Part shown: piece after piece, positions 1 to 64,000 of the stretch | Position numbering within the stretch: position 1 is the stretch's first letter | How the letters are laid out: every line of letters starts with the position of its first letter | DNA from: Sipunculus nudus | Lineage: Eukaryota; Annelida; Sipuncula; Golfingiida; Sipunculidae | Reading direction: 5' to 3' | DNA length: 64,000 nucleotides | Assembly (NCBI GenBank): GCA_026874595.1 | Contig: CM049318.1 | Coordinates: forward strand, 57,632,250 to 57,696,249 | Notes under the pieces: generated by a model | Databases searched by the model: none | Told to the model about the DNA's origin: nothing | Seen by the model: the letters and a program-made list of their open reading frames with translations, nothing else | Made by a program: the position numbers and the translations under genes

Positions 1-603
1 CTCCTGTTGCAGACTTAAGGCTTGCCATATATAGCCTTTTTTGTTATATATTCTGGAAAGTAGTTCACACATGTATATAAGTCTTCATAGTATTTGAAAG
101 AGCGTTCCCTTTTCCACTGGATTTGAGATGAACTGGGTGAGACTTCTCAAGTCCTAACCTGCAAGTCTTAGTAAAAGCCTGAGTCCTGGATCCTGAGTCC
201 AAGTCCGTGTCATAAAAAAAGTGGCCTTCAGTCCAGGTCCAGACTCAAGTCTTACATCTTGACAATTTTATCATAGTGTTTTTGACCCCAAAATTTAGGC
301 TACTTATTGAAATTTGAAATTTATTAAAAAAAAAAAAAAAATTTTGACATATTGTCATTTAGTTTAATATTAGTCTACTAAAAAGTTACTTGCTGTTGCT
401 TGGTGCTTAAAAATAATGTAATTTTTAAATATTATTTTACTCATAATTTTTAAATAGATGAAAATGAATTTATTTAAAATCTTATATACATATACCATTA
501 ACCATTAAGGGTTTATTATAAATTTTTAATGACCTGTTTTTGCCATAGATGCTTCCTTTAATAGGTGAAAATAATAACATATTTGATCTGTTTCTATTTT
601 TAG
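1..603 (+). other. Intron of thiolase copy A entering from the left edge
   Basis: AT-rich sequence with an A-run near 325-340 and no coding potential seen. By comparison with copy B it should be the intron between exons 4 and 5. Confidence 0.6.
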
Positions 604-10466
<9,863 letters not shown>

Positions 10467-11215
10467 GCTCACATCAGAACAAGATCTATGGCCAAAGTCA
10501 AATATCTTATTGTATACTTGGTGCTCACTTTTCAGCACCTGTGGTGTTTCGGGTTTACTGAATATTTCTGAAGTATTATAAACTGTAGGGTAAAATGTTA
10601 TGAATTTTACTATCATTTAATTTGTGAGCATAATTATAAGGCCTTTATTTTTTGCTGTTGCTATTTTCTTGTAAAGGGCGCCTTGCTTGGAACTAATTTG
10701 ATTCTTTGTGTGGGCTTCATTTCAGTAGATGTGACTGTTGGACCTTCTCAACTTATGAAGGGACTTTCTTATTAAGCCCTATTGTCCAGGCATAAGCCCA
10801 GGCCAGCCAGTTCCAGAGACATCTTGCCACACCTTTAACACCCACTGTTATCCCTCTCTCTCAATGTCTTGATTATCTGTTTTGTTATCATATACTTTTG
10901 AATCCTATCAAAGTAAAATGGTCATCTTCAATTACCTCACTGCAGAGATTTGGGGTTAGGAGATAAGTTACACTATGGTATATATGATTGTACATAATAT
11001 AATCTTATCAGAGAATATAAGTGGTGAAAAACTAAAAACTCTGTAAGAATGAAGGATACGTGTATATCTGTTTTTGTGTCATTATACTTGTATTTGTGGT
11101 AAGTTTTGGTGCCATTCATGTAGGTTCATTTGTATAAATTATTTACACAAGTTCTATGTATCCTTCAATAATTGTACGTTTTTTTTACAAAATATGAAAC
11201 AAAATATGATATATA

Positions 11216-11221
11216 AATAAA
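11216..11221 (+). promoter_or_regulatory. Candidate poly(A) signal of thiolase copy A
   Basis: First canonical AATAAA found after the TGA at 10464-10466, implying a 3' UTR of roughly 770 nt. Confidence 0.45.
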
Positions 11222-13273
11222 AATCATGAATGCCCAAGTGAAATGTGTCTTGGGTTTGTTTTGTCACATTTGCAAATATGAATATATTATGGAATGTTCT
11301 CAATGTAGGTATCCCACTCCCATACTGAAGGGGTTCTACTGCATGCTTGCCTTGCTGCTGTCTCATTCATACAACTGTTATATATCCAGAAGAAACTTCC
11401 AATAATTTAACAGATTTTTTTTATAAACTTTACATTTGCAAAGATGTACGGCCTGTATAAGTTGTAAACATGACATTGAGATTGATTAGATATTGAGCTT
11501 TATCTTAATATCTTTTAGTGAAAAACTTGCAAAACATTAGACATCTAAAGAATGGGTTGATGGATTGTCATGAGATTTGATATGACAGGCGATCATGGGT
11601 GGTTTAAGTTTGTACTCAAGGACAGTGGCATCTGAAATCTTTTTTTTTTATTTTTTGGCTCACCTTCCCATCGCTGCCACTTAAAAAAAGGTCAAATCTT
11701 AAATTAGGGCAGATTGCTTTGAAAGAGGCCTAATCACCTATCTCGCCTTTATACATTAAGGGTAATCCCTTCGAGCTTTTATAAAAATAGGCCAGAAAAC
11801 GTGGATATCACCGCACAAAGGCTGCTTGTTTTGTTTATATCAACATGTTTATAATATGTGGGGGCCCACCAAAATGATCAAACGAACTGAACAAGCAAGT
11901 CAGATAAGCCAGAGCTTTGCAAATGGCGTATCCTAAGGTTACATGTTTTTCCATTTGTCTACACTGCTGTGGTTTATACACAAGTTCATACATTCTTCAC
12001 GGAGGCATTATAAGAACTTTTCATAACCAGAATTAACCTTTGATCAGTAATATCTACTCAGAGAAAGTCAAAAATTAAATTCTTTTTCAAAAGGTAGGTG
12101 TGCAGCTTTAAATGTATAGTTCTCGTGAACAAATTGGCTTCATGGATTGTTCTGAAATTGAATGGACTCATTGTATTTTAAGAGCTTTGTCTACTGAGAA
12201 CTAGACTCGAGGTGCCACGTATTACGTTCGGCAACAGATATAGGTCAAAGGGCCATGTCACGGTCTATACGGAATTACGGATACTATAACATCTGATCAT
12301 CGATGCCAGACGATTTTAGTAAATATACATATTTTGTTAGGTGCTTGGGCGTCCTAGACTCGAGTATATATGCCTGTTTGCCTATGTTAAATTTCGACGG
12401 ATTCCAATTTAAGACAAGTCTTGTTTGTTAGCACTTCCCAAATATTATATAGGTGTCGACATGTATAGCAAATAAATTTATAGTAAGTAGGACTGGGTTT
12501 GTGACGCAGCGGGGAGTCCGATATATATTAATAAATATAACGGCGTTTGGTAGCGGTATGCGCTCTATGGGTGCTCTGATTTTATTATGGAGTTTTTCAA
12601 ATCAGAATCATTTGACTTGGATAACATTTTAATTTGAATCGGGAATGTATAATATGCATGATGTTCTACACATTTCTTTCGTTTTCAACGCGGGTTTATC
12701 TAAAGATGCGGTGCATGGATACATGTAAAAGTTAGATATATTACAATTAGTCCAAATTATAGGCCTATGTGAGTATATTACACACTCTATCCAAGTTAAT
12801 GCAAAGTTGACTCAGTTTTGTGAACGTCATAACACCATGAATAAACTAAAATAAAATTTCACAACTGCTCCAAATGTGCCATTTAAACCTAAATTTATAA
12901 ACCAACATGAAAACTAATAATTATAAGACATGTAAAAAATACGCTTTAACTTCTTCTTGCATTTATATATATTCTCTCGAGCTTAAAATCGGTCGAGTGT
13001 CATTGTTCACAGGTCAACTTTAAGGGTTCAAGGTACAATTTATTATACGGGCATGACGATGCACATCTATTATAACATACATAGACCACGAGCTTTAGAT
13101 ATAGCGCATGTCTGTCAACTGAACATTCGAGCATGATATGTAATAATGTGTCTTTACATCTATTTATATGGGGCTTATGCATGTGGTCTTGAAATAAATA
13201 GGAGTTCACACTGTCACTGGATGCTTTTTCACATCTAAAGGAATAAACATCCATACAGTCCTTTGTCGATATC

Positions 13274-13274
<1 letters not shown>

Positions 13275-13343
<69 letters not shown>
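13275..13343. repeat. (TA)n microsatellite
   Basis: Uninterrupted TA repeat of about 69 bp. It generates spurious Tyr-Ile ORFs on the minus strand. Confidence 0.97.
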
Positions 13344-13348
<5 letters not shown>

Positions 13349-13891
13349 GGAAAAACAAAGGATTGTTAATGCCTGGGACATTAGGTTGGGAAATTTAGCA
13401 TCCAGTATTGGATAATGCAAATTTAACTATACGAATTCATTCTTGTCACAAATCAAGGAAAATCATGGAATCATGGAAAAAAAGAAATTTTACATACATA
13501 TTCAAATTAAATATATCTTACTACACATCAACTGGCAACAACTATCATTGATGCAGTATTTATAAAATCATTAACCCCCTAAAGTTTGGGACTTTTTTTT
13601 AAGAATCACCCGATGTACATGTATATGTATGTATGTCTCAATATAGTTTTATACTGTGTCGCGACTAGTTTTATAAGTGTGGTACCTTTTATTAAATAAA
13701 ATCTTGAAATTCATATGTACATCGCAACCTGTATTAAAATTCTATCCCAGGCAGCATTTCCGCGTTGGTCCCACATTTAATGGAGGATATCAATGAGCTG
13801 CCCCGTGCATGGGCAATTTTAAAAGCATTCTTCTAGACCAATGATTTACTCTAAAGGTGAATGTGATTTGGCATAGACCAAGTGGAAATGT

Positions 13892-13895
<4 letters not shown>

Positions 13896-13963
<68 letters not shown>
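13896..13963. repeat. (TA)n microsatellite
   Basis: Uninterrupted TA repeat of about 68 bp. Confidence 0.97.
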
Positions 13964-13965
<2 letters not shown>

Positions 13966-14819
13966 TTGCTACCTAGAGTCGTTAGGCCCGTTGCAAGATT
14001 GTATATCAAACTCCATTGGATTGTTTAACATATTGGCCGTCTGCATGGTTCCATATTTTATTATTGAAAAGTACCCATATTAATCATTGTTGATACCGAC
14101 AATGAATATTATGTCTGTGTGCACTTGGGGCCAACGTTCTCAACTTCTGGGCAGCGTTGGCCATGGAGAAAAAACATCGCGGCCAACGTGGACCACCTAA
14201 TTTTTATCAGGAAAGCTTCCGATATATAGCCCAGGAAGCGGGCAAGAGAAGCATCTGGAAACAATAAGAGCTATTAATAATATGAAATGGCGGTAGATGT
14301 CAGCACTGACTGATAAGTACATGTATTTATAAAGCTGTTGATTGTGAGCACATTGGTCACTGATTGCTCTATACTCTATTATCTAAATAAACCGAGAGGG
14401 TATACAGTATGATTGATATCTCCCCTATAAATCCATGACTGTGCTTAACATTTCTAGCAGCTAAGGGAGTCCCTAGGCGAACAGGCTGAGCTATAATCTC
14501 TGCTTGCTGTTGATTCTTTTTTTGTGCCCCAGCAAGCCTGACCTACATAATGTGGAAAAGCTGTTGTAACATTCGTGCAACACAATGCTGTGTTATAAAG
14601 ATAACTGTATGGTACATGCGCTCTCACGAGTCACGCGTAAAAACTAATCGTGCCCGAAAACACGACCGTGTGTTATCGCAATCTTTAAAACCCTGGCTGT
14701 CGTCTGGTGCCAAAAGGTGAAAGTACACCGCCTGAGTGCTTACAATAAGGGTGACTTTAATAAATGCGTGATGCAGTGACCTAGAAGCGTATAACAAGGT
14801 CTGTATAAATACCATAAGC

Positions 14820-14987
14820 ATGGATCGAGCGCGGATCGTGTTTAACCATTTAAAAGGATACGGTGACCGGACGACGGATCTGACAGCCCAACCTACTGCT
14901 GCAGTCCATGGGTTCAGTCCAGACGATGTCGTCATCGTGTCCGCTAAACGTACACCGATATGCAAGTCCAGGAGGGGAGGACTCAAG
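14820..14987 (+). CDS. ACAA1: Thiolase copy B exon 1 (PTS2 leader)
   Basis: Residues 1-56: [14 protein letters not shown] carries the PTS2-like signal, then [20 protein letters not shown] starts the thiolase fold. Donor gtacat. Confidence 0.93.
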
Positions 14988-17900
14988 GTACATATATAAC
15001 ACAAGGCATTTCACTGTTTACATCGCCTGCTCGGCAAGTCCTGTATATATTGTATGCATGTTCTTTGAAGTATAGCAGTCATAATCATTAATATATATGA
15101 CAGCCAACATGCAGGGCCGTTCAGTTTATAGGATTCCACTATACTCAACTCGGGCGCAAGTACCTGCTGCTATAACCCCCCCCCCCATATTCTTAAATTA
15201 ACCTTAATAATTGTGACACTAAACAACAAAGAATTCATGTGTCAGTTTACTGGGTTTTTTTTTATATTTAAACTTCATTTTGATTTGCAGTCATATTTGT
15301 ATTGTCTCAGGTTGTAAGCTAATGTTTGGTGAATACAAGAGTTTCCAAGCAAAACCATCCCGGTGCACGCATTCATATCTCCAGTTCACCTGTTTTACAC
15401 GTTGTTATGTTTCTGTGTGTTAGTAAACATAGCCAACGCGTATACATGTGTCTGTTTGCCAAAACAAGACCACGTGACTCGACCTCGCGCATACGCGATA
15501 TTCCCAAATATGAAGAAGAAACATTAAAGGAACATGGAACAAACGCCTTTTGAAATCTTGAAAAGTCTTGATTTGTGAAGTTGCAAATTGCTTGGTGCGA
15601 CTACCAGGTTGGGTGTTTATTGTGTGTTAATGTTTAGTGCCGCTGATCGCGTCCGGTGCAAGCTTTTTTTCCACTATGCACATTAGTAAATGAACGGTTT
15701 TAGAACGATATATTGACAGTGAATATGTGAATATATGAATAGGTACCTTTAATTTACTTATATTGTAGGACACCCTGCCGGATGACATGTTGTCCACGGT
15801 ATTTCGAGCTGTGTTGGACGACAGCGGTCTTGATCCGAAGAGGGTCGGTGATATCTGTGTTGGTATGGTTAATTTGTCAAATAGCATCTCATATGAGATA
15901 AGACCCTGATAATATATACAAAACAAAAGGCTTATGTCATTTTATGTTAATATTAATACGTTTTATTAATTTAATGGTCAGAGCTATATCCCCAGACAAA
16001 GCCGGGGGATACTATATGGTTTTAGCACGGTCCCTCCGCCTCATAAAATTGTTGTGACAATTATTTTTAGACAACTAAAAAAATATTTCACAGATCTTTA
16101 TCAAACTTAATATGTGTAGGTCCTATAGATATGGAAGACTATTTCAAGGGGGTCATGACCTTTAATAGGAGAGTGACCTTGACCTTGAAATTCTTAAATA
16201 TCTCAAGAAACTGCATGGATTGGTCCAAAAATCAAGGTGACCCAAGATCTTGGATAGCCTTGTCATGTACTGGAAACTAGAGGCGCCACCTATTATCCTT
16301 TTTTTTTTTTGTTTTCGCGCCTTTTAATATCCCATTCATTGCTACTTGAAAGTACTGTGAGCATTATTACTTTCATATAAAGCACATGCACAGAGATGGG
16401 TTATAGGATGTGGCCTATTTAAAGTCGGGTCGTGACCATTACAATGAACATCGCCTTGACCTCGACTATTTCCATATTTGGTAAAAATCACACACCGCTT
16501 ATGATATCTCCAAATTCGATTGACTTATTAATTTCAAACTTGATTTAGATATGGCCCATCACTAAAGTAAGAACCCTATAGGTTTGGGGTCACAGGATTC
16601 ACAAATTTTAAAAGATTGTGAATGCATTTTAAGCCAAACCTTTCATCGCCGACCTTCCATACACATACAGCTCACCTGCTAATAGAGGAAGATCTCTGTG
16701 AATTTTTGGGTCACATTGTTAAAGGTGAAGGTCACAAGAGCAATCTGTCCAAAATTTGTTTCCAGATCGTAATTCAAGCTGGGATTAATATATGGATTTC
16801 AAACTTAACTATTACTAGTATATGGCCCACAAATAATCAAGCTCCCTGTTGATTTTCGAGTCATGAGGTCAAAGGTCAAGGTCACATGACCCACATCTTT
16901 AAAAAGATTGTGGATGCATTTTAAGCATAACTTTCATCCCAGACCTTCCGTCTGTATAGCTCACCTGCTATTAGGTGAAGATTCATTTCAAGTTTGGGGT
17001 CACAAGGTCAAACGTCAACGTCACAGGAGCCATCTGTCCTCAAATCTGTGGAAACATAGAACTTTGCTTAACCCTATAACTTTCGAAGTACTTCATCTGT
17101 TTCGACAAATTTGACATAACAATCTCCACCAAGTTGTCGGGCAGGTTCAAACATTTTTTTATCTTGGCCTTGGTGGCCTTGGCCTTGTCAGGTGTTCATA
17201 TATGCTTCAGAAGAAGGGGGCCTATTTTAGAAAGGGGAATGCCTTATTTGTCTGAGGATACTGCGGCATCTCCGATGCCAAAAATACAAGATTGTGAAAA
17301 AGCATTGATTCGTAAAATTTCCTGGTAAATGTTAACGCTCAGTAAGCCTTAAAATAATTTGCAAGGGGTTTGAGATGGGGTAGGGTTTTTAGCTCAGCTG
17401 ACTGTAAGTCAACTGAGCTATGGTGATCGGTCAGCGTTCGTCGCCGTCCGTCTGTCTGTTACACTGACACGTTTTGACAACGTTGGGCCCAGAAACCTGT
17501 ACCTAAATATATAGGGAGGTCAATAAAAAGTCTCCTTGGAAACCTGAAACTAAGTCACTGTGACCTATATCCTCCAAGCTATGGGACTTGTAAGTACCCT
17601 CAGAATAATTAAAAATTTGATACATACATCCAATATCTTGATAATTAATGCATGGATTGCCCTGAATCTTGCCTTGAATATTGACCATGACTAGAATTGT
17701 CAGTTGCCCGAACTGGTGGTGTCACTTGCATTTTTTTTTTCTAATTTTTACTTTTTTTTAAATTTTTTAGACCGTCAAATGACATCAGTTAATTTTATTA
17801 TCTCAGTTTCTTGACTGAGATTTCATCTAGTGTCCCGAAACCTGGTGTGTTAATTGATTATGCCTGGTTTCATCAGTACCTTAAGACTGGTGGCGCTACC

Positions 17901-20900
17901 TGTATTTTTGTAAACGATTTTTTTCTTTATTTTGATACTGACAAATTATATTGATACTATCCGATTTGCAACTGTGGTTTCATCTAGTGTCCTAAAACCT
18001 GGTGTGTTTTAAGGGCCCCACTTGAATAAGCGGATGCCCTATAGTAATCACCCTGTCTGTCCGTCCGACTGTCCGTCTGTTCGTCTTTCTGTATGGCTGT
18101 AAAATTTGTTTCTTGATGATAACTCCAGTTTGAATTGTCATGTCGATTTAAAAACTAATTTATATATGGCCCACCCGTAAAGCAAGACATCTGGTTGATT
18201 TTTGGGTCATGAGGTAAAAGGTCAAGGTCATAGGTTGTGGATGCATTTTAAGCCAAACTTTCACCCTAAACTTTCCATCGAACACATATAGGTTGCCTGC
18301 AAACAGGAGATGAACCGGATTGATTTTGAAGGTCAAAGGTCACAGTTCCCCATCTGTCCACATATTCGTTTCTGAATGATTAACATATTGGTTTTAAACT
18401 TGACTAATATATGGCCCACCACTAAAGTAAGTACCCTGTTAGGGTCATGGGTTCAAAGGTCAATGTCACAGGACCCACTTCTTAAAAAAGGTCGTGGATG
18501 CAGTTTAAGCCAAACTTTTAATCTCAAACTTTCCGTCATCCACAGTTCGATCACGTACCAATAGTGGAAAAAAACTTTTGATTTTTGGGTCACAAGATCG
18601 AAGGTCAAGGTAACAGGAGCCATCTCTTCAAATATCTGTTTCCAAATGATAACTCCAGTTTGAACTGACTAATGGATATTAAACTTGACTTATATTTGGC
18701 CCACCACTAAAGTAAGAGCCCTTTTGAATTTGAAATCATGAGGTCAGAAGCCAGGGTCACAGGACGAACTTCTTCAAAGTGATTGTGGATGCATTTTAAG
18801 CCAAACTTTTCATCCAAAACCTTCCATCTTCCACATGTGGCTCACATCAATAGAGAAAAGATTCAATAAGTTAGGTTTTAATGGAAATATTCTTATAATC
18901 AATTTCAGCTGAGCGCTATGACCCACAGGTCCCTTGTTTTCTCTTTTTTTAAGGCCTTCAAGGGAGCGGTCGTTCGTTAACACAAATAGTTACCGTTCAT
19001 TACCGTTACCTATAATCTTCTAAGTTGACATCCAGAGAGGCCCATGAAAAATCTCCTTGGAAACCTGAAATTAGGTCTCTGAAACCTATATCCCCAGGAC
19101 CCCCCCCCCCCCCCCCTCACGAAAATGTGATACAAAAGCTCCAGTATCTGAATAAATAATGCATTGATCGTCATAATTCTTTGCATGAATATAGATCATG
19201 GAGTGTTTCATCAGTTCCTACAGACTGGTGGCACCACCTGTAAATTTTTTCTTTCTATTTTTGAGACCTTCAAATAAAGCAGTCTGGCTGTAAATAGGTC
19301 ACAAACTGTTACCATTAGACCTCGAATCTTCTATCTGTACATCCAGTAAGGTCTTAGGCAAATCTCCTTAGAAACCTGAAATGAGGTCATAGTGGCCTAT
19401 ATTCTGCAAGATATGTGAAAGAACATGATTTGAGCACCCTATAGGACAGATTTCACTGTGACCTATATTCTGCAAGCTGTGTGAAAGAACATATTTTTAC
19501 ACTGTATTAGTCAGATGGGCACAAATGGTAGCAGTTGGTTGTAGAATAAGGTCACTGAAACCTTTATCTAAGGTCTATTGCAGAATTCATGATTCTGAGC
19601 ACTCTGGCAGTCATGTAACCCATTGTTCAAGGTTCCTTGAATTCCGCTGAGCGTCATGGCCCATGGGCCCCTTGTCTTATCCTGGTAGTTACTATACATT
19701 TTTAAAACTGTATATTTTGCAGGGAACTGCAGTATGAAAGGTGCAGGTGCATCTGTAAGCAGACGGGCACAGTTTTATTGGTAAGCAGCATATGTACCGT
19801 TACAGTATTGTTATATTGCATCAAGAAAAAGATAGACCTGTCCTGCCCACTAGCGACTCCTGTCGGCGACAACTTAAACTGTGTTTCCTGTATGTCTTAT
19901 TGTAAGATTTTATCATAGAAAATATGAATTAAACAACACAGGAATAACAGTTTTACATCACCAAATGGCCGAAAGGTCTGTCCAAATTTAGAATGCTCAT
20001 TACTTAAATGCCAAACATTATACTGCCAGTGTAGTGCATGGGGTGTACGCTTTACTACAGATACGACGGGTTTGTATGGGGTGTACGCTAAAGATCTGAA
20101 GGGTTGCAGGCTACTCAACTTTACCATTTTCTTAACCATCTCCATTTCCTTAAACATATGTAGGGACCCCAGCTACTCCCTCACTGACTTACCTGCGGGC
20201 CATGGAGTCTGCCTTCCAGGCCCGCCAACTAGTGAGTAATCAGATCCCCCTCTCTGACCCCTGGCTGTGAATTATCATCAGATTAATGTGAAAAGTAATG
20301 AACAGATCTTGTTTAAATTGTATGGAGGTTTAAGGCAACATCCACGGAAAAATCCATTAAATTTGTATTCACCATATTTATTTTTAATTGAAAAGATATA
20401 TCCCGTTATTAAAATTTTTCCTTATGACACACGGGTGTTACATTATTATAGGGCTATTATTGATAGCTGTTACTTAATGCTTTATTATGGAGGTGATCCG
20501 GGATAGGGTTGTTGAACTTTGACAACATAATGTGTACACATTACCGCATTATGTTGTAACATTTTGCCCTCATGCTGTTAACCTTTAGATCTTCACAGGC
20601 TGCTAGTGACTCCGCCCCCTGCCCCTGCGGAGAGGTAGTGGGCCTGTCGGCTGCCCCAGATCTCTCGGGGTAACTTTTAGTTAACTGTTTGATCATTGAT
20701 TTGAATATCTATTTAGGATGTATGTATGGAAAACAAAAACAGGACATCATGACTAAATACATGTACGTGTTGTCATTTTACCTCCAACAGTAACATCCCG
20801 GAGACTGTCCCCATGATGTCGATAAACCGGGCTTGTTCTTCTGGGCTCCAGGCCTGTATGAACGTGGCAGGTAAGTATACACTTTACTAGCGTTCAGAAT

Positions 20901-23036
20901 CGGTTGTTTAATTAAACTTTGGGATTCGATCGCCACTATTGTGCAGACTGAAAAATATTAATTTATAAACATCCATGAATCATAGCTTAGTGTGTTGTTT
21001 AATCGTATTGTGTCCGAAGTTGAAAATGTGATTTCCCTGCCATGTACAGTTCATAGGTGGGTGGTAAGATTTCGCTACAGAATAGACTAGTTTCTCATAA
21101 AATTGTTTTAAATTGTTTACAGAAAACAAACATAAGGTAGACTGTTATTTCCAAAACACTTTTGAAACCAGAAATTAGGTCTCTGTTACCCATACCCTTC
21201 GAGCTATGATTTTTGGCATACATATTGATCATTAAATGTTTCATCAGTTTATGCAGACTGGTGGCGCCACCTATATTTTTCGATATTTTACGAATTGTTT
21301 TCTCTATTTTTAGACCTTTAAAAATGTGAACATCTGTTAACAGGGCACAAATCGTAAAGACAGGACCTAGAATCTTCATTCTTGACACACAGGGAGACCC
21401 ATGAAAAGTCTCCATGGAAACCTGAAATTAGGTCTCTGTTACCCGTATCCTTTGAGCTGTGGGGCTCCCAATTACCCTCCCCCCGAGAATAATGGAAAAT
21501 TTGATAAAAAAAAGCTGCAACATCTCAATAACTACAACACTGAGGGTCATGATTTTTGGCATACATATTGATCAAGAGGTGTTCCATCAGTTCCTGCAGT
21601 CTGGTGGCGCCACCTGTATTTTTTAAATTTTTATAATTTTTTTTTCTCTATTTATGAGACCTTTAAGGATGTAGTTATCTGTCAACAGGGTACATATCTT
21701 AACGACTGAACCTAGAATCTTCATTCTTGACACACGGGGAGACCCATTAAAAGTCTCCATGGAAACCTGAAATTAGGTCTCTGTTACCCATATCCTTTGA
21801 GCAATGGAACTTTAAAGTACAACTCAGAATAATGGAAAATTTGATACAAAAGCTGAAGTATCTGAACAACTAATGCAGAAATCACAATAATTGTTTGCAT
21901 GGATATTGATCATGGAATGTTTCATCAGTTTCTGCAGACTGATGGCACCACGTATATTTGTTCGGGTTTTTTTTACGAATTTTTACTCTACTTTTGCGAC
22001 CTTAAAAGATATGAACATCTGTTAACAGGGCACAAATTGTATAGACTGGACCTAGAATCTTCATTCTTGACACACAGGGAGATCCATGAAAAGTCTCCAT
22101 GGAAAATGAAATTAGGTCTCTGTTTACCAAATCCTTTAAGCTATAGGACTCCGAAGTATCCCTAAGAATAATGAAAAATTTGATACAAAAACTGCAGTAT
22201 CTCAATAACTACAACACTGATGGTCATGATTTTTGGCATACATATTGATCATGAGGCGTTCCATCAGTTTCTGCAGACTGGGTGCGCCACCTATATTTTT
22301 TTCAAATTTTTACAAATATTTTTGTCTTTTTTTGAGACCTTAAAAGATGTGGTTATCTGTCAACAGGGTACAAATCATAACAACTGGACCTAGAATCTGC
22401 ATTCTTGTCATGCGAGGAGGCCCATGAAAAGTGTCTGTGGAAACCTGAAATTAGGTTTCTGTTTCCCATATCCTTCAAGCTATAGAACTCCGAAGTATCC
22501 CTCAGAATAATGAACAATTTGATACAATAGCTGAAGTATCTGAACAACTAATGCAGAGATCACCATGATTCTTTGGATGGATATTGTTTATGGAGTGTTT
22601 CATCAGTTTCTGCAGACTGGTGGTTCCACCTAGATTTTATTCAATTTTTCGAATTTTTTCTCTATTTTTGAGACCTTTAAGGATGCTGTCATCTGTTTAC
22701 ATGGCACAAGTTGTAACAACGAATGCAGAGTTCACCATGATTCTTTGCATGCATATTGATCATTAAGTCTTTCTATTAGTTTCTGCAGACTGGTGGAGCC
22801 ACTTGTATTTTTTACGCATTTTTTCTCTATTTTTTGGTATATAAATACAGACACAATTTTGGCCTGTTGGTTAATCTGTTTGATGCTTCAGTTGAATGGG
22901 TATATACTACCATTCAGATGATAAAATTTCCTTTTGCGAATCTCTTCCCAGTCAGCTGAGCGTCATGACCCATCGGTCACTTGTTATAACAGTATATCCA
23001 ATTGCAATTTATTTGAAAAGTGTCCCAAAGAAAATA

Positions 23037-23118
<82 letters not shown>

Positions 23119-23505
23119 GTTTACCAACAGGTTTTCCTAACTTTGATTACCCTCCCGATCCGAGTCACCCCCACCCACATGCATCCATGAAGTTTAATTG
23201 ACGCGACTTGACTGGTCATATCGCTTACACTTGATAGTAATTAACATTCCGCTGCGACTGTGCTAACTCAATAACATGAGTGAAACTTAGGTGAACATGG
23301 GCATATTTTGTGAGAAATGTATTCTTTGTCCTTTTTCAGGAAACATCAAGGCTGGTTTTTGCGATGTTGGTATTGGCGCTGGGTACGTGTTTAAAAGAAA
23401 ATTAAACTCGATTGGATCTACTGCATAAATCATAATTATTAAATAAAACAAGATAAACTGTAATTATTATAATTATTTTTTTTTATTTTTATTATCATTA
23501 TCATA

Positions 23506-23548
<43 letters not shown>

Positions 23549-24798
23549 ACACCTACATCAAAGAAAAAACATATATCGATATATAAATTTGAAATTCCAG
23601 TATTTCATGAGGCCTTACCATCAGATGGTAAACAAATATGAAGTATGCTGAACACGACTTTCTTATTTTAATTTTTTAATTTAAAATTTCTAGCTTATTT
23701 TTATTTTTAAATTCTCATCTCGACATACAGGAGAGTGACATATTGATATAATACTACTTATTATAACATTGAAACCTTTTCAAATATTTTCAAGTATCTC
23801 TCCAGGGGCGTAGCCAGGATTGAGAGAGGGGAGGGGGCCATGATCAGTGGCGGATCCAGAATTTCGAAAACGGGGGGGGGGGCACTAATATGCATGTATG
23901 GGTACTAAGAAAACTGTTATATATACGTGTATATGTATGTATATATATTATTAGTAGTAGTAGTATAACTATACGTTATATATTTTTCAATTATGAACCA
24001 TGATTTATTAAGGTTAGTTTCAGATACATGGGGAGGGTATGGGAGGGGGTGTCCCCCTCCCATATTTGGGAATTTTTTGAATATGTAATGTAAAGAGGAC
24101 ATTTTGAGGCAATTTTTACAAAAAAAATGAGGATTTCCTTTACCCGAAAAAACAGTTACCTCATGTCTTTGCGTAAGTAGTCAAACTGTAGAGAGGTTCA
24201 ATATTTAATATTTATATTTCTTCAAAATTATGATATAAAAATAAAACATGTTAAAATCAATGGATCAAAGGCGCATTTACGTTTATAACTTGCAAAATAT
24301 TATCTTTTAAATGTAATCTCGGAGTAAAATAACTGATATGTTGATGTCTTATGTTAAACTTTGTTAAACTAAATTTTACCGGGATCCGTGGTCTCGAGCA
24401 CACAGGACTCCTAAGAGCACAAATCGCGAGTAAGGTACCAACAGAGGATCGAGCCATGATATTGTCCACGTCCACGGTAAACCCAAACTATATAGGGCCT
24501 GGTGTTCTGCAGTTGTTCTGCAGCTGTTCATCAATATCCTCATCCTCAACTAATGAATTTGCAGAGTAATAAAATGCAGATAACTTAATAAAAATTTTAG
24601 AATCTTAAAATCTAATTGCTAATTAATAAAAAGAAATATGAAAAACGAAAATTAACCACGAAAATTGGGAAATTAGATAAAATGAAAGATATTGCAGCTC
24701 AACGGGGGGCCGCGCGTCCAAGGCGCCCTCTCTGGACCCGCTACTGATAACAAAGGCAATTTAATTCATATATAAATATATATATATGTGTGTGTCTT

Positions 24799-24854
<56 letters not shown>

Positions 24855-25868
24855 TAAGTGAAATTCCGAAAGGAAGGCGAGTACTGGATACAAAGGGGGG
24901 GGGGGGCCATGTCCCCCTGCGGCCCCCCTCTGGCTACGCCCCTGATCTCATTAATTTGCTGCAAAGCCCGTAAAGATAAAATACATCTAATTAACAAATA
25001 ACATATTTTAACAAAAGTATCCACAGTTATGTGATATATCTAAATAACTCAGGGGGCATTATTCTACAGCACTGGTAAACATGTTTCAGAGTTGAATCGA
25101 TGACACTCACACCAATGAATGAAGTCAAAGAATTTCTCCCGAACCCTAGAATAAAACAGTTCAAGTTGGCCCAAGACGCAATGATCCCGATGGGGTAAGT
25201 CAAAGTATTCAAACGATTCTTCAGTTCATTGAATCGCAAGCCCTCGATTAAATTGTAATCGATTATTAAACTCTGGATCGATTCATTTGATTATTATTTG
25301 TTTTGCATGTACCATCCCGAAGTCCTTTAATTGTGAGCTCTAAAATCTGACAGAGCAGTTCTTAACCGTGTATGTGCCCTAAATTTACTTTAAAAGTTCG
25401 CTTGTGGACCACTCCACTTGAATATAGAAACACATATGGCGGCGACAGAGGGAGAGCCGCATTTTTCTTTTATTTACTGAAATTTACCAACATCCAATTT
25501 GCTGAAACTGCTTTTATTTTTTTTCAAGTCTGGAATTAACTACTCTGTCACAAAATATAAAGACTTGTGTACATGTGTCAAATACAAACAGAATATTACA
25601 AAATAATAACACTATATATACACCAAGATTTGCTCTGCACTGGGAGCTATTAATGCAATTAGCCATTATTGTGAAAGCATGTAAAAAAAACTCCACAATG
25701 TACATATGATAATCTGAAATTTCGCTTTTTAAATTGCTTTTTACGGATATTTATATCAGACTCGGACTTGGACTTGGACTCGGGTTCTAAATGATTCGGA
25801 CTCGAAAGTGGACACGAACCTCAAGGAATATGATGGTGATGACTGGACTTCATCATACATTGTTAGGC

Positions 25869-25932
<64 letters not shown>

Positions 25933-28900
25933 CATATTTACTTATATGTATTTATATATCATTCCGACAGCGTAACGTCCGAGAATGTAGCGGAGCGGTT
26001 TGGGATTTCACGATTTCAACAGGATCAAATGGCTTGTCAATCCCATGAAAAGTGAGTGGAGCAAATTTATATATCACATTTCAGGTAGATATCGGTGTAA
26101 ATAAACAGTTTATAACTGAGCAGACAGAGGTGGAGTGTGATGCCCGCTGCTATATGGTACCAGCTCGCCAACATAAAATCAACATTCAATAATTCAGTAA
26201 GGTTGCAGTGATATTTAATCGCCTAAGACAAGTCTTATTATTAGCTCAGCTGACTTTCAGTCATGCTGGGCTATAGCAATGGGTCTTTGTCCGTCGTCCT
26301 TCCGTCCGTCCGTCCGGCCGTCCGTTAGCAGGGCACAAATCGTAACCGTAGGGGCTAGGGTCATGAACCCTATGCAGTCTTAGAGGTTCTAAAAAGATCT
26401 CCTTGCAAACCTTAAATTAGGTCACTGTGACCTATATTCTCGAAGTTACAGGGTGTGTTTGCACCCCCCAGAAATAATTTTTTTATAAGGGTCACCGTCC
26501 GTCCATAATTCCGTCCGTTACTCCAAACATTAGGTGCATTTTCATGAAGCTCACTTTGCTCACTATAAAAATACTAATAATTTATCTCACCTGAGTTCGA
26601 GTTTTGGCAAAATCCACGCATCTTTAATGAGGTCAGAGCCTCAGAGGTCAACAGTCTTCTGAGTAGTGTCGCCATGGTAAACTACCAGAATTTGTTGGAT
26701 TTTATGCTATGATTATACACTAATATAGTGTCATGCCTCGGTTTGATTCTCGGCAAATCCACGATATTTTATCAGGTCAATGGTCACCATGATGCCTGAC
26801 CAAAACGAGTTGGATTTTCATGCAACTCACTATTAATATTTACCAATAAGGTTTCTGACTGATCTGTCTTGGTTTCGCTGTGATAACTAGGAATTCAATT
26901 AGAGTTGAAAACAAAGGTCAACGGCCAAAAGACATTCGACGGCGTATTATGCTCTAGCTCCTGCGGTGCTCTTGTTTAATTGTTTTATTATTTTTTTTTC
27001 AGAGCTCATCGAGCACAGACCCAGGGTCTTTTTGACGATGAGATTATTCCCGTTCACACCATCCTGAAAGACAAAGCGGGAAATGCTAAAAATGTAGTTG
27101 TGAGTGACTACTTCCTGTTCCGCATGTGCACTGAATGCTCCTGAAAAGAGTACGCCTGTGGTCGACTCGCGCCTATATAAATTCCATAGTAGTCCATATC
27201 AATTGTCTAGAGTACATGTTTTTTGTGGATTAATTTACCCTGTCATAATTTTAAGTTTGTTGTCATGACGACCACGGACAGTTTTTGTAATATGCAAATC
27301 AGGGCTGTGACCATAAAAATAAAGTTTAATCAGATATCAAAGTTCTTGAGATATAAAGAAACGTTTTTTCAATTGCAGCTCTAATTTTCATATTGCAGCA
27401 ATTGACCAAGGTAGTCATGAAGGTGACCAGGCGTAAACGTATCAGAGAATTATCATATGTACATGTCCATGAGATGATAGTTTTCAATAAAAAAAAAATT
27501 AACAGTAATGAAATAAATCTTTTTTTTTTTACCTTACACACATATATATGTATACATATTGATATTCATTTATTCAATCGACAATTTTAGATAAGTAAAG
27601 ATGACGGTATCAGGCCACAGACGAACATGCAGACTTTGGCGAAACTGAGGGCGGTTTTCAGAGAAGGAGGCAGCACAACTGCGGGTAGGTATACAGCAGG
27701 GATAAATTTAAGTAAAGGGGCGACCGAGTGTTAGAAAGCATTTGTCCATGAAAATTTAAAACCGTACTTTGTGGCATAATGGTAAATTGAAATCATCCGT
27801 TTTTATACCGATTTTACGTATATATGTCAACTGGGGACCTTATTGGCCTACGAATGCAGAGTGGCAAAATAATTTCTGTTGCAATTTTGTTCTAAGTTTG
27901 ATGTAAAATTCGGCTAGATTTAGTGGGATAAATACCCAATTTTATATAACAGGCAACGCTAGTCAGACGAGTGATGGAGCTGCAGCTGTGATTCTGGCCC
28001 GTCGGTCTGCGGCGGAGGAGCTGGACCTCCCCATCCTCGGGGTACTGAGGAGTTACGCTGTGGTTGGTGTTCCTCCTGATGTCATGGGGATCGGACCGGC
28101 GTATGCTATTCCTGAGGCGCTCAAGAAAGCAGGTTAGTAGGCAGTAACGTGTATTACAATATGTTGTCGGAGACATCATCCCCCGCCAGGGTGATCTTAG
28201 ATGTGTAATCTACACTCAACAACTCCGTCCCAGGTCAGCTCCAGCACAGAGCCACCCTGTAATACCGACAAGAAAAGTTGATCTGAGGTACAGATCTGGT
28301 ATGTCCCCCGCCTGTTGTGGAAGCAGCCCTTCATGAGGAATTGTCAGTGCTGCGAGTATGGTGACTGCCTCAAATTCTTTTCAAGTTATTGCGTTAACAT
28401 CATTTTAGCATTATCGCCTATGTGACCTTTAGAAATGTGTCAAGGTCATCCACATTCGAACTTAACCTACCCCTTTATAAGGTGTATCAATGCGGCAACT
28501 TTTGTGACTGTACGTTAATTTGTTTTTATGTTATAGCGTTAACACCATATCTGTGACGGACGGACAGACAGACGGATGGACTCTCCTAATTTCTATGGGG
28601 GAAAAAAGTAGCTCTATTATAATGAAATTGCCGTAAGAATGGCACAGAATCCTTTAAATACCCCCAAAAATTGCAGCATTTCTCCGTTAAAAATTCCTGG
28701 ATCCAGATAGTGATTCGGATCACCCCCAATATTTAACCAATTGTTCCTTGTGTCACTGCCGGGCTTTCCTGAAATTTCATCAAGTGAAAAACTTGTTGAG
28801 TAACGTTGCTAACAGACATACAGAAAAACAAAGAGACGAACAAACCAACGCCGGCAAAACATAATCTTCTTGGCGGAGGTAATTAGGAAATAGAAGCGGA

Positions 28901-31045
28901 AAATATTAAAAAGGAAAGACGGAAATCACACCATGTATAACAACACCATGCTCATTCTTGATAAACGGACAAAACTTGCAGAAAGTGATGATTATGTAGA
29001 ATTTCTTAAAATATTTATTGGTGTTCATTTTGTATCTTCATTTTTATAAGTACATGATGCTTAAAAATATCTATAATAATTCACTTAAACAAACACGCCT
29101 TCACAGCGGTTCACGGCATTTTGAAGGTGAATGATGCAAACCAAACGGAAAAAAAAGTACAGTAGGTTGTATGAAGAAAAATTAGGAAAATTATGATCCA
29201 TGGACAGTGTGCTATAGAGAAGCTGACAAATTTGTCGGTGTGCAGAGGTGATTCTTTTATGTCATGTTTAGTATTTCTGTTTTAAAGGTCTAATATGTAA
29301 TAATAACGATGTATTTTTGAGATGGATAAACCTTTCTATAGCTTGGTCATATTTTGTATTTCTGTTTACGCAGGTCTAACACTTAATGATACTGATGTGT
29401 TTGAAATCATCGAAGCCTTTACAAGTGGATCATATTTTGTGTCTTTTTTTTTACAGGCCTAACGCTTGATGATATTGATGTGTTTGAGATCAACGAAGCC
29501 TTTGCCAGTCAGGCAACATACTGTGTCCAGAAGCTGGGAATCCCCATGGAGAAAGTAAACCCCAAGGGTGGAGCGATCGCCCTCGGTCACCCACTAGGGT
29601 GTACAGGTGCTAGACAGATCGCAACCCTTCTTCATGAGCTGAAACGACGAGGGGAAAGGTCAGTGGATATTGCCTTGGTCTCTGTATCGTATATCGGCAT
29701 AACCCCCCCCCCCCCCGTAGGATAGGGAGGCTAATGACGATTGTTTAGTTTATTTCTGTAATCATGTTCGGGTAAAATATGTTTATGGGTGGAAATACTT
29801 TAGTTCTTCTAGAGTGCAAAACCATCGATAGAATTTTTTACTCATCTTTTTTTTCTAGTGTCATTTCTGTTTTCTCGATATCTGGTATAACTGATTTTCA
29901 AAAGTGGAAATTGTCAACAATATTAGTCCTAAGACTTGTCCTGAAACCTGGTGTGTTTATTGATCATAAGTGGATATCGTAAAGTAATCACCCTGCCGGT
30001 CCGTCTGTTCGTCTGTCTGTCCGTCCACAAATTTGTTTCGAGACGATAACTCCAGTTTGGTTCAATATATGGGATTTTCAAACTTGATTTATATATGGAC
30101 TACAACTAAATAAGAACTCTAACGATTTTGGGGTCATGAGGTCAAAGGTAAAGGTCGCACGATCCTATTATTTTAAGGATTGTGGATGCTTTTTAAGTCC
30201 AACTTCTAATCCGAAATCTTAAATCTTCGGCATATAACTGACCTGCCAATTGAGGAGGAACTTAATTGATTTTAGGTTCTCAAGGTCAATGGTCAAGGTC
30301 AAAGGACCCATTTCCTTTAAAAGAATGTGAATGTATTTTATGCCAAACCTTCATCACAAACCTTCCATTTTCCGGATATTGCTCACCTGCCAATATGGAA
30401 AGATTCCTTTCGATTTTGGGGTCACAGGGTCAAGGGTCAAGGTCACTTACCATCCATTCACAAAGTAGTTAATGGACGATAACTCTAGTTTGACAGACAG
30501 ATTTGCTTCATACTTGATTTATTAATGACCCACCACTAAAGTAAGAAGCATTTTGAGTTCAGGGTCACGAGGTCAAGGTGAAAATTATAGGACCCACATC
30601 TTTAGAAAAAATGTGGATGCATTGTAAATTAAACTTTTCGTCCCAAACATTTTTTCTTTCACACATGGCTTACCTGCCCAAAGTGGAAGAAATCTGTAGA
30701 TTCTGAGGTTATCTGGTCAGAGGTCAAGGTCACTGGACCCACTTTTTAAGAAAAGATTGTTATGATAATGTAATTTCTGCAAGTTCAAAGGTAGTAATTT
30801 CTCAGATTCAACGGTCACAAGGTCGAGGGTTATGCTCACAGAACCCACATGTTGAAAACGCTCATAAAAAATATCCTTAAAGACAAAGCGTCGAGACCCA
30901 TGGGTCCTTGGTTAATTTAAAAAGTTGTGTGTTGCGGTTCATCTTATATTTCTGCATTTTGTGTTACAGAGCGTATGGCGTGGTGTCCATGTGTATGGGG
31001 TTTGGCATGGGAGCAGCCGCTGTGTTTGAGTTTCCAGGAAAGTGA
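14820..31045 (+). CDS. ACAA1: Peroxisomal 3-ketoacyl-CoA thiolase, copy B (complete, 12 exons)
   Basis: Complete thiolase of peroxisomal beta-oxidation. Join 14820-14987, 15769-15862, 19723-19780, 20791-20870, 23340-23382, 25090-25194, 25971-26051, 27003-27099, 27591-27684, 27953-28132, 29457-29658, 30970-31045: 1278 nt, 425 residues, close to human ACAA1 (424). The N-terminus has a PTS2-like nonapeptide R3-A-R-I-V-F-N-H10-L11 (R-x-x5-H-L; Ala at position 2 is atypical), predicting import by the PEX7 route. Catalytic residues are Cys122 (NRACSSG), His378 (ALGHPLG) and Cys409 (SMCMGFG). All introns are GT-AG and the frame is unbroken. The start was chosen because PTS2 follows it directly. It lies 4.4 kb downstream of its paralogue, on the same strand. 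Its large introns are filled with repeats, several carrying DR1 nuclear-receptor motifs. Confidence 0.95.
15769..15862 (+). CDS. ACAA1: Thiolase copy B exon 2
   Basis: Residues 57-87, [19 protein letters not shown] through RVGDICV. Acceptor attgtag, donor gtatgg. Confidence 0.93.
15988..17120 (+). repeat. Repeat block with DR1-bearing modules, thiolase B intron 2
   Basis: Starts near gccgggggatactatatggt. Repeats the module ggtcacaaggtcaaaggtca, then gattgtggatgcattttaagcc and gctcacctgc. Modules are about 140-150 bp apart (16715, 16866, 17005). A perfect AGGTCAAAGGTCAAGGTCA sits at 16866-16884. Boundaries are approximate. Confidence 0.6.
17391..18937 (+). repeat. Repeat family 1, long copy, thiolase B intron 2
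   Basis: Begins with the hairpin AGCTCAGCTGACTGTAAGTC then AACTGAGCT. Ends cagctgagcgctatgaccca followed by caggtcccttgtt. A second repeat start (gcggatgccctatagtaatc) is embedded near 18027. Modules with AGGTCA-like sites recur at 18212, 18330, 18450, 18595 and 18741. Confidence 0.7.
18955..19677 (+). repeat. Repeat family 1 fragment, thiolase B intron 2
   Basis: Shares the family modules atctccttggaaacctgaaa, ttaggtctctg and catcagttcctacagactgg, and ends gctgagcgtcatggcccatg then ggccccttgt. Contains a C-run at 19098-19116. Confidence 0.6.
19723..19780 (+). CDS. ACAA1: Thiolase copy B exon 3
   Basis: Residues 88-106, [19 protein letters not shown], equivalent to human GNVLQPGAGAIMARIAQFL. 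Ends with TG of the codon for Cys107. Confidence 0.9.
20164..20231 (+). other. Exon-like GC-rich island in intron 3 of copy B
   Basis: 68 nt between a good acceptor (pyrimidine tract, atatgtag) and a consensus donor (gtgagt). Open in one frame ([20 protein letters not shown]). It is not needed for thiolase, because exon 3 joins exon 4 exactly as in human ACAA1. Inclusion would shift the frame. A second GC-rich piece with acceptor ttcacag lies at 20599-20634. Confidence 0.3.
20791..20870 (+). CDS. ACAA1: Thiolase copy B exon 4 (nucleophilic Cys)
   Basis: Residues 107-133, [19 protein letters not shown] through ACMNVA. Contains the acyl-accepting Cys122. Donor gtaagt. Confidence 0.94.
21090..22985 (+). 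repeat. Tandem array of a ~340-bp monomer, thiolase B intron 4
   Basis: The landmark ctgcagactggtggcgccac recurs at about 21251, 21594, 21932, 22271, 22610 and 22783, giving periods of 343, 338, 339, 339 and a truncated 173. Each monomer also holds acctagaatcttcattcttg and tccatggaaacctgaaatta. The array ends in a family 1 terminus (agtcagctgagcgtcatgac then cggtcacttgtt). Confidence 0.85.
23042..23117. repeat. (TA)n-(TG)n compound microsatellite
   Basis: TA repeat passing into a GT repeat of about 24 bp, just upstream of exon 5. Confidence 0.95.
23340..23382 (+). CDS. ACAA1: Thiolase copy B exon 5
   Basis: Residues 134-147, [14 protein letters not shown]. Acceptor ctttttcag, donor gtacgt. 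Confidence 0.93.
23508..23547. repeat. (ATT)n microsatellite
   Basis: About 13 ATT units in intron 5 of copy B. Confidence 0.9.
23845..24746. mobile_element. hAT-like non-autonomous element (nested)
   Basis: Left end cagtggcggatccag; right end ctggacccgctactg, an inverted repeat with two mismatches. It lies wholly within 23803-24944. No coding capacity recognised. Confidence 0.65.
24769..24851. repeat. (TA)n-rich microsatellite
   Basis: TA repeats broken by tgtgtgtgtct, between the ends of the two nested hAT-like elements. Confidence 0.9.
25090..25194 (+). CDS. ACAA1: Thiolase copy B exon 6
   Basis: Residues 148-182, [19 protein letters not shown] through DAMIPM. Donor gtaagt. Confidence 0.94.
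25872..25927. repeat. (TA)n microsatellite
   Basis: TA repeat about 45 bp upstream of exon 7 of copy B. Confidence 0.95.
25971..26051 (+). CDS. ACAA1: Thiolase copy B exon 7
   Basis: Residues 183-209, [19 protein letters not shown] through QSHE. A (TA)n tract lies just upstream in the intron. Confidence 0.94.
26243..26976 (+). repeat. Chimeric family 1/family 2 repeat before exon 8 of copy B
   Basis: Begins with the family 1 hairpin AGCTCAGCTGACTTTCAGTC and a ccgtccgtccgtccgg tract. Ends with the family 2 terminus ctgcggtgctcttgtt. AGGTCA-containing modules lie at 26630, 26774 and 26914, about 140-145 bp apart. The end is 26 bp from exon 8. Confidence 0.65.
27003..27099 (+). CDS. ACAA1: Thiolase copy B exon 8
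   Basis: Residues 210-242, [20 protein letters not shown] through KNVV. The acceptor is 26 bp after the end of a dispersed repeat, as in copy A. Confidence 0.94.
27591..27684 (+). CDS. ACAA1: Thiolase copy B exon 9
   Basis: Residues 243-273, [19 protein letters not shown] through GGSTTA. Acceptor attttag, donor gtaggt. Confidence 0.94.
27953..28132 (+). CDS. ACAA1: Thiolase copy B exon 10
   Basis: Residues 274-333, [19 protein letters not shown] through AIPEALKKA. Donor gttagtag, identical to copy A. Confidence 0.95.
28133..29287 (+). other. Thiolase B intron 10, first part
   Basis: About 1.15 kb with no exon or bounded element recognised. An acggacggacagacagacgg tract at 28556-28575 looks like an inverted repeat-family fragment. 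Confidence 0.35.
29288..29456 (+). repeat. Tandemly duplicated 3' splice-site/exon-start units, copy B
   Basis: Two decayed units precede the true exon. Starts at 29288 and 29374 lead to the exon at 29457 (spacings 86 and 83). The unit at 29374 keeps a CAG acceptor and readable exon-like sequence, but 83 nt is out of frame and runs into TAA. The unit at 29288 has AAG instead of an acceptor. Confidence 0.75.
29457..29658 (+). CDS. ACAA1: Thiolase copy B exon 11 (catalytic His)
   Basis: Residues 334-400, [19 protein letters not shown] through HELKRRGE. Contains His378 in [16 protein letters not shown]. Donor gtcagt. Confidence 0.95.
29852..30912 (+). repeat. Repeat block with ~145-bp modules, thiolase B intron 11
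   Basis: Contains a ccgtctgttcgtctgtctgt tract, then modules with AGGTCA-like sites at 30139, 30283, 30426, 30570, 30714 and 30820. Ends gcgtcgagacccatgggtcc then ttggtt. The left boundary is approximate. Confidence 0.65.
30970..31045 (+). CDS. ACAA1: Thiolase copy B exon 12 (second catalytic Cys, stop)
   Basis: Residues 401-425, [20 protein letters not shown] then EFPGK and TGA. Contains Cys409. No PTS1 tripeptide at the C-terminus, consistent with PTS2 import. Confidence 0.95.
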
Positions 31046-31464
31046 GCCCCAGTAACCGGAAAACATCTAGCTACAAAACCAGTGACACTGCTATAAAAAA
31101 TGAAAATATGCTCAGTTAAAATCAGTTTATTTTGCCATATCTGATCTGATCATAATTAATTTTTAATTATTCCTTTTCAACCAATAATATCTTATTGGCG
31201 AATTTATCTCTCAGGTATTTGATCATGTGCTTATGTTCAAATGAAATCTATGCTCCTCACGCGGGATCACTGGGCAGGAACACCAGGGTGCGCACAGAGC
31301 ACAGAATTGTAATCAGACAATTGAAAGCTTGGTATTGCATTGTGCATCCAGCCCGAATTTTTAAACATGCGACACCCGCTCTCGTTGGTCTAATAGCACC
31401 CGTTCTTGCATAGAGCCAAGAATCAGACCAATGAGAGCTTGTGTAACCGCTATGTGAGGAGAGT

Positions 31465-31470
31465 AATAAA
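31465..31470 (+). promoter_or_regulatory. Candidate poly(A) signal of thiolase copy B
   Basis: AATAAA 420 nt after the stop codon. A second AATAAA lies at 31819-31824, beyond a (TA)n tract. Confidence 0.45.
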
Positions 31471-31674
31471 ATCTAGTCATATCAGAATATTGGTCATTTT
31501 GTCAATGTGGCCTTATGATCGAGGCTTTCATTGGACGTAGGTGTTATCTGTTGTGTTGCCTCTGTTACATTTTTTGAGCACCTGCAAACTTAAAAAAAAG
31601 TCGACTATAATAAACATAGCTTATATATTCTCCGATGCTTTTATCGTAATATTACATGGTTACGTGTATTTTGG

Positions 31675-31682
31675 TGTATATA

Positions 31683-31737
<55 letters not shown>
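31675..31737. repeat. (TA)n microsatellite
   Basis: TA repeat with one TTT interruption, between the two candidate poly(A) signals. Confidence 0.95.
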
Positions 31738-31739
<2 letters not shown>

Positions 31740-32799
31740 AAGGATTATGTTATATATATGGAAGGAGCTCACCTGAACAGTCATAATACTTCAAAGATTA
31801 CTGAGCAAGCATTATATGAATAAATGTTATACTTATATTTGTGAATTATTTTGTTATTGGAAAGATGTGGGTAATCCGTTGTCCAATAACTGTGTTCGTT
31901 TGTCAAGAGAAGTTTTTTAGAAAAACAGTTTTACGAAAGCTGCTGCATATTTATGAAGTGTATGAATGCTTTCAATAAATTCTTTTGATTTATCTTAGTC
32001 TAATTTTTTTATTTTTATTATTTGTGAACTTTGACTTTGAATCGGACTTTGACTTGGCCATGTCAAATCCATTTCTGTCAGTTGTTATGTCAAGTTCTCT
32101 CAGTTACTATACAGACTTTATATACATGCGCGAAACAACCAACACAGTATATATGATCTACAAAAGGAAAACATTTACCAAACTTTAGTTCAACATCCGG
32201 AGCTAAACGTATCATAAAACATTCAAATAAAATCCATGTGTAAAATAAACATTAAAATACACAGGATAAAGTCAAGTTTCCATTTAAAATATCTCTGAAA
32301 AGGAGATTTGTATTGACTCGGACTTGGACTCGGGTTCCAGTTGACTTGGACTCGAGTAGCCTGGACTCGGAATCGCACTCGGACTTGGATGTTGTGGACT
32401 AGGCTATACATCACTGCGGTTCTGTCTCTTTATCTGGCCTTGAAGATGCTTATGGGCTTCTAAACGGGACCATCTATTCCAAAGTCCAACCAAAAAGGTT
32501 TAAAGGGAAACCTTAAACCTTGGTCCAACATATTAAGACCTATATACCCCGAAAAATGATTTTCCCCTCCTGTCTCAAACCCCACGATGTTTAACCCTTC
32601 CAATGTGGCATACATGGACATCCACTCAAAATTTTATACTAGCAGTTTGGGATCAGCCTTCCATATCTTTTCTTTGTGACATGACATAAGCCATTATCTT
32701 AATCTCCTTTAAGAGCTGAAGTATTTATTCTGCTTTTAAACCCTTGCATACAATCAGCATTCGCACTTTAAAATTGGTTTTTCATAACCTTTTTTTTTT

Positions 32800-34649
32800 A
32801 GCTCAGCTGACTGTTAGTCAACTGAGCTTAAGCGATCACTCTTTGTCCGTCGTCCGTCCGGCGTGCCGGCCGTCTGTCCGTTAACAAGGCACAAATCGTA
32901 ACCACTACACCTGGAATCTTCTTACTTAAAAACCAGGGAGGTCCTTGAAAAGTCTCCTTGGAAACCTGAAATTAGGTCTCTGTCACCCATATTGTCCGAG
33001 CTATGGGGCCCAGAAGTACCCCCAGAATTATGAAAAATTTGATAGTAAAGCTCAAATATCTGAACAACTAATGCATTGATCACAATGATTCTATGCGTGG
33101 ATATTGATCATGGAGTGTTTGATCAGTTTCTGCAGACTGGTGGCGCCATCTGTATTTTTTCGATTTTTTAACGATTTTTTTCTCTATTTTGAGATTTCTT
33201 TTGGTCACGAGGTCAAAGGTCAAGGTCACAGGACTCAATTATTTTTAATGATTATGGCTGCATTTTAAGCCAAGCTTTTTATCTCAAACTTTCCATTTTG
33301 CACATTTAGCTGACTTGCAAGTATGGAGAGAGCATAAATGAATTTGGGCTCACATGGTCAAAGGTCAAGGTCACAGGGGCCCATCTGTTCACGTATTTGT
33401 TTTCCGATAAAAAATACAGTTTAGTTTGATATATTGGTTTCAATTTTGACTTATATATGATTCACCAATAAGGTAAGAACCCTTTTGATTTTGGGGTCAT
33501 AAGGCCAAAGGTCAAGGTCACAGGACCCACTTCTTTAAAAAGATTTTTAACGTATTTTTATCCACACTTTCTGTCCAAACCTTCTATCTTCCAGATGTTG
33601 CTCACTTGCCAATAGTTGAAGTAACTAAGGGGTTTTGGGGTCACAAGGTCAAAGGTCAAGGTCATTTGGGCCATCTATCCAAATTTTAGTTTCCAGATGG
33701 TAACACCAGTTTGGTTTGAAATATTGGTTTCAAACTTGACTTATATATGGCCCACCACTAAAGTAAGAACTGTTGATTCTGGGTCATGAGATCAAAGGTC
33801 AAGGTCACAGGACCCACCACTTAAAAAAGACTGTAGATGCATTTTAAGCCATACTTTTCATCTCAATCCTTCCATCATCAATTTGTGGTGCACCTGCCAA
33901 TAGGGGAAGCTTCCCTTTGATTTTGGGGTCACAAGGTCAAAGGTAAAGGTCACAGGGCCCATCCATTTCAAATTAGTTTATGGATGATAACTTCCGTTTT
34001 GGTAGACAGGTTGGCTTCAAACTGATCACAGGACCAATATTTTCGAAAACCTCATAAACATATATCCTTATAGACAAATGCAGCTGAGCGTCGAGACCCA
34101 TCCCCCAGCATAATTAAAAATTTGCTACCAAAGCAGGGCACAGATCATAAACATTAGACCTGGAATCTTCTAACCTAAAATCCAGGGAGGTCTATGAAAA
34201 GTTTCCTTGGAAACGTGAATTTTTGTCTCTGTTACCCATATTTTCTGAGCTATGGGGCTTATAAGCACCCCTCAGAATAATTGAAACTTTGATACCAAAG
34301 TAGGGCACAAATCATAACCTTTAGGCCCAGAATCTTCTGACTTGACATCCTGAGAGTTCCTCAAAAGTTCTTCCCAGAAACCTGAAATTGGGTCACCGTG
34401 ACCTATATTCTCAGAGTTTTGGGGTATGTTTGAGCATCCCAGAAATAATGCAAAAAACACAATTTGCGATATTCCTCATAAAAGGGTGGTTGGATTATCA
34501 TCAAATTTGTTGTGCTTATGGGTCTTGATGAACTTAAGCTAATATGCATGAACAATGATGCCACCTACATTATCTCAATAAGTTGTCTGTGCAGGGACAT
34601 ATTATCAATATGTCAGTCGGCTGAGCGTCATACCCACGGGTCACTTGTT
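32800..34649 (+). repeat. Repeat family 1, full-length copy
   Basis: Begins AGCTCAGCTGACTGTTAGTC then AACTGAGCT (hairpin) and a ccgtcgtccgtccgg tract. Ends gtcggctgagcgtcataccc then acgggtcacttgtt. 1850 bp. It holds one 340-bp-type module (ctgcagactggtggcgcc at 33131) and six ~145-bp modules starting at 33210. It has no protein-coding capacity. Confidence 0.8.
33181..34030 (+). repeat. 145-bp tandem array with AGGTCA half-site clusters
   Basis: Half-site clusters start at 33210, 33355, 33502, 33646, 33789 and 33934, spaced 145, 147, 144, 143 and 145 bp. Those at 33210-33228 and 33646-33664 read AGGTCAAAGGTCAAGGTCA exactly. Each monomer also carries gatgcattttaagcc and gctcacctgccaatag variants. 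Confidence 0.85.
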
Positions 34650-36114
34650 AATCCTATGTCCAAAATAGTGGACCAACCATCAGACAGACTACAGACATTT
34701 CACATTTTGCGTAAAATCTCACAGCAAAGGTTATCATAAACAATGGTCTTCAGCTAACGTATTTGGCCGTAAGATATTTTCCCCTTTGGAAAATATTATT
34801 GAAACAAGAACAGACCGGAAACGAATGAAAAATGCCATGTACATTATTGTGCTGCATGTTTTAAAATAATACAAGCTTGTAGGGCACGTATACATTATGT
34901 AATTATTGCTATATATGCAGAGGTAAAGGTAAAAACTCGGCAGGCAGGGAAAAAAGGTTTAAAAGAAATTATTGGAACCAGAAAAGCACTCACTATAGAG
35001 CGCAAACCCCCGCCTAGGCAAATCAATATCTGTATCCGGAGCGCACGAAAATTTGATGGGATGATCCCTGCACGGCCCACGAAAGAGTGTTGGTAAATAG
35101 GTTCAGTAGTGTAATCAGACAAGGGTGGAACCATAGCCTCCGTTACAGCGGTAACAATAATCGTGCTGCCTCGCATAAAACATATGCAGGTAATCACACA
35201 ATTTAGTTTTATAAAATGTCTAAAGAAAAAATACCCGATAATCTTTCTCGTGTACAATAAATATAACGTATGGTTCTGAAGGTTAAATAAGCCTTCTTGC
35301 TATTACTATCCACACAAAAAAATGGTTTGTGCCGTGTTATGAATGAGTGATTTTAAACACCTGTATGTAATAATAGACCTTCTACTTTGAAATTTCTTTG
35401 TATGATTTTACATCAGCGCCAGTGCCATGCCGTATTTCCTCAGAAAACAAACCCGGGGGCGGTTACCAGGAAGACGGTCGAGGTACCTGGTCTCTACAAA
35501 CACAAAAGCTAGCAATATAAGCTGCGCGTGATGATACGTGTGTGTGTTTGTATATAAGTCCTGATGTGGCTTATTTAAAATCCTTATGTGGCGTATATCA
35601 CACCTGATCCGCCGTACCTCCTGACAAGGCATTTAACGCCGAAAAGGAGGTAGTCAAAGGAGGTAATCTTTGGGACGTTTTTCTTCTGAAAAAAATTGCA
35701 TTTCTTTCCGATGTGACCTACCTGAAGGTACATCACATGAGCCAGAAACTCATGTTTAATTTCTAACATCAGTCCGTTTACATTCATTTTTTTATTTTAA
35801 AAATGATTAGTTAATTGTTACATTCACAAGTTCAGATGACTACCTTATTAGAAACTGGTGGTTGGCAGTAACAGGAGCAATGTACCTTTGTGGTTCTGTA
35901 AAGATCTTCCGATAATTTATATATGGATTGTAAAGATTTCTAAATCTTATTAAAAATTTGCTGATGTCAAAATATAAATTGGCTTGTAATGTCAAATGTC
36001 TTTGAAATGGCACATATTTATGAAGACACAAATGACCATGTCACAAACAGTAAAAAGTAAAACTCATCTCAGAAAAAGAAACCATATTCTAATTATTTTT
36101 AAATATCAGTTTTT
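34650..36114. other. Intergenic, nothing recognised
   Basis: No exon, RNA gene or bounded repeat seen. The minus-strand ORF at 34895-35257 (120 codons) has no recognisable domain and no splice or promoter support. Confidence 0.35.
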
Positions 36115-36663
36115 ATACGCCCGTCAGTTGACGGGACCATTATTGTATTCCCATTCTCCGTCCGTCCGTCCATCTGTCTGTTACCTTTTATTGTCGCCGC
36201 GATAACTTTTGCCGGGGCATTGATCGATTTTCACGAAACTCGCCATAACTACTTAACAATACAGGTTTTCTCTCCCGACTTCGATTATGGGCAACATCCA
36301 CACATATATTTAATAAGGTCGTGGGTCACTAGGCTTCTTTGTGGTGTCGCCACGTAGAACATGAAGAATATAAAGGATTTTGATAAACTCATCAGAAATG
36401 TTAATCAATAAAATATCTCGTATAAGTTCGATTTCTAACAAATTCCATGTATATTTGATGAGGTCAGAGGTCACCGCACTTTTGGAGGCACCTTGGTGAC
36501 TTACCAAAAAATCCTATGGATTTTCATGAAACTCATTATACATATATACCAATAGAATTTTTCACCTGAATTACCTTCTCATCAAAATTCACGCATATTT
36601 AATGAGGTCAGAGGTCACCGTGCACATACACGACGGGAGTATGCACGTTTACGGTGACCTTGT
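36115..36663 (+). repeat. Repeat family 2, complete copy
   Basis: Begins tacgcccgtcagttgacggg (hairpin) and a ccgtccgtccgtccatctgt tract. Modules have AGGTCA-type sites at 36316, 36461 and 36605 (145 and 144 bp apart). Ends gcacgtttacggtgaccttg then tt. Perfect AGGTCAGAGGTCA sits at 36461-36473 and 36605-36617. Confidence 0.75.
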
Positions 36664-37940
36664 TACATTTGTGGGATGAACTAGATTTTCAAGGAATAAT
36701 GTAACATTCATAGTGAAATGATTATAAGGCCCTATACATAACTTTAAAGTCTATAATCCATATTAAAAGAGACACAAGCCTAGATTTTAGAACGTCTATG
36801 TATATTAGCGACTATACGCCGAATGAAACTGTAAGTGCACAATACGTATTCACTGACTCGTGCCTGAAAAACTTTATAAACCAGTCCTTAAGTAAAAATT
36901 ATAAAATAAACCAAAATTATAACAAATAATTAAAACGCTTCAACTAACAGTATCAAATGTATTAATTGAAATCAGATATGGAACCACAGTCTTCTCCTTT
37001 TTTTATCAGAAAAAAAAAATAGTTAAGAGACCACACATTCCGCCGGGACCCCTGGCATGCACACGTTGTTGTGTGGTACGGAGTACATGTGTATCACGGT
37101 TCACCAAATCAATGGCAGGGATCGAGATATTTGGAAATTTTCACCTGTCCAACGTAAAGGCATTAATACAGGTTTGCCTTTTCGCAGAAAAAGTTGCTTT
37201 CCTCTAAAATGCATCCTGCAGTCCTGTCAAACTTTCAGTACACACTTAATTCGCTCATTGTAAGCCTGATTCTGCCACCTTACATGCCATCCTAAATTTA
37301 CACTCCCCTGCAAAAAGAAGTGAATGTTTTCAATAGTAACACTGATTGTGCAGTGAGAAAACCGGAAAAATTAGAAGATGATGGCCTTAATGTCGGAAAG
37401 TATATTAAATTATAGACAATTTCTATAGTAAAATATAGGAAATATTTTTTGTCGGTGGAACACCAACTGTTAAATATTTCTTTGTTGTGTCATGTTTATT
37501 ACTTTACTTATCGTCCGTTAATGTGGGAAACATATAGATTTTCACCTTTCCAACGGATTGGCACAAAATGGTAAAATGCTTGCCTTCACGTTTGTTCCTG
37601 TCTGAGACAGGCGGAAAGGCGTTATTTCGACCCATGGTTATATCAAAGTGTTCCATAATACCTGTGGATGGCCCTGGACCTGGGCCTCGTTGGTAAAGAA
37701 TCCTTTAAATTATAATCAGATCGAGATCACCTCCAAAATATAAAGGATTTGTCCCTTTGATTAATTATCACTCCAACAAAATTCTTGTTATTTTGTATCA
37801 GTAAATTGCTATAACAGACGAACTAAGTAACAGACACCCACGGGTAAAACACGATACCTCACCGGCCATGACATGAACGCGATACATCGTTATTTCAATC
37901 ACATTTTATCCATTCAGTTCTCATCAGTATTAAGTTTACC
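36664..37940. other. Intergenic, upstream of the acidic-protein gene
   Basis: No element or exon recognised; presumed to contain distal promoter sequence. Confidence 0.35.
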
Positions 37941-37945
37941 AGCGA

Positions 37946-37953
37946 TATATAAG
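37946..37953 (+). promoter_or_regulatory. Possible TATA box of the acidic-protein gene
   Basis: TATATAAG about 115 bp before the ATG at 38067. Initiation about 30 bp downstream would leave the ATG at 37984 only a few bases from the cap, which would favour leaky scanning. No initiator was confirmed. Confidence 0.35.
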
Positions 37954-38066
37954 CATAATTTCGGGTTTAAGTATAGCCGCAAAATGTCAGCCCTAAAGAG
38001 CAGTCTCGAGAGACTCGGAGAAATATACCTGTCTGGGTTAGATATAGGCACGGGGATGCGACACGA

Positions 38067-38217
38067 ATGTACTCCGAGGACAGCGTCAAGGCGGAAACCT
38101 ATCCGGGGGTTAAGGCACAAGGATTTGTATCATATTTAGATAAAGAACGCTTTTTTACCACGCTCAAAATGCTCAAAGTTAAGAAAGATCCCGAACAGTT
38201 CAAATATTTGGTGGACT
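38067..38217 (+). CDS. Acidic-protein gene exon 1
   Basis: Encodes MYSEDSVKAETYPGVKAQGF and on to KYLVD plus one base. The frame is also open upstream to about 37977 but lacks an ATG there. Base -3 of this ATG is C, a weak context. Confidence 0.55.
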
Positions 38218-41200
38218 GTAAGTTTCCTGTAGCGTACACGTGGACGACTGAAGTGAGCCGGTACAGTTGATTTTGGTCTCTGTGTGCCCAAGGCAGATAC
38301 ACCTATCTCCCACCGAAGGTGATCCGTTGTTATTATTACAGGTGGTGTACGGGCCGCTACAGGTAAACCATCTTCTCCAGGTAGGAAATATATATGTACT
38401 TACACCTGAACATACGGGCCACTAACTGGCTATACCTGGCCATCCTGACGTTTCTGCCGTATACGCGTACATCATCAGTCCAGTATATACCTTCGCTGCG
38501 GTGTTTTCGGACGCCATATTCCTCACCGGCTCAAGGTCGATATATTTGCTTATTTCAGAAGTAAGTAATTTTATTTTATATATATATCTCGTTTATATGA
38601 AATCTACGCGGAAAAAAGTAGCTTTGAGGATGCATAACCTAAACAAGTAACTTTTTTTTTCTGCTCAAAAGTAATCCTTTCCCACTTTTATCCTATAAGT
38701 GGCACTTTAATGTGAAAAAACTAGTATGAACTGTAAATAATCGCAAAGTTTCTTTAAGCTAACACAGTATTTAATATTACAAAACAATAAAATGTAATGA
38801 ACTGAGAATTCCATTTCCTTCGAAAAACAATTAACTTTCATGCGTCTCCCTGGCCCTTACAAAGGGTAATTTGTTTTCCAAGGAAATGTACACCCCTCTC
38901 CTTACCGCATATATCATAGAAAATTATTAGTATTACTGGTATGCGTGTAATAAACATTGCTGATCATGGAGAGGAAGGGGGATTTGTTTATATATGTGTA
39001 TGGGGTAATGTCACTTTTATATTCCCATATATTATCACCTTTACTCTGTGTGGGACAGGTGTAATGATCACTTCTTTTCTGTAGTCTTTTCTTCCAAGGC
39101 GCCCGTCCCTTTCAGTTTAGTTATTTTGTCGTTTATTATTACCTATAATACAAACCTATCGATGAACGGATCAGGTACTCATCGACCAAAATACATTGTC
39201 AGCTACAATACACCTGATATTAACACCGTCACCATGCATGGATTAGTGTAAAAAAGTCGTGAAATATGAAATTAACACGATGGGATAAAGCAATTTCATG
39301 CTCTACCGCCTGAATGTTCATATTGTTCTATAAACGTCACTTATTGGACAGAAATATTAATATTTCATAATTACTGCCAGAAGCCTAAAACGGACTATAC
39401 TAGATTGTATCTGTAAATCTGTTAAATAATAGCCGCCCTATAAGTGTATGTGGCAGTTGATGATTAGAGCAAAGTACAAAACGTACTGTATGGACAGATT
39501 AACCGCTAAAGTATATGACGGTTCAGACGGAAGTATCCAAAAGCGCAGTATAGTAGGACAAAGTATTTCCGTAGGAACGTACTCTCAAAGTGCAATTTGG
39601 TTTTTGTTTTACACTAGTACGTTTTATCATAAATATTCATTATTTTAATACCCGTCTTATGGTCGAAAACAAGTGCATTTTTTTCTCAATGAATCTATGT
39701 GACTGTTGTTTATAATAATGCCATGGAAATATGTTTCGGTTATGATATTGCTATATGTTATAACGTAATTTTATCTAGAACTTCATGGTCATCTTATTCT
39801 AACATTTAACTCTATCAAACATTGATTAAATATAACTGTCTGGTTGCACGAGATATTGCCAAATTGTTATATATATTTATTAGTCAAGGTGTATGTGCAA
39901 GCCGTTTTCGTCTTTTTTAATGAAAAGGGTAAATAAATATACAAAGTTATGGATACACATGTTACCCTGACAAATATATATATGCTGGTTTGTTTTAATT
40001 TCTTGTCATTATCAGTTTTTTTTTGGGGGGGGGGATAAATGACTGAGAAACTTAGTTTAATTGAAACTCTGTTCAGTTGGTTCTATATATTTACAAATGA
40101 TTGACAGGTTTGAGTGGGATAAGTGTGACGGCTTTTGTATATGCTTAATATTGCACTATAAATATGAAGGAACATATTTAAAATTCTTTGGTAACCTGCA
40201 ATGAATAGCACTCCTAGAAATATTGTATTAGTCATTTCTAGTATTTGTCTTAAAGTAGTTGGCAAGGACTTCTTAAATTTATTTCTTAGGTACAATTTCA
40301 CAGCCCAGCATGGATGTCGACACTGGGTGCACCTATCTCCATCACGACGATGACGTCACTTCCGATTACACCAGCGGTATGGAGAGGGTATGCTTAACCA
40401 GATCTGGCCCTCAAAACTGGTCTGATGAAGTTTTCCAGGATCACAATGATCAAAGTGAGAGTGAGAGTGAATCGGATACAGATGAAAGTTCGGAAGAAGA
40501 ATCAGAAGAAGAAAACACTAGTGATGATGATGATGATGACGATGACGATGATGATGATGAAGAAGAAAGCGAAACAGACACCAGTGATGCCGAAGAGAAA
40601 GAAGAAGCAAAAGAGAAAGCGACTAAACTGAAATCGTCAAATGAAACATCTGGGGAAGAAGAATCATCGTCTGAAGAAGACTCAGATGAAAGTGAAAATG
40701 AGGCTGAAAGCAAAGGGAAAAATAATGAGGAGAAGACCAAGGAAGATTTAAAAGACACGATTAAGTCGAAAACCTCTGATGATGAAAGCTCTGATGATAG
40801 CTCTGAAGGGGATTCAGAGGAAGAAGCAAAACCCAATAAAACAAATCCGATAGCAGAAGATGATACAAAGGATGTAGTACATGTGAAGTCTTCTAAACAA
40901 AGCTGCTCCGAGGAGAGTTCTGAAGATGATTCAAGTAAAGAGGTCAGTGGTGAAGAAAAGAGCGAGAAAATTATTAATAAAGAGGAAAACGGTGAGGATG
41001 TTACTGAAGAGAAATCGAAACCTCGTGATAAAGAGGGATCAGATGAAAGTAGCGATGATGATGATGGCGATGGTGACAAAAGTGATGACGACGAGGGCAC
41101 AGATAAAGAAAGTGAGAGTACAAGTAGATCAGTGGTGAAAAGTAAGCAATCTGATGGCGGAGCCGAAATTGGTAATGCTACCAAAGAGAAGATACCGGCT

Positions 41201-42673
41201 GTTAAAAAAGAAGGTTCTTCTGAGGTTGAGTCTGACGTCAGTAGCTCTGAATCCGGTTCTGATGGTATGGTGACCGCTGAAGATGGTGAGAACGAGGCTC
41301 CTTCCTGTAGTCCAGGAAGAGAAACAGAACCAATCCTTTGTGACAAATCTGAAAATAATAAGGTAACAGAAAATGTTGAGGCTGTTGTGAGTGTTACATA
41401 TGAAGCAGCATGTAACGAACCATCTGAAGACCGTGATAAACAGGATGATACGGAGGAACCACAGAAAGACAACGCTAGCCAAGAGAAAGACGAGTTGCCA
41501 GACAACGAAGAAAGCACTGACGATAAAACCAATGACCGCTTAAATGAAGTTAATGTAACTGTTGAGAATTCTGATGAGGCATCTGTTGGAGAAGAGGATA
41601 AAGATACCACAGATGCTGAAGGGCCCGGTGATGCGCCTGAAATCGTGGAAACAGAAAATGTAAAACCTACTACTGAAACTGTTGTAGACAAAACAGCAGA
41701 TGCCAGTGGACCTAAAATTCCAATCAGTGATGAGGCGCATGATATTATTGTAGATAAACAATCGGAAACGTCAAAGCCTGTAAATGACGAACCCCTTGCT
41801 ACAGAAGATGACAAACAAGGAACAATAGAAGATAATTTGGATGTAGCCGTTAATAAGACAGTGGATGGTGATAATGGTGACGAACAGGTAAAAGAAGAAA
41901 GGGCAGAGCACGAAAATGAAGTACAGGCAACAAAGTGCTCGGTTCCTGCATCCAGTGATACATCTGAGGAATCACCGAATGTACCCCAAAGTGCAACAGA
42001 GGAGCATCCATCTGATCAAACAAAAGAAGACGTTTCATCAGAGGAGAAAGTTAGTTCTTACACTGCAACTATTGGCGATGAGATTTCTGAAACTGTTTAT
42101 AGCGAGACAAAAGACACTGCTGACGACGAGACAGCTGACAGTGTCCAAGAGAGTTTCGTAGCAAAACACTCGTCGGCTGAAGCTGACAAGCTGGACGATA
42201 ATACTGAAGAAACTAAGGCAGGGAAGGGCAATGCCGATACAGAAACAGCAGTTTGTGGAGATACCGATTATAAACCAAAATCTCGCCGAGCAGTGATGGA
42301 ACCCAGTGAGGAGACAACAAGCCGCAGGTCCAGGTTTAAGCAGAGATTTCCTTCTTTGGTGGTTGATTCAGAGCCAACCTCTGAAACTGTTGATTTAGGA
42401 GAATCCACAAATAACGCAGCCACCAAGGAAGAGGACCCGGAAGTTATGGCTTACGTTTCTCGGCGCATGCGTCAAGTGAAGAAACTTGTGGAAACCCAAG
42501 AAAAAGCTTTCGCTACTTTTGCATCTGCTAAACATGGCTTACGTGACCTTGAACTTGAGTGTGAGTCTATTCGCCGGACATTCGTACCTCCCACGTGTCA
42601 TTTTCTTCCTGTAATCCGCTATGATTCAAGGAAAAGGATGAACGCAATACTCAACAAGGAATACAGAAAGTAA
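38067..42673 (+). CDS. Asp/Glu/Ser-rich acidic protein, two exons, unrecognised family
   Basis: Join 38067-38217 and 40290-42673: 2535 nt, 844 residues. Exon 1 ends with a consensus donor (gtaagt). Exon 2 follows tttcttag and continues in frame, with Cys51 split across the junction. Residues 1-58 are mixed and basic (LKMLKVKKDPEQFKYLVDC). Then comes a very long acidic, disordered stretch with Ser-Glu repeats and a run of 12 Asp. The last 130 or so residues are basic and look ordered: SRRSRFKQRF, then VSRRMRQVKKLVETQEKAF with coiled-coil character, ending ILNKEYRK. No signal peptide or membrane segment is seen, so an intracellular, perhaps nuclear, protein is likelier than a secreted shell-matrix protein. 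No family is recognised. A poly(A) signal follows. The start is uncertain because an upstream ATG at 37984 opens another frame. Confidence 0.75.
38218..40289 (+). other. Intron of the acidic-protein gene
   Basis: About 2.07 kb, GT-AG, AT-rich, with a G-run near 40026-40034. No repeat family recognised. Confidence 0.55.
40290..42673 (+). CDS. Acidic-protein gene exon 2
   Basis: Single open exon of 2384 nt with acceptor tttcttag and stop TAA at 42671. The ATG at 40310 would give a 787-residue protein if exon 1 is not used. Codons are dominated by GAA, GAT and AGT. Confidence 0.92.
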
Positions 42674-42788
42674 CTCCAAAGCCTGTGTTCAGATTAATGA
42701 AAATATGGTCCGCATTACTGAGGGGCTTCCATTGGAACTTGGCAATATCTTTATAAATTTACAGTTTAATTAAGAAAAAAAGTGGGTG

Positions 42789-42794
42789 AATAAA
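42789..42794 (+). promoter_or_regulatory. Poly(A) signal of the acidic-protein gene
   Basis: AATAAA 116 nt downstream of the stop codon, the first canonical hexamer after it. Confidence 0.65.
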
Positions 42795-42847
42795 AGAATG
42801 GGTCTTAGGCTCTACTAAATTGAATGACACGGAAAACTGCCATACTA

Positions 42848-42849
<2 letters not shown>

Positions 42850-42887
<38 letters not shown>
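42850..42887. repeat. (TA)n microsatellite
   Basis: TA repeat just beyond the acidic-protein poly(A) signal. Confidence 0.95.
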
Positions 42888-42889
<2 letters not shown>

Positions 42890-43441
42890 ATCTTTTCTTC
42901 AATGCTGTTATATTTTAAATGCAAAGATGACAGTCATGGCCAAGGGTCACAATCTCACACAAATATATTAATCCAGCTGACTGGTAGATGGAATCATTTA
43001 TATTCTAAAAAGAAAAAAAAATAACCATTAAAGATGGGGGTGGCAACCCATGGATAACACCGCGGTCCTCAGGTATACACGGTATAGAAGGTTCAACATG
43101 GTTGGAAAATATAAATTTGCATTTTGCCATGATGGTAATTATACTTATTAATTAGGCCGTCTAATTCAGCAGGAACCAGCTATACTGCATAAGTGACAAC
43201 GTCTGAGGGAATAATTGCCACAATTCAATTTGCAACTATTTGGAACGGACTTTGGTAAATTTAGTATTTTTTATGAACACTTCAAAAGTACAGGGGCTGG
43301 GTTAACAATTGTAAAATCTGATAATTCTCTTGTATATCACTCTTTTCGTATAAGGTACGGACTCCGCACCTTAAACATTACGCTTAACAGTTAATTTTAC
43401 TTTCATGAGCGACTGCATGTTTATTGTTAAAACAAATTATA

Positions 43442-43605
43442 TCGAAACCTCGAAATTGCGACCACCAAGAATGGTCCTATTTTCGAGATGCTTGTCTAAG
43501 CGAGGTTTGGTTAAAAGAGCAAAATAGAATTGGGGACCGTTAAAAAGTGGTCTTTATTTTGAGGTGGTCGCTTAACCGATATGGTAATTAGGCGAGGTTT
43601 TACCT
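43442..43605. mobile_element. Probable MITE with cgaaacctcg / cgaggttttac ends
   Basis: Left tatcgaaacctcgaaattgc and right taattaggcgaggttttacc form degenerate inverted ends. The interior carries accaccaagaatggtcctat and ggtggtcgctt in opposite orientation. Resembles pogo/Tigger-type MITEs. Confidence 0.4.
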
Positions 43606-44048
43606 TGTAATTGTATATAGAATTTGTAACAGAATGCATGAACTAACAATTAATCTACAGAACAAAGTGTGGTTGATAAAATGTGCTGATTAAAACTGAT
43701 TATACCTGGAATTCAAAATAACATAGGACATTGGAATAAAATGGATACTGTGCTTGGCTTCATGTATGCCGGGTTAAATTTTCGCGGTTTTAACTTATTT
43801 TCAGTGTTTCGCGAGGGTTCTATTGTTGTTGTCAAGGCCTTTTCTTTAGTAGATGCTGCAAAATATGTCCATATAGGTCTAACACTACAAGTCGTAGAAA
43901 AAAATATCGTTAGATTGATTAGACATCCTTGCTAAATCACCTGATTTGTGTACGGTGTTTTCGTTGTTGTTAATAAAAAATAAACCTAGATGATCATGCT
44001 TTCTTTCTGTTGGGTCTTGAAGTCGCATAAGTTGTGTGCATGTGCTGG

Positions 44049-44306
44049 GTATATATATATATATATATTTATATATATTTATATATATTTATATATATTT
44101 ATACATACATATATGTAAAATGACTTAGCATATATATAAATATATATATATAATTATATATTTATATATACATACATATATATATATACATGTATATATA
44201 TTTATACATACATATATATGTATATATAAATTGATTTATTTACATATATAGAAAAAAATGTACACGAGTCTGTCCCATTGGATTATTATAGTCATCTTCC
44301 CCTTAA

Positions 44307-44358
<52 letters not shown>
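44049..44358. repeat. Complex TA/TTTA repeat tract
   Basis: Alternating atatatatttatatatatt units and TA runs, with one non-repetitive gap around 44230-44310. Confidence 0.85.
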
Positions 44359-44359
<1 letters not shown>

Positions 44360-45378
44360 CTAACACCAAAAGAAATTAAAATTCTCTGATAATGTACATT
44401 TTAGGAGGGATTTTTAATTTTAAACAGTAAGAATATATATGCATACTGAAATGCAAACTTTTCATGCTACCAGAAATGCAAAAACGTAGGCCTAACTATT
44501 TCGTTTCATTTGTTCCATTGTAAATCAAACTTCGAACAGATAGATTAAATAATAAAGACAGCTGAAAGAAGGTAGCATTTCTGACAAAACAACCTCGTAT
44601 TGTCTAAAATTTAAATCTTCCTATCTTAAAATTGAATTTTAATTTTGATTCCAATATTTATTTCCTTTTTAAACAAAACATATTGTATAGGGAAAACAAA
44701 AGGAAGTAGAGGTTGATTACCGTAATGATGACCGGAATCCAGAAGCCGCATTCCAGAAATGACAGGGTAAAACAGTTAGTGCATTGAAATGTAGTTTACT
44801 CTTCATTCACCAGATGGCAGAAGGGCAAAGGTCAGGATAATGTTTTCTGTTGTTCCTTTCACATTCAGGTCAGGATTCAGGATATTAATTTTACCCTGTT
44901 ACAGTCCAAGACAACTTAAACTGTGTAACTAAAGTCTGTAGGTGTATTTATATATGCCGTACACAGAAACCCGCCACCTACCAGCACAAGCGCACAATAT
45001 TGGGTAAACCACATTCATTTTCCATTTTTCCAAAAAAAAATATTATTCCTCGGGGGGGGGGGGGCACCCACCATATATAGAGCTTTATTTTTGCGTGTAA
45101 ACATGTACAAAAAAATATGTGATTTTCTCAACTTAAAAGAAGGTTATAAAAAATTTCGAACAAATCTTAGAATAATGCATTTATACATATCAAAGTTTAA
45201 CCCATTTTAACTATACCTGTGTCTTTATGAATGGAACTTACTGACTGACGTAATATATTTATTTGGAGGGATTTAATTTCTAAATAAAAATGGTACTCAT
45301 GAGAAAAAGTAGCGGCGATTGCATATTCATTTTATTGTGGCCTTAGTCATAATGACCCGGTGTATACGATATTCCATA

Positions 45379-45392
45379 TATATATATATAGG

Positions 45393-45437
<45 letters not shown>
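45379..45437. repeat. (TA)n microsatellite
   Basis: TA repeats interrupted once by ggccta. Confidence 0.93.
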
Positions 45438-45439
<2 letters not shown>

Positions 45440-46079
45440 GCTTAATTAATATAGATACACTCCTATATAGGGCCTACACTATATTTATAAGTGGACTTAC
45501 CCAGTATAATCATGTTTTGGCTTAGAAATAACAATCATTCTAAATTCGGACAGACCTTGTGGTCAGTTGGTAATTTAAACTTTGATTTGCTGTGTTTTTT
45601 TTATCTGTAGGATGCAAATTTAAACATTTGTCTCATATCCATCTTACACGATTTATATTGTGTTTATTGTTAGGCCCTAATTAGGCCTATTCTCTGTGCG
45701 TGGTATGCGCTCATATATGATCTGACGAGCTCTGTTTTTTTTTTTTTTTTTTTTCAAAAATCGGACACAGTTCAATATTGGCTTATACATATGCAAAAAA
45801 AGGATAGCTAAACCTGAAAGTGATATTTTATTGATATATATGTATGTTACGTATAAGGATCACTACACAGCACCATTCATTTCGGCTTACTGAAAGAACC
45901 AAATTGATATAAAAAGTTGAGCCTTTATCTTGATTGGGGGGGGGCATATTTTTTTATAGATAAGCCTAGCACACATTTATTTTACGAAGGAAAAAAATTC
46001 TTACATTGGCATTCTATATTCATTTATTAAACATATGCATGAAAATTAGCTCATTTTTTCATAGGACGAAAAAAAGACT

Positions 46080-46087
<8 letters not shown>

Positions 46088-46125
<38 letters not shown>
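46088..46125. repeat. (TA)n microsatellite
   Basis: TA repeat of about 38 bp. Confidence 0.95.
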
Positions 46126-46126
<1 letters not shown>

Positions 46127-46591
46127 TTTATAAATGCAACAAATTATTAATATTGATTTGTGGATCAACCGTTAGTCCTATACGTAAGCCTAGTATGAGG
46201 AAGCCATGACAACATGACATTTAGGTCTTTTTTAAATAAATTGATAGGGACCTGCGTCTTCATTTATTTAAAAATAGATGTTTGGGGGTAGGCTAGCTGC
46301 CGCTGAATATGTCGCTATTTAAAGGCCTGGGCCTTCCTTGGCAGTTGCGAATCGAGGGGCCGGGTAATATGGAATCTCACATAAAAACACACTTACACAT
46401 GCCTATTTCACAGACATAAAATATTAATAATATTTATATTTTAATCAATTTTTGTATGCCCTAAAAATTTCCATATTTCCACTGAAAGGGGCCTGCCATT
46501 TCTAGTCCCCACTAACAAAAAAAGGGGTTTGCTTGCTGCGCCCTCTCACGTTTGACGCTTACACTAAACTAACGGCTCAACGGAAATGATC

Positions 46592-46645
46592 AATCAAACA
46601 TTAAACACCAGCGACGCCTGAGAAGCCGCCAACGAGCCAGCAAAG
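46592..46645 (+). other. Candidate 5' UTR exon of the PWWP gene
   Basis: A locally GC/CpG-richer stretch (ccagcgacgcctgagaagcc, then gccaacgagccagcaaag) ends at the consensus donor gtgagtaaaa. The first coding exon has an acceptor at 49300-49301 leaving only 11 nt of leader, so a non-coding exon upstream is required. The start of this exon is unknown. Confidence 0.4.
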
Positions 46646-47236
46646 GTGAGTAAAATGTAGCGATCCTGATTTAATTCGCAATAATGCATGATCACAGCTG
46701 TTACTTTTGTAAAGGGCCACTACCCGAAATGCCGAAAAGATGGAAAAATAACAGAATTAAGGCCGATCACGTAAGCTGCAGCTGCAATTTGCTCCCCTAA
46801 AATCCCTGCGATCGCGCGATTCATTCATGATTTCCCCACGACTCGCTTGATCGGTCAGTTATGTTTGCTAGCGAGTTAACAGTGAATTCTAAGAGTTAAA
46901 CTGTAATTTTGACAAGTTTTTGAATGGTCTGATGTAGTGCAGTATTGCTAAAATTTGCTAAATAAATTGCCATGTCAAATTATTTAAATGACAACAGTGG
47001 GCTTTAAAAATGGCGAGATGGCGCGTAAACAGACCCACGTGGTTCGTGGGCCCGCGAAATGAATGTAAACAAACGCACGTGGGTGAATGGGCGGTGCCAA
47101 CCATGTCGACATCAGTGGACATGCGGCTTTGTTTTGATAATTATTTCTTTTGGTATGAATATGATCAATTGAAAATGTCATCTTCGGCAGTTCATGACTT
47201 TATCACGCATCAGATACCTTTTTTTCACTAATAAAT

Positions 47237-49037
47237 GGTACGGACTAAAACTTGGATGTCACATGTCACATGCCATAGTTTGTGGACAAAAACCTGGATG
47301 CCACATGTCACATGCCAAAATGCGGATATTGGAAGCAGGAAGCCAATATTGAGGGTTGAGACATCGGATGCCCAACTGCTTTAAATTTATAATATGATAA
47401 AAAACGCGATCAGTGTTTCTAAAATACCTTAATTAAAGAAATTCAGAATTTTGGAGTTTTTAAACCATTAGTTAGAATCTTGGACACGCAATATTTTATC
47501 AATAAAATATATAGAAAAAAGTAAACATTTGAAAGTTGTAAAATTTTTTTATTGTAACTTTATCACAGAATATAAAACATGAAATATTTTTATTTTATAT
47601 CACAAATATCTATCAAAATTATGTACAGGTAAAATGGAAAATGATTAAAAGTTGAAGCACTGAGCGTGAAGCTGATGCATTCACTTACACATAAACACAT
47701 GTACAAACACTAAATATATATATATATAAAATATATATATATATATATATATACACACAATTTTACTTATATCTTTTATATAAATATATCAATATGTATA
47801 TATTGAATATGCGTACAAACACGTATACATGAATATAGTCAACTGTAGAAACATGAATCATATACAATGTACCAGTCAAATATTTTACATGATGCCTTTT
47901 TCGCACAACCATGAAACATCCATTATATTGAATGGATCAACTCTGCCACATTCACAATGGCACAAAATTTCACGGCCAGAAATTTTAAGCATAAATAATT
48001 TGGGAGATTACATACACAATTTATACTAACAGTGTGGACTTTTGGACGGATATATAAATTTGTTTTTCGAGTCACTTTCGGAAACGGTTCAAATAAGATT
48101 TTCTCAGAACATTTTTGGGAATTTGTTAATGAATTATAATTATAATAAACCTGTTTCTGATTGAAAAAATTCAAAATAATATGTATTTAATTCTTAATTT
48201 ATTCAATCCAAAAACTCACGTATTATTTGTCTTAAATATTATATTATGCAACTCATTGAAAATTTAATATTTTATATGTCTGTTTGTGTGCATATGTGTG
48301 CGTATATATGTTTGCTTGGGTACCTTGAAAATTTAATATTGTATATGTCTGTTTGTGTGTATATGTGTGTGTATATATGTCTGCATGGGTACCTTGCATA
48401 TATATTTATTTATTAATTTATTCAATCCAAAAACTCACGTATTATATGTCTAAAATATTATATTATGCAACTCATTTATTTTTAATATAAAACATGAAGA
48501 GGACTGAACCTGTTCAAGAAAACCTTTATTTGCAAAATATAAAAGGATACACATAAAGAAACATAATAAACTGGTGCACTTCAATTGTATGACTGTGAAA
48601 ACAAAACTAAATAAATTGAGAGAATTTCAGCTTGGGATTTGCAGTACTTGGGCATCTTTTAACAGGCTGTATTTCTGAGTTGGCACTTTTGCAACAATTA
48701 AACTCACCATAACTGCAAAATACTTGCATATCACTTGACAATTGGCTGACGTCGGGATGACGTCCGAGATTAATATCATTTAATAAAATTATTATTAAAC
48801 AATATTAACTCGCGTACCTCAGTATGATAAAAGAAATGTATACGAGGGATTGACATGTGAAGTTTTATCAGTATTTGATGAATGATTATTAAAATATGGC
48901 GAAACTTGTAAAATCGGTGTCCGACATCCGTCGTCCGGGTTTTACACACAGCCTGTGGCATCCAATCACCCGAGCGGCATCCGGTGAGGCATCCGATTTG
49001 GCATGTGACATGTGGCATCCGGGTTTTAGTCCGTACC
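47237..49037. mobile_element. 1.8-kb element with 38-bp terminal inverted repeats
   Basis: Left end starts ggtacggactaaaacttgga; right end finishes gggttttagtccgtacc. The 38-bp arms (47237-47274, 49000-49037) differ at three positions. The left arm is partly repeated at 47283. No transposase ORF. It lies in the predicted first intron of the PWWP gene. Superfamily not recognised. Confidence 0.75.
48193..48480 (+). repeat. Nested direct repeats inside the 1.8-kb element
   Basis: A ~65-bp block (ttaatttattcaatccaaaa through gcaactcatt) occurs at 48193 and 48413. Between them a ~69-bp block (gaaaatttaatatt through gggtacctt) occurs at 48258 and 48327. Confidence 0.8.
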
Positions 49038-49312
49038 CTAAAAAATATAGGTAACATTTATCTTTTTTTTTTACAACATCATTTTGTGTATACACCATAT
49101 ACTATTTTTGCATTTTCCAAGTTGTTTTAGTAAATAAGGAAAATTGTATTGATATTTTAAATGGCATATTAGTATTCAGATTTTATGTATTTTTTATTTG
49201 AATTTGGATAAAATTTTAGGATTTGATTTTATCACAGCTGGACAGAATTTTTGATCATTTTATTAATACATGACAATGTGATGTTTATGGTTTTGTTTCA
49301 GATCAGGGAAAG

Positions 49313-49378
49313 ATGGTATTCCATCAAGGTGACAGAGTTTTTGCCAAAATCAAGGGTTACCCTCACTGGCCTGCCAGG
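49313..49378 (+). CDS. PWWP gene exon, start of PWWP1
   Basis: Residues 1-22, [20 protein letters not shown] then AR. The ATG follows 11 nt of leader after acceptor gtttcag. Donor gtatgt. Confidence 0.92.
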
Positions 49379-52300
49379 GTATGTAAGATCATATGCTTTA
49401 AAATCATATCCTGTTCTGAAAACAGTTGATCAATACTTAAAATTAGTTTTTATTTGACAGATGTTTGTTTAATTTTTTTTCAAGGGCTTGTATGAAGTCT
49501 GTATTTAAAGAGAGATCTAAGGAATGGAAAGATCATCAAGTTCTTTAGCAATTTTCTTTCTAATACTATGTTTTACCCAATAAGGTGTGTTATTATTACA
49601 GTTGTATTTCTTTACTTTAAGCAAATATTGTATCCACAGGTAGAAGAGCTGTTGGAAACTAGCACAGCTTCAAAGAAGAAGAAATACAAAATTTTCTTTT
49701 ATGGAACATTTGAGATGTAAGTATATCCCCATTTTATATCAGACATGAATCAGAATATGAAACAATAACCAACAAAAATTTAACAAAGTTTTTCCCTTGA
49801 AAGGTAACCAACAGGTTCCAAAGACTTACTCCTTGCATAAAATTTGAAACATGCTCAATGAAGATTTGTTGCATGAAATAAACAAAGTTTGAAACCTCAG
49901 GTTATTAAGGATAGAATTAAAGCCAGCTTTTCAGCTACCTAATTTGCAGTATGGGATTTCTGGATTTGTGCTGGATACAAAGTGATTTATTGCAGGAAAT
50001 TCCTGCTGAAAAAAGCTTTGATAGTGCCCCCCTTCTGGGGTGTATTTTGTAAGTCTGTTTATAAGGCTGTTGGTGAACATGGTATAAATGTCAATGTTGA
50101 CAAACTGAAAAATCATGTGGCAGAGGCTGGCTGATTAGGCATGTGCAGAGCAAGAAGTTCACCAGTTGTTGGAAGTGAGAGCATGTGAAGCAGTGGCATC
50201 TGTTGTCATTTGAAAACACTAATTTGTCTGTTTTGTTGCCAGATATTTAATATGTTTGGATTATGATTGGTGACCATTTTAGTGAGCCCCCGTATGTTAT
50301 AAGCACTTCAAACTAAATGAAACAACATGTACTATGAGATTTGCGCCTTTTGGCTCACTATTACAAAAGGTTCAAAATATTACCTTTATTTGATATATAT
50401 AAGATAATTGAATTGGACCCTTGAATGTTTACTTTTTATAAAAATCTGGGCATCATTGGTCCTTACTTGTTCCACATCCATAAATGCAAAATATGAAAGC
50501 AGGGGGTCTGTCACAACCATACGTGCCTATTCATTGATCACAAAAAAGTAGTTGACCTAAAAGAAAAATTTGATGAACAGGTATTTCTCTTGGTGGCATG
50601 GAAAATCTAGCTATTTTGCCAGTTTGAATAAAGATTAAATAGAATTAAACTAAATCAACATGCACTAAACAGTTGTTCTATTCAAATAGTTGATTTTGTT
50701 CAGCACATTTGCCCCATTGTGTGCATTTTATATTTGACTGGTAGCTTGTGATGCACAAGCTCACCGGATGTGTCGCACAAACTCCTAAAAAAATCTGTGT
50801 AGTAAACAGTAGTGGTAGGAATTTGTTTTAAAATTATAATCCATGATTGTAAAATAAAAACAACCGATGATCGATTGTTAATCAGTTGGCAGAGCTTAAA
50901 TTTATTCCTCTAAAAAATACCAGCTGAAAACGGCACCTGGTACAAGACAATTTTTTTTTGTAGAATTTGACGTTACTTAACATGGTTTAAGTTGGCTGAA
51001 GCTTAAGGTTACCTAAGTTTAAAAAGATGATTTTATTTTAATTATATTTGTGGGAGTTCATGTTGCGACCAGACTTATTAATGTATCATTTCTGTACAGA
51101 GGCCACATTCTGGAGAAGGACCTATTCCCATATCAGGAGTATAAGGAACAGTTTAACAAGAAAAGATCACTGAAAGGTTATAATGAAGGTCTGATACAGA
51201 TCGAGGAGCAGCCAGACATTACAGGAAAACAGGCAAGTACTAGAGCTGTAACAATGTGTCATATAATCGCTGCATTGAACCTAAGCCAGTTGTTAATCTG
51301 TAATTGAAACAGGCATGAAATAATGGATTAATTTCAAAAATTGAATTTTCATTCATTTTTAGCTCAGCTGACTATAAATCATCTGAGCTATAGTCGTGGT
51401 CCATTGTCCGTCGGCCGTCCGTCCGGTAACAAGGGCACGTTTTGAAACCGTTGGACCCACGATTCCAAAATTTTGCATACCATGAGATGTCCCCAAAATC
51501 TCCTACCATACCGAAAATTGGGTCATTAGGACTTCCTTCGAGATATTAAGGAAAAACCTCCGTTTTCCATAAAAAAGCCATTGTTACACTTCAAGGCTGC
51601 CTAATATCAAAACCACCAATCTGTTTTTGATCATATTTAGTATTTATATTCTTCCATACATTTTCTATAAACATACAAAAATTTAGATCAGTGTTATGTA
51701 TTATTTTGAAGTTATGGGCCAAAATATAATGCAATTTTTAAAAAATCAGGAAATATATTTACTCACCTGACATGAGAATTGCTGAAGTTAGAGACTTTTT
51801 TTCAGGAATATAACTTTATTTAATCAAGATTCAATTGTTTACCCAAAATTAGATCTAAATTTTGCATATTTTTCAAGTTATTAGCATAAATAAAAAATCA
51901 ATACCTTAAATTTTGTCCAACTTTGGCAATGGCACGTTTTTTCCCTGTAAGCACTGTTGATTTAATTTTCACAGGATATATACATAAGGATTTAATCTTT
52001 TAAAATCCGAAATTTCAAAGGAATTGATTGAAAAGAGTAGCTTTAATTCAAGTTTTCATACACCATGTCAAGTTTTGTTTACATCTAGCCCACCTAGTAG
52101 TACAGCCTTCACTTGCATTATGTAATCCACCCCAGCTTGGTCATTACCAGCAGGCTTCCTCTCTGCCCTGCACTCCCCCCCCCCCCCCCCCCCCACCCCC
52201 AGATGGTGCATAAACTTGATGAATATTATTATTTTCTGTATTTGATTCATTCTTATTCTAGGCTATGCTACATTTTAGATTTTGTATTGTACCACCAGGG

Positions 52301-55300
52301 GTACAATGATTTAAGTGCACATTTAATTGTGTCCACAAAGTGGTGAATTGCTATGAAAGTGTGGATGTTCATCAGATAAGTAATTCCTTACTTCAGAAGA
52401 GTAAAAACTTCACCAGGTGTGAAATTGACTATTAATTCCAGTAATAAATTAAAGCTGAGATAGTAATTAGCACAATGATATTGTTTGTTGATCATTCAAC
52501 CAACAGTGTGTATACTTTATTTGAAAAGATGTTTTATTTAATCAGATTTACTGAATCTTTTATATTATCTCGGTGAATAAAATTAAGCATGTACTGAAAA
52601 CTCCAATGTGCAAAACTTTTTATTAGTGATTCAAGGAATAAACTTGTAGATGCCATGTTGTGGGATTATTTTCTTTTAAATTCAGCATAAACATTTGTGA
52701 TTTAAAAATAATAAAATATATGTGTATGCATAATATGACCCAATATGAGCTACACTCTGGATGTATAATGATTGCAACTTTTTCAACAATTCTAATATTT
52801 TAACTTATATTTTCAGTTTTTTTACTCTGGATATATAATGATTGCAACTTTTGCAATAATTCTAATATTTGAACTTATATTTTTTCAGTTTTTTTTTACT
52901 AAAAATTTATAAAACTTGTAAAAAAATGATTCAGATAAAAACTTTTAATGGAAAAAGTGGAAATGCTAAAAAATAGGCTTATATATAAACTTAAATGAAT
53001 TATTCCCTTGAAAGTGAAATAAAGGTATTAGTCCATTCTGTCCTCTTGCCTGTCCATCTATAAATTTCATATGCATCACAGTATCTCAAAACTTTTACTG
53101 TTTTTCTTCATGACAGTCTTGTCAAAGTATTAGTTTGCAATCATATATTTAGAACTTTACTATAACAAAGTAGGAGGGCCCCTTTCCTCTTAGCTTCTCA
53201 TATTCTTATATAAATGAAAAACATTACAATAGAATATTTTGCATATTTTGCATTTGCAAAAATTTCAAACTTCAGCTGAGCGCCGTGACCCATGGGTCCC
53301 TTGTCATACATTTTCGGTCTCTAGCTCTTACTTAGGAACAGATAAACAGCATACATGATGAAATAGCACTATTATTAAACATAGAAAGTCACCTTATATC
53401 CTTGAATCCTTCAATAAATGTTAGCACAATAATGGATGGGAAAATGTAAATATTACTTGGTCTGCATAAATTCTCAGGTTTATAATAATCTTAATCTTAC
53501 AGCATCATATGGGATGACAATATTCTGACAGAGTATTGTCACTGTATGCAATAATTGAATCGAGAATTGAATTGAAAGGCAATAACTGATAAAAGAATTG
53601 AATCAAAATTCATTGATAAAAAGAATTGATGGGCCGATGATCAATTATAATGAGTGATCAGTCGGTTAATGCAAACATATTTGATCATCAATCTTGCATT
53701 GCAATAATCGATTTCCAAATTTTACACATAACTTATGCTTTGTAATATAGAAATACATGCTCGCATTAAGGTCTCTAGAAAACTTGCAAAGTCTCTAAAA
53801 AACTAATAATTTATAACTTAAGAACCTTACATCACACACATAGGATATAGAATTATCAATATTCTAGTGATTATGTATGTCTATATGTCAGTTGAGATGA
53901 TGTATAGGTCTGTATATGGTAAGAAATTTAATACTCTTACAAGACCAATTAATTAAGATTATCTGGCAGTAGAAGTCAACCAATATTTACTTTATAACTG
54001 ATCATGAAATTACAGCTGATTCCCAACAATGCTGTCATGGGGGGGGGTGTCATTCAAGTGTAACATTCTGTAAATTTTTTTTATCACATTTCAGTCCAAC
54101 GGGTAGCTGATTAACTGACCACTAACCAATGAGTTTCACGTTGCATGTATTGCCAGTGCTGGGCCGTTGACTAATCTTAAAATGACGGAGGTTGTTAGTT
54201 AATGTTGGACTTTTTGTTTATTAGTCCTATATAGCGCTTCGATACAGGGACATCTGGCAATAACAATACAGTATTCGACTTTGTGCTAAATAATAATTTC
54301 CCTATTCTTCTCAATCAGTAAACATTGATTTCATATTCATAAATTTACTTTTTGTGAAAATCTCAGATAAAGATTCATAACTTCTGTTCTCAATTTTAAT
54401 TTTGATTATTAGTGTCCAGATAAGCAGTGTCTGCATAAATGACACTCTACTGTATGCTATACACATTGTACTTGTAGATCTCCCATTTTAACATCAGGCA
54501 TCAAGGACTTATAATCAAACTTGCTATTCTCCTATAAATACTGATATCGCTAAATGACAGAATTTATACCCACAGAATGAAGTCCAGCATGCTACTGCTA
54601 GCAGTAAAACACCAGATAAAAAATCAGAGGAGTCTGTCAACCACCAGAAGAAAGCAAATGTGGGTGTTCAACCAAGGAAGAGAAAGATGCAAGTAATCCC
54701 AGAGGAGGTACGGTTCTGTCATTGTTTGCGAGAGGTTCACATATAAATGCTCTCATGGCAAGAGAATGTTTTTCCAGCTTCTGTGGCTCAGGGGCAAAGC
54801 ACAGGACTCAAAGCCGGGAGGTTGTGAGCTGAATCTCAGCCAAGGCAGTGGGGTTTTTTCACGGTCAGCCTTGCAGGCTTATAAGGAAGGCCGTGCCCAA
54901 CAGCTGTGTTTCACTCACAAACATGGGCATTTATCGAGGGTACCTCTGTGAGTGACCCAGCAATGAGTCACTGAGTCTGAAACCAGAATTGAATTCTGCA
55001 GATGTACTTATACTTAGTTAAGCTTGCATTAAAAAAAGGTATTTACTTAAAAAAAAAAAAAAGAGGATGTTGTGCTGTTTGTCCTAGCCGTGGGTAAAGA
55101 TAGCTAGATAAGCATGCACCATATACAGTGAAACCTGTGTAATAAGACCATGTTTGAGACTGGCCAAAAGTGGTCTCTTATAAAACAGGTCAGTTATTAC
55201 CAATATGATGATTTTGGTTTGTTAAGGATGGTCTCCATGGACATGTAGCTATAATATGAAATACGTTGTGTTTTAGACAATTTTTATTGGACCACATCGC

Positions 55301-58300
55301 ACACTAAAACATGTTTACAGCATTTGATGACTTCTTATTTTCTCAACTGGAAAGCAAAGTGCCAAAAGGTACAAAATAAGAAGCTTAAATTGATAAAAAA
55401 TATCCTGGGTTACAATATATGAAAGAGAAATGAGATATTGATATTTTCTCTAAGTGTATCGACCCTGTTAAAAAGTCATCTTTGTTAATGTTAAATTTCC
55501 AGATATTCCAAAGACATATCATTTATGAGGATCTGCTTTGCTTTCCTTTACTTATGATTAGCATAAAAAAGCTGTATAAGTGACTATGTGACATATTACA
55601 GGGCATTATTTGTATAATAAGTTGATAATCATTGACAAATCCTGATTTGGGCAGGATCCTTGTGATGAGGGTACGGAGGCTGGTGATGTGGAGGAGGAAG
55701 AGGAATCAACTGGTGGGTGTATCAAAGTCAGACTCCCAAATCTTCCCAAACAAAGAAAGATGCAAGCAAAAAAACCACAGGTATGGTGTTAGCCATTAAA
55801 AAAATGACTTGGTAGTCATCCCGGATAGTCTGATATGGCCTGTTTGAGTCATTACAGTAGTCATGCCAAAAAATTCAGTGCAACAGTCATCCACACTTAT
55901 CACAAATTCACAGTCATATCTCTGTAATCTTAAAATTAAGCAGTGGGTTTCATAAGAAATTAATTTGAGAAAAGGGAATCTAAAAAGTGAAGTAAAAGTC
56001 CCATCATTTGGTATGGTGACCTCCTTAATTTCCTGTGCTTCTTATTTCACTGTCAATCTCATAACTCATGGATAAATGGGGTCAGAAAGTCATCAAACAT
56101 GCGAGGAGATTTACCAGTATGTTGACTTATAAGAGAATCTCTTTTGGGCATGGTCTGTGTTTTTATAAAATACTCTGATACATTTAACTGTTGGTCTGGT
56201 TTACTCTTACTAACAGAATACTTGTAAGCAGTATAGCTTTTTCATTAAGACAAAATAACTTGCTTCTTCATCAATATTTTCAACACCATTTGCAAGGATA
56301 ACATATATAAGACATCAGTGAGGCTACTGTTTCAATGACTGTTATCTGTGCAAATAGGGTGTCTTATATAAGAAAGTTTTATTTCCAGGTTAATTTTTAT
56401 ACACTGTCTATGATGAGACATATTATGGTATACCCAAGGCCATCCGTCTGTCTGTCCGTCCATTAACTTAAAGTTTCACTGCGATAATTTACCAGGTTTT
56501 GATGGATTTTCACAAAACGCACCATAACTGGTACTTAACAATAGATTATCACGCCCTTGTTGGATAATAGGCAAGATCCATGCATATTTAATGTAGTCAG
56601 AGGTCACAAAGCTATTATGTGGTGCTGCTGCGATAACTAAACAGGAATATGATGGGTTTTTATGAAACAACAGAAATATTAAACAATAATATATCTCGCC
56701 TAATTATGATTCCTGGCAAAATCCATGCATATTTAATGAGGTCAGAGGTCACCAGACTTTGGTGGTCCAGTGATGACAAACCAAAAATCTGACAGATATT
56801 CATGAAACTCTTTCTAAATATTCACTTATACATTTTCATTGAATTTAATTCTCAGCAAATTTCACACATATTTAATGAAGTCAGAGGTCATGAGACATAA
56901 GACGGGCATATCATGCACATTTGCGGTGCCCTTGTTAAAAAATATTGTCTCTGAAAATATCATGAATTTCAAACCCTCATGAATATTAATTCAATAGCAG
57001 TGTCTGATTTTCCTTTATAAGTGTTTCTGTTTTTCCCTGACAGGCGGTGGATGAAAACAACAATGATGAACAGAAGACCATCGAGAAATGTGTAATTGCT
57101 GACAAAGGAACTGAATTTTCCCCGGGCGATCGAGTTTTTGCCAAACTACGAGGTTATCCACACTGGCCTGCCAGGGTAAGAAATTCACTGAATGTAACAA
57201 TATAGGTGTGGGGCTGGAATGATATATCATTGAAAAATATATACATTTATTAGTGGTAGGAATTGGCTTTAAAATCATTATCTATTGATTCACCTGAAAG
57301 TTTGTACTTTTACAGGTTGACCGTCTTCTGCATATCCCTCATTCAACTGTCATCAAGTACCAAGTGATGTTTTATGGAACTTATGAAATGTGAGTAGTGT
57401 AAACCTTTTTGCAGTCGTCACCAGGCCTACTTAACACCCGGATATAAAATAAAAGGAAAGTTATGCTACTGCCCTGAAACATACCAGTAGTCCAAAACCG
57501 GACTGGATTTATTTAGAATGTATATACTTAGTGAAGCTAACATTAAAAATAGAGGCGGTTGCTTCCAACAAATTATTTTAAAAAAATTGTGATGTTCTAT
57601 GTTTGCTTATTATAGATTTAGTTTTGAATTTCCCATACTTGTTTATAATACCAGCAATCTTCTTCCTTAGATAAAACATTATATTAACATGGATCATGTT
57701 CTCCTGGATTTTGTGAAGTAGGAGTGCAAACAGCTGCCCAAAAAAGGATTGCAAGTTTGTTTGAACTTTTAAGTATTTATAAACGGAACACTACATATAT
57801 CCTTTAAAAGACAGTAATGCAGCCACAATTAACTTTGTGATAGTTTCCCAGTGTTTTAAATTTTAAGTATATCAGGGACCCTAAAAATAATACTAGCCGA
57901 GGTCTACTTTCAACGAAAAATGATGACTCTCATAAAATCATATATTTCTTTAACTCCAGTGTCATTTGTTAATTGTAGCTTAAAATTTTATTATCTTTTA
58001 ATTAACTGGATTTGTTGATTTTAAAAATTTTGCAAATTTTTTAGTGGACATATTCCTTCTAAAGATCTCTACCTGTATGAAGACTTCAAGTACAAGTTTG
58101 GAAAGAAGAATTCTATCCGGGGCTTCAACAAAGGACTGAATGAAATCGAGAATGATCCTACCATCGCAAGGGACCAGGTAGGTATCATATTCCGATGGAT
58201 ATCTGTGAGATGTAAGGCTGTAATGATGCATTTGTGCACTGATACATCACGATATAAAATAAAAATATGATATCAATGCCAAAGACGTCTCTGAACCTAT

Positions 58301-61300
58301 GGCTGTATCCGCACTTGGTTCCCATCTAAACCGGATTATACTAAACCAGTTTACTATAGTCACTAATTTGTCTGCTTTGCATCCACACTGTAGTTTAGTG
58401 CACTGAACTGCACAGTCTGCCCTGTAAGTCTAAACCAGTTTATACCACTCAATTCGAGCTTGCTGTCCACATTTGGTTTGAATCGGATTCGGGCAACGTC
58501 AAAAGTAGCGATCAAGGCCATTCGCTGAAAATGGACTCGTACGGACTAGAAGCACATTTGCTTCTACACAAGAAAGCGGTGTACAGTAAATAGGACATAT
58601 GTAAACCAGACCACTGTAATCTGCCTTTCAAGTGGACTACAGTAAACAGAACTGGTGCAGATTAGTGGCCTAGTGCAGACAGAGTTAATTGATTCATGAT
58701 CCGGATTATTTGCTAGTGATTTTGCTCATTTGATACGGCCTATAAGTTGATGATATCTGATTATCCATTGGAAAGCAACATCTTATATTTAAAATTGTCT
58801 CTCAGCACCAAGTAAGGCATCTCGGGTAGTAATAGGAAACAAAGGAGTTGAATGGCATCCTGTTGGCTTAGTATTTGGAAAAAAATTTGTATTATAATTC
58901 AGAAATACATATTATGAGAGTAGGCTCATTTAATTTCTGTATACAGCAATCAGAATTTGGCTGAATATTAACATATGTATGTACTGTATTGTGTTGAAAG
59001 TATTTAAGGTGAATTATTTCCGTTATTCCCCTTTTTTGAAGGTATCAGCTACTCGTGCATTATGAAACGTTGCTGAGATGTTCTTGGGCAGTTAAAATTT
59101 GAATTCCTAACGACAGGGATTGCCATCATTGGATGACAGGTATTGGCATGTAATAAGTAATCAAATATAATTTTTTTGTGTGACTATAAGTGATTTGTAT
59201 TGAAATTATCTGATGTGAATGAATTTATGACAGGTGACACCATTAGCTTCAGATGTGGAATCTGATGATGATAACGAGGTGGAGGAGGAGAATGGGGAAG
59301 TTGAAGATGATGACAGTGATTTTGGCGAAGAGAACAAGAAACCAAAGAAACAGAAGCCAGTCAGCCCTGTGCCAGGTCATCAGGTCAGAATGCTCATTAA
59401 ACTTGCTTTGCATACTCTGTTTTAACACCCTTCTCCTCCTAATTTTTGTCAATATTTCTTGAAATATTTACAATTTTTTAGAAAATGACATTTGTCTTTC
59501 TTCACATGTGTAAGTGTTGCAATTTGTAACTATTAAATAAATAATAAAAATTTATGGCCTTCTTTGAAGTAGCCGTGAATACATGACTCATTATAGGCAT
59601 TTATACTGGGCTGGTAAGCCTAATTTAGAGTCGTTATACAAGCCAAATGACAAAAAATTTACAGCCTCGTAGAGCCTTAGAGTGAGTTCCTTGTTGAAGG
59701 ATGTAAAGGCACTCTGACAGCCTGTACGCTGGTTGTAGACTCACTAATGGCGGAGGGCCAAAAATGGCACGATCTGTGAAGTAGCCAGTACCTTTATGTC
59801 CCTGTTTTATCAAAGAGACAAGTGTACCTTATTAATATTTTCTGTTCAGTTTAGCTTTTAATTTAAAAAAAAAAAAACTTATAATAGGCACATTCATTGC
59901 TGGTTCACTGAATCATTAAATGACCATATAACAAGTAAAATTTATATTTTAAGAATGCATTATCAGTAGAGTTTCTCATCTAGATTAAATTCTCAGCAAA
60001 ACCACATATATAATAAGGTATCCTGTATAAATGTTACTTGAATTTCATGCTGTTTTTAGGTGTCAGCACTGAAGCAGGAGCTGTGTGAATATGAGAAGCT
60101 GCGCATGAAGAACCTTGAGGACAACAAAGCTATTGTAAGTAGGATCAAAATTATAAATCTGGTCTCCAGGTGAAAAGTGACATAAAAAGCAAAATATCAT
60201 TAACCCTACCTAAAGCAAACGTTATTTCATCAGGTTATTCTAAGCCCCATGCATGTAAAACCTGGAAGGCAGAAAGCTTAGAATATATTATTCTCAGCAA
60301 ATGGATACATCATTCAGCAGACCGGAAGTTGATGAAAATATATTATTTATATACTGTGGTTGGCTTCATATTCACGAGGCATATGTTTCATGATTTTCCT
60401 ATTATTGTTTCGCAAGGGTTCAATTTTCGTGATCTCACCATAAATTATTCTACACATCTTAATTATTTGGCATTGACCCACCAGAACAAGTGAAAACTAT
60501 GTCCTCAACAAGCAGATGATATGAACTGTCTGATATGATTATGTCAGCCTTTGATATAATTATATATGAATGTTCACATATGTAGATTAGGCGTCTTTTT
60601 ACAAAGGTTTCATTTTCTTGATAATTTCCCCCTCCCGAATATCACAACTTTGATACCCTCGCGAACAAAAAGCCAATCTCAGTATTTTTAAGATTTCTAA
60701 CACACAAAGTTACTGGCTGATTGGAAGATCAGATGACTTTTGATTGTTTATGCAATATGTGTTGTAGTCATGTTTTGTTTAGAAGGGAGAACATGTTGCA
60801 GTGCATTTTACTCAGAAAATTGTTCTCTAAATTAACAGCTGGCGCGATTAATGGAAGATTTGAAGCACATGGCTCCTTTACCAACAGGCAAACCGGCCAA
60901 GGTAGGTACTCTCTCTCTGGAAATTTACACTGAATATGACACACCCATGTATGAACCTATGTAAGCAAGGCCTGGGAGTTCCAATTTATAGATGGAATTA
61001 AGGTTCAAAACTGAAAGATTATTAAGGCACAGAAAGCACACAAACAGAACATCACCTGAAGTATTCCTTCTCTCTTTGCTTCATATTTAAGAATTTGAAA
61101 TGTGAATTCTCAAGAATTATTCCTGGTGTTTGCCACTGTCCTTTACATTCAAAACTCATGAATACTGAAATCAGAGTCCATTGAATTTAAATATCTTTGA
61201 TGATGATTTACAATGCAAAGAACAAAGAAAAAAACACCATGAAAAATATGAAAGTTTCAGGAAATTAAATTGGAAAAGAACTCCCATGGCCTTTGTAAGA

Positions 61301-63537
61301 GTGAGGCCATGTAAAAAATATATTAAGTGTTCTACAGACTCTGGGGCCAAAAATAAATGTAAGTCAGGGTTAATGATATCTCTCTGCTTACTTGTAAGTT
61401 AAATTGGCATTTTATATAACATCTTGTAATAATTTTGACTTGCAACAGTGATTTGTGACATCTGGGTTTTAGTGTGTATGCAAAATGGAAGCCCCCACAA
61501 GTGGTTTCAGGAAACTGGGAGAAATAAATATGTCACAAGTTTTGATAAGGGTTAAGGGATGCAACACAAAATTACTCTGAGGACAGTGTCCAGAGGAGAA
61601 TCTGTCTTGGAGTTTAGCAGGGGTGTGTGTATTTGTTTCAAGTTTAAAGTGAAATAACACTTTTTTTTACCACATCCAAATCTTCAAATTAAAGTGGGAA
61701 ACTGAAATGATGCAGAATAAATAGACAGGAGATCAGATATATATTTAATAAACCTATGCAGAAACCCAGTGGAGTCAAGAGAAAACGACCAGAAGACCCG
61801 ACCTTCAAACGACGAAACCCAGGCAGGAACGCTCGTCTTAGTCTATCATCTGACCCCCCCAACACAAGGTCACGCAGAGGGTCTTTTTCTTCCTCCTCTT
61901 CTGGATATTCATCTCGACCAGGGAGTCCTGGAAAAGGGGTATGTTCATAATTACTGGTAATGCAGGATAGGCTAAATAGTTAAGCAGGGCTTCCAACTAC
62001 TCCTATATTTCCTATAAATTCCTGTATTTTCCTAATAAAAATTGTCTCCTATAATTTCTTATCTCTTAAAACATTTAGACCTTAATCTCCTTGTTTCCTA
62101 TATAGTTTTTTCACTGCACAATCGTGATTTCAGTATGTTTTCTGGTAATATTGAATTATTATTATATAGGTTTGCTATTACTGAAAACATGAAGCTTTCT
62201 TGTAGAACTGTTCCTTCATGTGTCATACATGTACAGCTATCTAAACTATTTCAACAGACTTATAGATTTTGCCATGAGAATTGATAGATATGGTAAATTA
62301 CTGAGTAAAACAGGATTGTGAAGTGAAAACTCCTATATTTTTCCTATATTTCTGGCTTATAATTCCTATAAACTCCTATATTTAGTCCTCAAGCATTCCT
62401 ATAGAATCACTATATTTCTTCAGGAGCCTGTTAGAAGCGTTGTTTTGGTAACAATTGTTTCTTGTATAGTTCATGGTAGACATGCATCATGACATGTCAC
62501 AAAAGCTGTTGAAATATTCATAATGACTTTAAATGTTGTGAATTTCATGGGGTACCACTTTCCAGGAAGTTCAGATCTTGACAAACATTTGTTGAAAATA
62601 TGTTTCACTGGCAGGCTGACTCCCTTAACATAACACATAAAATTGTGCCTCAGTTCTACTTGAGAATTCCACCCTTCTGCCAGATGTAGGTTCTGCTCAA
62701 ATCGAAACTCTTCCAGTTAGGCACCGTGGGACGCCTTGACTACTTTTCTCAACTGTCAACATTTAAAAGCAAAAATTGTTATACAGTGAAACCTCGTCGT
62801 GTCAAAATTGAAGGGACCCCCAGAAATCTTTGACACACCCAAGGTTTGACACAAGCAGGTTTTATTTTGTTATAATTTAACAAGAGTTGTCGGGAATATC
62901 AAGTCTGTAACTTCAACATGAGCGGGTTATTTGACTTAAACGAATTAGACCCAACAAAGTTTCACTGTATTTCAAGGAAACACCTTCCGTTTACATTTCA
63001 CATGTGTATGCTTGCAAAATATTACTTGTTTTGTGAAGTCTTTACCACAAACACACCCATGTTTATGTAATTTGCAATGAAACAATTCTTGTCCAACATA
63101 TTTGAATGGACTACATTACCTACCCTCCGAACTACTTTTATGTGAACGCCATATGTGTATTTAGAAGCTGCAGTGCATTGTGGGGTTCAGATTTTGATGC
63201 CCACAAACCCTAACCAGCAGAGGTGTACTTGTGTGAGTACGAATCTGCTGTGTGTGGGAATCCGTATTGCAGCTTATATATAATGTTATCTCAGGCTCAC
63301 TGTTTTTCACATGAAAATTTACATCAGTGATGCCTGGACTCCTACAGCTTATATTTAAATCATGAAAGTACTAGTTTTTAGGGAATGTTCAAAGCAGTTT
63401 CCTGTTTTCTTGATAAACCTACCATCTGAAGAGAATACTGAAATGTTTTGCAGAAACTTTTGGTCAAGTTTGGTATGTTTGGTCGACAAGGAGGCGGAGA
63501 AGGTGATGATCTGCAAGTGTACGATGAAGATGAAAGT
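49313..63537 (+). CDS. HDGF/LEDGF-like protein with two PWWP domains (3' end missing)
   Basis: Chromatin-associated protein; PWWP domains bind DNA and methylated histone tails, typically H3K36me. Join 49313-49378, 49640-49716, 51100-51232, 54576-54707, 55655-55780, 57044-57175, 57316-57389, 58045-58177, 59234-59383, 60060-60134, 60839-60901, 61762-61938, 63454-63537: 474 codons, no stop before the edge. PWWP1 spans about residues 6-88 ([22 protein letters not shown]) and PWWP2 about 206-288 ([22 protein letters not shown]); both end in G-[YF]-N-[EK]-G-L. The linkers are acidic with basic patches (RKRKM, KKPKKQK, KRKRP) that suggest nuclear localisation. A coiled coil ([16 protein letters not shown]) and an RS/Ser-rich exon follow. 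HDGF and LEDGF have one PWWP, so the second is unusual. Any integrase-binding-like domain would lie beyond the window. Confidence 0.9.
49640..49716 (+). CDS. PWWP gene exon, middle of PWWP1
   Basis: Residues 23-47, [20 protein letters not shown] then YGTFE. Donor gtaagt. Confidence 0.92.
51100..51232 (+). CDS. PWWP gene exon, end of PWWP1 (GC donor)
   Basis: Residues 48-92, [19 protein letters not shown] through [10 protein letters not shown]. The donor is GCAAGT, not GT. The end is confirmed by alignment with the equivalent exon of PWWP2, which has the same length of 133 nt. Confidence 0.9.
51361..53304 (+). repeat. Repeat family 1, full-length copy in PWWP gene
   Basis: Begins AGCTCAGCTGACTATAAATC then ATCTGAGCT and a cgtcggccgtccgtccgg tract. 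Ends ttcagctgagcgccgtgacc then catgggtcccttgt. It has a C-run at 52170-52192. The interior differs from the 32800 copy and lacks the 145-bp array. Confidence 0.75.
52751..52894 (+). repeat. ~70-bp tandem duplication
   Basis: Two units beginning tacactctggatgtataatg and tttactctggatatataatg, each running through attgcaactttt, tctaatatt and acttatatttt to cagtttt. Confidence 0.8.
54576..54707 (+). CDS. PWWP gene exon, linker with basic patch
   Basis: Residues 93-136, [20 protein letters not shown] through [12 protein letters not shown]. An alternative AG 15 nt upstream (54560) is also in frame. Confidence 0.88.
54778..55062 (+). mobile_element. tRNA-derived SINE
   Basis: Head resembles a tRNA: A box TGGCTCAGGGGC at 54784 and a degenerate B box gagctgaatctc at 54826. 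A unique body follows, and it ends in two A-rich runs (55031-55037, 55049-55062). 285 bp, inserted about 70 bp after an exon. Confidence 0.6.
55126..55200 (+). mobile_element. Fragment of a cagtgaaacct MITE
   Basis: Begins TA-cagtgaaacctgtgtaataa with an inverted partner acttttggccagt/ggccaaaagtggtctcttat inside. The right end was not found. Confidence 0.35.
55655..55780 (+). CDS. PWWP gene exon, acidic linker
   Basis: Residues 137-178, [20 protein letters not shown] through QAKKPQ. Donor gtatgg. Confidence 0.88.
56431..56936 (+). repeat. Repeat family 2, copy in PWWP gene
   Basis: Starts with a catccgtctgtctgtccgtc tract. Modules lie at 56594, 56739 and 56879. Ends acatttgcggtgcccttgtt. 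A perfect AGGTCAGAGGTCA sits at 56739-56751. Confidence 0.7.
57044..57175 (+). CDS. PWWP gene exon, start of PWWP2
   Basis: Residues 179-222, ending [19 protein letters not shown]. Acceptor ccctgacag, donor gtaaga. Confidence 0.93.
57316..57389 (+). CDS. PWWP gene exon, middle of PWWP2
   Basis: Residues 223-246, [20 protein letters not shown] then GTYE. One codon shorter than its PWWP1 counterpart, same phases. Confidence 0.93.
58045..58177 (+). CDS. PWWP gene exon, end of PWWP2
   Basis: Residues 247-291, [19 protein letters not shown] through TIARDQ. Donor gtaggt. Confidence 0.93.
59234..59383 (+). CDS. PWWP gene exon, acidic segment
   Basis: Residues 292-341, [20 protein letters not shown] through PVSPVPGHQ, with the basic patch KKPKKQK. 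Donor gtcaga. Confidence 0.88.
60060..60134 (+). CDS. PWWP gene exon, coiled coil
   Basis: Residues 342-366, [20 protein letters not shown] then DNKAI. Donor gtaagt. Confidence 0.87.
60839..60901 (+). CDS. PWWP gene exon, coiled-coil continuation
   Basis: Residues 367-387, [20 protein letters not shown] then K. Donor gtaggt. Confidence 0.85.
61453..61603 (+). repeat. Dispersed repeat family 3, copy 2
   Basis: Homologous to 2890-3030 (gaaactggga, gataagggttaaggg, tgcaacacaaaa, acagtgtccag). Ends unknown. Confidence 0.55.
61762..61938 (+). CDS. PWWP gene exon, basic and Ser-rich
   Basis: Residues 388-446, [20 protein letters not shown] through SRPGSPGKG, with RS dipeptides and a run of Ser. 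The acceptor tatgcag has a poor pyrimidine tract. Confidence 0.82.
62784..62967. mobile_element. TA-flanked MITE (pogo/Tigger-like)
   Basis: Left CAGTGAAACCTCGTCG, right aacaaagtttcactg, each flanked by TA (62782-62783, 62968-62969). 184 bp. The interior has tttgacacacccaaggtttg, a typical degraded-TIR signature. Confidence 0.6.
63454..63537 (+). CDS. PWWP gene exon, last visible
   Basis: Residues 447-474, [20 protein letters not shown] then QVYDEDES. Donor gtaagt; the gene continues right. Confidence 0.82.
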
Positions 63538-64000
63538 GTAAGTATTTGTCACATATGTTACGATTTCAGGTGATTGGCAGCAGGGTGGATCCAGGATTTC
63601 AATAAAAGGGGATTGGTTGCCATTTACAATGAAGAACTTCTACCCTTAAAAGAGTTTCGCTTCTTACAAGTGGTATAGCCATAAAAATATGTTGAAGAAA
63701 GAGCCAAACTAGAAAATCTGCATCCTAAGGAATGTAAGCCTCTGCCATGAGAAATTCTCCCAAAATCATGGTTGCATTCACTGATTTGGCCCATATACCC
63801 AGGTTCATTCGTACATCTAATCGATTCTCCATTGGCTCTTACTCGAAATGCCCTGGAAATTTCATAAGATTCCAATTGTGGTTGCCTGAATTATTTTGTG
63901 AACAAATACACAAACAGGGATGAACCCATACCCTCCTGGCGGATACCTGAAGGTCATTTTTCTCTGTAATGTGAGGTGAGGGTGGGTTTGCCCCTGATTT

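Follow-up and report, generated by a model that had tools for sequence, protein, structure and literature searches.

HINEs, which are non-autonomous Helentrons, are built on a common plan of subterminal inverted repeats, a GTCC-type microsatellite, central tandem repeats and a 3′ palindrome (PMC7492417, PMC4067079). Closest to the elements reported here are the Cg_HINE elements and the Cg170/HindIII satellite of the Pacific oyster (PMC7492417, PMC8268682), which are alike in their subterminal inverted repeats, GTCC-type microsatellite, short satellite-like central array and 3′ palindrome. Cg_HINE monomers, like those described below, are unrelated units with short conserved segments in common, and about half of them measure 160–180 bp, compared with ~145 bp here (PMC7492417). 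The available portions of the oyster reports do not mention a DR1-type core (PMC7492417, PMC8268682), and the comparison made here is one of architecture. The Pearl elements of bivalves, re-classed as non-autonomous Helentrons, carry up to six central repeats per array (PMC7492417); their repeat is about 160 bp, compared with ~145 bp here, and this comparison is again one of architecture.

Here we analyzed a 64-kb stretch of DNA (hereafter, the window) that contains a peroxisomal thiolase gene and several tandem-repeat arrays. A sequence-only reading of this DNA had suggested that repeats carrying DR1 motifs seeded nuclear-receptor sites in the introns of a lipid-metabolism gene. We put at roughly 0.8 the probability that these motifs are the core of ~145-bp monomers in the central arrays of at least two HINE-like elements and that their position near the thiolase gene is incidental.

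DR1 sites and tandem-repeat families

Eight perfect DR1 sites (AGGTCA-N-AGGTCA) were found in the 64-kb window, all on the + strand, at positions 2657, 16866, 18330, 33210, 33646, 36461, 36605 and 56739. Allowing up to one mismatch raised the count to 20, the site at 44822 being the sole one beyond the repeat arrays, and AGGTCA half-sites numbered 72 on the + strand versus 20 on the − strand. Markov models of order 1–4 (60 simulations each) gave mean expectations of 0.00–0.12 perfect sites per window and a maximum of 1 versus the 8 observed, which rules out a chance origin for the excess. No perfect DR1 was left in the 64-kb window when the eight repeat arrays (5,333 bases) were masked. The sites at 16866, 18330, 33210 and 33646, which the sequence-only reading had listed as perfect or nearly so, were all recovered on the + strand, with the abutting third AGGTCA present at 16866–16884, 33210–33228 and 33646–33664 and absent at 18330. 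The weaker sites of that reading were likewise confirmed (one mismatch at 26774; 1–4 mismatches per monomer across 30139–30820), but its list of perfect sites lacked those at 2657, 36461, 36605 and 56739, which lie outside the interval that it covered.

Self-comparison of the window (self-BLAST) assigned all eight perfect sites to two tandem-repeat families, A and B, with ~145-bp monomers occupying 5.3 kb of the 64 kb (Table 1). Family A forms four arrays (at 16.5, 18.1, 30.0 and 33.2 kb) of a ~288-bp unit, which consists of two ~144-bp halves, A1 and A2; these have in common a ~46-bp box that holds the DR1 core, and no likeness is detectable elsewhere. Family B also forms four arrays (at 2.3, 26.5, 36.1 and 56.4 kb), again with close to 144 bp per monomer. 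The proposal that DR1 is carried by tandem repeats was borne out by the core spacings in family A, mostly 143–147 bp with exceptions of 106–150 bp, and the motif does belong to the repeat consensus. DR1 is perfect in 4/21 A monomers and 4/12 B monomers, and has at most one mismatch in 13/21 and 6/12, respectively. Flank-only models were built from the same monomers, so that their recovery of those monomers is by construction; beyond these, they detected two array-edge fragments (18102 and 30028) and one partial B match (59960).

Table 1. Coordinates of repeat arrays and element ends in the window
Feature	Position	Strand	Details
Family A array, thiolase intron	16501..17049	+	Perfect DR1 at 16866-16878, third half-site to 16884; no element ends found
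Left end, second HINE-like element	17386..17419	+	Architecture as at 32790..32828
Family A array, thiolase intron	18101..18860	+	Perfect DR1 at 18330-18342; between left and right HINE-like ends
Right end	18907..18935	+	GCTGAGCG and imperfect palindrome GACCCACAGGTC
C repeat, 339 bp x 4.5	21206..22716	+	Related to repeats adjoining A in composite elements; IR3 site decayed
Perfect IR3 AGGTCA-CTG-TGACCT in C-type repeat	26419..26433	+	Inverted repeat
Family B array, thiolase intron	26560..26940	+	DR1 at 26774, one mismatch
Family A array, last thiolase intron	30020..30860	+	Degenerate DR1, at most one mismatch in 3/6 monomers; right end only
Right end	30888..30913	+	Remnant of subterminal repeat and palindrome GACCCATGGGTC
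Left end, HINE-like element	32790..32828	+	T-run, subterminal repeat and inverted copy, then GTCCGTC microsatellite
Family A array, 3′ of thiolase	33199..34030	+	DR1 with at most one mismatch in 6/6 monomers; perfect at 33210 and 33646; flanked by left and right HINE-like ends
Right end	34620..34649	+	GCTGAGCG and palindrome-like ACCCACGGGT, then CTTGTT
Family B element	2304..2851	+	Perfect DR1 at 2657-2669; subterminal inverted repeat 2316/2814 (9 bases)
Family B element	36110..36664	+	Perfect DR1 at 36461 and 36605; subterminal repeats 36117/36632 (8/9 bases)
Family B element	56389..56939	+	Perfect DR1 at 56739; degenerate left end

Anatomy of the HINE-like elements

The DR1 arrays look like the central repeats of HINEs, judging from end pairs that can be read in some of the copies only. 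When the ends were read against the published definitions, the HINE plan was visible in the better copies of the A/C and B elements and of L, a second source of the core described below. On the left, these ends comprise a T-run, a subterminal repeat with a nearby inverted copy and a GTCC-type microsatellite; on the right, they comprise a second subterminal repeat and a palindrome. The fit is uneven. Among the A arrays, those at 18.1 and 33.2 kb have both ends, only a right end accompanies the one at 30.0 kb, and no ends were found at 16.5 kb. In the composite elements at 17 and 33 kb, C-type repeats adjoin A. Two B copies (2.3 and 36.1 kb) have recognizable inverted ends, and the other two are degenerate.

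The subterminal inverted repeats match at 11/12 bases in one L contig (L001) and at 9/12 in the other (L002). In B, they match over 9 bases at 2.3 kb, at 8/9 bases at 36.1 kb and more weakly at 56.4 kb, the 26.5-kb copy having no left end, and in A they match over about 7 bases only, compared with 11–12 in published HINEs. The inverted copy beside the 5′ subterminal repeat is clear at 17391 and 32800 (A/C), at 36.1 kb (B) and at both L left ends, and is degenerate in the other B copies. A GTCC/GTCY-type microsatellite is present in the left flank of A/C and B elements, and is short in L (two or three units). Reading by sequence identified 3′ palindromes at four of the five A/C right ends (two perfect and two imperfect), the fifth, at 34.1 kb, being broken; one of the five lacks GCTGAGCG. 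The corresponding palindrome is GCAC..GTGC in the 56.4-kb B copy, degenerate in the other B copies, and GTACC..GGTAC in both L contigs. HINEs insert at TT in T-rich DNA with no target-site duplication; of the window elements, those with left ends at 17.4 and 32.8 kb begin with T-runs, and several right ends are followed by T.

L elements and the shared core

When contigs of prokaryote genomes were scanned with the 22-base core AGGTCAAAGGTCAAGGTCACAG, two contigs were retrieved, L001 and L002, both from one Bacteroidetes metagenome-assembled genome (MAG). Their longest start-codon frames encode 144 and 125 residues, respectively; because such short frames are unlike those of bacterial DNA, the contigs were taken for animal DNA, and they are probably animal contamination of the MAG. 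Each contig holds a HINE-like element, termed L, with ends that differ from those of the window elements and with ~147-bp monomers. Cores with up to four mismatches number 8 and 9 in the two contigs, and the exact 22-base core is present in 4/8 and 3/9 of them (7/17 in total); the cores are spaced at 138–166 bp, and 5/8 of the L002 intervals measure exactly 147 bp.

The A and L consensus sequences share 22–24 bases, versus a null maximum of 13, and the longest word shared by B with A or L (8–9 bases) falls within the null. Outside the core and the 24 bp upstream of it, no significant similarity was found among the A1, A2, B and L monomers (P 0.25–0.93). Since the core served as the query that retrieved L, the sharing of the core between A and L is ascertained; neither the plan of the element nor the nucleosome length of its monomer was part of that query. 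A repeat in the flank of L001 contains AGGTCA-N3-TGACCT, perfect at 223, with four sites at a spacing of 146–158 bp. This IR3 motif, an estrogen-receptor-type arrangement, also occurs in the C-type repeats of the window, where it is perfect at 26419 and decayed in the 339-bp C array.

Apparent core retention and its possible causes

Within the monomers, the best 13-bp conservation windows lie at or beside the core in every type (A2, B, L) except A1, where TGGATGCATTTTA scores highest (0.83) and DR1 second (0.82). By rank, the 13-bp DR1 stands at 3/134 windows in A1, 21/134 in A2, 8/134 in B and 3/133 in L, and the 22-bp stretch at 5/125, 24/125, 31/125 and 10/124, respectively. Divergence was lower in the core than in the rest of the monomer in 36/42 monomers (A1 7/11, A2 8/8, B 10/11, L 11/12), as measured in alignments that were anchored on the core and are biased toward low core divergence. 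This set comprised 19/21 A monomers (those at 30714 and 30820 were left out), 11/12 B monomers (26915 left out) and 12/17 L monomers. Because A1, A2, B and L share the core, show no likeness elsewhere and have the core near the conservation peak, the DR1-type core seems to have persisted as the remaining monomer sequence was replaced. Source elements seem to have retained the core as the remainder changed, a pattern drawn from a small sample of 33 window monomers (8 arrays) and 17 cores (two related contigs). Since single-copy cores also decay, the constraint, if real, would have acted on source elements and not on each copy.

Both the A and the L cores hold DR1 and an overlapping TCAAGGTCA, an extended half-site of the NR5A/ERR type, and B has DR1 only. 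TCAAGGTCA is exact in 10/18 A cores and 11/17 L cores, and DR1 in 3/18 A cores, the A counts covering 18 of the 21 monomers (those at 16586, 18330 and 30564 were left out). Mismatches per base for TCAAGGTCA versus DR1 are 0.074 versus 0.111 in A and 0.039 versus 0.059 in L. This better preservation of TCAAGGTCA favors an NR5A/ERR-type reading for A and L. As B lacks TCAAGGTCA, DR1 is the common denominator, which points to RXR, HNF4, COUP-TF or TR4-like receptors, all of which prefer DR1.

From their anatomy, the HINE-like elements would be copied by rolling-circle replication using the enzymes of autonomous partners, and the motifs would be scattered in the process. Individual copies decay after insertion, their proximity to the thiolase gene is probably incidental, and source elements seem to have retained the core while the remaining monomer changed. 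The core may bind a host nuclear receptor, either of the DR1 type (RXR, HNF4, COUP-TF or TR4-like) or of the NR5A/ERR type at the TCAAGGTCA of A and L, and such binding would make chromatin accessible or promote transcription in the cells in which the element transposes. We tentatively regard this predicted binding as the most likely reason for core retention. A broader form of the idea, which we consider rather doubtful, is that nucleosome-length HINE repeats in different animals, unrelated in other respects, have kept a receptor-docking core as their single common module; host receptors would then open chromatin in the germ line or early embryo, and many regularly spaced sites would be sown, one per nucleosome-sized unit.

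A serious possibility, short of even odds, is that the core has no function, and that AGGTCA-A-AGGTCA-AGGTCA is a small internal duplication surviving by descent from one ancestral monomer, with unequal exchange homogenizing the arrays. The core is itself a 6–7-bp repeat, the ~46-bp box common to A1 and A2 is wider than a receptor site, and oyster HINE monomers likewise share short segments and are dissimilar in the rest (PMC7492417), all of which would suit such a history. However, neutral descent is not expected to leave one identical 22-base stretch in A and L with nothing detectable elsewhere, and the fact that conservation in A2, B and L peaks at the core or next to it also argues for retention.

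It is unlikely that the core serves the element itself, in replication, recombination or the docking of a Rep protein, in place of a host receptor. This explanation draws on our scan of viral contigs, in which three phage contigs (L006–L008) matched the DR1-pair pattern, one through a 12-bp minisatellite and two (L007 and L008) through the same intergenic, iteron-like array; AGGTCA-type direct repeats can thus arise without nuclear receptors, which phages do not have, and finding the motif does not by itself demonstrate a receptor. The two long cores and the IR3 core gave no match in that scan, and single matches to shorter cores in three further viral contigs (L003, L004 and L005) were judged to be due to chance. 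Satellite rearrangement in nematodes, too, may be promoted by conserved motifs, according to the title of a reference cited in PMC7492417. Against a role in transposition, it is the Helentron termini that have been suggested as the structures needed for it, and tandem repeats occur in only some HINE copies (PMC4067079).

The thiolase locus

The thiolase gene is present as two tandem copies. Peroxisomal 3-ketoacyl-CoA thiolase was the match for one exon translation (best solved relative 2iik, E 2.4e-32), Pfam Thiolase_C was matched by all four exon translations tested, and the other exons were recognized by eye. The arrays at 16.5, 18.1, 26.5 and 30.0 kb lie in introns of the second copy, and the 33.2-kb array lies past its stop codon (31043–31045). 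The earlier placement of the motifs in and around this gene is selective: 16866 and 18330 are intronic, 33210 and 33646 are 2.2–2.6 kb beyond the stop codon, and the same repeats occur throughout the window.

With the locus limits set by us at 4700–31047 (41% of the window), DR1 sites were not enriched at the locus, which has 8/20 of the sites with up to one mismatch (binomial P 1.0) and 2/8 of the perfect sites (P 0.48). There was also no sign in the window that DR1 is better preserved in the thiolase introns: the intronic monomers are the more decayed, with up to one mismatch in 7/15 intronic A monomers versus 6/6 in the array 3′ of the gene, and in 1/3 intronic B monomers versus 5/9 elsewhere, although these numbers are small. 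Of the suggestion that repeats seeded receptor sites in a lipid-metabolism gene, the part that stands is that repeats carried DR1 there; the link to PPAR and lipid metabolism finds no backing in enrichment or intronic preservation, and within this window PPAR control of thiolase is not supported. DR1 with spacer A, as found here, is the classical arrangement for such response elements. A PPAR homolog is present in one mollusc, the Pacific oyster (PMC4070562), and the idea is thus not impossible in principle; nevertheless, despite the three A arrays and one B array in thiolase introns, it is highly improbable that functional PPAR/RXR or HNF4 response elements now regulating the gene arose from the repeats, given the lack of enrichment, the greater decay of the intronic cores and the same arrays away from the gene, at 36 and 56 kb.

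Implications and comparison with known systems

Should the core bind a receptor, Helentrons with satellite arrays would furnish invertebrate genomes with hormone-receptor sites in large numbers, and scans for DR1 or ERE near candidate genes in these animals would be dominated by sites that lie in repeats. Even a functionless core would caution against reading intronic DR1 motifs in such genes as regulatory. The finding also makes it testable why unrelated satellite monomers keep a short common core. A literature search, outside which most subscription journals and supplements fell, returned no published description of such a DR1-type core, a negative that is weakly supported. Three of six core fragments had no occurrence in the papers covered, and the other three occur in 8 of them, one being a toy software example (PMC10166586).

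Three known systems bear on a receptor-binding core. COUP-TF and TR4 on variant telomeric repeats provide a case of nuclear receptors on tandem-repeat DNA, although one paper argues for an indirect role, and the repeats concerned are telomeric hexamers, in contrast to the dispersed transposon arrays described here. The DINE-1-like elements of Drosophila miranda are a non-autonomous Helentron that spread binding sites for the male-specific-lethal complex (PMC4067079); the protein and the function are different, and host use is reported for that system. Mouse SINE B1 is a transposon family that carries TCAAGG(C/T)CA and is bound by the receptor NR5A2, including on nucleosomes (PMC11102866). It differs in being a SINE, in a mammal, for which binding has been shown, and B monomers have no extended half-site, but the TCAAGGTCA of the A and L cores resembles the NR5A2 site of SINE B1.

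Duplicated thiolase gene, and repeat motifs in the window and other contigs

Self-comparison of the window revealed two tandem copies of a peroxisomal thiolase gene, with matching exon pairs. In each gene copy, the first part of one exon recurs in decayed form as a tandem repeat (9175-9350 and 29261-29509; unit of ~84 bp) immediately 5′ of the intact exon, and these repeats are possibly remnants of exon duplication. The eight arrays found of A and B, the two families of ~145-bp tandem repeats with DR1 sites, spanned 2304-56939 and all had the same (+) orientation.

The inverted repeat AGGTCA-CTG/GTG-TGACCT, present in both the window and contig L001, is a second receptor-like arrangement common to the two sources. 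L001 and L002, which each carry a HINE-like element, are deposited under a Bacteroidetes MAG (PIVJ01). Because both resemble transposon-bearing animal DNA, they are probably contamination of that MAG. The phage contigs L007 and L008 each hold an iteron-like intergenic array, in which AAAGGTCAAAGGTCAA occurs as direct repeats and TTGACCTTT as inverted copies.

Features of the window and of matched contigs
Feature	Location	Remark
Thiolase gene, copies 1 and 2	4700-10470 and 14770-31047	
Exon pair, copy 1/copy 2	6806-7000/27946-28140	
Exon pair, copy 1/copy 2	9185-9501/29345-29660	
Exon pair, copy 1/copy 2	10383-10468/30962-31047	
798-residue open frame	40277-42670	Very high Ser/Asp/Glu content
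Perfect inverted repeat	26419-26433	Within C-type repeat
Perfect inverted repeat	L001 223-237	In repeat spaced 146-158 bp
Phage array	L007 5872-6090	
Phage array	L008 350-620
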